Both the position numbers and the translations under genes were made by a program. From Spiroplasma gladiatoris (GTDB lineage: Bacteria > Bacillota_I > Bacilli_A > Mycoplasmatales > Mycoplasmataceae), in contig NZ_CP038013.1 of assembly GCF_004379335.1 (NCBI RefSeq), positions 186,001 through 250,000 on the forward strand: DNA of 64,000 nt, in the 5' to 3' direction. This document shows positions 1-64,000 of this stretch, in pieces. Within the stretch, counting starts at the first letter, position 1, and the number at the start of each line of letters is the position of its first letter. The notes beneath the pieces were generated by a model, which was not told the DNA's origin, did no database searches, and was given only the letters and a program-made list of their open reading frames with translations.

Positions 1-169
1 CCTAAATTATTTTAAAAAACTTACCATTTTTTTTATTTTTTACTATACAATAATTTAGGACATTATTTTTGTCACAAAGAAAGGTTATTCTGCAAATGTT
101 AGACTATACAATATTTTATTTAAAAAATAAGTTAAATAAAAATACAATAAAAAAACTTTTAAAAAAAGA
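1..169. other. AT-rich stretch without a clear gene
   Basis: No convincing gene is visible. A short forward reading frame of about 45 codons (about 54-194) ends just before the tRNA promoter. It has no start signal and could be a remnant of an upstream gene. Confidence 0.4.
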
Positions 170-198
170 TTGTAAATTCTTGGCAGATAACTTATAAT
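170..198 (+). promoter_or_regulatory. Promoter of tRNA-Ile
   Basis: A -35 box TTGTAA (170-175), a 17-bp spacer and a perfect -10 box TATAAT (193-198) lie 12 bases before the tRNA 5' end. Confidence 0.7.
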
Positions 199-210
199 AA
201 TTATTGTTTT

Positions 211-287
<77 letters not shown>

Positions 288-302
288 TTTATTGAAATTA
301 AT

Positions 303-332
303 AAGCACTTTCTCCAAGAAAGTGCTTTTTTT
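303..332 (+). terminator. Rho-independent terminator after tRNA-Ile
   Basis: The stem AAGCACTTTCT pairs with AGAAAGTGCTT and is followed by a run of seven T. It separates the tRNA from the MATE gene. Confidence 0.85.
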
Positions 333-346
333 ATAAAGGAGTTATA

Positions 347-2158
347 ATGAGTGTTAGTGAAGTAAATAATCTTGAAGATTTTAATACTAATAACGTCAAA
401 AAAAAGAATAAAGTAAAGAGGCGGTTTTTTGCTACAGGTAAATGATATAAAATCGCTTTAACTTTAATCTTGTGATCTGTATTGCAAGAAATTTTAATGG
501 CTTCAACAGATTTAATTGATAATGTATTTGTAAATCATTTATATGAACATCAAGTTGAAGGATTTCAAGATTTAATAGATTACATTAAGGGTACAGGATG
601 AACTCAAAACATGACAACTGAAAAGCTTAATTCTGTAGGATTACAAAGTTTAGCAGGTTATGCATTGGATGGAATAAATTACACACCAGGTCAAATTGGT
701 GTAAATGCAGTTAGTGCTAGTAACCAATTATATATAATAATGTTTGCAATGGTTTCTGGATTTTGTTATGGTTCTGGAATTTTTAGTGCTCAATATTTTG
801 GAGCTGGTGAATATCAAAAACTAAAACATATAACATGTCTAAAAATGTACTTAACTTTATTTATTACTTTAATATTTGCAATAATTGGAATTGGTGGTAT
901 TACTAAGTATTTTATTGGCTTTACAACTCATCCTGATTATCAAAAAGATGCTTTACCACCAAAAACCAAATTGAACGAAACTTCTAGCTCACAAGAAATT
1001 AAAGAAGTATTTGAATATATTCAAAATAAAGTAGCTATTTTAGCAACAAAACAAGGAGATAAATATTATAAAATAGTATCTTTAAGTTATCCTTTACTTG
1101 TAATTAATCAAGTAGCAACAACTGCTTTGAGAGAAACTAGAAGACCATTTTATTCATTCTTTATGTCTTCAATATCTTTGGTTGCAAATGCTTTATGTAA
1201 TGTATTTTTAACAGCACCAACTTTTATTCCAAATTTTACAGGTTATGGAGTTGTTGGAGCTGCTCTAGGAACTGTTAGTTCTAGAATCTTACAATCAATT
1301 TTTATACTTGTTTTATTAGGAATTAAAAAATTTGAATTTATTCCAAGTATAAAACACTTTAAAATTCCTAAATATATACTTAGAATTTCTTTAATTAAAA
1401 GTTTACCAATATTATTAAATGAAACTTTATTTGCATTAGCGCAAGTTGTTCAAGTTAAATTAAGAGCTCAATATTCTGCAGATTCATTATCAGCAAATGC
1501 AATGTATGAAACTATGTTGATGGCGTTTTTCTCACCAATGTATCATGGGCTTAACGCTGGTATTTCTACCTTAGTAGGAAATGAATTAGGAGCTCAAAAC
1601 TTTAAAAAAGCTAAATATAATGCAAAACATTTAATGCGGCTAAGCTTTATGATTGCTTGTGGATTTTTAGTTATCTTTGCTGGTTTGTCATGAGTGATAC
1701 CAAAATTAATATTTCCAAATACAACTCCAGAAGGAATTAAAATTGGAGAGTGAATGGTATTTATTTATTCAATGACTTATCCAGTAATATTAATGAATAC
1801 TTGTGTATACTCCATACTTCGAGCCGGAGGTAATGTTGTTAGAGCCTTTTTAATGGATTCTGCTTTCAATTGAGTATTTCAAATTCCAGTATTATTTATA
1901 TTAATTCATTACAATTTATTTAATAATCCAAATGGTTTTATAAATTTAAATATTATCTATATACATTTAATCGTATGTATGTTTGAAGTATTTAAGTTAG
2001 TTCCTTCAATGATATTTTATTTTAGAGGAAAATGACTAACAAGTATTATTGATGAAACTAAATTTAAACATAAAAATGTTCCAAAAGATTTAATTAATAA
2101 AGAATCTATAAACATTGAAAATAAAGAATTAAATAATAACAAAAAAATAGAAAAGTAA
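347..2158 (+). CDS. MATE family multidrug/cation efflux transporter
   Basis: Predicted 603-aa polytopic membrane protein of the MATE (MatE) family, which exports drugs or organic cations in exchange for Na+ or H+. The family shows in the repeated membrane halves and in conserved-type segments such as SAQYFGAG (about residue 147) and GVVGAALGT in the middle. The start at 347 follows a good AAAGGAG at 335-341. At 603 aa it is longer than the usual 450 aa because of an extended, partly polar insertion after the first membrane segment and a second polar loop near residues 195-235. Several in-frame TGA codons are Trp. The C-terminal tail is polar (Asn/Lys-rich) and cytoplasmic. The substrate cannot be told from sequence. 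The gene stands alone between two terminators. Confidence 0.85.
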
Positions 2159-2177
2159 GATACTTTTCTATTTTTTT
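2147..2177 (+). terminator. Terminator of the MATE gene
   Basis: The hairpin ATAGAAAAGTA/TACTTTTCTAT overlaps the stop codon and is followed by T7. Confidence 0.8.
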
Positions 2178-2189
2178 GTAATATTAAGA

Positions 2190-2195
2190 TATAAT
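2190..2195 (+). promoter_or_regulatory. -10 box of the mgtA-like transcript
   Basis: A perfect TATAAT, about 165 bases before the ATPase start. No good -35 box is visible. It predicts a leader of about 155 nt. Confidence 0.55.
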
Positions 2196-2217
2196 AAAAA
2201 AAGATTTTAAATAGAAA

Positions 2218-2358
2218 AGAGGTGGTATTATGAGCATTCCTTCCGCCAGGGACAAAAAAACTTTTAAAAGCATTATATTTAAAAAGAGCGCTCATAATAG
2301 ACACCCTTTATTTAATTGTTGTTAAATTACTAAAGAGCTCTCTTTAAGAAAGGGAGAA
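2218..2358 (+). promoter_or_regulatory. Structured 5' leader of the P-type ATPase gene
   Basis: A 9-bp stem (2227-2235 ATTATGAGC with 2290-2298 GCTCATAAT), extended by GGTG/CACC (2221-2224 with 2302-2305), encloses a C/G-rich block near 2239-2252 that stands out in this AT-rich DNA. Just before the ATPase gene, CTCTCTTT (2338-2345) pairs with AAAGGGAG (2349-2356), which covers the Shine-Dalgarno. An alternative hairpin AAAGA/TCTTT (2332-2345) would free it. The 5' arm of the big stem contains the start codon of a small ORF. The layout looks like translational control of the transporter, perhaps by Mg2+. It does not match the M-box, yybP-ykoY or other metal riboswitch cores that I know. Confidence 0.55.
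2230..2325 (+). CDS. Putative 31-aa leader peptide upstream of the Mg2+ ATPase
   Basis: This short ORF starts MSIPSARDKK and ends in two cysteines. It has its own strong Shine-Dalgarno (GAGGTGG, 2219-2225) five bases before the ATG. It ends 35 bases before the ATPase start. Codons 5-8 (TCC GCC AGG GAC) are unusually GC-rich for this genome, which suggests RNA-structure constraint or rare-codon slowing. The start codon lies inside the 5' arm of the main leader stem, so its translation and the RNA fold would exclude each other. In enterobacteria the mgtA leader encodes the regulatory peptide MgtL; a similar role here is inference. It could also be a chance ORF in a structured RNA. Confidence 0.5.
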   Translation: MSIPSARDKKTFKSIIFKKSAHNRHPLFNCC

Positions 2359-2360
2359 CA

Positions 2361-5075
2361 ATGGAAAAAGTTAATAAAAAGATTTCTAAAGAAGTTAGAA
2401 ATAATACAATCAAAAATTCTTTGACAGTTTTTTCAAAACTAGATCAAGAAAAAATTTTAAATAAGTTTGAACTTGAACAGTTTGGGCTAAGAGAAGAAGA
2501 AGTTGAAAAACAAAAAACAAAATTTGGAGAAAATAAATTAAATTCAAAAAGATTTAATTTTCCAATTGTTTTTTTAAAATGTTTTTTTAGTCCTTTTAAT
2601 CTAATTCTTATCATTATTGATATTTACAGTTTTTATAATTTTTTTAGCCAAGAAGTTGCAGAAAGAGATTCATTTGACCTTGCAGGAGCATTAATTGTTT
2701 TAATTATGATTCTATTAAGTGGAGGTATTACATTTTTACAAGAAATAAGATCTTTTTTTGTTATTAGAAAAATGACTTTTGATGATAAAAAATTAACTCA
2801 TGTAATTAGAAATACTGATTTTAGTGTTAAAAAAATTGATAATGCTAACTCTGTTAAATTAATTAAAGAAGCAGAAGCTATTGATACAGAAGAATTGGTT
2901 CCAGGTGATTTAGTTTATTTATCAAATGGTGATTTAATACCAGCTGATATTAAAATTGTTTGATCAAACAATTTATATTTAAACCAATCATCACTAACAG
3001 GAGAATCTTTTCCAGTATTAAAAAAAGAAGATAACGCAAAAAAAGAATATTTAGAGTTTGAAAATATTTGTTTTACAGGAACTGATGTAATTTCTGGATC
3101 TGCACTTGGAGTAGTTATATCAACTGCAAAAGAAACTTATTTTTCAACAATAAACGATAGAGTTACTGAAAAAAGACCTAAGTCATCTTTTGATAAAGGT
3201 GTTAAAAAAATTACTTTATTATTAATATCATTTATGTTAGCAGTAACTCCAATTGTATTTTTAGTTTTTGGATTAAGAGGTTGAGGTCAAACAGGAGTTT
3301 GATTAGATGCTACATTATTTGCAATATCAATTGCTGTTGGTCTTACTCCTGAAATGTTACCAATTATAATTACTGCCAACTTATCTAAAGGTTATACAAA
3401 AATTAAAAAACAAGAAGTACTTGTTAAAAATTTAAATGCAGTTCAAAATATGGGAGCAATCGATATTCTTTGTACTGACAAAACAGGAACAATCACAAGT
3501 GGAGAAATTCATTTAGATCGTGTAATGGATTTTAACGGAAGCAAAAATCAAGTTGTTAATAATTTATTATATTTAAATAGTTATTTTCAAACAGGCTTTC
3601 AAAGTCCTATTGATCAAGCGGTATTGTTAACTGATAAAATCTTAAAACCAAATATAGAAGAATACACAAAGGAATGAGAAGTACCTTTTGATTTTAATAG
3701 AAAAATGTTATCAGTAATTTTATCTAAGAATGAACAAAAAGAAATATTTACAAAAGGTGCTATTGAAGAAGTAATGGCAATTTGTAATAGAGTCTCAATT
3801 CAAGGTGAAATTATTGAAATTACTGAAGAACACAAAAATAAAATTAGGAATCGTGTTACAGATTTAAATAAAGATGGATATCGAGTTGTTGGAATAGCTC
3901 ATAACTATTTACAAGATGAAGATATTGAAGAAGATCTTGTTTTTATGGGATTTGCAACTTTCTTTGATGAACCAAAATCTACATCAAAAGAAATAATAAA
4001 AACTTTAAAAACTCGTGGAATTGATACAAAGATTTTAACAGGAGATAGTGAAATAATTACAAGAGCTATTTGTAAAAAAGTGGACTTTAGTATTTCAAAA
4101 ATTTATACAGGTAAAGAAATTGAAGAAATGAATGATACACAATTACAAAGAGCTGTAAAAGATGCTAATGTTTTTGTGAAATTAAGCCCACTTCATAAAT
4201 CTTTAATAATCTCAACTTTAAAAGAACAAGGACATGTTGTTGGATTTATGGGTGATGGAATAAACGATGCACCAGTTTTAAGAAATTCCGATGTTGCTAT
4301 TTCATTTATTGATGCATCAAATATCGCACAAGATGCAGCAGACATTATCTTGGTAAACGACTCATTGATGGTTATTGATACAGCTGTTCATGAAGGAAGA
4401 TCAAGTTTAGCAAATATTTTAAAATATATAAAAGTTACTATAGCATCAAACTTTGGTAATGTATTAAGTGTATTAGTTGCATTATTTCTAACTAACGTTG
4501 AACCAATGCAACCAATTCATTTGTTATTGCAAAACTTATTATATGATATTGTTATGTTTGCGTTTATTTTTGATAAAGTAGATAAAAAATTTACAGATTC
4601 ACCAAGACCGCTTAAAACCAAAAACATAATTTGGTTTACCGTCATAAATGGACCTGTAAGTTCTATATTTGATATATCAACATTTTTAGTTCTTTTATTC
4701 GCATTCAAAGCACAAGTTGGAGTTCCATTTGGAATGCAAACAGACAAAGAAACACTAGAGCCTAATGCAATTGCAACATTTAATGCATCGTGGTTCTTAG
4801 TTGGATTAATGACACAAACTGCTGTTATGCAAATGTATAGAACAGAAAAAATACCATTTGTACAATCAAATGCGTCATGACAAGTAAATGTTTCAACCGT
4901 ATTTGTTTGTAGTATGGCGATTGTTGTTCCTTACACTCCTATAAATCAATTAGTAAAAATGAATCAACCACCTTTAGCTTTCTTACCAGTGGGAGTTGGA
5001 TTTGTTATTGCTTATGTATTTTTAGCTCAATGTGTAAAAATGTTATATATTAGAAGATTTAAAGAATGATTATAA
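2361..5075 (+). CDS. mgtA: Magnesium-translocating P-type ATPase (MgtA type)
   Basis: 904-aa P-type ATPase that imports Mg2+ across the membrane, using ATP and a phospho-aspartate intermediate. Visible in order: cation ATPase N-domain with FGENKLN (about residues 52-58), actuator motif TGES (about 213), phosphorylation site DKTGT (Asp near 373), nucleotide domain, hinge motif GDGINDAP (about 631), and a C-terminal bundle of membrane helices. The overall pattern and the N-terminal NPFN-like segment (SPFN here) match subgroup IIIB (MgtA/MgtB) rather than Ca2+ or heavy-metal pumps; CPx metal motifs are absent. The start at 2361 follows AGGGAG. It is preceded by a structured leader with a small ORF, and ends in a terminator shared with the convergent gene. 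Substrate assignment rests on family resemblance. Confidence 0.85.
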
Positions 5076-5106
5076 AAAACCTTAAGTTTAAAACTTAAGG
5101 TTTTTG
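5074..5106. terminator. Bidirectional terminator
   Basis: AAAAACCTTAAGTTT and its complement form a hairpin with A-runs on the left and T-runs on the right. It serves the ATPase gene and the convergent hypothetical gene. Confidence 0.8.
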
Positions 5107-5505
5107 TTTATTTTTTTTAAAATAATAAATAATTATAAATTGAGAATCTGCAAAGTAACTTTCTAGTCAATTAATATAGTTATTCAATTTTTTATTATCT
5201 TTTTCAATTCAGTTTTTAAATATATCATTTTCATATCATTGGTCTTTTTCGTTATTAAATCTTCTTTCTAAGGCTTTTAATACGCGATCTTTTTCGTTGT
5301 ATAATTCTAACCCTTCATAACTTGTAATTGTAACTTTTTGTTCATTGTTACTATTTTGCTCTAAAAAAGTCACTTCTATTTCTTTTACACTTCTAAATTG
5401 AATATAGATATCTATAAAATTTTGACCATACTTTCTTAGTTCTATAAATTTTTTATCCTTTTTTATTAATTCCATATTTTCTTTAGTAATAACAAACTTC
5501 AACAT
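5095..5505 (-). CDS. Hypothetical protein, 136 aa
   Basis: Starts MLKFVITKENMEL. It continues through three in-frame TGA (Trp) codons to a TAA inside the terminator hairpin. Soluble, strongly charged (Lys/Glu/Asn-rich), with no signal peptide. A few hydrophobic residues near the C-terminus (IIIYYF) are too short for a membrane segment. I do not recognise the family. It is convergent with the Mg2+ ATPase gene and divergent from leuS. Confidence 0.6.
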
Positions 5506-5598
5506 TTTTTTATCCCTTACTTTCTTATAAGTTAATTATAAAACTTTTATTATAGACAAAATAATTATCTTATATCTTTATTAAATTATTTAAAACTT

Positions 5599-5623
5599 AA
5601 ACAAGGTTAATAATACCTTGTTT
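5599..5623. promoter_or_regulatory. Inverted repeat overlapping the leuS -35 box
   Basis: AAACAAGGT (5599-5607) and ACCTTGTTT (5615-5623) form a 9-bp dyad with a 7-base centre. The right arm contains the -35 box of the leuS promoter, so it could be a repressor operator. No T-run follows, which argues against a terminator. Confidence 0.4.
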
Positions 5624-5647
5624 AACTAATGTTAAATATTATATAAT
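5618..5647 (+). promoter_or_regulatory. leuS promoter
   Basis: -35 TTGTTT (5618-5623), 18-bp spacer, -10 TATAAT (5642-5647). No T-box stem or specifier structure is visible in the short leader. Confidence 0.6.
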
Positions 5648-5680
5648 TAACGAGACTTAAAAAATAGTAGGAGAATAGTT

Positions 5681-8098
5681 ATGGAATATTCACATAAGAA
5701 AATTGAAAAAAAATGACAAAAGTATTGAGAAGAAAACAATACTTATAAAACAACTCAAGAAAGTGATAAAAAAGCTTATATTTTGGATATGTTTCCATAC
5801 CCAAGTGGTTCTGGCTTACATGTCGGACACCCTAAAGGATATATAGCAACAGATGTTTTTGCTAGAATGAGAAAATTACAAGGTTATGATGTTCTACATC
5901 CGATTGGTTATGATGCTTTTGGTTTACCAGCAGAGCAATATGCAATCAAAACCGGAAATGATCCAAGAGAATTTACAGAACAAAATATAAATATTTTTAG
6001 AGAGCAATTAAAAATCTTAGGATTTAGTTATGATTATAATAAAGAAGTTAATACAAGTCATCCTGGTTATTACAAAACAACTCAGTGAATTTTTCAACAA
6101 CTTTATAAACAAAATCTTGCTGAAATTAGATATGCAAATGTTAATTGATGTGAAGGATTAGGAACAGTTCTTGCTAATGAAGAAGTAGTTGTTAAAAATG
6201 GAAAAATGTATTCTGACATTGGAGATTTTGAAGTAATCAAAAAACCAATGAAACAATGAGTTTTAAAAATTACTCATTATGCAGATAAACTTTTAGAAGG
6301 TTTAGATGAACTAGATTGACCAAATTCTGTAAAAGAACTACAAAAAAATTGAATCGGAAGAAGTGAAGGGGTAATAATTAATTTTAAAATTAAAGGATCA
6401 AGTAAAACTTTACCTGTTTTTACAACAAGACCAGATACAATTTTTGGAATATCTTACTTAGTTTTAGCTCCTGAACATGAATTGTTAAAAGAACTTTGTT
6501 CAAATGAATTTAAAAAAGATGTAGAAGAATATGTACAATTAGCAAAAACAAAAACAGATATTCAAAGACAAGATGATTCAAAAGAAAAAACAGGAGCTTT
6601 TATTGGTTCATATGCAATAAATCCATTTAATAATGAAGAAATTCCTCTTTGAGTAGCAGACTATGTTTTAAATGATTATGGAACTGGAGCTGTAATGGGT
6701 GTTGCAGCACATGATAATAGAGATTTTGAATTTGCTAAAAAATATAATTTACCAATTAAATTTGTTATTGAAACAAAAGATACATCAAAAGCATTTATAG
6801 GAGAAGGAAAACATATTAACTCAGACTTTTTAAACGGACTTTTAAAAGATGAAGCAAAAGATTTAATTACAAAAAAAATATTAGAAAATAACTTTGGGCA
6901 AATAAAAGTTAATTATAAGTTAAGAGACTGATTGTTTTCAAGACAAAGATTTTATGGAGAACCATTTCCAGTTGTTTTTTTAGAAGATGGACAAATAGCT
7001 TTAGTTGATGAAAAAGATTTACCTTTAGAGTTGCCCAAAACAGATTATATTAAACCATCAGGAACTGGTGAATCACCACTTGCAAACATTTCTGAGTGAG
7101 TAAATATTGAGTTTAATGGAAAACCTGCAAAAAGAGAAACTAATACAATGCCTCAATGAGCTGGATCTTGTTGATATTATTTAGCATATATATTAACTAC
7201 AAGTCCAAATAATTTAATAGACATTAACTCACAAGAAGCAAAAAAACTTTTTGAAAAATGATTACCTGTTGATCTTTATGTTGGTGGTCAAGAACATGCA
7301 ACTTTACACTTACTTTATGCTAGATTTTGACATAAAGTTTTATATGATATTGGAATTGTCACAACTAAAGAACCATTTCAAAAACTAATTAATCAAGGAA
7401 TGATATTAGCAGATAATGGTGAAAAAATGTCAAAATCTAAAGGAAATACAATCAATCCAGATGAAATTGTAGAATCACATGGTGCAGATACATTAAGATT
7501 ATACGAAATGTTCATGGGACCAATTGAAGCTTCATTTCCGTGAGCTTTTAATGGATTAGACGGTTCTAGAAAATGGCTGGACAGAGTTTATCGTATTTTT
7601 GAAAAATTTGAATTTAGTCAAACAAACAATCATAATTTAGATTTTGTTTATAATGAAGTTGTAAAAAAAGTAACAACTATGATTGAAGAATGTAAATTAA
7701 ATACAGCAGTTTCTCAATTAATGGTTTTTGTAAATGCGATTTATAAAGAAACTCAACCGATTTATATTGAATATATTAAAGGATTTTTAATAATGCTTTC
7801 AACTTATGCTCCGCATTTAGCAGAAGAATTATGAGAAAAAATTGGTCAAAAAGCAAGTGTATGTTTACAACAATGACCTAGTTATGACGAAACTAAATTA
7901 GTTAATGATAATACTATAATAGCTGTTCAAATTAATGGCAAATTAAGAGCAACATTTGAAACAAAAAAAGGAACAAGCAAAGAAGAATTATTAACAAAGG
8001 CAAAAAGCATTGAAAAAATAAGTGAATCCTTAAAAAACTCAACAGTATTAAAAGAAATTGCAGTTATTGATAAAATAGTAAGTTTTGTAACTAAATAA
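5681..8098 (+). CDS. leuS: Leucyl-tRNA synthetase
   Basis: 805-aa class I aminoacyl-tRNA synthetase that charges tRNA-Leu. The signature motifs are HVGH (residues 47-50, the HIGH motif) and KMSKS (582-586). The CP1 editing domain is present, with its threonine-rich TTRPDT motif and the [12 protein letters not shown] segment, so mischarged tRNA should still be hydrolysed. This is worth noting because some Mollicutes have lost editing in LeuRS. A WAGSCWYY-like segment precedes the second half of the catalytic core, and the C-terminal anticodon-binding and tail regions are complete. Length is normal for bacteria. The start at 5681 has AGGAGA upstream. It is transcribed alone. Confidence 0.97.
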
Positions 8099-8102
8099 TA
8101 TT

Positions 8103-8137
8103 AAAAATTTATTCTTATAATAAGAATAAATTTTTTT
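8103..8137 (+). terminator. leuS terminator
   Basis: AAAATTTATTCTTAT and its complement form a hairpin ending in T7. Confidence 0.8.
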
Positions 8138-8183
8138 ATAATACAAAAAAATAGTTCTATAATAAATATGTAGAAGATAGAAA

Positions 8184-8689
8184 ATGAGAAAAGTATTAGG
8201 AGTAATAGGGTTATAGACTCAAAAGCAACTATTATAAATTTTGCAATAGCTTGTAACATACAAAACCCTTCAGGTATGTTTGGTAATAATGGAGATAACA
8301 CTATCAAAGATCTTACTTATGTTAAAGATTGTTCAAACTCAGATTTAGTAAAAATTCTTGAAGATGATATTATAGTAGATAAAGTTTTAAGTAAAGACTT
8401 TAGCAAAGATCAATTTAATAATTCAGTTATTAGTTTGAATGTACCAGGAACAATGTATGAAAGTATGGAACAGTATGATAGAATAAAAGTTTTATTTAAA
8501 GAAACACAAAATTATAATTTTAGCCATGATTTTAGTGATAAAACTTTTATTAATTTAAACATAATAACAATAAAAGGTAGTGTTGGAAATAAAGTTTTTG
8601 ATTTATATTTTGTAAATTGTTATGTTGATATTAAAAATAAAAAATACAAATTAGGAGCAGATTATAAAGTAGAAGTTAGAGTTGAATAA
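8184..8689 (+). pseudogene. Decayed lipoprotein gene
   Basis: The start reads MRKVLGVIGL and then hits TAG. From about 8211 the next frame continues with a hydrophobic stretch that ends in a lipobox-like FAIAC (Cys codon at 8252), followed by a polar, mature-like region of about 140 aa to the stop at 8687. One small indel near 8210 explains the break. The intact product would be a short lipoprotein of the Mollicute type. The remaining ORF (from 8276) has no start signal, so it is probably not expressed. A sequencing error is the alternative. Confidence 0.65.
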
Positions 8690-8707
8690 AATTATTTAAA
8701 ACTTTAA

Positions 8708-8736
8708 ATCAAAAGGTATCAAAACCTTTTTTTTTT
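8708..8736 (+). terminator. Terminator after the decayed lipoprotein gene
   Basis: AAAAGG/CCTTTT stem with a T10 tail. The stem is short. Confidence 0.5.
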
Positions 8737-8880
8737 AAAAAAAGTATGTATTATAATTAAATTATTAGGATTAAATTAAATTCTAATAGTTAAAAAGAGT
8801 AATGAGAATATGAGTATAAATATAACGTATTAAAATATGTATTTTTTATTAGCAAATATTTTTATTATAGAAAGGAAATG

Positions 8881-10467
8881 ATGAAAAAAATTATCAAAAA
8901 ATATTGAATGCTTATTTTTTTATGCTTATTTTTTGAAGTAATTGGACAACTTTTATTTATAGGATCTAATTATTTTCAATATACAGTAGTAAATAAAGTA
9001 ATTCAAGAAAACAAATCAATAAATGAAATTTGACTAGAAACATTATTTGCATTTGGTGGTGTTATAGTTTCACTTACTATAACTTATTTTTCTGATTTAA
9101 TGAGATGTAGAATATCATATAAATTAAGAATTAATTTAAAACAAATTGTAAGCTTTAAAATTAATAGTTTAAGTGATGAAGAATATGAAAAAAATAAAAA
9201 AGGGGAATACATTTCATGATACAACAATGAAGTTGAAGCGATTAGTGCTGCTTTAGAAGCTAAACTAATATCGATTTATGTTAGTTTGGTATTAACAATT
9301 TTACCAATTACATTGTTATTTATTTTTGTTCATTGAATTGTTGGACTAGTAGCTTTATTTGGAGGATTACTAACAATATTTGTTCCTTCAATCGCTGGAA
9401 TTTTTCTTTCCAAAAAATATCAAGAAATTGCAATGGAGCAAGGAGAATTTACTCAAGGTATAGAAAATTTAATTAATGGATATGCTGAATTTGCTTATCA
9501 AAATAAAAAAGGATTATTTAGATCTCTAATTGAAAAATTTTCAAACAAAATGGAATCTAAAGTAGCCAAAGTTAGTTACTTTACTTTTGGTATTTCTTTG
9601 TTAATTGGAATTTTACAAGTTGTTTTACAACAAAGTACATTTGTTGGATCAACTATTTTATATTACAATGGTATTGCTTCGCCAGGAGCTGTTATGGTTT
9701 CTATAAACTTTTCTGCTTACTTTATTGAAGGATTTTCAAGTTTAATTGAAAACATTACAAGTATTGGTAAAGGTAAAGGAATAATTAAAAAATATAAAAA
9801 TATTAGAGAATATCAAGAGTATACAAAAAACTCAATTCCTTTTAAAGAATTAAATATAAATAAACTAAATTGTGAAATTGAACAAAAACAAATATTTAAA
9901 GACTTTAATTTGCAAATTGATGCAAATAAAAAATATTTAGTAGTTGGAGAGTCAGGTAAAGGAAAAACTACTTTATTTAAAATTATCTTTGGAATATTAA
10001 ATAAATACTCAGGAGACTTAATTTTGAATAAAGAAATTAATTATAAAACTTTAGTTCCTGAGGATTTAAAAAATCTTTATTCATATGTACCGCAAGAAAC
10101 TACAATATTTAATGATACTATTAGAAATAATATAAGTTTATGAAATAAAGAAATTGATGATAAAAAGATAATTGAAGCACTTAAAAAAGTAAATCTCTCA
10201 AGTTTATTAAAAGATAATACTTTAGATACTGTTATAAATTATGATAATAAAAACTTCTCTGGTGGAGAATTACAAAGAATAGCAATCGCAAGAGCGCTTG
10301 TTGATGAAAAACAAGTCATGATAATGGATGAGATAACAGCAAGTTTAGATAAAGAAAATCGTCAAAATATAGAAAATTTAGTTGGAGAACTAGACAAAAC
10401 AGTCTTATATATTTCTCATACAACTAGTACAAATGACAAAAACTTTGATGTTGTTGTTAAATTATAG
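8881..10467 (+). CDS. ABC exporter half-transporter (membrane plus ATPase), first of a pair
   Basis: 528 aa. The N-terminal half (about 1-310) is an ABC exporter membrane domain. The C-terminal half is the ATPase, with Walker A GESGKGKTT, Q-loop YVPQETTIF, signature FSGGELQRIAIARAL, Walker B plus catalytic Glu (MIMDEITASLD) and H-loop ISHTT. Two ATGs lie side by side (8878 and 8881). I chose 8881 because AAAGGA sits at a proper distance from it. A second half-transporter follows after 11 bases, so the two probably form a heterodimer. Exporters of this shape move peptides, bacteriocins, lipids or drugs; the cargo cannot be read here and no precursor peptide is seen nearby. Confidence 0.9.
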
Positions 10468-10478
10468 AAAGGTTTAAT

Positions 10479-12089
10479 ATGAAAAAATATTATTTTAAAC
10501 TCTGGTATTTATATTTATTTATATTTATATTTGCTACAATCGCTAGTGGTTTAACAGCTTATTCTGTATTATCTCTTGGAAAAAGCATTGATTATGTTAT
10601 ATCTAAAGAAACTAATAAACTTATATTTGCATTATCTTTTTCAGTGGGAGGATTTGTTCTAGGAGTTTCTATTTCACAATTTAATAATTATGTATTAAGA
10701 GCAGCTTTATCAAAAAAACTTAATAATAGTTTAAGACAATTAATAGCAAAAAAAATAAATGCAATGTCTTATTCTGAGTATATTAAAAACAAAAAAGGTA
10801 ACTATATATATTGATTAACAAATGATGTTAACACTATGGAACAATTAGTTTTTGGTTCAACTTTTGAAATTTTTGAAGTAATACCAACACTTATTATTAT
10901 TGGTTATAGTTACTACACAATGCATTGAATGTTAGGTGTAGTTGCATTTTTAGCAACATGCTTTTTAATATTAATTCCTTATATTTTTGCAAAAAGAAAA
11001 TCAAAAATTGAAAACAACCTTTCAAAACTATCTGAAGAGTTAAATTCAGAATCACTTTCTTTGATTAGAGGGTATAAAGAATTTTCTTATAGAAATAAAA
11101 AACCTTTATTTACTAAAATGATGCAAAATAGTTATATAGATTTTGAAAATCAAAAGTTTGGTCAAAATAAATTGTTAAAAACTCAAAAGTGAACAAGCAA
11201 TTTATTATCAGTTGGGTCACAAGCTTTATTATCGTTTTTAGGAATATTATTTTATTCAATTAGCGTTAAAGATAGCAATAGTATATTTGCAGCAAGCGCC
11301 GGATCTGCTTTATCTGCTCCAGCTATGGCTTATCAACTTTTTATGATAGGAAGAACAACAATAAATATTTTTATAAATATGTACTCTGCAAAAGATGTAA
11401 GTAAAAAATTTAATACAAAAATAAAAAATGATATTGAAAATTATAGTCCTAAAGATTTAAATTTTGAAAATTTAGTAATAAATAATTTAAGTTATACAAT
11501 TTCAAATAAACAAATTTTTAAAAATTTCAATCTTGAAATTGATAATAAGAAAAAATATTTACTGGTTGGAGAATCTGGAAAAGGAAAAACTACTTTATTT
11601 AAAATTATTTTTGGCTTAATTGAAAACTATCAAGGAGAAATTAAAATAAATAAAGAACTTGATTATAAAAAGACAGACAAAAGAGATATATGAAATTTAA
11701 TAGCATATGTTCCACAAGAAAATATAATATATAATGCAAGCTTAAGAGATAATTTAACTTTATTTGATGACTCAATAAAGGATGAAAAATTATTAGAAAT
11801 TATAAAACAAGTCAACTTATCAAAACTTCTAGAAAGTATTTCTTTAGATACTATTTTAAATAATGATGCAAAAAACTTATCTGGAGGAGAAGTTCAAAGA
11901 GTTGCAATTGCAAGAGCTTTGGTGCAAAATAAACCTTTTATGATTATGGATGAAATAACAGCTAGTTTAGATTTTGATAACAGACAAATTATTGAAAACT
12001 TAGTTGGGAAATTAGATAAAACAATTTTATATATTTCTCATACAACTGATTTTAATAATAAAAACTTTGACAAAACAATTCAGTTATAA
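10479..12089 (+). CDS. ABC exporter half-transporter (membrane plus ATPase), second of a pair
   Basis: 536-aa paralogue of the preceding gene, with the same order: about six membrane helices, then an ATPase with Walker A GESGKGKTT, YVPQENIIY, signature LSGGEVQRVAIARAL and MIMDEITASLD. Both catalytic glutamates are kept in this and the partner protein, so neither ATP site is obviously dead. The membrane half has diverged far more from the partner than the ATPase half, as expected for an old tandem duplication that became a heterodimer. It starts 11 bases after the upstream stop, with AAAGG before the ATG. No clear terminator follows; decayed DNA begins right after. Confidence 0.9.
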
Positions 12090-12430
12090 AAATAAAAACT
12101 TTTAAAACTTATTTCATTTGTCTTCATTACAAAGTATTACTATATTTATTAATTATAACTCTCCAGATAATCTATTAAATTGCGTTTAAATTATAAACAC
12201 GGTTGATCTAAAACTATTTTTACGTTTTAAAAACACAAAGCATTTTAATACTAGCTATCTAATATTTATTATGTTGAAAAAGTAATAAACTAATTTAAAT
12301 TTTATTATGTTTTAATAAATATAGTTTTATAAACACGAGTAAACTAATGAACATAAAACAAATATTAAATATTTAAAAATTAAATATGATAAATAAAAAA
12401 CTATAACAACTTATTTTTTAATATTTAATT
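12090..12430. other. AT-rich intergenic stretch, no gene seen
   Basis: About 340 bases with stops in all frames, no strong hairpin and no recognisable remnant. Confidence 0.6.
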
Positions 12431-13262
12431 TTAATTATTTACAAAAGTTTGAGTTTCACTAAAGTAAAGATTATTTCCTAAAACTATTCCTTTTTTTCAA
12501 ACGAATACTCTTAATTATAAAACATAATGTTCAAAAAAAGTAGTGAGCGAATGGAATGTAGTTTGCCGCTTTACACAAATTGTGCAATTTAAAATCAAAA
12601 CTTTCTTTCAAATCAACTTTAAAAAAATAAATCAGTTTACTATTTATATATAGTGTATTAAATTCTAATAAAACTAAAACTAAAATATAAGCTATAAATA
12701 AATAATTACCCAAGCTAAAAACATTTTGATTTATGATTATTGACTAAACAAGTCCTAACTCTATAATTAAAATTAACAAATAATTTAAATAGAATAAAAG
12801 GAGAAAGTTTTTAACTTTTAAATTTGCTTTTAAATTTTGAGTATTAGTTTTATTTTCTTCAAAGTCATTATTTTTTAGATAATTAACTTCATCTGATTTT
12901 TTAATTATTTTTTCTTTATAAATAAATATTATAGATAGTATAGCAAAGAAGTAAACAAAAATTAATGAACCCCATGTGTTGTTGTTAAAAATGAAAATGC
13001 AAATAATATAAATCCTAAACAGAAACTAAACCTATAATTTCTGAAAGCAAATTAATTTTTTTAAAATGCATAATTATTATAGCAACCGCGTTAATTAGTG
13101 TATAACCAATAGCAAATGAATATAGTATTATTTCTTCTGTAAAATTTTTAGTAATGCTAGGTTTGTAATTATTTAATATGTTATAAATAATAGTACCAAT
13201 AGAAGATATTATATAAAGTAATCATATTAATGATATAAATATTTTATAATTTTTATATTTAT
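12431..13262 (-). pseudogene. Decayed polytopic membrane protein gene
   Basis: Read on the reverse strand with small frame changes, this gives a continuous hydrophobic protein. Blocks include FISLIWLLYIISSIGTII, ILYSFAIGYTLINAVAIII, FVYFFAILSIIFIYKEK, a polar linker rich in Asn and Lys, then FLLLFYLNYLLILII and YLFIAYILVLVLLEF. It ends GNNLYFSETQ and a TAA. At least three frameshifts and one stop interrupt it, and the start codon is lost. About 270 aa and five or six membrane helices are implied. I cannot name the family. Confidence 0.6.
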
Positions 13263-13631
13263 ATTAACTCACCTCTTTTTAAATTATTATTATAAATATA
13301 ATACTATTTTACTTATCAAAATGTTTTTCATTATACAAAAAATATTTATTTGATTTGTTTTTAATAATTACTCTAAAGATTTACATAAATTTAACAAAAC
13401 TATTTTAATAGAGAATTAAAGTATAATTTTTCTATTAAATTTTTGTTTATTAATAAGAGATTTTGTTATACATAACAATGTCATTCAAATAAAATAATAT
13501 CTAAACTAATTACATTTAAATATACGCTTAATTTTATTTATTTTTATAAGTTTAATAAGTTATTAAATAAAAACTAAAAAAGTAAAATTTAATTTACTAT
13601 ATTTATAATTAAAGTATTTCACTAATGAATA
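13263..13631. other. AT-rich stretch, no gene seen
   Basis: It holds the upstream side of the decayed reverse-strand gene and then featureless AT-rich DNA. No hairpin or remnant can be supported. Confidence 0.5.
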
Positions 13632-14237
13632 ATGAATGAGTATTTTAAATGTTTAGATAAAAATTTTATGTTAGTAGTATATACGCCATTATTTAAACAC
13701 CTTTTTTTACCAAAGCTTGTTCTTAATTATGATTTAAATGAAGTTGTATTTTACAAGTGTTAATATAAGAGATATATAAGACGGTAGCTAAGTGATAATA
13801 TTGAGTTTGACTTTAGCAAATATAGTATTTATAAAGCCAAGCAATTTATAATAAAATTGCATATGCACAAATTAATTATGATTTTATGCAGGAAGATAAT
13901 TCCGGATATAGTGGTGGAGTTATTAAGGAAATTTCTAATCGTTATTATCAAAACATATGCTTATATAGCGTATAAAAATATTTACATATGATATTGAGAA
14001 AATAAGAAGTATAAATGCATAAAGCGTTTATGACAATAGTGGTTTATATAATCAAAACATAGTATTTTTTAAAATATAATATAATTTTTTTATACGTTTG
14101 ATATTAAACTAGAATGTAATAAAATTCATATAAGAACTTCAACAATTGCTGGTAAATGAAAAAGTGATAAAAATTGATCTAATGTTAACTCTAAAGTTAC
14201 TATTAGAGTTATAAGTATCAAATTAATTAATAAATAA
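13632..14237 (+). pseudogene. Decayed coding remnants, probably surface/exported proteins
   Basis: Broken protein-like pieces appear in changing frames: one starting MNEYFKCLDKNFMLVVYTP, one near 13850-13960 containing NYDFMQEDNSGYSGG, and one near 14120-14237 containing TIAGKWKSDKNWSN and ending in TAA. The last resembles the beta-strand style with Gly-Lys-Trp turns seen at the C-terminal ends of the large surface proteins at 40-47 kb (NEYTGKW there). No intact ORF exists. The family link is weak inference. Confidence 0.4.
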
Positions 14238-14353
14238 AAGATAAAATCAGTTATTTGAACAACTATTAGTTTTCTATATTAATTTTTTAATATAAAGAAC
14301 TTTTCAATGTTTCTAACAATTTTTTGCTAAAAATATTTTTGGGTTAATACATT

Positions 14354-14500
14354 ATGTTGGAAGTTAATAATTTACAAAAACCTATGATAAAAAATAACTT
14401 TAGTATTTTTATTGATTTCTTAATGTTCTTGATGTTTCAATAATTGCGTTTGTTAACGCTAATGATTCTGAAAAACAAAAAATACAAAATGCATAGTTAA
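14354..14500 (+). pseudogene. Remnant of an ABC transporter ATPase N-terminus
   Basis: It begins MLEVNNLQK, the usual opening of an ABC ATPase. After one frame change it continues to a ruined Walker A reading IIAFVNANDSEKQK, where a living copy would read like FVGANGSGKST. Nothing of the rest of the ATPase is seen. It is a truncated relic. Confidence 0.5.
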
Positions 14501-14564
14501 TTAGTTAATATAAAAGAGTAAAAAATAAAATTTAATTTAGAGAGTTGTTATAAAAATAAAAACT

Positions 14565-15370
14565 TAAAAAAATTTGATTTAAATAATATCAAAATCATAA
14601 ATTTAGGAGACATTAAAAGTTATGAAACAGATTATTCAAAAAAAGGTTTAGCCGACACCATTAAAAAAATTAATGATGTAATATTAAATCTAAATGATTT
14701 ACAATAAAAAATAACGCGATTATTCATTGCAAAAAACAACAATCTTATTAGTAATGAAAATGAAAATCTATACAAGGAATTATAAAACTATTATATAAAT
14801 ACACGCATAATGAAAATTTTTCAAAAAGCTTAATTAATAATTTTAAGTCTAATACATATTTTGGTATAATATATGTAGTAAATGCAAATATTATAGATAA
14901 TAATATTTATAAAAGTAAAATTAAATTGTAGGACTTTACTAATAATAGCAAGTTTTTAATTTTGAACTTATCAAAAAGTAAATTAGAAAATAAATATTAA
15001 ATATTTTTACGTCTTTAAATTATAAAAATGATTTAGAAGTATGATTTTATTACGAGTTTTATATTAATAAAAGTAGTTACAATGTAAAAGAAAAAAGTTG
15101 ATAAATATTAATAAATTAAATATATCAAATTTCATCAATGAAAATACTAGGTTTTGTGTTCATAACTTATCAAAAAAAGATTGCAAAAAGCTGTAATTAA
15201 TTATTTAAAAAATATCTTAAAAAATAATATTTATATATTAAAATCTACTGATTATATTTTAATAATTACTCATTAGATAAAAATACAGATATATCAACAA
15301 TTAGTTTGGTGGTTTTAGAAACAAGTAATAATTTAATGGAATCTAAAACATTTTTTTAAATATTAAGTAA
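14565..15370 (+). pseudogene. Decayed exported-protein gene(s)
   Basis: Pieces such as INLGDIKSYETDYSKKGLAD, LNLSKSKLENKY and ISNFINENTRFCVHNLSKK alternate between frames and are cut by many TAA/TAG stops. The composition (Asn, Lys, Ile, Ser rich, with INLGDI-like segments) is that of Mollicute lipoproteins. No start or signal sequence survives. Confidence 0.4.
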
Positions 15371-15735
15371 TAAAAATTTCTTTATAAAAAATTATTAGAA
15401 TCAACGATTATAATTAATATTAATTATTTATTTTATATATTATTTATTCATTTTGTCTTTTAATTTTGGTTTATTAAAAACTTAGCTTAAATTTATTTAC
15501 AGCCAAGTTTTTTTAAATACTAATGATGATTTAAAAAAACTTATTAATATTTATAATCATTATTATTTTAAAACTATGAACATATATTATTATTTGTAAC
15601 ATAATTTATTACCAATAAATTGTTATATAATTCACCTAAATATATTAATCTACTTTTTTGTACATAATCACGAGTAACTCATGCTTTTACATACAATAAT
15701 ATATTTTAAAAAAAATTTAAAAATATTATGTATAA
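15371..15735. other. AT-rich stretch, no gene seen
   Basis: Very AT-rich with no open frame. It probably ends with the promoter of the next gene: a TATAAT lies near 15732, but no -35 box is clear. Confidence 0.4.
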
Positions 15736-15756
15736 TATAATATTAAAGGTGAAAAA

Positions 15757-16446
15757 ATGAGTTTAAAAGTAAAAAAAAATATTGCAAAAAAAAGACGGTA
15801 TTATATTTTTATATTTATTCTGTTAATTTTTAAATTATCTATTCATGGGATATTTTCTTTTGAAATTATAAGTCAACTATTAGTAGATATTTTATTTAAA
15901 TCAAACTTAATAATTTTATTAATAAGATTTCTAATTTTTTTAGGAATAGCCTTTATTTTTAAAAAAATAATTAACCAGGACTACTCAAACTCTAGAAAAA
16001 AAATTTTAAAAAAATCTAATTATTTTATAGTATTTTCAATAATGTTAATTGAGTATATATTTAATTTACAAAAAGTATTCTTTAAAAATAAAACAAGTTT
16101 TAGTTTGATTTGATATGAAGAATTTTTTATGTTTATTAAATGAAATTTGAGTTTATTTTTTATTTTAGTTCTTTTATTTATTAGTTATCTTATTTCTTAT
16201 GATTTAAACTTTTTTGTTTATTCTATAGAAGAAGTGTTTAAAAAAATTTTTAAAAAAATTTTTAAGTTTTTAAAATGAGTAAAACTAATAAATAGTTTAC
16301 TAATAAATTACTTAAATAAAATAATTTTAAATTTAATTTTAAAATTTAGATTATTATTTAATTTTATTTTATCTAATTTTATCAAAACTAAACAAATTAC
16401 ATTTTTAAAAACAATTTATGGTGATAATTTCTCAAAAAACTTTTAG
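15757..16446 (+). CDS. Hypothetical membrane protein, 229 aa
   Basis: A basic N-terminus (MSLKVKKNIAKKRRYY) is followed by about four hydrophobic segments near residues 15-35, 45-72, 85-100 and 130-150. An amphipathic, Lys/Phe-rich C-terminal third follows (KKIFKKIFKFLK and similar). The start has AAAGGTG upstream. In-frame TGA codons are Trp. It ends 32 bases before the ABC-2 transporter gene and probably shares its transcript, so it may be an accessory membrane subunit; that is inference. No family recognised. Confidence 0.6.
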
Positions 16447-16478
16447 AATAAGAAAAATTTTAAAAGAAGGAGAAAAAA

Positions 16479-18305
16479 ATGTCAAATAATATGAAAGTAA
16501 AAAAACATTTAGAACTAAAAACAAATCAAAGTGGAATAGTAGTAGAAAATTTAGAAAAAAAATTTAAATCAGGTTATGGTATTGAAAATATTAATTTTAT
16601 TGTTAAACCTGGAAAAGTTTTTGGTTATTTAGGACCAAACGGCGCTGGTAAGTCAACAACTATAAGATCTTTAATGGGTTTTATAAAACCAAATAAAGGT
16701 CATTCTGTTATTGAAAGTAAAAAAGAAAATAATATAGAAGAAATAATATCTTATGATTCATGAAATGATAAAGACCATACTCAAAAACTAATAGGATATG
16801 TTCCAGGAGAAATTGCTTTTCCTGAAAATATGACAGGTTTAAACTTATTAAAAATGGTTTACAAACTAAGAAACATGTCTAATTGAGAAGATGTCAAAAA
16901 ATACATTTTTTATTGAGAGTTTGATCCAAACATGAAAATTAAAAAAATGTCTAAAGGAATGAAGCAAAAACTAGCCTTAGTTATTGCTTGAATGCATAAT
17001 CCAGACATAATAATTTTAGACGAACCAACTACTGGTTTAGACCCTTTAATGCAAGAAAAGTTTGTTTCATTAGTTAAAAAGTCAAAAGATGAAGGTAAAG
17101 CAATTATTATGTCTTCTCATATTTTTTCTGAAATTGAAAAAACATGTGATACAGTTGCTATTATAAAAAAAGGACAAATAGTATCTTTAATTGATGTAAA
17201 AGATATTCATTATAATGAAGAAAAAACTTATGAAATTAAGTTTAATGAAAAGTTAGATAAAAAAGAATTAGAATCTGAATTTTGAAGTGTTGAATCAATT
17301 AAAGATAAAACAGCGTTTATAATTGTAAAAAATCAGCATGTAAATGAATTTTTATCATTTGTAACAAAACAAAAAGTGGAATTCTTAAAAGAGCACCCTT
17401 TAGATTTAGAACAATATTTTATGAAATACTATGAAAATGAAATTTCTACAGTAGTTAAAGAAAATATTGATAATTTTAATCAAAATATAAAACCTGCTTC
17501 AAAACATCAAGCTAAGTTAGAATTTATAAAAAGAAGTTATAAAAGAATGTCGCCACTATGGTTATTCTTAACAATACTACCAGTTGCAATGTTAGTGGCT
17601 TTCTTTTTAACTTTAAAATTCAATGGAAGTTTTGATATTGATAGTAATTTAACAGGATTAGAATTGTTAACTAAAAAAGTACAAATGAAAGTTAAATTTG
17701 ATCAGATATTGAATATGATGTTTTTTGGTAATATGGGATATTTACTAGCTGTTGTATTCGTTGTAGTAACTTCTGGATCTATAATATCTGGTGAAGTAGA
17801 AAAAGGTACAATGTCAAACTTATTAACTACTAACTTAACAAGAAAAAGCATTGTAATAACAAAAATCTTAGTATTTATAAGTTTAATAACTATAGCAGTA
17901 TTAGTAGAATGAGTTGTTACAATTATATTAATTTATGGAATAAACGAACAAGAGTTTTTTGATATAAAAAAATTAACTATTAAATTTTTAGGATTATTTT
18001 TATTACTATTATTAATAAGTTCTATTGGTTTTTTAGCAAGTACTTATTTCAATAGAGGAGTTCACACTTTATCTGTTATTGGTGTAATTGTTATAATTTC
18101 ATTAGTATTATCAATAGTATCGGCATCTGATGAGTCATTAGAGTGAATGAAGTATTTATCAATCAACACTTTATTTGACTACTCAAAGATTGATGTAGAT
18201 AAATTATCAACGTTTTTAGGTCAATACATTTTTATGGGATTAGCTTCAATTGGTCTATATACAGGTTCTTATTTTATATTTACAAAAAAAGACTTACCTT
18301 TATAA
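16479..18305 (+). CDS. ABC-2 type transporter, ATPase fused to permease
   Basis: 608 aa. Residues about 20-260 form an ABC ATPase: Walker A GPNGAGKST, signature variant MSKGMKQKLALVIAW, Walker B with IIILDEPTTGLDP, and an H-loop in MSSHIF. After a linker, residues about 355-608 are an ABC-2 permease with six hydrophobic segments and the typical motif SGSIISGEVEKGTMSNLL. The usual arrangement is two separate genes, so this is a natural fusion, as is common in Spiroplasma/Mesoplasma relatives. Likely an exporter of drugs, peptides or lipids; the substrate is unknown. It follows the 229-aa membrane protein by 32 bases, with GAAGGAG before the ATG. Confidence 0.88.
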
Positions 18306-18322
18306 AATATTACTCATTATTA

Positions 18323-18357
18323 CAAACTCTAAATAATTATTTATTTAGAGTTTTTTT
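18323..18357 (+). terminator. Terminator of the ABC-2 transporter gene
   Basis: AAACTCTAAATAA and its complement form a hairpin followed by T7. Confidence 0.8.
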
Positions 18358-18406
18358 ATTTTGATATAACTCAAAAACCTTGTTAAATAGTAATAAAATC
18401 TATAAA

Positions 18407-18415
18407 TGATATAAT
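18407..18415 (+). promoter_or_regulatory. Extended -10 promoter of the helicase operon
   Basis: TGATATAAT has the TGn extension and a perfect TATAAT, 24 bases before the first start codon. No well-spaced -35 box is needed or seen. It appears to be the only promoter for five genes. Confidence 0.5.
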
Positions 18416-18438
18416 ATTAATTATGGGTAGGTGAGTTT

Positions 18439-21400
18439 ATGGCTAATGTGATAGAAAATGATGGCACTAAAGAAATATTTCTAGATTTTTCTTATCTTCA
18501 AAATGTTATGTTCAAAGATAATGTTTTGGAATTAGACAATATTATTTCAAAATTAGATATAGAAAACATAAACTCTTATCAAGAACTGCAGCTTTTTTTA
18601 AGAAACTCTATGATTAAACAAGCTTTTATTTGCTTAATTGATGATAAAACTAGAAAAATTAATAAAAAAGATAAAAATAGTATTGTATATGATGCAATTA
18701 TAAGAGTGGAATTAAACACAACAAGTCAATCAAAAATGCCAAAAGATACTTATCTTGGGTTTTTTGTAAATATAGATCCTCAAAAACCATATTTAACAAT
18801 TGCTTCAATCTTTCAAACAAGATTAAAACCAATTGCTCAAGAATTTGAATCACTAGTACAAGAATCAAGAATTCAGATAATAAAGTATCAAGGACAAATT
18901 ACTCCTGAAGAAGTTTTAAGAAGAAATGTTTTTAACTCTTCTAATATTGCTTCGATTGGAAAATTAGTTTCTAAATTTGAAGAAGAAAAAAATAAATGAT
19001 TAAACTATTTAGAATTTAGTTATGATTTATTGCAATCTCAAAGAAAATTTTCTTTACCTTATCTTAATTCAAAAATTATTAAAGTTATAAAAATAGAAAG
19101 AAACAATTTTTATAATGACTCTATAAAAAAAGTAAAAATATTATTAACTAATTATAATAATTTTTTTGTAGATTTTAAATATTTAGATTTAGTTAAAGAT
19201 TTAAATATTGAATTTGAAACTTCAAATTTAATAATACTAGATGTTTTATTTAATAATTACAAAGTTTTAGAAAGTTTGAAAAAGCTTAAAGAATTATCAA
19301 TAGTACCTTTAAATACAAACGTTAATCTACCAGCTCTTTATGATTTAACAAAAAATATAGCTGAAATTTTTGATTTTAGCTTTGATAAAATTTTAGATAA
19401 TTCAAAAATGATCAATTTAAATAATCTAATTTTAGAAAAAGAGGATAAAGTTACACTTATTGATTATTGAAAAGAAAAAAAAGAAATTTTATTCGGAGGA
19501 GAAGTAGAATTAAAAGAATTAGCTAAAGAAAATGAAGATTTTTTAAATCAATTACAAGTTACACAATTAGTATATGAAATAGATCAAGAGATTAATACAA
19601 ACTTGTTTTCGAAAAATATTAATTATGAAAACTTAGATTCTGGTTATCTTGCTTATGTTGGATTTGGTGATGATGTATTGATTGAAAGAGGAAGACAAGT
19701 TTTAAAAAGAATATCAGAAGGAAATATAAAAAATCCATATTTAATTAATTACTTATTCAATACCAAATTAATTGACTTATCACAAGAAAATCAAAATTGA
19801 GAAATTAAAAAAGAAGAGTATTATTATTCTTTAAATTACGAACAAAAAGAAGCTGTAAAAAAAGCAATAAATTCTAAAGATGTATTTTTACTTCAAGGTC
19901 CACCAGGAACTGGAAAAACACAAGTAATTTGTGAGATTATTTATCAACTGACAAGACAAAATAGAAAAATTTTAATTTCTAGTCAAAATCATGAAGCTAT
20001 AAAAAATGTTGTAGATAGATTGCCGTATGAACCAAACATAAACAGAATAAGATTAACTAATCAAATTAATGTCAAATCTAAAACTAGTAATAATTTTTCA
20101 CCAGAAAGATGTGTATACAATTATTATAAATCTTTAACCAAGTCAATGTTTGACGATATGAGCTTTGAACAAAATCAAATTGAACATTTAAATGAAATTG
20201 AAAATAATTTAGAAAAATTAATTATAAATAATAAAGGTTATCATCAAAATAATAATCAACTTAGAGAAATTCAAAATCAAATTGAAAGCATTAATGAAGA
20301 GATAAATTTTATTAAGTCAAAAGAAATCGAAAACATACACAAAAAAAATGAAGTTAAAGAAGAATTATTAAATATAGAAAATTTAATTTCAGTATTAAGT
20401 GATTTTAATTTTAACGTAGCTATAAATATTTCTGATTCAATTAATAAAGTTTTTAATCATGAAATAAAATTTATGTTTGAAGAGTTTGTTTTAAATAATA
20501 TCAAAGAAAATATTTTAGAAACAAACTTATTTTTAAAAATAAAAAAAGTTTGTGAAGCAATATTATTTAAAGATGATGTTTTTGTTTCCATAAAAGAATC
20601 TAAGCAAAGAATATTAAATTTAAAAAGAGATGCAGAATTTGATCTAGCCAATAAAGAAGAAGAAACTTTAATAGGTTTAGAAAAATTATTGTTAAATAAT
20701 TTAGTTATTAGTAATTTAATTGAAATTTTATCTACTTTTAGAAAAAGTCTTTTAAATTTAAAAACAGATCTTATTTATAAATTAGAAAATCTAAATCAAC
20801 ATGAAAGCTCTGAAGAAATACTAAATACTTTGGAAGTTAAAAAAAATGAATTATATGTAAATAGAGAAAAGTTAATTGAAACAACAGGGAATAATTCAAA
20901 AGAAATTAGAGAATTAATTAAGTATGCAAATAATAAATTTAAACTTAACTTAGGATTAATGGATGTAGATTTAGAAATTCAGATAAAAGAACAATTAAAT
21001 AAATTAAGAAAAAAATTAGAAATAAGTAAACAAAAAAATGAAAGTTTAAAAGATTTTTACAATATGGTTTCTGGTTATGTTAGTGAAAATTATAATATTG
21101 ATAATGATTGATCAAAAGAATTATCAACGCAAGAGTTTACTAGGCAAATGGTGCAAGACTCAAGAAGATACACTAACTCTGTTTTAAATAATTTAATCAA
21201 TGTATATGCAATGACATTAACTTCTACTAACATGTTTAGATTTAATAAAGATGAAAATGCAAAAAAATTAGGACTTGAAGAAATTAATTTAAGAACAATG
21301 GATGTAGATGTAGTTATAATTGATGAAGCCTCAAAAGCAACATTATTAGAAATTTTAATGCCTTTAATATATGGAAAAACATTAATTTTAGTTGGAGACT

Positions 21401-22287
21401 ATCGTCAACTACCGCCAATCTTAAAATTAAAACAAAGTGATGTTGATTTAGTTAATAATATGACTAATAAAAATTATAACTATCAAGAATTATTTGAGTT
21501 ATTAGATAAATCTGCTTTTAAAAATTTAATAGCCGCAAGAAATAAATCTATCACTACAATGTTAAAAACCCAGTACAGAAGCCATAGACAAATTATGGAA
21601 GTTGTTAATAAATTTTATGATAATGAATTAAGAGTCGAACAGCAAGTTAGTGATCAAAAAAAACATGATTTAATTGTAAACTCAACTCATTGTAATGAAA
21701 TAATAAACTCAAAAAGTTCTGTTTATTGAGTTGATTCAACTTATGATATTAATAATGAAATTTACTATGAACAAGGAGAAGAGTATTCAACAAGTTTGTT
21801 TAACGAATTAGAAGTTAAAATTACATGTCAACTAATTAAAGATATAGATAAATCTATTAAAAATAAAAAAATTTCTTATAAACCAAGTTTAGCTATTATT
21901 AGTTTTTATGGACTACATGTTGAAAAGCTTAAAAAAAGTATAAAAAAAATTAATATAAAAAATATAGATTTAATAATAAGTACTGTTGATGATTTTCAAG
22001 GAAAAGAAGCAGATTATGTTATTGTGAATATGGTCAGAAACCCAAAAAGATTATCATCACAAAACGGAAGAGAGTTTTTAAAAAAATATGAGAGAATCAA
22101 CGTAGCCTTTAGTAGAGCTAAGGAATTACTTTTAATTATTGGTGCGCAAAGAGCTGTTGGAGATATTGTCGTACAAATACCAACTGTTGCTGATCCAAAT
22201 ATTTCAAACACATATGAAGTTTATTCTGATATTATTGCAAAAATTTATCATGAAGGTGGGCTTTTAACAACAAAAGATATTTTGTAG
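18439..22287 (+). CDS. Large SF1 (Upf1-like) DNA/RNA helicase, 1282 aa
   Basis: Superfamily 1 helicase of the AAA_11/AAA_12 (Upf1/Dna2-like) type. Motif I is QGPPGTGKTQ (about residues 486-495), motif II IIDEAS (about 962), motif III GDYRQLPP (about 987), motif IV/V TQYRSH (about 1042), then DDFQGKEADYVIV (about 1182) and motif VI NVAFSRAKELL (about 1220). The catalytic core is split: some 460 residues lie between motifs I and II, much of it a predicted coiled coil (Glu/Lys/Leu/Asn rich, about 565-880). The first 480 residues are an unrecognised region. No nuclease motif was seen. It is first in a five-gene operon; the next gene starts 9 bases after its stop. Expected activity is ATP-driven 5'-3' strand separation; the target is unknown. 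Confidence 0.85.
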
Positions 22288-22296
22288 GAGGAAAAA

Positions 22297-24564
22297 ATGG
22301 TATTTGATAAAGTTGAATTTATTTACAGTAAAGATATATTGCCATTAAAAATTATATATTCAGAAATTAGAAAACCAACTCTAATTGAATTTTTAGTTTT
22401 ATCAATTATCTTAGAACATCCTAATAAGCAAAATAGTTTACAAGAAATTCTTCAAGAAGATTTTAAAATTATTAATACAGAATTATTTGAAAGAGCATTA
22501 AAAGATTTAATAACTTATAAAATAGTTGATTTAAATAAATCAAAAGCTGGTTGAAGTACATTAGGTATGGATATAGAAATCGAAAAATTACAAATCGAAA
22601 AAAATATTATAAATAGCTTTTTAAAAAAAGATTTCATAATTTCTCAAAGTAACAAAGGTTATGATATAAAGTGAGCTTTTGATCAAATTAATAATAGTTG
22701 CGAATTAATAAATGAAGTTTATTGAGATAAACGAGTCAATGATGTTAAGTATTCTTTTAAGTATGAAAAAGATTATGAGAATGAAAATTTTTGAAATAGT
22801 AAAATAATAATGGAAAAATTAAATGATTTTATAAAAAATAATGTTGAAATTTTTGGAACTAACTTTGTTTTTGAAAGTTTAAAAATCAATAATGAATTTG
22901 ACATTGAAAATATAAAGATAGCAAAACCTTTATTGGTAAAGTCTGCATGTGCAATTGAACTTAAAGTTAAAATTATAAAAAATAAATTTGAAGTTCAAAC
23001 AGATGATATTGATTTAAAAACTTTTTTAAATCAAAATACTACCTTGCAAAAAGATATTGTAGAAAGTGTTATAATACAATATAACAAAAAAATATTAGAC
23101 ACATTGGTTCCTAAAAGAGATTTTATTTCTAATGAAGATTTTGAAAAAGAGGAAATTAACATTGGAAGTATAAATATAAAGACTAGTCAAAATTTATTAT
23201 TAATCAATAATCAAGATATAAAAAGTTTTGATAAACTTTTAAACATAAAACATTTACTTTCAAGTGCTAAAACAATAATTTTTTATAATACAAAAGCAAA
23301 CAATAAAACAATAGAAACAAAAAACGGTAGAATAATTTCTTATGTAGAAAGTACAAATGATGAAATATTAAACAAAAATTCTTTAATATATATTGATTCA
23401 GAAAATAATTTAACTGGTTTTGCTATCACCAATTATGAAATTGACTTTTTAAAAATTAAAACTCCAGTTGCTTATAAATTTAAGTATAAAAATAAAATTA
23501 ATTTAAAACAAGTATTTGAAAATAATTTAGAACGTGTTTTAGAAAGTTATAAAGAAGAACTATTAACTGATGAAATAGATAAATCTACAATTACATTTTT
23601 ATTTTTAAAACGTCTAGGTTTAGAGCAAAAACTTAATGATATATTGTTTGACTATTTAAAAAAAGATATTGATCAAGGAAAAAAATTTAAAAGTTTGATA
23701 AGTATATTTTCTAAAGAAAATAATAAAGAAGCTATAAATTTTTTAGAAAATATTTTAAAAAACGTTTTTATAGAGCTTTCTAAAAAAAGAAATTCACAAA
23801 ATATTATAGATCTATTAGAAAGATATAATTTTGAAAATAAAAATATTTTTATTGAACTTATTATTAATATTAATTTAGATGACGAATTAGATAATATTTT
23901 GAGAATAAATACTTTATTAGAAAATAAAAATTTAGACGGATGAAAAATTAATATAAGAAATTGTTTAACTTCACTTTTTAAGTATGCCAAAAATAAAAAT
24001 ATCCCAAGTTTACTTGATGAAAATAATTTTACTTCAGTAATCTACAAACAACATGCAAACATAATAAATAGTATAGGGAAAATTACTAAATATTTATATC
24101 AAGAAAATTTTGATAAAGTTAAAGATAGTTATTTTAGTTTACTAAATAAAATTTTAGACCTGATTAAATCATTTAGCTACATAAATAATTTTAAAGACTA
24201 TTTAATTGCAGTTTCTGAATGCTTAACCCCTTTTTATAAAGCATATTATGATTATAAAATTAAAGAAATTCAATATATGGATAAAGAGTCAAACGAATAT
24301 ATTTTAGAAACTAAATCAGCAAACTTTATAAATCATATTGAAGAACAATTAGATTTAATAATCTCTAATGAAGCAATAACTTTTCCGATTGAGATTAAAA
24401 TAGAGTGAGCAAAACATATCAATAAAAAAATTAATGAAGTTGAAAATATTTTAAATAACGATAGTGCTATTTTATATTTAGCCCTTAATATTGTTTTTGG
24501 AAAAAAAGAAGTTTACTCAAAAGAAAGTTTAATAAACTTTCAAAATAGAATAAGAGGTATTTAA
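22297..24564 (+). CDS. Unknown 755-aa protein, helicase-operon gene 2
   Basis: I do not recognise the family. Residues about 20-90 look like a winged-helix segment (LIEFLVLSIILEHP, then helices and FERALKDLITYKIVDLN). The middle (about 300-400) has alternating beta strands, including SSAKTIIFYNTKA, LIYIDSENNLTGFAI and Lys-rich turns. The C-terminal 350 residues are mostly helical with many Asn, Lys and Leu. No signal peptide, membrane helix, Walker motif or Cys cluster. It overlaps no neighbour: 9 bases after the helicase, 1 base before the coiled-coil gene. Its size and constant position suggest a structural or substrate-recognition subunit of the operon's machine; that is inference. Confidence 0.65.
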
Positions 24565-24565
24565 T

Positions 24566-25657
24566 ATGAGCATGACAGCAGAAGAAGTGTTGTTAAATTG
24601 TAAAAAACAATTTGACTTTATTAATACTGAAATTAACACATTATTAAAATACATACAAGAGCTTATTTTGGAATGCAAAGATATCGATAATTCAAACTTT
24701 TTTTTAGAACAATTTAAAGAGTTAGAAAAAAAAGTTAAATACGAATTAGAAGATTTTAAAAAGGCACAAGATTATGTTGATGAAGTTCAAGAAGATACAC
24801 ATGTTAAAACAGAAAGATATCATGAAATTCAAAGATTTGCAGAAAGGAAAAGAAATAGTTTAGCAGACTTTAAAGCAGAAGTATTAGCTTTAAGAAAAGA
24901 TATAGTAAAAAAAGAACAAAACACAATTGCTAAAAAATTAAATGACTCTCTATTTAAAAATTATGAAGATTTAAAAATAAGTTTGATACAACAACAAAAA
25001 GATGTGGATACAAAAACATTGGTAAAAAATTATTTTGAAAATAATGAAGAAATTTTAAAAAACAAAAATCATGATCAAATAGTTGAAATTATAAATAACT
25101 ACATCATAAACGAAAAACAAGATGTAACTGTTTTGGCAAAAGAAGTCATTAGTAATACAATAAAAGAGTATAAAGAAGATAACGATATATTAAATTCATT
25201 CAAAAATGATGCGCTTGAACTTCTAAAGGATTTAAACCAAGACAACTTCTTTAAAAAAATTAAAAGATTTTATTCCAATTCTTTAAAGAATATTGAAAAT
25301 GAAATAGTTAGAAAAGATAATGTTAAAAAAATAATTCAAGCTATTGAAGATATAGGCTATCATGTTAACGAAAATAATGTGAGAAAAATAGAAGAAAAAA
25401 ACTTGATTATTATTCATGCTCAAAAAGAAACTGGCGAGTCAGCTGATTTTGCTGTAAAATTAGACGGAAGTATTGTTTATAATTATGAAGGCTTCGAAGG
25501 ACATGAACATGATGTTGATGCTAATGATTTTTTAAATAAATTAAAAGAGTATGGAATTAACTCTAGTGAAGCATTCAATAAACAATATAGAGAACCAAAA
25601 TATGTAGCTAAACATAAAGAATTAATCAAAAACAAAAAAACAAATCAAAATAATTAG
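24566..25657 (+). CDS. Coiled-coil protein with C-terminal alpha/beta domain, helicase-operon gene 3
   Basis: 363 aa. Residues 1-260 are almost wholly charged helix (Glu, Lys, Asp, Leu, Gln) expected to form coiled coils. Residues about 265-340 form a compact domain with IIQAIEDIGYHV, LIIIHAQKE, SADFAVKLDGSIVYNYEGFE and a C-terminal helix ending LKEYGI. The tail is basic (KNKKTNQNN). No enzyme motif. Start ATG at 24566, one base after the previous stop, implies translational coupling. It could be a scaffold that links the helicase and the AAA+ ATPase. Family not recognised. Confidence 0.7.
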   Translation: MSMTAEEVLLNCKKQFDFINTEINTLLKYIQELILECKDIDNSNFFLEQFKELEKKVKYELEDFKKAQDYVDEVQEDTHVKTERYHEIQRFAERKRNSLADFKAEVLALRKDIVKKEQNTIAKKLNDSLFKNYEDLKISLIQQQKDVDTKTLVKNYFENNEEILKNKNHDQIVEIINNYIINEKQDVTVLAKEVISNTIKEYKEDNDILNSFKNDALELLKDLNQDNFFKKIKRFYSNSLKNIENEIVRKDNVKKIIQAIEDIGYHVNENNVRKIEEKNLIIIHAQKETGESADFAVKLDGSIVYNYEGFEGHEHDVDANDFLNKLKEYGINSSEAFNKQYREPKYVAKHKELIKNKKTNQNN

Positions 25658-25665
25658 GAGAATTT

Positions 25666-27459
25666 ATGAGTGTAAAAAGAGAAATGCAACAACTAAAAAA
25701 TTTAGTTGGAATTAAAAAAGCTTTAATTATTGAAGGGAATGTTGATGATATTTATTTTTCAGAAGGTAAGTTTATAAATATTCATGAGTTTATAAGTAAT
25801 ATTTTTAAAGAAAAACTTTTTGCTGATAATTTTATTTATGATATAAACTCTGGCATTAGAGGAAGTAAGTTAAAAAACTTAATAATAAATAATGAAAAAC
25901 AAAGTAAAGAACAAGATATTAATGACATGTTTGGTCAAAATGATAATCAAAAATCAGATAATGATAATAAAATGTCTTTGAAAAAAATTATTGATTTTTA
26001 TAAAATATTAAATTCTAATATCAATAGAGAAGATGAAAGAAAAATAGGATTTTTAGTAGATTATACTAATTTTGTATTTAGTGATCAAAGTTTAGACGCA
26101 GAAGATAGAATGGTTCTAACAGAATTTAGTAAAACTTTAAAAGAATCAAAATTTATTTTATCAAAAGTTGATGAATTAACAAATTGCGTTATATTTTTAA
26201 CTCAAAAAATTAATCAATTGCCACCAAGTCTTTATTTAGATAACCCAGAAATTTCAATTTTAACAATACCAAAACCTAATAGAGAGGAAAGAAAAGAATT
26301 TTTATATTCAATTAAATCAATGATAAAAGTTATTGATATAGAATTAGAATTTGAAAATATAGTTGATGCAACAGAAGGTTGAACATTAAAAGAACTATCA
26401 CATTTTGTAAAATTTAGTTGTAACTTTAAACAATCTTTAACTTTTAATAAAATGTTTAACATTTATAAATACGGAGAAAAAGTTTCTCCTTGAGAAGATC
26501 TTGATTATGAAAAAATGAAGAAAATCAAAGAAGATTTAAAATCTAAGGTTATAGGACAAGATGATGCAATTGATAAAGTATCTAAAGTTATTTATAAAGC
26601 TTTTACAGGATTAACAGGAATTACTTACTCTTCTAAAAGGTCTAAACCAAAAGGAACATTATTTTTTGTAGGTCCAACAGGTACTGGTAAAACTGAATTA
26701 GCAAAAGCGATTACAAAGTTTTTATTTAATGATGAAGCTAATTTAATTAGATTTGATATGTCAGAATATGGTCAAGACAATGCAGATCAAAAATTAATTG
26801 GAGCGCCTCCCGGATATGTTGGTTTTGAAGGTGGGGGGCAATTAACTAATGCTATTAAAGAAAAACCGTTTTCAGTAATATTGTTTGACGAAATTGAAAA
26901 AGCTAGTCCAAAAATATTTGATAAGTTTTTACAAATTTTAGAAGACGGAAGATTAACAGATAATACTGGTCAAACTGTAAGTTTTAGTGAAAGTTTTATA
27001 ATCTTTACTTCAAATATTGGTGCATCAGAAGTTGAACCAAATGAAAATAAAGAAATAGTTTATAAACAATTTATTAAAAAAGTTCAAAATCATTTTACTA
27101 ATGAATTAAATAGACCTGAATTATTAGGAAGATTTGGCAATAATATTGTTCCATTTAATTTTATTAGAGATGAAAAATTAAAGGCAAAAATTGTTGCTCA
27201 AAAAGTAAAACCACTACAAATAGCAATTTATGAAAAATACAAAGTAGAATTACACATAAACTTAAATGATACAAATATTCTAAACATAATCTTAAAGGAT
27301 GCAAATGAAAGAAGAGGAGGAAGAGATGTTCTAAACTCTCTTGAAACCAATCTTGTAGATCCACTTTCTGAATATATTTTTGAAAACTTAATACTTATGA
27401 AACCTAATACAAAAATATTTGTAGAAGCAAATATAAATAAATTAAGTTTTAAAATTTAA
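25666..27459 (+). CDS. ClpB/ClpC-like AAA+ ATPase with degenerate first module, helicase-operon gene 4
   Basis: 597 aa. The C-terminal half is a full AAA+ module of the Clp/Hsp100 D2 type: Walker A GPTGTGKTE (about residues 336-344), pore-loop type segment GAPPGYVGFEGGGQL, Walker B ILFDEIEKA (about 403), sensor 1 FTSNIGA (about 447), arginine-finger segment LLGRFGNNIV (about 486), and a D2 small domain with RRGGRDVL. The first 280 residues keep the outline of an AAA+ fold (FLVDYTNFVF, then CVIFLTQKIN and IPKPNREERKEFL) but have no Walker A. No ClpP-binding loop (IGF/LGF type) or Clp N-domain was recognised, so a remodelling role is likelier than protease loading. Its stop overlaps the next start. 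Confidence 0.85.
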
Positions 27460-28055
27460 TGGCAAATATAAATATCGCAAAAATATTAATGGTAAGTGAG
27501 ATTGAAGGTCCTGGAAAAAGGTTTGTAGTGTGATTTCAAGGATGTAATATTGGTTGTAAAGGTTGCTGCAATAAAGAATTACTTGAATTAAAACCAAAAA
27601 TTTTTATTCCAATTGAAATTTTGCTTGAAAAAATATTAGAAGCAAAAATAGATTTTAATATTGAAGGTATAACAATTTTGGGTGGTGAACCTTTTTTACA
27701 ACCCGATGCTTTAAAAGAATTAGTAGAATTTTGTGCAAAAAATTCTTTAACAATAGTTTGTTTTACAGGATATATTTATGAAAAGCTATTAGAAGAATAT
27801 GATAGTATTCTAAAATATATTGATATATTAATTGACGGACCTTTTATAATGAGTCAATTAGATATTAAAAGAAGACTTATAGGAAGTAAAAACCAAAGAG
27901 TTATAAAAATAACAAAAAATTATAAAGATTGTGATTATTTCGAAAAGCCTTATTCTCAAGTAGAAATACAATTATATAAAAGCAGAGTTTCTATTAATGG
28001 AGATGGTGTTGTCTTTGATAATGAAAAAGGAGAGTTTATTTTTAAATTAAAATAA
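27459..28055 (+). CDS. NrdG-like radical-SAM protein, helicase-operon gene 5
   Basis: 198 aa. It has the radical-SAM cluster motif CNIGCKGC (Cys 29, 33, 36), an SAM-binding GGEP motif (75-78) and the partial barrel typical of activases of the NrdG/PflA group: EGPGKRFVVWFQGC just before the cluster, LIDGPF further on. Such proteins cleave SAM reductively and usually put a glycyl radical on a partner enzyme. No NrdD, PflB or other glycyl-radical enzyme lies in the window, so the target is unknown. The ATG shares one A with the stop of the AAA+ gene, so the two products are probably made together. Short for a stand-alone radical-SAM enzyme, normal for NrdG. Confidence 0.85.
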
Positions 28056-28112
28056 ATCTTTTTTTATATTTTTTTATATAATTTAAACATACGAAAGAAT
28101 GGAGATAATAAT

Positions 28113-28760
28113 ATGCCAAAAAGTTTAGAGTTATTAAAAACAAGAAGATCTGCAAAACGTTGACAAGAACATATAAGTTTAACAGATGAACAAAAAAAAT
28201 CAGTTCTAGAAGCAATTAGATTTGCACCTTCTTCAAATGGAATGGAACCATATAGAACTTTATTTATTGAAAATATGAGTTTAAGAAAAGAACTTAACCA
28301 AGCTTTTTTTGGACAAGCAGGCGTTTTAACTGCTTCTGGATTAATTATTTGAATAACACCTAGCGAAAATTTACTTGAAACAAAAATAGTTCCTGAACAA
28401 TCAAAAAGAAATATACCAGATGAACATGCAAGTTTAAGGGAAGGTAAAATAAATGGTTTAAGAGCTACATGAAAAAATCATAACGTTTCAGCTAATGAAT
28501 GATGCGCAAGACAAGCATACATTTCTTTAGGGGGTATGGTCATTGTTGCAGCAGAATTAGGATTGAACACTTGTCCTTTAGAAGGTTTTGTTCCATTAGA
28601 GGTTGAGGAAGTTTTATCTAAAAACGGTTTAATAGATATTAATAATGAAAAAGTTAGTTTAGCTTGTTTTATTGGTAAAGTTAATGAGAATTCAGAAATG
28701 CATTATTATTTTGAAAAAACAAGAAAACCAAAAGAAGAAGCATATAGAATTATTGACTAG
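28113..28760 (+). CDS. Nitroreductase family protein, copy 1
   Basis: 215-aa FMN-dependent NAD(P)H oxidoreductase of the nitroreductase fold. The N-terminal motif TRRSAKRW corresponds to the usual R-R-S-x-R FMN-phosphate binding segment, followed by FAPSSNGMEP, and in the second half by EWCARQAYISLGGMV and LGLNTCPLEGF, all usual places of FMN contact. No signal peptide; cytoplasmic. Its physiological substrate is unknown (quinones, flavins or nitro compounds). A paralogue follows 11 bases downstream, so the pair forms an operon. The start at 28113 follows GGAG at 28101-28104. Confidence 0.85.
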
Positions 28761-28771
28761 GTAAGGATTAG

Positions 28772-29419
28772 ATGACAAATACACATAAATTTATGATCGA
28801 AAGAAGATCTGCTAAAAGATATCAAGAAAATTTTAAAATAGAAAAATCGCAAATTAAAGAGTTGTTAGAAATAATTAGATACTCTCCAACGTCATATGGA
28901 ATGGAAGCTTATAAAGTTTATTGCATATTAAATCAAGAAATTAAAGAAGAAATGTTTAGTGCTTTTAAAAACCAACCAGCAGTTAAGGAGTGCAGTGCAT
29001 TAATAATTTGAACGGTTTTTAAAGAAGAATATATGAAAAACTTTCATATTGAAAAACAAGCAAGAACAATAACTAATCCTGAAAATGATAAAGGTTACAA
29101 CTATATTCAAGAAGGTATTAAAGGTTTTTTAGTTTATCAAAATGTGAGCATGGAAAACTGGTTGGCTAGACAAGTTTATATTTCATTAGGAGCATTAACA
29201 ATAGCTATTAAAGAAATGAATCTAGATTGTTGTCCTGTTGAAGGTTTTGTTCGTGAAGAATTAGACAATATTTTAAGTAAACATAATATCATAGATAATA
29301 AAATTGAAACATCAACAGTATGTTTATTTTTAGGAAAAATTGATGATACTAAAAAAAATCATTATAGTTATAAAAGACATAAAAAAACTCCAGAAGAAAC
29401 ATACAAAATTATTGAATAA
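28772..29419 (+). CDS. Nitroreductase family protein, copy 2
   Basis: A 215-aa paralogue of the upstream gene, identical in length, with the same landmarks: ERRSAKRY, YSPTSYGMEA, WLARQVYISLGALT and LDCCPVEGF. Tandem duplication followed by divergence is clear from the shared layout. The two may form homo- or heterodimers, as the fold is always dimeric with FMN at the interface. It ends just before the convergent folD gene, with only 13 bases between the stops and no clear terminator. Confidence 0.85.
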
Positions 29420-29432
29420 AAAAAATACAAAA

Positions 29433-30272
29433 CTAAATGTTTTGTAAATATAATTCATAAACATTTTCTAATAGACAAGCGATAGTCATTGGCCCAACAC
29501 CACCTGGAACTGGAGTGATTAATTTTACGTTATCTTGTACTTCATTAAAATTGACATCTCCACAGTATTTCCCATCAACAAAGTTGGCACCAACATCGAT
29601 AATCGTCATATTTTTATTTACAAATTCACTTGTAACTAAATTAGCACAACCTGCAGCAGATATTAAAATATCTGCTTTTTTTGCTATATTTGCAGTATTT
29701 TTAGTTTGTGTATTACAAACTGTAACTGTTGCTGATTTATTAATTAACATGTTAGCTAAAGGTTTTCCTACAATATTGCTTCTACCAATTATTACAACAT
29801 TTGAACCTTTAATTTCAACATTTTTTCACTCCAATAATTTTATAATTCCATTTGGTGTTGCTGGAAATATTTTTGATGTTCCCAACATTACATTACCAAG
29901 AGTTATTGGGTTAAAACCATCAGCATCTTTTTTATAAGATATAACACTATTTACAACTGTTGAGTCAATATGATTTGGAAGTGGTAATTGAACAATAATT
30001 CCATCAACTATGTGATCATTGTTTAAATTTTCTATAATTTCTAATAAATCTTTTTGAGTTATATTTTCATCAAGCTTTTTAAAATCACAAAGCATACCAA
30101 TTTTTTCAACTGATTTAATTTTATGTTTAATGTATTTGTTGCTTGCTAAGTTATTACCAACTTGTATAATAACTATTTTTGGTAATCTTTTATCTTTTAA
30201 TTCTTTAATTTTTTCTTTCAACTTATTTAATAAAATATTTGAATATTCTTTTCCGTCAATTAAGTTTTGCAT
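29433..30272 (-). CDS. folD: Methylenetetrahydrofolate dehydrogenase/cyclohydrolase
   Basis: 279-aa bifunctional enzyme that turns 5,10-methylene-THF into 10-formyl-THF using NADP+. Motifs: [13 protein letters not shown] with the catalytic Lys region (about residues 48-60), [11 protein letters not shown] (about 90-100), KDADGFNP, the nucleotide-binding GRSNIVGKP, and the C-terminal signature [11 protein letters not shown]. Length is normal. It is divergent from fhs, whose product makes the same 10-formyl-THF from formate, and the two share a 67-bp promoter region. Start at 30272, preceded by AAAAGGAAA on the coding strand. Confidence 0.95.
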
Positions 30273-30295
30273 ATTTTTTTTCCTTTTATTTTTTC

Positions 30296-30305
30296 ATTAT
30301 ATAAT
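30296..30305. promoter_or_regulatory. Overlapping divergent -10 boxes of folD and fhs
   Basis: The forward TATAAT (30300-30305) and the reverse-strand TATAAT (30296-30301) overlap by two bases. The two promoters therefore cannot be melted open independently. Confidence 0.5.
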
Positions 30306-30339
30306 TAAAATGATAAATTACAATGAAAAGGATTAAGAA

Positions 30340-31905
30340 ATGAAAAAAATAGCAAGTATTTTAGAAAGTTTTAATATTGATAAAGATGATTATGAATTTT
30401 ATGGCAAAGATATTGTAAAAATAGATTTTACAAAATATCAAAACTTAAAGAAAAAAGGAAATCTTATTTTAATAACCTCTATTAACCCAAAACCTTCTGG
30501 AGAAGGAAAAACAACAACAGCAATTGCTATAACCGATGGATTAAACTTAATTGGTAAAAAAGCAATGATAGCTTTAAGAGAACCAAGTTTAGGTCCTGTT
30601 TTTGGAGCTAAAGGTACGGCAACTGGCGGAGGAGAAAGTGAAGTTTTACCTGTGGAAAGAATTAATATGCATTTTACAGGTGACTTGCACGCAATAACTT
30701 CAGCAAATAACTTAATTTCAGCTGTTATTGATAATGAAATATATTGAGGGACAAAATTGAATATCGATATAAACAGAATTGTTTGAAAAAGATGTATGGA
30801 TTTAAATGATAGAGCACTAAGAAATGTAGAAGTGCAAATTAAAAAAAATATAAAAAGAAAAGATAAATTTACCATTACAGCAGCAAGTGACATGATGACA
30901 ATATTGTGTCTATCAAAAAATATGGAAGATCTAAAAACGAGATTGGAAAATACAATTGTTGCTTATGATGTTGAAGGTAAAGAAATTTTTTTGAAAGACT
31001 TGAATGTTGTTGGATCTGTTTTAGCTTTATTAGTAGATGCAATAAAACCAAATCTAGTATTATCAAAATATAACTCTCCCAGTCTTATTCACCTAGGTCC
31101 ATTTGCGAATATTGCAATTGGTACAAATTCAATAATATCTTCTCAATTAGCTTTAAAATTAGCAGATTATGCTATAGTTGAGTCTGGTTTTGGTAGTGAC
31201 TTGGGATTTGAAAAATTCATGAATGTTGTTAATTATGATAAGGATTTAATTCCTGATTGTGTTGTGATGGTAGTCACGATAGCTTCATTAAGATTGCATG
31301 ATGATTTTATAAACAACTTTTATCATTTAGAACAACATTTAAAACATGTTGAATTATACAATTTAAATTTAGTTGTGGCAATTAATGTAATGAATGGAGA
31401 TTCACAAGAAGAAGTTGATCTTCTAACAAAGTGATTAACCAAAAACAATTACAGCTTTGAACGAAATAATGGTTATCTAGAAGGGCCGCAAGGTTCAAAA
31501 AAATTAGCACAAAAAATTGTAGAAATTTGTGATAATAAAAAAAATATAAAATGATTAATTAATAAAGAAGACTCATTAGAAACAAAAATAAAAAAAGTAA
31601 TAAATAATTTTTATTATTTAAAAGATTATGATTTTTCTGAAAATGTATTAAACAAATTAAAAATTTTAAATAATTCTAAATATGCAAATCTTCCAATTTG
31701 TATGGTAAAAGAACATAGTAAAATTGATGGAAACATAGCTAATTTAGAAAATTACAAAATAATGATTCGAGACATTGAATTAAACAGTGGAGCACAATTT
31801 ATTTTGGTTTACACAAACTCAGTTTTTAGTATGCCTGGTTTATCAAAAGAGGCTAACTTTAAAGATATTAATGTTGATAATAATAAAATCACTGGTTTGA
31901 AATAA
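30340..31905 (+). CDS. fhs: Formate-tetrahydrofolate ligase
   Basis: 521-aa ATP-dependent ligase joining formate to tetrahydrofolate. Visible: [16 protein letters not shown], the P-loop-like ATP site (about residues 45-60), [37 protein letters not shown], and the [13 protein letters not shown] segment. It is about 35 residues shorter than the usual 555, but all core motifs are present. Cytoplasmic. Divergent from folD. With FolD it sets the pool of 10-formyl-THF for initiator tRNA formylation and purine synthesis; which of these matters here is not shown. Confidence 0.95.
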
Positions 31906-31939
31906 ACAACCACTTTTAAAAAAGCAAAGAAAGGAAATT

Positions 31940-33469
31940 ATGCTAAATATTAACAAAAAAAATAAAGTAAAAAATAAAATTTTTGAGTTTCTAACAATTT
32001 TTTCAATGGTTATTGGGTTAGTTGTTGGTTCTGGAATTTATTTAAAAAATAGAAGTGCAGAAGGTGGAGTTTTAAATGCAGCAAAAGATAATCCTTATCT
32101 TGCAATAATAATTTGAATTTTTATAGGAATTGTATGTACTTTAATGATTGTTTCTTTTTTAGAAATATCTTCAGCAATCAAAAAAGATCAACATAATACA
32201 TTATTATCTTGATCTTCTAAATTTATTTCAAGAAGAGCTGCTTCAGCATTTTCAATATTTTATGTGACATTTTATATGCCAATATTAGCGGCATTAGGGG
32301 CAGTTTTTACAATAAGTGTTACATTTGAATATGGACTTAATCCATTTTTAACAGCAATAGGAAAGTCAAAACTTTCAGAAGCTTTTAGCAATACTTCATA
32401 TAATGCTTTAAAAATTACACTAGCTTCAATTATATTAATAGGATTTCAATTATTAAATTATTTTAGTGAAAAACCTAGTCAAATCATTCAAACAATTTGT
32501 ACTTTTACAAAGTTTCTACCATTAATAGTAGTTTTGATAGGAGGATTTGTATTATACTTAACAAACAATGTAGCGGATATAAATGGTGACCCAGGAGGAC
32601 AAAATAGTTTTCAAAGTTCGTCCAATCAGTGAAAATTTTGATCGTTTTTTGCAACAGTTGTTCCAGTTATTTTTGCTTTTGATGGATTTATTCATGCAGT
32701 TACTCTACAAAAAGATGTAGAACATAAAAAAGTTGTAGAACCAGCTTTATATGCAGGAATTCTTGCAATAACATTGTTTTATATATTGATAACTATTGCT
32801 ATATTTATTGGTGCAAATGACGGAAATATTTTTAAATTATTTGATAATTTATTTGTCAAGACTCCAATTATAAGCTTTTTATTTAAACTTATAATCGCAT
32901 TTACAGTAGCGACATTATGTAATGGATATACAAACTTATTACCTAAAACTATTCAATCAGCTGCTCATGAAGGTTTTTTATACTTTGGAAAAGATAGTTT
33001 AAATTTGAGCAAGAAAAAAGCTTCAATTATTGCGATATTAATTACATTAGTTTTATTTTATATAACAATTATATTATCTTTAAGTGTTAATCCTCTAAGA
33101 GACAATACTCCTCCAGACTATGCTTTTATAAGTGAAACTCTATCAACTTCAACAGTAATATATGCATTTATTATTTACTATACTTTAATAGTTGGTGTTG
33201 TACATAATAGAAGAACAAAAAAAATAGAAACAAAAAAAGTAAAAGGTGGTTTTACAATAGGAATAATAAACTTAGTCGTATTATCTTTAATACTGCCTTA
33301 CGTATATTTTGAGTATTTAATAAGACCATTTATAACATTAAATCAAGATTCAATGATATGTGCGGTCGCTTCTTTTATAATTTTAATTCCAATAGCTATT
33401 TTTTATTTTGTAAACGAATTCAAAATTAAAAAATCTACTGTAAATGATTCAAAAAACAAAGTTGTTTAA
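31940..33469 (+). CDS. APC family amino-acid permease
   Basis: 509-aa polytopic protein with 12 or so hydrophobic segments. The first helix contains the APC substrate-site motif VVGSGIYLKN (near residue 33), and another conserved-type segment FAFDGFIHAV is near residue 250. A polar loop rich in Asp, Asn, Gly and Ser lies near residues 210-230. It imports or exchanges amino acids; the substrate is not readable. It starts 34 bases after fhs with GAAAGGAAA upstream and may be read through from it, since no terminator separates them. Confidence 0.88.
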
Positions 33470-33483
33470 ACTTTGTTTTTTTT
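33454..33483 (+). terminator. Terminator of the permease gene
   Basis: AAACAAAGTT/AACTTTGTTT stem across the stop codon, followed by T-rich DNA. Confidence 0.8.
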
Positions 33484-33546
33484 CTAAAAAATATCTATTT
33501 TTTTAGAAAAATTTTTATATATATGATTAACTTGTAAGGAGTAATA

Positions 33547-34389
33547 ATGAAAGCGAGTTTAAAAAAATAATTAATCAAAGCAAGAAATGGAAATATGCAG
33601 TTCCAGTGTTTAACTTTAATAACTTAGAAATGATAAAAGGAATATTTGAAGCAGCAGAAGAAGAAAATTCACCCGTTATACTTATGGCCACCGAAAGCGC
33701 GGCATTATATATGGGGTTAGATAATGTTTTTGCATTTGCTTTGTTAGCTACAAATAAAGCAAAAACACCTGTTGTATTACATTGAAATCATGTTTTAACA
33801 TTAAACTTATAAAAAAGCAGTTGATGTAGGTTTTTCATGTGTGATGTTGGACTCATCTTTAAACCATTTAATCAAAATGTTAAAGAAACTTTAGAAGTTG
33901 TAGAGTATGTAAAAAAACATGGGGTTGAAGTAGAATCGGAAATTGGACACGTTGGAGTTAAAGAAGATTATAGAAACTCTTCTTCCAATGGTTATACAGA
34001 TGTTAAAGAAGCATTAGATTTTAATAAATTAACACAAATTGATGCACTAGCAATAGCAATTTGAACAAATCATGGTTTATTTAAAGGCAAAATAAAATTG
34101 CAATTTGAACTTTTAGAACAATTAAAACAAAAAATTAAAACCCTTTAGTTTTACATATATCAAGTCAAGTTCCTTTAGAAGATTTAAAAAACCAATTAGT
34201 TTAGGAATCACAAAAATTAATATAGGAACCGATTTGAAGATTGCTTGCTCAAATGGAATTAAATCTTGTTTTGAAAAAAACTATACAGGTTATGATGCTA
34301 GAAAATATGGCAAAAGTGCTATTGATTTTGTAAAAGCAGAAGCAATAAAAAAAATTAGAGCATTCAGTTCAAACAATAAAGGTAGTTAA
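33547..34389 (+). pseudogene. Frameshifted class II fructose-bisphosphate aldolase-like gene
   Basis: Almost the whole length of an Fba-type protein can be read by changing frame: KWKYAVPVFNFNNLEM, TPVVLHWNHV, then PFNQNVKETLEVVEYVKKHG, VESEIGHVGVKEDY, NHGLFKGKIK, PLVLHISSQVPLEDL, and a C-terminus with LGITKINIGTDLKIA. At least four frameshifts or stops occur: near 33566, 33810, 34140 and 34200. The zinc-site motif HxDH of the family has become HWNH, and the GSS phosphate loop reads ISS. This is a dead paralogue, and a working fba must lie elsewhere. It still has an RBS (AAGGAG) and a start codon. Confidence 0.85.
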
Positions 34390-34399
34390 ATAAAACAGC

Positions 34400-34430
34400 A
34401 AAAAAACGTTAGATATCTAACGTTTTTAAA
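34400..34430. terminator. Bidirectional terminator between the dead aldolase gene and nox
   Basis: AAAAAACGTTAGA/TCTAACGTTTTT, a near-perfect palindrome with A-run and T-run flanks. Confidence 0.8.
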
Positions 34431-34433
34431 ACT

Positions 34434-35792
34434 TTATTTTTTAAAATAGTTTAAACCAATTACTTCTAATGCAGGTAGAGTTATAAAGTTATATGGTTTA
34501 TTAAAATGAGGTAAAAAGAATATATCTACTAAAGGTAATTCGTCAATAGTTAATTCTTTTTGAATTGCAAGAGCAAACATATACATTACTTCTGTATGAT
34601 TATTTAAAGAAGCAACTTGTGCACCAATTATTTTTCTTGTTTTTTTGTCTCAAATAATTTTTATAAACACATCTTTATATGTTGACATAAATTCTGGACG
34701 ATCTGAATCCTTAAACATAATTTCTTCAACATCTAACCCGAAGTTTTTTGCAGCTGTCATTGAAATACCAACTGATGCCATTTTCCACCCAAAAACATCA
34801 ATCCCATTAGCGCCTGTAAAACCAGGACTTTTTAAAGTATTGCTTGAAGCGATATTTACAGCAGCAAGTATTCCTGTTCTTACAGCTGTTGTTGCAAGCG
34901 CTATTTGTGTATCTTGTTTTAATGAAATATTATAAACTTGTGCACAATCTCCAACTGCATAAATATCTTGATTTGATGATTGCATAAATTCATTTGTAAT
35001 AATTGCGCCTTTTTTATCTAATTCTACAACTCCTTTTAATAACTCAGTTTGAGGTTTTACACCAACTGAAAAAATTACATAATCTGCATCTATTTGTTCT
35101 TTATCAGTAACAACTTTTGTTACCTTACCGTTTTCTCCAATAAATTTAACTACTTTTTGTCTTAAAGCCAAATTTACTTTATTATTTAACATCTCTTCTT
35201 CAACAAGGCTAGTAAATTCGTGATCATAATAAGAAGGCATGATGCGATCTGCAATATCCACAAGACTTACATTTTTTCCAGCTTTTACAAACGCATCAAC
35301 TAATTCTACTCCAATATATCCTGCCCCAACTACTACAACATTTTTGATGTCTTTATTTTCATTTGCTGCTTTAATTTTTTGAGCATGATAGTAGTTTTTA
35401 CATATTTGAATATTTTCTAAATGTATTCCTTCGATTTCAGGGACAATTGGTCATGTTCCTGTGGCAATAATTAATTTATCATAATTATCATCAAACTCTT
35501 CTTGTGTAACTAAATTTTTTAATCTAATTGTTTTATTTTTTACATCAATTCCAATTCAATCGTGTTGCATTTTATTTGTTATTCCTTCATTAGTTAAAAT
35601 TTCAGGAGATGCATAAAATAATCCGTTTGGATCTTTTACTTCACCTTGAACTCATAAGGCTATTCCACACCCTAAAAATGATATATTATCGTTTCTTTCG
35701 TATGTAACAACTTCCATTTCAGGATTTAGTCTTTTAAGTGTTCTTACAGCTGTTGTTCCAGCATGGTTTGTTCCAATTACTATAGTTTTCAT
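34434..35792 (-). CDS. nox: NADH oxidase (pyridine nucleotide-disulfide oxidoreductase family)
   Basis: 452-aa flavoprotein resembling the H2O-forming NADH oxidases and CoA-disulfide reductases. FAD-binding N-terminus MKTIVIGTNHAGTTA with His10; redox-active Cys42 in FLGCGIALW; NAD-binding GAGYIGVEL near residue 160; second FAD motif IYAVGDCAQ; C-terminal dimerisation domain. His10 and Cys42 fall exactly where the streptococcal/enterococcal enzymes have them, which supports Nox. The likely job is regenerating NAD+ from glycolytic NADH with O2. It is transcribed alone, with GAGGAATTTTT before the ATG on the coding strand. Confidence 0.9.
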
Positions 35793-35925
35793 AAAAATTC
35801 CTCTTTCATCTTGATATTATTAATATCTACATTTATTTTAGTATTTTTTTTACAAAATAGAAGGATTATATTAAATTAGTAAAAAGTAAAGTTTTTTAGT
35901 AAAATCAATCTAATGAGGTGCGAAA

Positions 35926-36648
35926 ATGTTTTTAAGAAATACTGGTGATATTAGTTATTATTTAAAAAGAACTAGTTGAATCAAATATCTTGACGAAGGA
36001 AATTTAAATTATCGATCAAAAATGTATATTAAAAAAATAGGAAAAAAGATAAATGATCAAAATGTTTATAATTCTTTTAAGTATTGAGTATTATGAAGAT
36101 GAATTAATAAAAATTTTGAATTTAGTGAAACGTTTGTAAGTCGTTTAAGAAGAAATATTAAAAAACTAAGTTTAAATATCGATTCAAAAGAAGAAACATT
36201 CTTATATGAACTTGATGAACTTGTTTTTAATGCTTGAAGACCACTTAAAGAAGTTCCAGTTAGGTTTGAACTAGATAAAAAAGAAAAAATTAATTTATTA
36301 CAAACAGAAATTAATGTGCATAAACTAATAGATTTAAAAGAAACAAAATTAAAAATGTTAGGAAATTTTAATGCATATTTTTCAAGTCAAGCTATATATT
36401 TAACTGATTATGATCAAAATCTAAAACATCAAATACCATATAATCAAATAATTAATGTTAATCCAAAGCGATATGGAATTGTTATTGAAACAATGTCTAC
36501 AAATTATTTATTTAGAGGAAGAAATAAATTATTAACATTTGTAATTTTACAAAGAATGTTACCAAAACTAAAGTTAGATATTAGTAAAATTGAAAATTTA
36601 TATGATTATTTTGATTTTTGAAACAGATTATTTAGTAGAATAAACTAA
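35926..36648 (+). CDS. Hypothetical protein upstream of nagB, 240 aa
   Basis: Starts MFLRNTGDISYYLKRTSWIK. The N-terminal half is helical and basic with many aromatic residues. The C-terminal half has alternating strands (AIYLTDYDQNLKHQIPYNQI, GIVIETMSTNYLFRGR) that resemble a small beta barrel (PH/GRAM-like look). The tail ends DFWNRLFSRIN. No signal peptide or catalytic motif. It ends 14 bases before nagB and shares its transcript. Family not recognised with confidence; probably a conserved Mollicute protein. Confidence 0.7.
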
Positions 36649-36662
36649 GGAGGAATTTATTT

Positions 36663-37391
36663 ATGAATTTAATTATTGTAGAAAATGACCAAGAACTTGG
36701 GCAAAAAACAGGGGATTTAATTTTAAATAAAATTAAAGCAAACAAAAATATTGTTTTAGGTTTAGCAACTGGTAGTTCACCAATTACAACTTATAAATAT
36801 ATAATTGAAAAAACTAACCAAGAAAATATAGATTGATCAAATGTTAGAACTTTTAACTTAGACGAATATAAAGGTTTAGAACCAACTCACGAACAATCTT
36901 ATCGTTATTTTATGAATCAAAATCTATTTGATCATGTTAACATTGACAAAAATAACACATTAGTTCCAAGTGGAAGTGTTAAAGATAATGAAAAAGCAAA
37001 AGAATATGATAAATTAATTGAAAAAGCGGGTGGAATTGATTTGCAATTACTAGGAATTGGAATCAATGGACATATTGGGTTCAACGAACCAGGATCAAGT
37101 TTTGATTCTCTAACTTCAGTAGTAGATTTAACAGATTTAACAATCGAAGCAAACTCAAGATTTTTTGAAAATAAAAATGATGTGCCAACAAAAGCTATAT
37201 CAATGGGATTAAAATCAATTATGAAGGCAAAAGAAATAGTTTTAATTGCTTTTGGTAAAAATAAAGCAGAAGCAATAAAACATTTAGTTGAGGGACCAGT
37301 TGATGTTCAATGACCTTGTAGTGTTTTATTAAACCACAATAACGTTACAGTAATTGTTGATAAAGAAGCTGCATCAATGCTAAATTCATAA
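36663..37391 (+). CDS. nagB: Glucosamine-6-phosphate deaminase
   Basis: 242-aa enzyme converting glucosamine-6-phosphate to fructose-6-phosphate and ammonia. Motifs: GLATGSSP (phosphate loop, about residues 33-40), FNLDEYKGL with the catalytic Asp (about 64), GIGINGHIGFNEPGSSF with the catalytic His, and AISMGLKSIM. Slightly shorter than E. coli NagB, which is usual for Gram-positive relatives without the allosteric C-terminal part. It allows amino sugars to feed glycolysis. Co-transcribed with the 240-aa gene; AAGGAGG lies upstream. Confidence 0.95.
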
Positions 37392-37463
37392 AAAATAATT
37401 TAAAATTATAAAAATTTATTTAATTTTTTAAGTTATATAAACATTATCTTAAAAAAAGTACTA

Positions 37464-37492
37464 CAAGACCTTGTGTCTTGTTTTTTTTTTTT
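37464..37492 (+). terminator. nagB terminator
   Basis: CAAGAC/GTCTTG stem with loop CTTGT and a T12 tail. Confidence 0.85.
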
Positions 37493-37548
37493 ATATAAAT
37501 TAAAATCAATACAATAGTTATTTATTTAAATAAAATAAAGGAGTTAAA

Positions 37549-40098
37549 ATGAAAAAATTATTAAAATTTTTGATGTCATTTGCACTTAGTACAACAGTAA
37601 TTGGTGAAACAACTATTTATTTTATTGATAAAGATAAAAATAATGTGTCAAATAATGACCAAAACGGTGCTCCTGATGGAGATAATTCAGAAACAAATGG
37701 AGTAAAAGATTTAAGAAAGGTAATTAAGCAAAGAGTTTTTAAAGATTTAAAAAATCCAACTGAAATTAATATCTTAACAATAATATCACCATACATTCCA
37801 TCTTTAATGATGAGTGATATTGAACTTAAAGACTTTAAAATGAATGAAGATAATAACTCAGGATCATTTGGATTAAAAGCAAAAAACGATTCTACATTAT
37901 ATTATGGAGAAGTAAAAAATATTGTTTTTACTGTATATAAATATGTTCATGAAGATTTTGAATTGGAAAAATACGAAATCTCAATTAGACCTAAAGAGTA
38001 TGGCGAAATTAAAGTTAAGAATTTATCTAGCTTAGGTGATTATCCTGAAAACTTACCAACTGTATTTACAGGATATGATGAAAAATACATTGATGTTAGT
38101 TTTGATAATGAAAAAAAAGTTATAAAAATAGCAGGAAGAGGTTTGATATATAAAGAAGATATTAAAGTTACTGTTCAATCTGAAGACAAGTTATTTTCAA
38201 AAGAAATCACAGTTAAAATAAAACCTTTTAAATTTAACTTTATTTTAGCAAAAGAAGAAGTTAATATGAGAGTTAATGACACTGAAACAATAGCAGTTAC
38301 AAATTGATCTGAACTTGGTGACGAGCAAAATCAACCAGATGAAGTTGTTGTAAATGAAAAAAATGTTGTTGATGCAGAAATTGTAAAAAATGGCAACTAT
38401 GGAGCTAATTTAGTAATAAGGTCAAAGGGAGTTAAATTATTTGACAATGTTTTAGAGCTTAAAGTATACTCTAAAGATAAAGATTATTATGTAAAAGTTT
38501 ATGTCAACTTCACAACAACTATCGATAATACTCCAACTTTTGGATTTGAAAAAGCAAACTTTAATATGCTAGTGGAAAGTGAATTAAAAATAAGAGTTCA
38601 AAAAATGAATACAGATGAATATAAACCTAAAAAAGTATCATCTAAATCAGGTAATTTGAAATTTTTAAATTACTCAGAAGATGAAACAAGCGAATTTGGT
38701 TATTTAACCTTTAAAGCTGGTAATATAAACGAAGAAAATATTAAAGTTGAAGTATCTTCTGAAAAAAATATAAAACCTCAAGAAATTTATTTTAATATAA
38801 AACCTAAAAAAATGGATTTTAAACTTTCAACTACAACTATTGATATGAAAATCAATAAAGAAGCAACTATTAATGTTACTAATTTTGATGAATTATTAGA
38901 AGAAAATAATTATCCAAGTAAATTTGAGAATGCTAGTTCTGAAAATAACTATGAAAATTATTTAAACATTAAACTTGATCGTAGCAAAAAAGCAATAGTT
39001 ATCAAAGCAAAAGAAAGTCCAAAAAAAGATATTCAAATAGAGGTTCGTTCAGAAAATGGTTTTAAGGCATTATTAAACATTGGCATAAGTGTTGATTATG
39101 TTCCTTTTAACTTAGAACGTCCAACTGACATGTTAGCGTTAGGTGAACAAAAGCTAAAAATCAAAAACTTTAGTAGTTTAAAACATAAAGACAATTATCC
39201 GAGTATATTTAGCTTCAATAAAGATATGAAGGGAAAAATTGATGTTAAGTTAGATGAAAATGAGGGATGCATCATAATCAATTCTTTAAAAGATGAGTAT
39301 GAAACAAATTTAATTTTAGAAATTAAATCAAACACAGGGAACTCTTCTAAATATAAATTTAATGTCATTAAACCAATTAAATTAGAAGATATGCAAAATT
39401 TTGGAGGCCATGTTAGTGAAAATTCAATCGGAGAAATATTGTTGGCATTTAAAAATGCAAATCTAGGTTATTTACACATTGACAGTTCAGAATGAAATTT
39501 ATTAAATGTTAGTGATATAACTTACAATAGTGCAAAAATTAGTACTTCATCTAGTAATAAGTGACTTGTTGGTGGACCAATAATATTTAACTTCTCTTCA
39601 GATTATGAGTTAAGTGATGTTGAATTTCAAACTCAACTAGCGGATGAATATTCTTCTCACAGTGAAAGCAATACTTCATGAGATAATAGTAAAGACATTT
39701 TGTTACCAAAAAAATTGAGTGAATTAAAAACAGAATTTGAAAAACTTGAACTTGAGTTTAATTCTTACACAGCAATTACAAATAGTCAGTATAACCCACC
39801 GTCAAACGACTCAGATTTTGATAAAAAACAAGAAAAAGTTAAGATTTCAATAAAATTAGGAAGTGATTTAGAAGATCAAATTATTAGTAAAAGTGAGTCT
39901 ACTTTTGAAATTGATAGTGATTTGACTGGTATTGTTTTAGCTTCAAATACTTATTCAATTAAATTTAATGAAAACTCTATATCTATTAAGCTTGTTTCAA
40001 GAGCCTATGCTTATAGAAAAGGTGGAAACTGAGGAGCGACAAAAAGAGTTGCAGCTCAAGCGCAAGTCGGTTTGTTAAGTGCAAAATTAACAAAGTAA
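37549..40098 (+). CDS. Exported repeat surface protein, paralogue 1
   Basis: 849 aa. The N-terminal signal/anchor MKKLLKFLMSFALSTTVIG has no lipobox cysteine. An acidic Asn/Asp-rich linker is followed by a small domain (about 48-135; VKDLRKVIKQ to STLYYGEVKNIVF) of a kind common in Mollicute surface proteins. Then come about five repeats of roughly 95 residues with the pattern FxL, a strand ending xVxNxxxL, a NYPSxF turn, and a strand like xIxIKA followed by xVxSE. These look like bacterial Ig-like (Big) beta sandwiches. The last 180 residues are unique to this copy and end in GGNWGATKRVAAQAQ. Likely displayed on the cell surface, perhaps for adhesion. No sortase motif; attachment would be by the uncleaved N-terminal helix. 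Confidence 0.7.
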
Positions 40099-40103
40099 AC
40101 ATT

Positions 40104-40153
40104 TAATAAACTAAAATTTATTTTATTTAATAAAATAAATTTTAGTTTATTAA
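40104..40153 (+). terminator. Long hairpin after surface protein 1
   Basis: A 23-bp near-perfect stem (AATAAACTAAAATTTATTTT and its complement) with a very small loop. The T-tail is weak, so it ends or processes the transcript by structure rather than by a classic terminator. Confidence 0.6.
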
Positions 40154-40280
40154 GCTAATTAAAATCTATACTTTTTAGGTATTAATAATGTTTCAAACTT
40201 GCTAATTTTTATAACTTCAAATACTATATTGATATATAAGTAATTTTAAAATTAATTCGTTATTTAAAAGGAGGTTCAAA

Positions 40281-42860
40281 ATGAAACGCTTATTAGTTAT
40301 TCTATCTTCACTATGTGTTAGTACAACATCTATAGGAACAGTTACAAATTTTGTAATTCAAAAAGATAACGAACAAAAAAGCAATAATTATGCAGATCCA
40401 AGCGAAAAAGAACCCGAACCCGAACCAAATAGTGGTGAAGGCCAAAATAATGATAAAGAAACAATTGTTGATTTAAAAACAGTTATAAAAAACACTAATT
40501 TTGATGACTTAAGCATAGATCAAAATGACTATAATAAATATGAAAAAACAATTTTAGAAGAAGTTAAAGAAAGTAATCCAAAACTTTTAGAAGAAGAAGT
40601 TTTAATTAAAGACTTTATAACAGACTCTGATTTTAAAAATGGTACAGCTATTATTTATGCAAAAGAAAACTCAAAAGTATATTTTGGAGAAGTAAAAATT
40701 ACATTTAGTATTTATAGTTATGAAAAAAAAGACTTTGAATTAAGCGATTATTTTTTAAGCATGAAAATAGGTGATACAAAAGATGTTTTTGTAACTAATT
40801 TTGATGGTGCAACAGATGAAAAAAATTATCCAAATAATTTTGAATATGATACAAATTATTTTAAAGTCGGATATGACAGTGTTAGAAAAGCAATTACAAT
40901 TTCATCATTAGACAATATTACAACTCCTCCTCAGGAATCTTTAAAAATAATTGTAAGATCTAACGATAAAAGAGCAGGTAACAAAAAAGTTATTTCTGTA
41001 AAATTATTAGCAAAAGCAAAAAATTTTCAATTAGCAACAAATTCTATATCTCTAGATGCAATTGCAGATCAAACTGTATCAATAAAAATTACTAATTGAG
41101 ATGATTTAATAGATTCTTCAAATAGACCGACAAACGATAAAATTAGTTATGACAAAACTGGTTTTGTATCAGCAAAAGTTGATATTAATAATAAGTCAAT
41201 AGTGTTTAAAGCAACAGGTAACTTAACAGATAAAATTAAAGTTACTATTAAATCATTAAATCATAGTGAAGAAGTTATAGTTTCGTTAATAAGACCTAAA
41301 AAAGTAGCAGTTTTAGAAAAAACAAAAATTGTTATGACTACAAATTCATATGAATATATTAAAGTTTTAAACTATGATGAGTTAGATAAACAAAACGAAC
41401 TACCAGATCAATTTAGTTATGAATTAGAAAATGCAGTTTATGTATCTTTTGATACTTCTAATAAATCTATTCAAATTAAAGCAAAAAACATATTAACAAA
41501 AAACACAGAAATTAAAGTTTGATCTAAATCAAATCCAACATTTAAACAAACAATTACGCTTACAATAGAAGCTGAAAATGTGCCTTTTAAATTAAAAGAA
41601 ACAAACATAAGAAGTCAAGTTTATTCTACAAACTATGTTCAAATTTCAAATTATCCATTATTATTTGATGATCCAAAAAACCTACCTTCAAAATTTGAAT
41701 ATGACAAAAATTATGCTGATATTAGCTTGGATATAGAACGAAACTCTATAAAAATAGTAACTAAAGGACTAGAATGTTATAGATTGGAAGTAAAAATAAG
41801 CTCACAAGTTACTAGTGAAAAGTTATATTTAACTGTTTATGCACCAGAAATTCAATTTGAGATTGAAGAAGTTAAAGACATGGATTCTGGAAGCAATCAA
41901 ATAATTAAAGTGAAAAACGCAGACAGTTTAGTGCATAAAAATAACTATCCATCTAAATTTACTTTCAGTGAAGATGGAATAGTTGATGCAAGTTTTGATA
42001 TCACTTCAGGTTCAATTGTTATTAAATCTCTTTCATTTAACATATTTAAAAGAGATTTAAGTATGACTATAAAATCTGAAAGTGGTATATTCTCAAAAAC
42101 AGTTGTATTTAGTGTAATTAAGAAACAAGAACTTGATGGAATGATAAATAATCTTGGAAATTTAAGTGATAAAGAAGATGAAACATTAATTGAAAACTTT
42201 TATCAAAAAAATAAAAACTTAGGATTTGATCGTGAAATATTTGATGGTCTAGAAGTTACAAATAAAAGTTATAAAGGTGCTAACTTGTCAGCAAAATCAG
42301 ATCTTGCAAAAAAATGATTCTCTAATTCAGTATATGTAGATTATTATGTTCCAATAAAAAATAATCATGATTCAACAACTGATTGAAAAGATGACCCAGA
42401 CTTTTCAAATAGAGACAAAGCAACAAACACAGTTTCACAAAGCGATTCTAAAACTTTGGACATTAAACTAAGTGATTTAAAACAAATATATACTAAAGTG
42501 ATAATAAACTTAGAACTTGAATATAAATGGACAAATGAGTATACTGGTAAATGATATAACAATATAAGAGGTAACGAAAAGAAAAATGTAACCTTAAAAT
42601 ATGATATTAATAATTTATCAAATGAACTGTTTGAAAAAATTGATAAAACTTACATGGATGGTGGAGTAAAAGATGAAGTTCTTTTCTTCTTCTATATTGG
42701 AGTTTCGTATTCTGAATCAAACGAAAACAAAACTACTTACAGAATTGATTTTAAAACAACAGCTCAAACCGATAGATATTATGCGAGTTGGGCAAGTGTT
42801 AATAAAATTCTAGCTGTTTCAAAAATAAATTTAACTAGTGTAGAATTTGAAAAAATATAA
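40281..42860 (+). CDS. Exported repeat surface protein, paralogue 2
   Basis: 859 aa with the same plan as paralogue 1: signal/anchor MKRLLVILSSLCVSTTSIG, an acidic Glu-Pro linker (KEPEPEPN), a VDLKTVIKNTNFDDL domain, then about five Ig-like repeats and a C-terminal domain of about 240 residues. That C-terminal domain (IFDGLEVTNKSYKGANL, then VDYYVPIKNNHDSTTDW, YKWTNEYTGKW and a final VSKINLTSVEFEKI) is shared with paralogue 3 but not with paralogue 1. The signal lacks the lipobox Cys. AAAGGAGG lies upstream of the ATG. The gene stops about 40 bases before the left end of the IS3-like element. Confidence 0.7.
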
Positions 42861-42957
42861 AAACTTGTTAATAAAACTGTACTTATTAAAAAATAAAAAA
42901 AATTTACACTATTCATAGTAAATATGCTTTGTCAAGTATACAAAATGTTTTTTATAA

Positions 42958-42988
42958 AAATACTTCAAAATTATTTGAAGTATTTTTT
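42958..42988 (+). terminator. Hairpin terminator just inside the IS left end
   Basis: AATACTTCAAA and its complement followed by T7. It probably now ends transcription of surface gene 2. Confidence 0.65.
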
Positions 42989-43019
42989 TATGTGAAATAA
43001 AACCGGTATAAGCATATTC

Positions 43020-44199
43020 CTAAGGTCAATTATGTTTAATCGTTATTCTTGTATTGTTATAAAACTCTACATAATTATCTATTACCTTTTTTAGATTGAT
43101 AAAACTATTTTGTTTTAATTTAGTTTTTTATAATTCTTTTAATGAAGATAAAAAAGTTTCACACATTGCATTATCAATAGAGTTATCAGGTCTAGATAAT
43201 GATATTATTGTGTTAATTATTTAGCGTATCGTCTTGCAAATACAGATGTGTACTGAACTCCATTATCGGAATGAATAATTAGTTTTTTAGATATATCTTT
43301 TCTATGTAGTGAAGCTTTCCCTAGTGATTTTTTATAAATATTTATATCGTTTTTTTAAAGATACTCATGACCGAATATAAAGCCAGTATTTGCATCTGTT
43401 ATAACACTTAAATATGCAAACTTTTTGTTAAACGGTATATAAGTAACGTCTGTAACTCATAACTCCATTTTCTGAGTATAAAGTTCAGTTTCTATTAACA
43501 TGATTAGGACCGTGTGTTATTGTTTGACTTCTTTAGGCTTTCTATTCATTTTTTTAATTCTTATAACTGAATATAATTTTAATATTTTCATAATTCTAGC
43601 TATCTTAGTTTGACTTGCCACAATGCCATTATTATTTAAAACTATTTTTATTCTTGGTTCCCCATATATTCCATTATTTTTACAAAAATCTCTTTTATTT
43701 TAGAAACTAATTCATATCTACTTTTAAGCTAAATTCTGACTTATTTTTTTTACATCAGTGATAATAACTAGTCTAGTAATTTTAAGTAATTTACATAAAG
43801 CAAAAATAGTGCATTTATTTTTATAATTATCTATGATTTTGTAATAATTTATTGTTTTTTTCTGATTCCTCTATTAGTTTGTTGAACTTTTTTAAAACCT
43901 CGTTCTCCATCTCTAATCACTTAGGTTTTTTGTTAAGTTCCGCGATTTTTTTATCTACTGTATCTTTTGAATTAGTTTTAATTTTTCCGTTATGTTTATT
44001 GTGTTTTTCCATTTTTTATATAATTGATTCATCACCATAAACTTCTCAATTTAAACACATTCTTCTAACTGTTGAGTATGATAGGTTGTAAACTTTTGAT
44101 AATTCTTCAAAAGAGAAATTTTGATCAAAATGCTTATTAATTAATTCCTTTTTAGTATCAAAATCTAGAATATTTGATTTTTTCTTTTAAATTTGTCAT
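43020..44199 (-). pseudogene. Broken IS3-type transposase (OrfA + OrfB remnants)
   Basis: The OrfA part starts at 44199 (MTNLKEKIKYSRF) after a GGAGAA signal. It shows a helix-turn-helix (FSFEELSKVYNLSYSTVRRM) and a leucine-zipper-like segment (LEMENEVLKKFNKLIEE). The OrfB part has integrase-core pieces: GIYGEPRIKIVLNNNG, the AMCETFLSSLKEL block (cf. NAxxExFFSxLKxE) and the end IDNYVEFYNNTRI. Many frameshifts and stops break both parts, so no active transposase is made. The order and motifs match the IS150 branch of IS3. Confidence 0.8.
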
Positions 44200-44286
44200 A
44201 TAAAAAATTCTCCTTGTATAATTTTATGTTTTTTTAACATAATGAATTCTTAGAAAATTATATTTACACTTATTTATAGTGTAAAT

Positions 44287-44686
44287 ATTTTTAAATTTTT
44301 ATTGTTAAAAAACTAATAATTTACTATATGTAAAATATAATCTAAATATTTATGCAACCAATTTATTTTTAAAATAAATTGGTTGCATAAATACAGTGAT
44401 TATCCTATTGTTACTTGTTATGACTATATATTTTATTAATTGTAAATTTTTTACTAATAAAACTTTCAGCATTAAAAACATTTTCATATAAAAAGTAATG
44501 ATTAACTAAAATATTTTATAAAACACTTTTTATAAATCCTAAAAAAAAATTAAGTTTATAAAAAAGAATAACCCTTTTTAAAGGCACTATTTAAAGTGTT
44601 TGAAGACTATCTACAAAAAACATAAGTTTGCTATATTTAATTTAATAAAATATTATAATAATATAATATTTAAAAAAGGAGTTATT
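44287..44686. other. Intergenic region upstream of surface protein 3
   Basis: No gene. It holds a perfect palindrome (separate entry) and presumably the promoter of surface gene 3, with TATAAT-like boxes near 44651-44668. Confidence 0.5.
44348..44392. repeat. Perfect 45-bp palindrome (22-bp arms, 1-base centre)
   Basis: ATTTATGCAACCAATTTATTTT is mirrored exactly by its complement at 44371-44392. The inner GCAACC/GGTTGC block is unusually GC-rich for this region. No T-run follows, so it is not a typical terminator. Confidence 0.85.
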
Positions 44687-47323
44687 ATGAAATATTTATT
44701 GGTATTATTATCATCGTTATCAGTTATAACAAGTTCTGCTGGTATTGCTTCAATATCAATTTTAAATAACAAGGATACTACTAATAAGGATAAAAATCAA
44801 AAAAATGAACCAAATACTAATGAACCAAACGATCCAAATACTAATGAACCAAATACTAATGAACCAAATGAACCAAATACTAATGAACCAAGCAAACCAA
44901 CTAAAAAAAGTTTAACAGAAGATGTAAAAATTACAAATATTCAAGAAATACACTTTAATTGAGAACCTGACGACACAGTAACTCGTAATAGAAAAATACT
45001 TGAAAATCTTTATAAATTAAATGTAAAATTAAATATTTCACAAGTTAAAATAGATAACTTTGTAGATGATGATAAAAATGGTTCATTTTTACTTACTGTT
45101 ATTGAAGATTCTTCATATTATGAACAAGAATCTATAAACATAACTTATCAAAAGTTTGTTTATAATCCAGTTGAGTTTGAATTAAGTGATTATGAAATAT
45201 CATTATATCCAGATGAAAATAAATCAGTATCTATAATTAATTATAGTGAAGATTGACCGGATGAACTACTACCAGAAATTTTTAATTATAACACTAACTA
45301 TTTAAATGTAGAATTTATAAAAGAAAATCACACTATTAGAATTAAATCTATAATTGGCGATGGTAACCCTCCTAATGACGGAGTTGATATAACAGTTAAA
45401 TCAAATGATAGAAAATGTCTTAAGACTATCCATGTAACTTTAAAAGCAAAAAAAGTAAACTTTAAACTTGATAAAAACGGAGTTAGTTTAAAAGGTATTA
45501 AAGGCCAACAAGCTATTATAAATGTATTAAATTATAATGAAATCATAAATAAAGACGATTTACCAACAGAGTTTGACTATGATGGTAATGGATCTATAAA
45601 AGTTAATTATGAAGAGCCGGGAAAAATTGTTATAACAACAACTGGTGTTATTTTTGAAGAACAAATAACTTTGATTGCTAAATCAAAATCTAATACTTCT
45701 TCTATAATAAGTGTTAATTTATTATATGATGTAGTTTCACCAACTTATGATAAAACTAATATAAATATGGAAATTAACTCTGTTGCATATATTAATATAA
45801 CTAATTATAATAAATTACTAGTTAATAAAAACTTACCTAAAAACTTAGTTGTTAGTGACTCAAGCTCGTTTTCAGCTATTCTTGAAGGAAGTAAAATTAA
45901 AATCACTTCAAAAGATAAAGTATCATATGGAACTTTAACAATTTGAACAGATGCATTAACATCATCATATGCAGAAACTATTTTAGTTAATGTTCAAGCT
46001 CCATCTGTAAAATTCCAAATCAAAGATAATATAAATATAAGCATGAATGTATTTGAAGAAACTACTATTGATGTTTTAAACTGAAAAGAATTATATAATG
46101 CTGACAAAAATATTCCTAGCTCATTTAAAGATTCTAATGGAGATGATATCAATAAAAGTGGTAAGTTAGCGATCTATTACAAAAGAGATGAAGGAAAAAT
46201 ACATATAAAAGCTATGGATAAAGCAGTTTATAATTTTGGCATATGAATTTCATCAAATTATATAGAAAATAATAAAACTTATGAAAAACTAGTTAAGGTT
46301 TCTATAAATATTCCTGATGTTACATTTGATGTTGAAAGTCCTAAGGATATGCTTGTTAATTCACAACAAACAATTAAGATTAAAAACTTTAGCTCACTAA
46401 TTCATGAAAATAACTATCCAAGTGAATTTAGTTATTCAGTAAATGGAGTTATAAAAGCAGAGTTATCTTTAGATAAACAAGCAATTGTTATTTATTCAAT
46501 AGATGGAAGATACTGTGAAAATTTTGAATTAACAATATATTCTAAAAATAAAAAACACTCTACAAAATTTAAATTTGATGTAATTAAAAAATTTAATTTG
46601 AATGATTTAAATAAAAGTTTAGGAAATATGAGTGATAGAGAAGACAATTCTATAAGAGATAAGTTTTATGATATTAATAAAAATTTAGGATTAAGCAAAG
46701 AAATATTTGATGGTATTGAGATAAGTAATAAAACTTATTTAGGAGCCACATTAGAAGCAAAAACAAGTTTATCTAAAAAATGATTTTTAAATTCTGTACA
46801 AGTAGAATATTATTTCCCAATTAAAAATAATCACGATGTTACTACAGATTGAAATCCTGATGATTATTCAAATAAGAATCAAGCAAAAAATACTGCAAAA
46901 GTAAATGATACAAGAACAGTAGATATATCTTTAAGCGACTTACAAAGAGTATACTCAAAAGTTAAAATTAATGTTGATATTGAATATAAATGAACAAATG
47001 AGTATACCGGTAAATGAGAAAATAATATTAGAGGATCTAAATCTGAAAATTTAACTTTAGAATATGATATCAAAGATATTGATAAAACTCAGTTTGCATA
47101 TAGGGATGAAACTTTTAATGATGGAAAAGTAAAAAATGAAGTATTATTTTACTTTTATATAGCAATAAAATATTCATCAACAGAAAATGTAAAAACAAAT
47201 TACAAAATAGACCTAGAAACAGTAGCTCAAATGGATAGATATAATACCAGTTGATATGATGCATATAAATTGTTAGCAGTTTCTAAAATAAGCTTAAAAA
47301 ATGTTGAATTTGAAAAAGTATAA
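44687..47323 (+). CDS. Exported repeat surface protein, paralogue 3
   Basis: 878 aa. I start it at 44687 (MKYLLVLLSSLSVITSSAG) because AAAGGAG sits just upstream and the signal sequence begins there; an in-frame ATG at 44600 would add an unlikely basic extension. A Pro/Asn/Thr/Glu repeat linker (about residues 40-68) is followed by the small N-domain, about five Ig-like repeats, and the C-terminal domain shared with paralogue 2 (IFDGIEISNKTYLGATL, YKWTNEYTGKW, final KNVEFEKV). No lipobox Cys. As in its paralogues, the hydrophobic N-terminus may stay uncleaved as an anchor. No function beyond surface exposure can be assigned. Confidence 0.7.
44804..44890 (+). repeat. Short tandem repeat coding the Asn-Glu-Pro linker
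   Basis: Imperfect 12-base units of the type AATACTAATGAACC encode NTNEP with a few NDP/NEP variants. Such in-frame repeats can change length between strains. Confidence 0.75.
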
Positions 47324-47355
47324 TTAAAAATTATTTATAAAAACTTAATAAAATT

Positions 47356-47391
47356 TAAAACCTACAATTACTTACATTTGTAGGTTTTTTT
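47356..47391 (+). terminator. Terminator of surface gene 3
   Basis: AACCTACAA/TTGTAGGTT stem followed by T7. Confidence 0.85.
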
Positions 47392-47447
47392 ATAAAAAAA
47401 TATATCATAGTGTTAAAATATATTTTGTAAAGTAAATAGGAGTATAT

Positions 47448-48188
47448 ATGAGAAAACAAATTATTATAGGAAACTGAAAAATGTTCAAAACAAACTCAAA
47501 TGCTATTGAGTTTGTAAAAAGTATAGATTCACAAGTAGAATCAAACTCAAACTTAATTGCTGGAATTGCTGTTCCAACAATTATGATAAGTGATTTATCA
47601 AAAGTTGCAAAAAATATTAAAATTGCAGCACAAAATTGTTATTTTGAAAAAGAAGGTGCTTTTACTGGAGAAACTTCAATACCAATGTTAAAAGAACTTA
47701 ATGTTGAATATGTTGTTATTGGTCATTCGGAAAGAAGAGATATCTTTAAAGAAGATGATCGATTAATCAACAACAAAGTAAAAGCTTTGATTGCAGCTGG
47801 ATTAACACCAATCTTATGCTGTGGAGAAAGTTTAGAAATTTATGAATCTGGAAAAACAATGGATCATGTAAAAAAACAATTAAGTGATGATTTAAAAGAA
47901 GTTAGTTCAGATCAAGTTAAAAATGTTGTAATTGCATATGAACCAATTTGAGCAATAGGGACTGGAAAAGTTGCAACTCCAGAAATAGCACAAGATGTTA
48001 TTAAAGGTATAAGAGACTACTTGGCTTCAATGTATGGTCAAGAATTTGCAAACGAAGTTTTAATTCAATACGGTGGAAGTGTTAAACCTGAAAATATTAA
48101 AGAAATTTTAGCTCAACCAGATATTGATGGAGCTTTGGTTGGTGGAGCTTCACTTGTAGAAGATTCTTATTTAGGTTTATTAAAATAA
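47448..48188 (+). CDS. tpiA: Triosephosphate isomerase
   Basis: 246-aa glycolytic TIM barrel interconverting DHAP and glyceraldehyde-3-phosphate. GNWKM near the N-terminus (catalytic Lys11, with Trp encoded by TGA), VIGHSERR (catalytic His), AYEPIWAIGTGK (catalytic Glu and the start of flexible loop 6), and the phosphate loop [10 protein letters not shown] and DGALVGGAS. Length normal. It heads a three-gene operon with a HAD phosphatase (0 bases between) and gpmI. Confidence 0.97.
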
Positions 48189-49013
48189 ATGTTAGAAAAA
48201 AACATCAAATTAATTGCTTTAGACATGGATGGTACTAGTTATTATCATTTAGGTGAACCTGTTGAAGCAAATATTGATTATATAAATAAGGCTTTAAAAA
48301 AGGGTATAAAGGTAGTTTTTGTTACCGGAAGACCACACCTTAATAAAAAAAATAGATTAGATCTATATAATTTTGTTAAAGATGAATCTTTTTTAATAGG
48401 TTTTAATGGTGCAATAATTTATGATATTTTAGAAAAAAAAGTTATAAAAGAAACTTTAATCTCTAAAGAAATCATTAAAAAAGCATTTGAAATCACAAAA
48501 AAACCTGAATATAAAGACATTGATATGTATGCTTATTCACATGACTTAAATAAAACTTTTATAAACAAAACATTAGAAACTAATGAACTTGTTAATATTG
48601 AAAAAGCTTTTTATGAAGGTGATATTGAAGTGGTTAATGATAATACAGAAATTATAGATTGTTACAAAATATTATTAAGAAATTTTAACGAAACTTTAAT
48701 AAGTGAAATAAAAAATCTTGGATTAAATATTTTTTGACTTAAAAATTCAATATCAGCTGAAGTCACTCATAGTGATGTTAGCAAAGCTAATAGTTTAAAA
48801 ATAATTTTAGATCATTTTAAGATTGATAGAAGAAATGTTCTTGCTATGGGAGATGGTGCAAATGATATTCCGATGTTAGAAATGGCAGGATTATCAATTG
48901 TTCCTTTTGATGCAAAAGAAAAAGCAAAAAAACATGCAATGATAGTTTCTAAATATAAACATAATGAAGGTGCAGTAGGCATTGCAATAAAAAAATACAT
49001 ATTAGGAGAATAA
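48189..49013 (+). CDS. Cof-type HAD superfamily phosphatase
   Basis: 274 aa. HAD motif I LIALDMDGT near the N-terminus with the nucleophile Asp, motif II FVTGRP (about residue 40), motif III Lys within SKANSLKIIL, and motif IV MGDGANDIPML. The cap is of the Cof (C2) type. These enzymes remove phosphate from sugar phosphates, FMN or PLP; the true substrate is unknown. It starts directly after the tpiA stop, which points to translational coupling, and ends 2 bases before gpmI. The odd residue is Ser after DMDGT, where Leu is usual. Confidence 0.9.
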
Positions 49014-49015
49014 AT

Positions 49016-50605
49016 ATGAAAGCAAAAAAACCAGTAATTTTAGCTATACTTGATGGATGAGGATTAGCTAGTCCAAGTAAAGGTAATGCTGTTGTTGAAG
49101 CAAACATGGAGTTTGTTGAACAACTTAAAAAAGATTATCCGTGAGTTGAAGCTCATGCCAGTGGAGAGTGAGTTGGTTTGCCAGAAGGTCAAATGGGAAA
49201 TTCTGAAGTAGGTCATATTCATCTTGGAGCTGGAAGAATTAAATATGAATCATTATCATTAATTAATAAAGCTATTAAAGATAATAATTTTGAAAGTAAT
49301 CCAGCAATAAATGATGCTATTGAAAATTGTAAAAAAAACAATAGTGCATTTCACATAATGGGATTATTTTCTGATGGAGGAGTTCACTCTCATATGTTAC
49401 ATATGTTTGCAACTTTTGAAACTGCTGCAAAAGCCGGTCTAAAAGAAATATATGTTCATTTATTTACAGATGGTAGAGACACAAAACCAACAGTTGCTAT
49501 TAATTATTTAAAAAGTTTAGAAGAATTATTTGCTAAATATAAATTAGGTCAAGTTGGTTCTATTTCTGGACGTTTTTACTCAATGGATAGAGATAAAAGA
49601 ATGGAAAGAGTTGCGGAAGGATATAAATCTTTAGTTGATAGAATTGATGTAAATAAATTTACTAATCCAAAAGATTATATTGAATCTCAATATAACGAAG
49701 GAAAAGATGATGAAGGAATTTTACCTGCATTTAATGAATCTGCACCGAATGGATATATAAAAGAAAATGACTCAGTTATTTTTGCTAACTTTAGACCAGA
49801 TAGAGCAATTCAAATGGCAAGTACCTTTACCAATCGCGATTATATGGCTTGAAGCTCTCCAGAGTTTAGTAAATTAACTTTTTTAGGAGACAAAATTTTC
49901 TTTGTTTCTATGATGGAATATTCTGCAAGTGTTAATTCAAAACATATTGCTTTTAAACCAATTGAAGTTATTAACGGTTTAGGGGAATGATTAAGTGATA
50001 AAGGTTATAAACAATTAAGAATTGCAGAAACTGAAAAAATTGCTCATGTTAGTTTCTTTTTTGATGGAGGAAAAGACTATTTTAAAAATGGTTTAGCAAC
50101 TCCAGAAGAAATTAAATTAGAAGGTGCCGCAATTAACTTAATTCCTTCAACAAAAGAAGTTCCTACTTATGATTTAAAACCAGAAATGTCAGCTGTAGAA
50201 ATTACAGATCAATTAGTTAAACAAATAGAGTCTAATGAATATGATTTAATTGTTTTAAACTATGCAAACTGTGACATGGTCGGACATACTGGTGTGTTAG
50301 ATGCAGCTATTAAAGGTGTAAAAATTTTAGATGAACAATTAAAAAGAGTTTATGAAGCAACCCAAAAAACGGGTGCTGTGATGATAATAACTGCAGACCA
50401 TGGTAATGCAGAAGTTATGATCGATGCTGAAGGTGGGCCTAATAAAAAGCACACTAGTCAACCTGTGCCGATAATAATTACTGACAAATCATTAAAATTA
50501 AGACAAAAAGACGCAGCAATTGCTGATGTTGCTCCAACAATTCTTGAAATTATTGGTGAAGAAGTACCTAATGAAATGACTCAACCATCATTAATCGAAA
50601 AATAA
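49016..50605 (+). CDS. gpmI: 2,3-bisphosphoglycerate-independent phosphoglycerate mutase
   Basis: 529-aa Mn2+-dependent enzyme of the alkaline phosphatase superfamily converting 3- to 2-phosphoglycerate. VILAILDGWG at the N-terminus (metal ligand Asp), QMGNSEVGH with the catalytic Ser, HLFTDGRDT, SGRFYSMDRD, FANFRPDRAIQ, and the C-terminal metal site TADHGNAE plus KKHTSQPVP. Length normal. Third gene of the tpiA operon; AGGAGAA upstream. Confidence 0.97.
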
Positions 50606-50624
50606 AATTTAATATTTATTAATT

Positions 50625-50653
50625 AACTTATTTTTTAAAAAATAAGTTTTTTT
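50625..50653 (+). terminator. Terminator of the tpiA-gpmI operon
   Basis: AACTTATTTTTT/AAAAAATAAGTT stem with a T-run. Confidence 0.75.
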
Positions 50654-50676
50654 AATCTAATGTTTTTTTTCTTAAT

Positions 50677-50682
50677 TATAAT
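50677..50682 (+). promoter_or_regulatory. -10 box in front of the guanine riboswitch
   Basis: A perfect TATAAT about 30 bases before the aptamer. The -35 is weak. Confidence 0.4.
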
Positions 50683-50712
50683 TGTAAAATAATTATGTAA
50701 ATTAATTTAAGA

Positions 50713-50780
50713 TTATTTATATAAGCCTGCATAATGGGTAGGCGTTTCTACAACAGGACCGATCTTGTTTCTATAAATAA
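50713..50780 (+). promoter_or_regulatory. Guanine (purine) riboswitch aptamer
   Basis: Three-way junction. P1 TTATTTATA/TATAAATAA (50713-50721 with 50772-50780), P2 GCCTGC/GTAGGC (50725-50730 with 50738-50743) with loop ATAATGG, J2/3 GTTTCTA (50744-50750, fully canonical), P3 AACAGG/CTTGTT (50752-50769) with loop ACCGAT, and C50771 in the specificity position, which pairs with guanine. P2 and P3 loops have the GG and CC needed for loop-loop contact. No sense gene follows; the next gene lies on the other strand. Confidence 0.8.
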
Positions 50781-50962
50781 ACTAAATAATCTAACTTTTA
50801 TTTACACTATTTTAAAAAATAAACAAAGTTTATTAAATAAAAAAATAATAGTATCAAATAAGACAATCCATCCCAAATCATTGTCTGCGACTTTTCTTAT
50901 CCTATATCCAAAATTTAATGCATTATATCCTCTACGTTTTAAAAATAAGCTTTGTATAAATA
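50781..50962. other. Region after the riboswitch, no convincing gene
   Basis: A forward ORF (50734-50985, 83 codons) overlaps the aptamer and has no RBS. On the reverse strand a short protein-like piece with FLKRRGYNALNFGYRIRK appears but has no start. A small local dyad AATAAAC/GTTTATT (50818-50834) lies in the place of an expression platform but lacks a T-tail. Confidence 0.5.
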
Positions 50963-51004
50963 TAAAAAACCTTAATAACTTATAGTTATTAAGGTTTTTT
51001 TAAA
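50963..51004. terminator. Bidirectional terminator
   Basis: AAAAAACCTTAATAACT and its complement with A-run and T-run flanks. It ends the FNR-like gene from the right and any riboswitch transcript from the left. Confidence 0.85.
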
Positions 51005-51012
51005 AAAAATTG

Positions 51013-51996
51013 TTACCAACCTCTACCAATTACTTTTCTTGAATTAATTTCTTTATCTATTTTTAAAATAGCTTTCATTGCTTCATAAAAAGAAGAAACT
51101 AAATTTTTGATTTTACCTTCATAATAACAACAATCACCAGCCGCAAATATTCCTTTTATTGAAGTGTTCATATCAACTCCAACACTTATTCAATTATCTT
51201 TTGTTTCGAAATTTATTAAAGAATTTTTTTTAACATCTCAATCCATTCCATAATTTACAACAGCAAAATCAAGATCAAGTTCTACTAATTCATTATTTTC
51301 AGCATTTTTTAGAGATATTTTTTCTACAATATTATTATCACTTTTTATAATTTTTTCAAAAATATATGGAGTCAATATCTTAGCTCCTTTTTTTAAAGCA
51401 GATTCTACCCCAGCAACAGAACCTCTAAATTCTTCTCTTCTATGTACTAAAGTAGTAGTTTTGGCAATTTTTACAATTATGTTTGTAAAATCAATAGCAG
51501 AATCTCCACCCCCAAATACAACAACGTTTTTATCTTTAAAAATGTCTGTGTTTTGAACAGAATATAAAATATTATCGTAGGGTTCTTTAACAATTTTTTT
51601 ATATTTATAAAATCCTAATCCAATTGTAAATAATATTCTTTTAAAGTCTTGGGTAGTTCCATCTGAAAAATCCACTCTAAATCATTTTTGATCGATATCA
51701 TCTTCTCCTGTAGAGTCAATTGGTGTTATTTTTACAACTGTTGTAAAAAATTTTTCTTCAAATTTTTCATCATTTTTTTCAATTAAATCATACATATCTT
51801 TTATAACTTCAAAAGAAGGTTTTGATTTAATCCCTGGTAAATTATTTAAAGGTTTTGTTGGATAAAGTCTTGTGATTTGTCCTCCAAATTGTTTTTCATT
51901 TTCTACTATTGTACCTGTTAAGTTACAATTTCTTGCAATTTTTCATGCATATAATCCAGCAGCACCAGCTCCAATTATAAGAACATCTTTTATCAT
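51013..51996 (-). CDS. Ferredoxin/flavodoxin-NADP+ reductase-like flavoprotein (TrxB fold)
   Basis: 327 aa. FAD-binding LIIGAGAAGLYA at the N-terminus, a GGQI segment (about residues 41-44), NADP-binding VFGGGDSAIDF with HRREEFRG (about 180-200), and FAAGDCCYYEGK near the C-terminus. The CxxC dithiol that defines thioredoxin reductases between the two parts of the NADP domain is missing, and the protein has the FNR-type layout of YumC-like enzymes. The name thioredoxin reductase would therefore be wrong. Likely partners are flavodoxin or ferredoxin. It is transcribed alone, and its tail ends at a bidirectional terminator. Confidence 0.85.
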
Positions 51997-52046
51997 TTTA
52001 TTGCTACTCCTATCTAAAAAATTATATCATAATAAAGAAAATAGAA

Positions 52047-52469
52047 ATGAGAGATAAGATTATGATAATAAACTCAATTGATGAAATTGATCAAATCATT
52101 AATAATGTTTTACCATATTGTAATAAAAATACAGCAATTCTTCTAGATGGTGATTTAGGTGCTGGTAAAACTACATTTACAAAATATCTATTAAAAAAAT
52201 TAGGTGTAAAGCAAATAGTTAATTCACCAACTTTTGTTATTATGAATCAATATCAGTGTAAAGATTTAACAATAAATCACGTTGATGCATATAGATTAAA
52301 TAAAAACGAAGAAGTAGAAATGTATTTAGAACAATTTTTTGATGCTTTAAATATAATTGAATGAAGTAATAATTTGGATATAAATTATGAACAACACTTT
52401 AAAATTATAAAAATTTCTATTAAAATAATTAAAGAAGATATTAGAGAATTTAAGGTTGAGGTAGTTTAA
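52047..52469 (+). CDS. tsaE: tRNA threonylcarbamoyladenosine biosynthesis ATPase TsaE
   Basis: 140-aa P-loop ATPase needed for the t6A37 modification of tRNAs that read ANN codons. Walker A GDLGAGKTT (residues 35-43), then VNSPTFVIMNQY and NHVDAYRLN, all typical of TsaE (YjeE). The start is ambiguous between 52047 and 52062; the second has GAGATAAG at a fair distance. It is followed without a gap by tsaB, so the two are translationally coupled and their products act together with TsaD. Confidence 0.92.
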
Positions 52470-53036
52470 ATGAACTTATTTATTGATACAAGCAATAACA
52501 CTTTAGTTTTAATTTTAGAAAAAGATAATATAGTTATTGATAACTTAATTTTAACTAATCAAACTAAAATTAGTGATATTGCCTTAGAAAATATCAGTCA
52601 TTTATTAAAAAAACACAATCTTTCATTAAATAAAATTGATAAATTTTATATTACAAAAGGTCCTGGAAGTTATACAGGAGTAAGAGTAGCAATTACAATA
52701 GTTAAAACCTTAAAAACTGTAAATGATAAATTTAGAGTATATACAATTAGTAGTCTTGCTTATCAAGCTGGTAAATTAGATTGTGTTAGCTTGTTGGATG
52801 CAAAAGGGGATAAATACTATGTTGGGGTATATAGCAACAAAAAAACTTTAGTAGTTGATCAAATTTTGCCAAAAGATTATTTAGGTGATTTTTGTAAAGC
52901 TTTTAAAAATTTTACTATTATTAAAGATTATCACGAACTTGATTTTGTACAAAACTATTTAGATTTAAAAGATAATTTTGAACTTATTGAAAATGTGGAT
53001 AATATTGAACCACTTTACATTAAAAATTTTATTTAA
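52470..53036 (+). CDS. tsaB: tRNA threonylcarbamoyladenosine biosynthesis protein TsaB
   Basis: 188-aa ASKHA-fold protein. N-terminal LFIDTSNNTLVLILE, then the conserved KGPGSYTGVRVAIT loop (about residues 64-78) and LLDAKGDKYYVGVY. It scaffolds TsaD in the t6A-forming complex. Somewhat shorter than E. coli TsaB (231 aa), as usual in Firmicutes and Mollicutes. It starts on the base after the tsaE stop. tsaD is not in this window. Confidence 0.92.
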   Translation: MNLFIDTSNNTLVLILEKDNIVIDNLILTNQTKISDIALENISHLLKKHNLSLNKIDKFYITKGPGSYTGVRVAITIVKTLKTVNDKFRVYTISSLAYQAGKLDCVSLLDAKGDKYYVGVYSNKKTLVVDQILPKDYLGDFCKAFKNFTIIKDYHELDFVQNYLDLKDNFELIENVDNIEPLYIKNFI

Positions 53037-53083
53037 TATTTTATATAATTTATAGATTGTTTTTTGTTATAATTCTTTTGTAT

Positions 53084-53174
53084 GGATTGATACTCAAGTT
53101 GGTGAAGAGGGCACCCTGCTAAGGTGTTAGGTCGGGTAACCGGCGCGAGAGTTCGAGTCTCTCTCAATCCGCCA
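53084..53174 (+). tRNA. tRNA-Ser (GCT anticodon)
   Basis: 91 nt with the long variable arm of class II tRNAs. The acceptor GGATTGA pairs with TCAATCC (53164-53170), the discriminator is G53171, and CCA (53172-53174) is encoded. The anticodon loop CTGCTAA gives GCT. The T arm contains GTTCGAGTC. A TATAAT lies at 53068-53073, about 10 bases upstream. Confidence 0.95.
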
Positions 53175-53183
53175 TTAAGAAAA

Positions 53184-53211
53184 CAAATTGGAGTTTAACT
53201 CCATTTTTTTA
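53184..53211 (+). terminator. tRNA-Ser terminator
   Basis: AATGGAGTT-type stem (TTGGAGTTTAACTCCA core) followed by T7. Confidence 0.8.
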
Positions 53212-53282
53212 TACAAAATTATCATTAAAAATAATAAGGTTTTTTTTGATAAAATAATACTAATCTTAACAAGGAGACAAAT

Positions 53283-53870
53283 ATGGCAAAAACTAAAAAA
53301 GACATTGACTTAAAAGAAGAACAACCAAAAAAAGGTTTATTTAAAAAAATGTTTAGTGGTAAAACTGAACAAAAAAAAGTGTTTCAAATCATGAAAACTA
53401 AAAAAAATTTAAATCTTTATTTTTATACTGATGTCAATAATATATTGTTAATTTTAGAAAACGGTATACGTTTATTAAAAGATCAAAAACTAAACAAAAC
53501 AGAAGAATACATAGTTTGAACTTATTTAGAAAATAATAATTCAATTGGTTTAGAATTTGATTCTTCAACAAGAGCACATTTTTGAAAATGAGCATCAGAA
53601 GCTAAAGTTGATGTTGAAAAAATTTCTGTTATCGGTATTAATGCAGAAAAACTAGCAAGGCATTGTAAAAAAGATTGGGGACTTGATACTGTAGGTAACT
53701 TGGTATATATTTATGAAACTATTCCAGTAGAAGCAATCGACTTTATAATGATAAAAGACAAAGCAAATTTAAAAAGAATAGAGACTTTTGTAGAAGCAAA
53801 TGATATTGATATCGATGTATTTTATGGAGAAACAGGTAATATAAAACAAAAAGAAAAAGAGGAAAAATAA
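53283..53870 (+). CDS. Hypothetical protein upstream of proS, 195 aa
   Basis: Starts MAKTKKDIDLKEEQPKKGLF. A basic, probably disordered N-terminus (1-35) is followed by a soluble alpha/beta domain with repeated short strands and helices (NLNLYFYTDVNNILLILENG; EKISVIGINAEKLARHCKK; LVYIYETIPVEAIDFIMIKD). No membrane segment or enzyme motif seen. It ends one base before the proS start, so the two are co-translated, perhaps only for convenience. Family not recognised; likely conserved in Mollicutes. Confidence 0.75.
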
Positions 53871-53871
53871 A

Positions 53872-55292
<1,421 letters not shown>

Positions 55293-55296
<4 letters not shown>

Positions 55297-56390
55297 TTAA
55301 GGTCAACAATAATACTAACAATTTCACTAAACTCATAGTGCCTGCTTCCTGGCACTTTTTTTATTTTGCATTGTTTTATTAAATCGTTAAAAATGTATAC
55401 AAAAGTAGCATCATCAACATTTTTAAAAAAAGGTTTGCATTTAAAATAAACTTTAGAAAATGTAAAAATTGGATACTTTGAAATATATTCAAAAATTATT
55501 TTTTTTATTTCACGATGAGTTGGTAACTGTTCTTGGATTATTTCACTTCTTATTCTTAAAATTACATTCATTGTATTTTTAAAAACTTTAATGTTTGATT
55601 CAAGTTGATAAATTAATAAATCTAAAAAAAAGTTTATTCATTTTTGATAATCAAAGTTATTATCTAACTTTGATAATTCTTGATAGTATAAAAATTGTTC
55701 TTTTAAAATTGCTTTTGAAATATAAAAATATGGTTTTGTAGTAATTTGATACTTATTTAAAATCAAATTAAATAATATTCTTCCTGTTCTACCATTTCCG
55801 TCAGTAAATGGGTGTACTTTTTCAAAATAGGCATGAGCAATAGCGCCTCTTATAAAAGCTTCGTTTGTATTATCACAATCTAAAAAAGGTGTTGAATCGT
55901 TAAGTCAGCTTATAAATTCTTGCATATATTCTTCAACTAATGCTGGTATTGGTGGGTAGTATTTTGCGATTTGAACTTGTTTAATCCTAAAAGTCCCTGG
56001 ATTTGCATTAATTGCATGAACTGACATCATATTTTCAAATAAATCTCTATGAATATTTAAAAGTAAGTTTTTATCAAAAACTTTATTTTCTTTTAAATAT
56101 ATATCAGCTTTTTTTAAAGCATTAACATAGTTAGAGATTTTTTTGCTTGTTGGAGTATCTTGAGCTAATAACTCTAAGTCGTTAGTATCTATCCCTTCGA
56201 TTAAGTGAGAGTGTTTTGCTTCATATTTTAATAATTGAATTGATAAAAATTGTGTATCAAAAGGTGCATTATTTAGATAATCATTATACTCAATAAATAA
56301 TTCCATTATTTGTTTAATTTTTTTTTCAAACTCTTTTGGTCTAAAAGTAACTTCATAAATTGAGTATAAAGATTTTTTAATTTCTGACAT
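55293..56390 (-). CDS. Fic family protein (probable AMP-transferase), class II
   Basis: 365 aa. The Fic core motif HPFTDGNGRTGR (His193 to Arg204) is intact, so NMP transfer to protein hydroxyls is expected. An N-terminal inhibitory helix carries the motif S-x-x-x-E-G (Ser61, Glu65, Gly66), which defines class II Fic proteins that restrain themselves. A Fic N-terminal domain precedes the core, and the last 90 residues (from about 275) form a helical winged-helix-like tail (LPTHREIKKIIFEYI). The target is unknown, and no antitoxin gene lies beside it, which fits class II. Its last four bases overlap the proS stop on the other strand. A TATAAT-like box lies near 56413 on the coding strand. Confidence 0.92.
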
Positions 56391-56570
56391 TAAATAATCC
56401 TTTCATTTTCAATATTATAACAAAAAGCAATTAAAATAGTTAATAATAAGTTTTTAGAAACTTGATAACATTTTTTAAAACCCCTAATTAAGAGATATAA
56501 TATTTTTGTATACGGATATCAATTAAAAATTAAAAAAAACATTAAATGAAATAGTTTAGGAGGTTGTGAC

Positions 56571-57104
56571 ATGGAAAATGTAAAACCTGGAGATAAACTT
56601 CTTATTCATGCATATAAACATAATGGTAATTTATATCGTTCATGAGATAGTGGTGTTGTTCTAGAATCTAATTCAGAAGGATTAGTTGTTATTAATAAAG
56701 ATGTATTAATTACTGAAATCAGTGGTAGAAAATGAAAAACAAACGAACCAGCTATTTGATTCTTTTTTAAAGAAAGTTGATATAATATTATATGTATGTT
56801 TAAAGAAACAGGAATAAATTATTATTGTAATTTATCATCACCGTATATAGTTGAGTCAAATACTATAAAATACATCGACTATGATTTAGATATTAAAGTT
56901 TTTAATGATGGAAGTTTCAAAATACTAGACTTAAAAGAGTTTAATCGAAATCGAATTAACTTTAACTATTCTAGAACAATTGTAGAAACTGTGTGAGAAC
57001 ATATTGATAAATTAAAAGAAATAATAAAAGAAAAAAAAGGTTTATTTGATCATCGGTATGTTGAACAAATATGAAATAATTTTATAAAAAATAACTTTAG
57101 TTAA
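56571..57104 (+). CDS. DUF402 nucleoside tri-/diphosphate phosphatase
   Basis: 177 aa. It closely follows the DUF402/Ntdp plan known from Bacillus and Staphylococcus: PGDKLLIHAYKHNGNLYR, VVINKDVLITE, GRKWKTNEPAIWFF, INYYCNLSSPYI, and the metal-binding stretch IKYIDYDLDIKVF with its conserved Asp residues. Such enzymes hydrolyse NTP and NDP with divalent metal. Cytoplasmic. The start at 56571 follows an excellent TAGGAGG. Trp codons are TGA. Transcribed alone. Confidence 0.85.
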
Positions 57105-57118
57105 AATTGAAAAAATTT

Positions 57119-57145
57119 TAAATCACTTATAGAGTGATTTTTTTA
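57119..57145 (+). terminator. Terminator of the DUF402 gene
   Basis: AAATCACTT/GAGTGATTT stem, small loop, T7 tail. Confidence 0.8.
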
Positions 57146-57180
57146 TTTGTTAAATATATAATAAGAATAGGAGAAAAAAT

Positions 57181-57864
57181 ATGAAATAGTTACAAAAAGT
57201 AAAAGTAGTAGTTAAATATATAATGATATTTATATTTTTATGTATCGTTTTTAATATGATAAATATTCAAAAAATGTATAATTCTGTTTTATATAAAGTA
57301 TTTAACATTAGTTTAATACTTTAATTTTTTCTATAACTATAGTTCTAATATCTCAATTTTCTAAGTTTTATGATAATTATAATAAAACAAGATTTAACAA
57401 CTCAATAAAATTATATATATTGTCAAATGAAGTTATTGAGTTAATTAAATTATTAATTATTTTATTTCCAATTGAAGCTTATAAAAAATTTAACATTTGT
57501 AAAATTCTCAGTGAGTGAAAATAAATACTTAATTACACTTACATTCTTTTCTTTATTTTCGATAATAATGATATTAATTAGTTATACACTATTTATTTGC
57601 TATACAATTCAAACTAGAAAAAACGCTCTAAATATTATTTTTGAAATTGAATACTTACTAATATTTAAAAGTATGAATTTAGATATTTTATTAAATTATT
57701 TTTTAACTAATTCCAACCAAATAATTAATATAAACTTTAAAAATTTAATAAATTATTTTATTTTAAAAGAAAAAAGCAAAAAAGATTTAATAATTAATTA
57801 TAAATTTTCTTTATTGTTAAACACCAAAAAGAAGGCGACAACTCTCCAATTTATTTTTAAATAA
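57181..57864 (+). pseudogene. Decayed membrane protein gene
   Basis: It opens with GGAG and ATG AAA TAG, so the second codon is followed by a stop. Hydrophobic pieces then continue in shifting frames: YIMIFIFLCIVFNMI, FSITIVLISQFSKF, and from about 57472 an open frame with TLTFFSLFSIIMILISYTLFICY. About four membrane helices are implied. At least two frame changes (about 57320 and 57470) break it. Family unknown. The 3' frame alone has no RBS. Confidence 0.5.
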
Positions 57865-57898
57865 AATTTAATATTAAAATTAAAAAGGAGAATAAAAT

Positions 57899-59016
57899 AT
57901 GAAAAATTAATTAGCTTATTTGCTGCTTTTGGGCTTACTTCTTTATCTATAAATACAGTTATTACATGTCCAAAAAATAATGCAAATTCTATCAAAGATT
58001 TAGCAAGTATAAATAATAGCGATTTAATAATTTCACCCCAAGACAACAATCAAGAAGTTGTTAATAAATTTGCAATAAACAAAATAAATTTGATATTTGA
58101 GATAAATATAACTAATGATGATGTTGAATTTAGCAACTTTAAAGAGTCTTCAAAAACTACCGAAGGTTCTATTAAAGGTAGTGCTACTACTAATAATAAA
58201 ATAATTAAAAATAGTGCAACTTTTAAAATTGCTATAATAAAAGATGATATAAGTTTAATTAAAAATAAAGAATTAGGCGAAATAATTGGAAATGAAGATC
58301 TTAAAACAAGTGTAGGAAATGAAGAAACACTAGAAGCTATTAATTTAAAAAACCCTGATTTAAATTTAACTTCTGATGATGTGGATTTCTTAACTTTTAA
58401 TAATAGTAAAGCAAATTTAAAAGCAAGTTCTCAATCAAATAGATTTAGAGGAACTTTAGAAGTTAAATATAGTTATACAACAAAATTTAACATAAGTATT
58501 TTTGAAGATGCTTTAAATAAGAGGGGGGTTAGCTGCAATTTTTGCGCCAAAATTTAATATTGGATATTTAATGACACCAAGTTTTTCTGATAATGATGTA
58601 AAAAATTCTATAAAAAATTATGCAGAACCTCTTTTAAGTATAATGGGTGTGCAAATGAATTGAAACCAAGTTGAACAAGCGACAAAATTAAGTGTTAACA
58701 GTAATGAAAATAATTATTTATTTAAACTTGAAGCAAATCCAGAACAAGCAAAACTAGTTGATAAACTTTATTTATATGAATCTGCAAATGTAAAGTTAAA
58801 ACAACAAAAACAAATACCTAGTGAGTGAAATAAAAAAGATTTAGGAGACATTAGTATTTCTTCAAATAAAAAAAAGAAATAATTGATAATTTTTTTAAGA
58901 TAAGCTCTGTAACTGATGAAAAAATTGTAAATCAATTTAAATTAAAATGTTCTACAGACAACAGTGTTGTTATTATTCCTGAAAATAATTCAGATTGTAT
59001 AACAACAGAAATATAG
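57899..59016 (+). pseudogene. Frameshifted lipoprotein gene
   Basis: AAAGGAG precedes ATG at 57899. A missing A in the first A-run puts the signal peptide (KLISLFAAFGLTSLSINTVITC, lipobox Cys near codon 23) out of frame. The following 180 codons read well and contain a domain (VGNEETLEAINLKNPDLNL to RFRGTLEVKY) like the small N-domains of the big surface proteins. At 58522 a run of six G shifts the frame, and near 58870 a run of eight A shifts it again. The last part ends at TAG 59014. Restoring three single-base slips gives a lipoprotein of about 370 aa. Either phase-variable, dead, or homopolymer sequencing error. Confidence 0.7.
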
Positions 59017-59040
59017 TAAACTTTAATCTTTTAAAACAAT

Positions 59041-59077
59041 AATTAAAAAATACCATTATAAATGGTATTTTTTAATT
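59041..59077. terminator. Bidirectional terminator
   Basis: AATTAAAAAATACCATT and its complement. It lies between the lipoprotein pseudogene and the convergent ROK kinase, whose stop codon overlaps its right edge. Confidence 0.8.
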
Positions 59078-59930
59078 ATTGAAAAACACAGCCTAAAAGT
59101 GTTGCATTAGTTGAATCTTTTGCAAATTCACAAGGTGTTGCATAAGCAATATCTTTTGTAACTACTTCTAATCTTTTAAAAATTCTTTTGAAAAATTCTT
59201 GATTGTTTAAAGCTACACTTCCTCCTACAACAAGAACTTCTGGATTTAAAAAATAAATCCCTGTAGCAAAAAACTGAACAAATTTATCCTCTAATTCTTT
59301 GAAATAATCATTTACAATAGGATTGTTTTTATTATTAAAAATTTCAAATGCTTCCGTAGCGTTTTTTACTTCAACCCCACGTTTTTTTAATTGTCTTGGT
59401 ATGTTTGAACCACTTCCAAAAAACTCAATACCAGATTTTATTTCGTCTCCTTGAGATAAATCAGGAATAGCATTTGCAACTTCACAAGCATTAGTTGTAA
59501 ACCCATTTAAAATTTTATTATCATTTACATAACCAGCACCAATTCCAGTTGAAACTGTTACAAATAAAACTGAAGTTTTTTTTAAGATAATCGCTTGACC
59601 TAAAGCGGCGATATTTGCATCATTGTTAAATAAGATTGGCACGTCAAAATCTTTTTTAAACATTTCTACAATATTTAAATTTGATCATCCTGGTAAATTG
59701 TGTGTTGTTAAGATCATTCCTTTTTTTAAATCTAATGGACCAGGCACGCATAATCCAATGCTTATTAATTCACTTTCTTGTTTAGCTTGATTAATATATT
59801 CTTTTATTTTTTCATAAGATTCTTTTGGTTCATTAATATTTGTATCAAATATCAACAAATCTTTAATTTCTTTACCATAAACTTTTGCAATTCTTATAGA
59901 AGTGCCACCAATATCTATTGCTATTTTCAT
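59076..59930 (-). CDS. ROK family sugar kinase (glucokinase-like)
   Basis: 284 aa. ASKHA phosphate motif IDIGGTSIRIAKV at the N-terminus, LCVPGPLD, the catalytic-type PILFNNDANIAALGQ (Asp about 107), and VTVSTGIGAGYV. After this the family normally has GGExGH and a Cys-x-Cys-x(4)-Cys zinc site; here the stretch reads NACEVANAIPD and no Cys cluster follows. The glutamate is kept but the zinc-binding His and Cys are not. It probably phosphorylates a hexose such as glucose, but N-acetylmannosamine or allose are possible. Transcribed alone, divergent from lepA. Confidence 0.85.
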
Positions 59931-60052
59931 TTATTCTCTCCTTCTTTAAATACACCTATATCTTAAATTATTTTTAAAGATATTTGAATAAAAAATAATT
60001 TGAAGTACAATCTATTTATGCTTAAATCTTATGTATCATTTGGAGGAAAATA

Positions 60053-61855
60053 ATGGACAAATCAAAAATTAGAAATTTTAGTATAATTGCTCATATTGAT
60101 CACGGAAAATCAACATTAGCAGATCGTATTTTAGAGTTAACAGGAAGTGTTGATAAAAGAGAAATGCAAGCTCAATTATTAGATTCTATGGATATTGAAA
60201 GAGAACGTGGAATTACTATTAAATTAAACTCTGTTCAATTAAAATATAAAGCCAAAGATGGTGAAGAATATGTGTTTCATTTAATTGACACTCCAGGACA
60301 TGTTGATTTTACTTATGAAGTTTCAAGAAGCTTAGCAGCTTGTGAAGGTGCTTTGCTTGTAGTTGATGCAAGCCAAGGAATAGAAGCCCAAACTTTAGCA
60401 AATGTTTATTTAGCTTTAGACAATAATTTAGAAATAATCCCAGTAATAAATAAAGTTGACTTACCAGCAGCTGATCCTGAACGTGTAAAAGAAGAAATTG
60501 AAAATGTAATTGGAATTGATTGTTCAAATGCACCAATGATAAGTGCAAAAACTGGACTAAATGTAGAAGATGTTTTAGAAGCAATTGTTAAATTTGTACC
60601 TTATCCAATTGATGCAGATGATAATAAACCTTTAAAAGCACTAATTTTTGATTCGTATTATGATAAATATCGTGGAGTTATGGTTTCAATTAGAGTTGTA
60701 GAAGGTAGTGTAAAAGTTGGACAACAAATTCAAATGATGCAATCAAAAGCAACATATGAAGTTACAGAAATTGGTGTTAAAACTCCTTTTGAAGTAAAAA
60801 AAGATAAGTTAGAAGCAGGAGAAGTTGGGTGACTAAGTGCCTCAATTAAAACTGTTAGAGATGTCCAAGTTGGAGATACAATTACAACAAAAGAAAATGG
60901 CGCAACTGAACCACTAGATGGTTATAAAAAAATGAATCCAATGGTTTATTGTGGAATTTATCCTGTTGATACTGCAAAATACAAAGATTTAAAAGAAGCA
61001 TTAGAAAAAATAAGTCTAAGTGACGCTAGTTTAGTATATGAGGCTGAAAGTTCTCAATCATTAGGTTTTGGATTTAGATGTGGATTTTTAGGTTTATTAC
61101 ATATGGATGTAATTCAAGAAAGACTAGAAAGAGAATATGATTTAACTTTAATCGCAACAGCTCCTTCTGTTATATATAAAGTAAATATGACAAATAATGA
61201 AATAATTGAAATTGATAATCCAGCATTTCTACCTGACCCTCAAAAAATAAATACTATTGAAGAACCTTATGTAAAAGTTTCGATAATGACACCAGATCGA
61301 TATTTAGGTGATTTAATGGGTTTATGTCAAGATAAACGTGGTAATTATATTGATATTGATTATATTGATGATACAAGAAGAAATCTTGTTTATGAAATGC
61401 CTTTAAATGAGATAGTTTTTGATTTTTTTAATAAATTAAAATCAATTTCAAAAGGATATGCTTCTTTTGACTATGAATTAATTGGTTATAAACCATCAAA
61501 ACTTGTTAAAATGGATATCATGTTAAATGGTGAAGTAGTTGATGCTTTATCAACAATAGTCCATAAAGATTTTGCTTATCATAGAGGAAAAGTTTTAACA
61601 GAAAAGTTAAAAGAAATAATACCTCGTCAAAACTTTGAAGTGCCAGTTCAAGCAGCAATTGGTTCAAAAATTATTGCTAGAGAAACAATTAAAGCTATGC
61701 GAAAAAACGTTTTAGCCAAGTGTTATGGTGGAGATATTTCACGTAAGAAGAAATTATTAGAAAAACAAAAAGAAGGTAAAAAACGTATGAAAGCAATTGG
61801 TTCTGTTGAAGTTCCACAAGAAGCTTTTATAGCAGTTTTAAAATTAGACGATTAA
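60053..61855 (+). CDS. lepA: Elongation factor 4 (LepA), ribosomal back-translocase GTPase
   Basis: 600-aa translational GTPase of normal length. G1 AHIDHGKST at residues 12-20, switch region [10 protein letters not shown]3 DTPGHVDF, G4 NKVDLP, G5 SAKTGLN. Domain II follows, then the EF-G-like domains III and V, and the LepA-specific C-terminal domain with the signature [14 protein letters not shown] at the end and [15 protein letters not shown] before it. It acts on paused or misfolded ribosome states. GGAGG upstream of the ATG; the transcript ends at a strong terminator. Confidence 0.97.
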
Positions 61856-61890
61856 ACACTTAAATGCCTACAACATTTAAGTGTTTTTTT
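61853..61890 (+). terminator. lepA terminator
   Basis: AAACACTTAAATG/CATTTAAGTGTTT stem with a T7 tail. Confidence 0.85.
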
Positions 61891-61953
61891 AACTATTCTT
61901 GTTATTTTGGAGTTTAAAATATATAATATATGTACAAGTTGAGGAAAGTTAAA

Positions 61954-62856
61954 ATGAAAAAAATAAGAATATGAAAATTCGTAATAAGTTTTATTATAAT
62001 GATGACAACAATTTTGTTAGTTCCTTTTTTAACTATTACTTATACAAGTACAGGTTTTAAATTAGGATATCAAACTAGCCAAATTTCTAAGTTAACTATT
62101 ACATTAATTGCCATTTCAACTATTTATTTTTTATTAAATACAATAGCAAATGCATTTGAAAGAAAAGCGGGAAAAATAATTGCAGTTATTGCAGCAATTA
62201 TCGGATTTGGATTAATTACATTGTTATCAATTTATAGTTTTACAGCAATTGATACTTCTGGTTTAGCAAGACAAGAGGTAAAAATATTTTTATCAATTCC
62301 TTGTATTACCTTAATAGCAATTGATACAGGATTAAATATTTTTTATTCATCAGTTGATTTACAACAAACAACAACAGTTGTCCAACAAGTAGTTAGTGCT
62401 GAAATTAATAAAGACTTAGGACAACAACAAATGATGAACTTAAGTGGTGTAGAAATTCAAGACTCTACAGCTTTAAAAGCAAGAATTCAACAAATGCAAG
62501 GTGGTCTTAGCAAAAGTTATGATGAAGCAATTGAAGAAATTGAAAAAACTGGTGCTTTAAATGGAATTAATATTGGTTCAATTTTAAAAGATGATGATGA
62601 ACCAGTTAAAATAACACCAATTACAGTTGAAGAAGTAAAACATAATTCTAAAAGCTTAAATGAGGAAAATAATAATAAAAAAATAAATGACCAAGAAGAA
62701 TACAATCCATTTATAGATGATCCACTTGCAAAACTTTATGATAGTGATTATGAAAGTTTAAAATCAACATCATTATCAAGAAGTGAATCATCTGTTGCAG
62801 GAGGATTTAAATTTTTATCTAAAAAAGCACAAAGAGATGAAGAAAACTCTCATTAA
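61954..62856 (+). CDS. Membrane protein with long cytoplasmic tail, 300 aa
   Basis: Starts MKKIRIWKFVISFIIMM at 61954 with GAGGAAAG upstream. Four hydrophobic segments (about 6-28, 45-62, 70-92, 100-122) are followed by some 175 polar residues. The tail has a Gln-rich part (TTVVQQVV, GQQQMMNL), an acidic Asn/Glu/Asp stretch and a Ser-rich end (LSRSESS). The tail could be an interaction or cytoskeletal platform. Family not recognised. Next to another membrane gene with a charged tail, so the two may be functionally linked. Confidence 0.75.
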
Positions 62857-62860
62857 TTAA

Positions 62861-62921
62861 AAAAACATCAAATAAAATTTCTACATATCTTTATTGAGAA
62901 ATTATATTTGATGTTTTTTTT
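62861..62921 (+). terminator. Long terminator hairpin
   Basis: AAAACATCAAATA pairs with TATTTGATGTTTT, extended inward by AAATTTCT/AGAAATT with one bulge, and ends in T8. Confidence 0.75.
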
Positions 62922-62993
62922 ATATTATGCAATTTAAATAACCAATATTTTAATCTATAAAATGTTAAAATCATAAAGTTAGGAGGATTCGTA

Positions 62994-64000
62994 ATGGCTA
63001 TTGTAAAAAAACAAAAAAAAGCAGAAGTTTTTGTTTCTAATAAAAATAATCCTAAAACTAAATTTTCAGATAAATTTAAAAATTTTAAACAGGATTTAAA
63101 AATAAAAACAAAAGAACAATTGAGTGCAGCTTCAATTGGTGGAAAAATCTTATATACATTAGTAATAATTTTAAGAATTTTAGTTATATTGTTTTGATTT
63201 ATAGCGCCAATCCTTATTACATTAGCTTTCGTTTATGATCCTGGATTTAGAAGTTTAGTATGATACATTTGTGCAAAAATTAAAAATGTAGATACAGTTA
63301 ATGGAATGCAAGTACCTTCAATGGATATAGCATTTGTAAATAAAGTAATAAATATTGCTGCTCCCATTATTTGTTTTGTTTCTTTTATAATTTTTTTACC
63401 AGCTGTTGTATGACCTTTTTATAGTAAAACCCAATGAAGAAAAAGAGTTTTTTATGCTACTAACTTGTTTTTTTGACCAATATTATTTTTAGTTGTTGAT
63501 TATTCAATATATTTTTTAAAAAGCTCATTTCCAAAAGGGCCAGAAATTGATATTAATGGACCATATTATCCATTAAGAATCGCTTATGAAGTTTTAAACG
63601 CAAATTATACACCATTTAGCGGATGAAACATTGCTTATCAAGTTGTCTGATTTTTTCTAATTTTTTTAGCAGTTTTTGTTTCAGTAGAAGCATCTTTGAT
63701 TAGAAAACTAAGATTAGACTATGAAGATTTATATAGTGAAACTAAAGACAGTAGATCACTTGTTAATCAAGTGTTTGAAGGTAGACTTGAATTTGGAGAA
63801 ATTAAAGCAGAAAATTTAAATAAAGAAATTAAGCAACTTAGAGGTAATTTAACACTTGAAGAAAGACAAAGAAGATTAGATAGATTAGATAGATTAAAAC
63901 AAGAAAAAGATAAGTTGAAACAAGAAAAATCTAAAAGGAAATCAAAAAATAAAAAAAGTACTAAAAAAATAGATAGTAAAGCAAAAAAAACTAATAAACC
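62994..64000 (+). CDS. Membrane protein with Lys-rich tail (cut by window end)
   Basis: 335 codons are visible with no stop before the window ends. A basic, soluble N-terminus (about 1-50) is followed by about five hydrophobic segments (near 55-75, 120-143, 155-170 and 213-233 among them). From about residue 235 on, a highly charged helix continues with LTLEERQRRLDRLDRLKQEKDKL-type repeats and an almost purely Lys/Ser/Asn end. AGGAGG lies 9 bases before the ATG. No family recognised. The charged tail may be a coiled coil or contact nucleic acid or membranes; that is a guess. Confidence 0.75.

Follow-up and report, generated by a model that had tools for sequence, protein, structure and literature searches.

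The window analysed here, a 64,000-nucleotide stretch of the mollicute-type genome of Spiroplasma gladiatoris (1.16 Mb, a single contig), carries five tightly packed genes for a helicase (P1), two proteins that are hard to name (P2 and P3), an AAA+ ATPase (P4) and a radical-SAM protein (P5). This raises the question of whether the five work as one machine and, if so, what such a machine would do. The choice of genetic code matters for this locus, because under table 11, a reading that was rejected, TGA breaks P1, P2, P4 and P5 and leaves P3 (363 aa) as the sole intact gene. Under code 4, with TGA read as tryptophan, all five genes are intact on one strand, with gaps of 9, 1, 8 and -1 bases behind an extended -10 element, which confirms the layout of the original prediction (Table 1). 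AGGTGAG precedes the P1 start codon, ATG 18439. Neither the extended -10 nor the upstream hairpin was ranked by the consensus scanner, which requires three G-C pairs in a hairpin and left this A/T-rich one unscored. Upstream of the operon lie ABC transporter genes and the gene for leucyl-tRNA synthetase; downstream lie a nitroreductase pair and then two further genes, which from their translations we take to be folD and formate-tetrahydrofolate ligase.

Table 1. Positions of the operon genes and associated signals in the window
Feature	Position	Strand	Description
Terminator-like hairpin	about 18325-18358	+	A/T-rich hairpin and T-run at the end of the upstream ABC gene; read from sequence
Extended -10 of the operon	18407-18415	+	TGATATAAT; read from sequence
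P1	18439-22287	+	1282 aa, SF1 helicase (Upf1/SEN1/Dna2-type)
P2	22297-24564	+	755 aa; N-terminal adaptor with YxExRKPT motif, helical C-terminal half
P3	24566-25657	+	363 aa; coiled coil, then conserved C-terminal alpha/beta domain
P4	25666-27459	+	597-aa AAA+ protein; degenerate N-terminal AAA-like domain and ClpB-D2-like module
P5	27459-28055	+	198-aa radical-SAM protein

Elsewhere in the window, about 3.6 kb without a substantial code-4 reading frame (12127-15757), flanked by ABC transporter genes on one side and by a 229-aa gene on the other, is decayed DNA upstream of the operon. The region 37549-47323 encodes large proteins (849, 859 and 907 aa), and a Pfam scan of the 849-aa and 907-aa ones gave no match.

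All 20 genomes of the window's genus have the order P1-P2-P3-P4-P5, and so do representatives from four other genera in its family, so that the set is not a product of chance. These loci, 20 from the genus and five from the four other genera, were the ones first examined, and further genomes agree with them. P3 is present in all 20 genus genomes and in 38 of 60 genomes of the family, and is absent from whole sister genera. In two loci (L122 and L123) P2 was first assigned from where the gene lies, and a profile match followed (98%, E 2e-13). Broken frames of P1, P2 and P5 occur in G013, and L177 (G489), in which two opposite-strand genes lie between P3 and P4 (5687-7983) and the P2 frame is broken, is a decaying copy of the cassette. 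Within the window's genus the distances of all five proteins track those of rpoB (rank correlation rho 0.80-0.84), from which it follows that the cassette is old and vertically inherited there; mean identity across the genus is highest for P4 (77%) and lowest for P2 (42%). The suggestion that the locus might be recent accessory DNA is therefore not supported for this genus, where it is instead conserved, mostly syntenic and mostly kept in one chromosomal place.

The sequence motifs of the helicase, the AAA+ protein and the radical-SAM protein are intact. P1 matches the Pfam families AAA_11 and AAA_12, retains motifs I (residue 487), II (962), III (986), IV (1043), V (1184) and VI (1221), and has SEN1, SMUBP-2, DNA2 and UPF1 among the solved structures that it matches. 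P4 begins with a degenerate AAA-like domain (about residues 1-275) without a recognisable Walker A, followed by an active ClpB-D2-like module with Walker A at 336, the pore motif GYVG at 383, Walker B at 406, sensor 1 at 447, the Arg finger region at 483 and sensor 2 at 550. Only this second module matches the ClpB family model (residues 280-595, 259 of 1232 bits), and P4 thus lacks the two active AAA modules and the full-length family score that mark a ClpB/Hsp100 disaggregase. P5 has CX3CX2C at residues 29-36 and GGEP at 75, and matches Fer4_12 (E 2e-33).

Recurrence of the order in unrelated genomes beside defence or mobile genes, which had been proposed as the mark of a system, was borne out. 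In other families of the class the same order is found, made up of the helicase, a protein of 706-738 aa, P3, P4 and P5, with the exceptions of L131, which has P3-P5 only, and L134, which has no called P5. The cassette is also carried by plasmids of Photobacterium, Acinetobacter, Moellerella, Polaromonas and Leisingera, where the genes are annotated, in order, as AAA domain protein, PIN domain protein, hypothetical protein, AAA ATPase and 4Fe-4S protein, and where integrases, transposases, HsdR, HsdS, ArdA, DarT and a nuclease are encoded nearby. Profile comparison across the groups links P1, P4 and P5 at 100% probability and P3 at 98.0-99.7%. The cassette moves, as shown by two genomes with only 56% rpoB identity whose P4 proteins are 92% identical (G293/G384); a second pair has 90% for P4 and 47% for rpoB (G384/G475). 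Conversely, P4 is 66% identical between two genomes of one genus with 96% rpoB identity (G282/G384), and two genomes with identical rpoB (100%) have P2 at 57% and P1 at 69%. In the P4 tree the window's family and the Bacilli form group together, followed by the mycoplasmas and then the proteobacteria, and the Clostridial form stands separately; G475 belongs to the same order as the window, and its copy falls inside the Bacilli form, which indicates transfer. The cassette thus moves horizontally beyond the family of the window, whereas within the genus it is inherited vertically. In viral contigs, all of the 80 matches listed were to the generic Clp ATPase half; a search of phage genomes for P3, P2 and P4 found none, and nothing close to the Moellerella cassette was found in E. 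coli genomes.

Two further branches vary the composition. Mycoplasma-type genomes have P1-P2-P3-P4 without P5 in about 16 loci, several of them decayed, and since this four-gene form occurs, the core can exist without P5. A second locus of this type, encoding a helicase, proteins of 598 and 341 aa and an AAA+ protein with no radical SAM, was seen in a genome of the window's genus (L144, G001:C1:782000-800000, 7685-16213). The Clostridial relative comprises a PDC-S37 helicase, a Ser/Thr kinase, an MSGPK coiled-coil protein, a zinc-ribbon FHA protein, P5, P4 and PP2C, and often a DUF4236 protein as well; a Rhizobium plasmid locus (L152, 11992-22088), in which P4, P5 and an MSGPK protein accompany a 2086-aa fusion of kinase, helicase and nuclease, is a fused form of it. 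Common to the branches is a core of helicase and P4, with P5 in most of them. Among individual loci, L127 has an RNase III-like gene (10876-11376) that begins 2 bases past P5 and may be a sixth cassette member or have no relation to the cassette; in L133, too, P5 is followed by a similarly sized gene. A radical-SAM protein of the P5 kind also belongs to another recurring cassette, on plasmids of Paenarthrobacter, Rhodococcus and Paenibacillus (L154-L156, L159), together with an AAA ATPase, a small protein (DUF1257 in one), DUF2997 and often an HHH protein, with HNH, SIR2 or DNA methyltransferase genes nearby in some cases, and a Treponema succinifaciens plasmid (L158, 11938-14093) carries a radical-SAM and AAA ATPase pair within a contractile-injection-like gene cluster.

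The most variable component is P2. No Pfam or NCBIfam family matched it, and profile comparison links it to the Bacilli form at E 4e-7 to 7e-7 (probability 92-93%; 7e-7 over 460 columns). In profile alignments of the relatives a YxExRKPT-like motif is kept at the N-terminus and the C-terminus varies: three proteobacterial proteins end in PIN_4 (E 1e-19 to 5e-22), one Bacilli protein matches DUF4145, and RNxxxH is found in six of six Bacilli P2s and in one mycoplasma P2; the P2 of G475 also shows it, as RNVYTH. Rx4-6H, here RNxxxH, is the signature of HEPN RNases, and we infer from the motif and the DUF4145 match that the Bacilli end is probably a HEPN domain. The P2 of the window contains no PIN or HEPN nuclease and no Rx4-6H motif recognisable by Pfam, profile comparison or motif search, and does not match the HEPN end of the Bacilli form; its single-sequence AlphaFold model (pLDDT 36.6) was set aside. 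The 755-aa protein, first proposed as the recognition part, is thus better described as an adaptor with a variable C-terminal effector, PIN/HEPN-like in relatives.

P3 likewise matched no Pfam or NCBIfam family. Its C-terminal domain is common to the proteobacterial (E 3e-13), Bacilli (6e-21) and mycoplasma (6e-7) forms. The Clostridial MSGPK protein shares with P3 its neighbourhood, a coiled coil and a similar alpha/beta C-terminal layout, yet profile comparison of the two was not significant even with 59 P3-type sequences. In the predicted MSGPK fold (pLDDT 82.6), for which Foldseek returned no match at E<=0.001, VIA-align found the Chk1 KA1 domain (Z 8.7, rmsd 2.4, 86 aligned), with AMPK, SOS2 and METTL16 in lower rows and unrelated rows at similar Z too; this is a hint of a KA1-like domain in the model of the Clostridial protein, not in P3. 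Residues E246, R249, G290, D318 and P344 of P3, considered as marks of P5-bearing loci, were discarded, because the P5-less loci are one clade in the P4 tree and the set is confounded by phylogeny.

The five genes form a unit in distantly related bacteria, in which P2 homologues end in PIN/HEPN-like RNase domains. On balance we favour the view, drawn from sequence comparison, that the operon encodes one multi-protein, NTP-driven machine for nucleic-acid surveillance or conflict, with a swappable RNase in relatives. P1 would be the sensor, translocating on foreign or aberrant RNA (or DNA), and P2 would link it to the effector RNase. P3 may serve through its coiled coil as a scaffold and through its C-terminal domain bind either RNA or a partner, and the P4 ring would remodel the complex, arming or recycling it. 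P5 could place a radical-SAM modification needed for activity on a partner from the cassette, P3 being a first guess; its role and substrate in the machine are guesses. On a trigger, the PIN/HEPN forms would cleave RNA, so that the cell becomes dormant or the invader is cleared. The window's genus may have lost or replaced the RNase and retained the machine, perhaps as a domesticated defence or for RNA quality control. The joint travel of a helicase, an adaptor that bears an RNase, a ring for remodelling and an enzyme for modification fits a triggered conflict system. Against it count the presence throughout the genus and in much of the family, unlike the patchiness of a typical defence system, and the missing recognisable nuclease and Rx4-6H motif in the window's P2.

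The same retention in a reduced-genome genus, congruent with rpoB and mostly at a conserved chromosomal place, could also mean that the cassette serves housekeeping RNA or protein quality control, as a bacterial analogue of Upf1-type surveillance in which helicase, RNase and unfoldase deal with the cell's own stalled or aberrant RNPs and plasmid copies are cargo. The nearest solved helicases, SEN1, UPF1, SMUBP-2 and DNA2, would suit such a role. We nevertheless consider it rather unlikely, since the cassette is dispensable, as its absence from whole sister genera shows, is rapidly exchanged and diverges among near-identical genomes of other families, and has defence-like plasmid neighbourhoods.

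Improbable, too, is that the cassette is a Mokosh-type RNA-targeting antiviral system with extra subunits. No named system fits the set, as had been anticipated: PADLOC gave no complete match to the five genes, with no model for P2 or P3, matches of P1 and P4 mainly to ATPase cores and a weak one for P5, and no paper describing the set was found in the open literature, although a name in subscription papers is possible. Mokosh (MkoA/MkoB) is the nearest named relative for P1. Both have an SF1 Upf1-type helicase, and among PADLOC models P1 matches MkoA best in the window (319.5 bits, residues 328-1242), in Bacilli and on plasmids; moreover, in the relatives from Clostridia and Rhizobium a Ser/Thr kinase occurs together with helicase, radical SAM and AAA, so that a kinase would be confined to those forms. 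However, a helicase match alone is generic, and because the MkoA model is not exclusive, matching it is necessary and not sufficient for Mokosh type I. The Ser/Thr kinase of that type (MkoB or an MkoA fusion) has no counterpart in P1-P5, where Pfam, NCBIfam and PADLOC found no kinase family. Three further genes (P3, AAA+, radical SAM) are fixed here, the RNase of cassette relatives is PIN or HEPN-like and on a separate protein, and we know of no AAA+ or radical-SAM subunit in Mokosh.

The ATPases Dodola DolB and PDC-M37B share the ClpB-like AAA+ module (64-116 bits to P4-type proteins), but the match is confined to the ATPase core, the other components are unmatched and P4 starts with a degenerate AAA domain of its own. 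For the helicase-nuclease candidate PDC-S37, the Clostridial helicase scores 1215 bits, whereas the window's P1 is weakly related (57 bits) and lacks the C-terminal REase. In eukaryotic nonsense-mediated decay, UPF1/SMG6 pairs a Upf1-type helicase with a PIN RNase, and one branch of cassette relatives adds a kinase; this is an analogy only, with no homology proposed outside the helicase core and PIN fold and no counterpart of the AAA+ and radical-SAM proteins. In passages of Kaur et al. 2020 (PMC7159879) on NTP-dependent conflict systems, AAA+ machines, variable effectors, PIN with SF1 helicase and occasional radical SAM recall the cassette, but many of the systems centre on vWA-MoxR or GTPase components; the P1-P5 operon has no vWA gene, and the five-gene set does not appear in those passages.

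That P5 is merely an activase for NrdD or PFL, placed by chance at the end of a helicase/AAA operon, can be rejected, because although NrdG and PflA are its best family names and NrdD and PFL are present in the window's genome, P5 is intact in four genus genomes (G001, G005, G007 and G009) without NrdD, PFL or a glycyl-radical domain, separate NrdG and PflA genes adjoin nrdD and pfl, and P5 accompanies the cassette in alpha-, beta- and gammaproteobacteria. P5 shares with these activases the family core, CX3CX2C and a GGE motif, and PflA is among the solved structures that it matches; it scores 97.9 bits against the NrdG equivalog, below the cut-off of 126.1, and differs further in being tied to the cassette. 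Of the 20 genomes of the window's genus, 14 have NrdD and 10 have PFL, and searches for NrdD (NRDD), PFL-like and Gly_radical (PF01228) sequences found none in those four genomes or in G013, whose P5 frame is broken. The classical glycyl-radical substrate once envisaged for P5 is thus not supported, and P5 most likely acts on another substrate. Likeness to viperin (pVip; 34 bits in PADLOC, 33.6 of 180 bits in NCBIfam) is limited to the common radical-SAM core, well short of a viperin assignment.

Tentatively, the surveillance or conflict machine that we favour could be an antiviral or anti-plasmid system that crosses phyla and has so far gone undescribed. In it a radical-SAM enzyme would post-translationally arm a helicase/AAA+/RNase complex with interchangeable PIN/HEPN effectors, and one family would have domesticated the system as a core function. 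Helicase, unfoldase-like and radical-SAM genes that annotation pipelines leave separate ('AAA family ATPase', '4Fe-4S single cluster') are now tied together in a concrete, testable five-gene set. Viperin aside, one would not expect to meet a radical-SAM maturase in a defence-like RNase machine, and retention of the cassette throughout a genus of reduced genomes raises the question of what such genomes still need it for.
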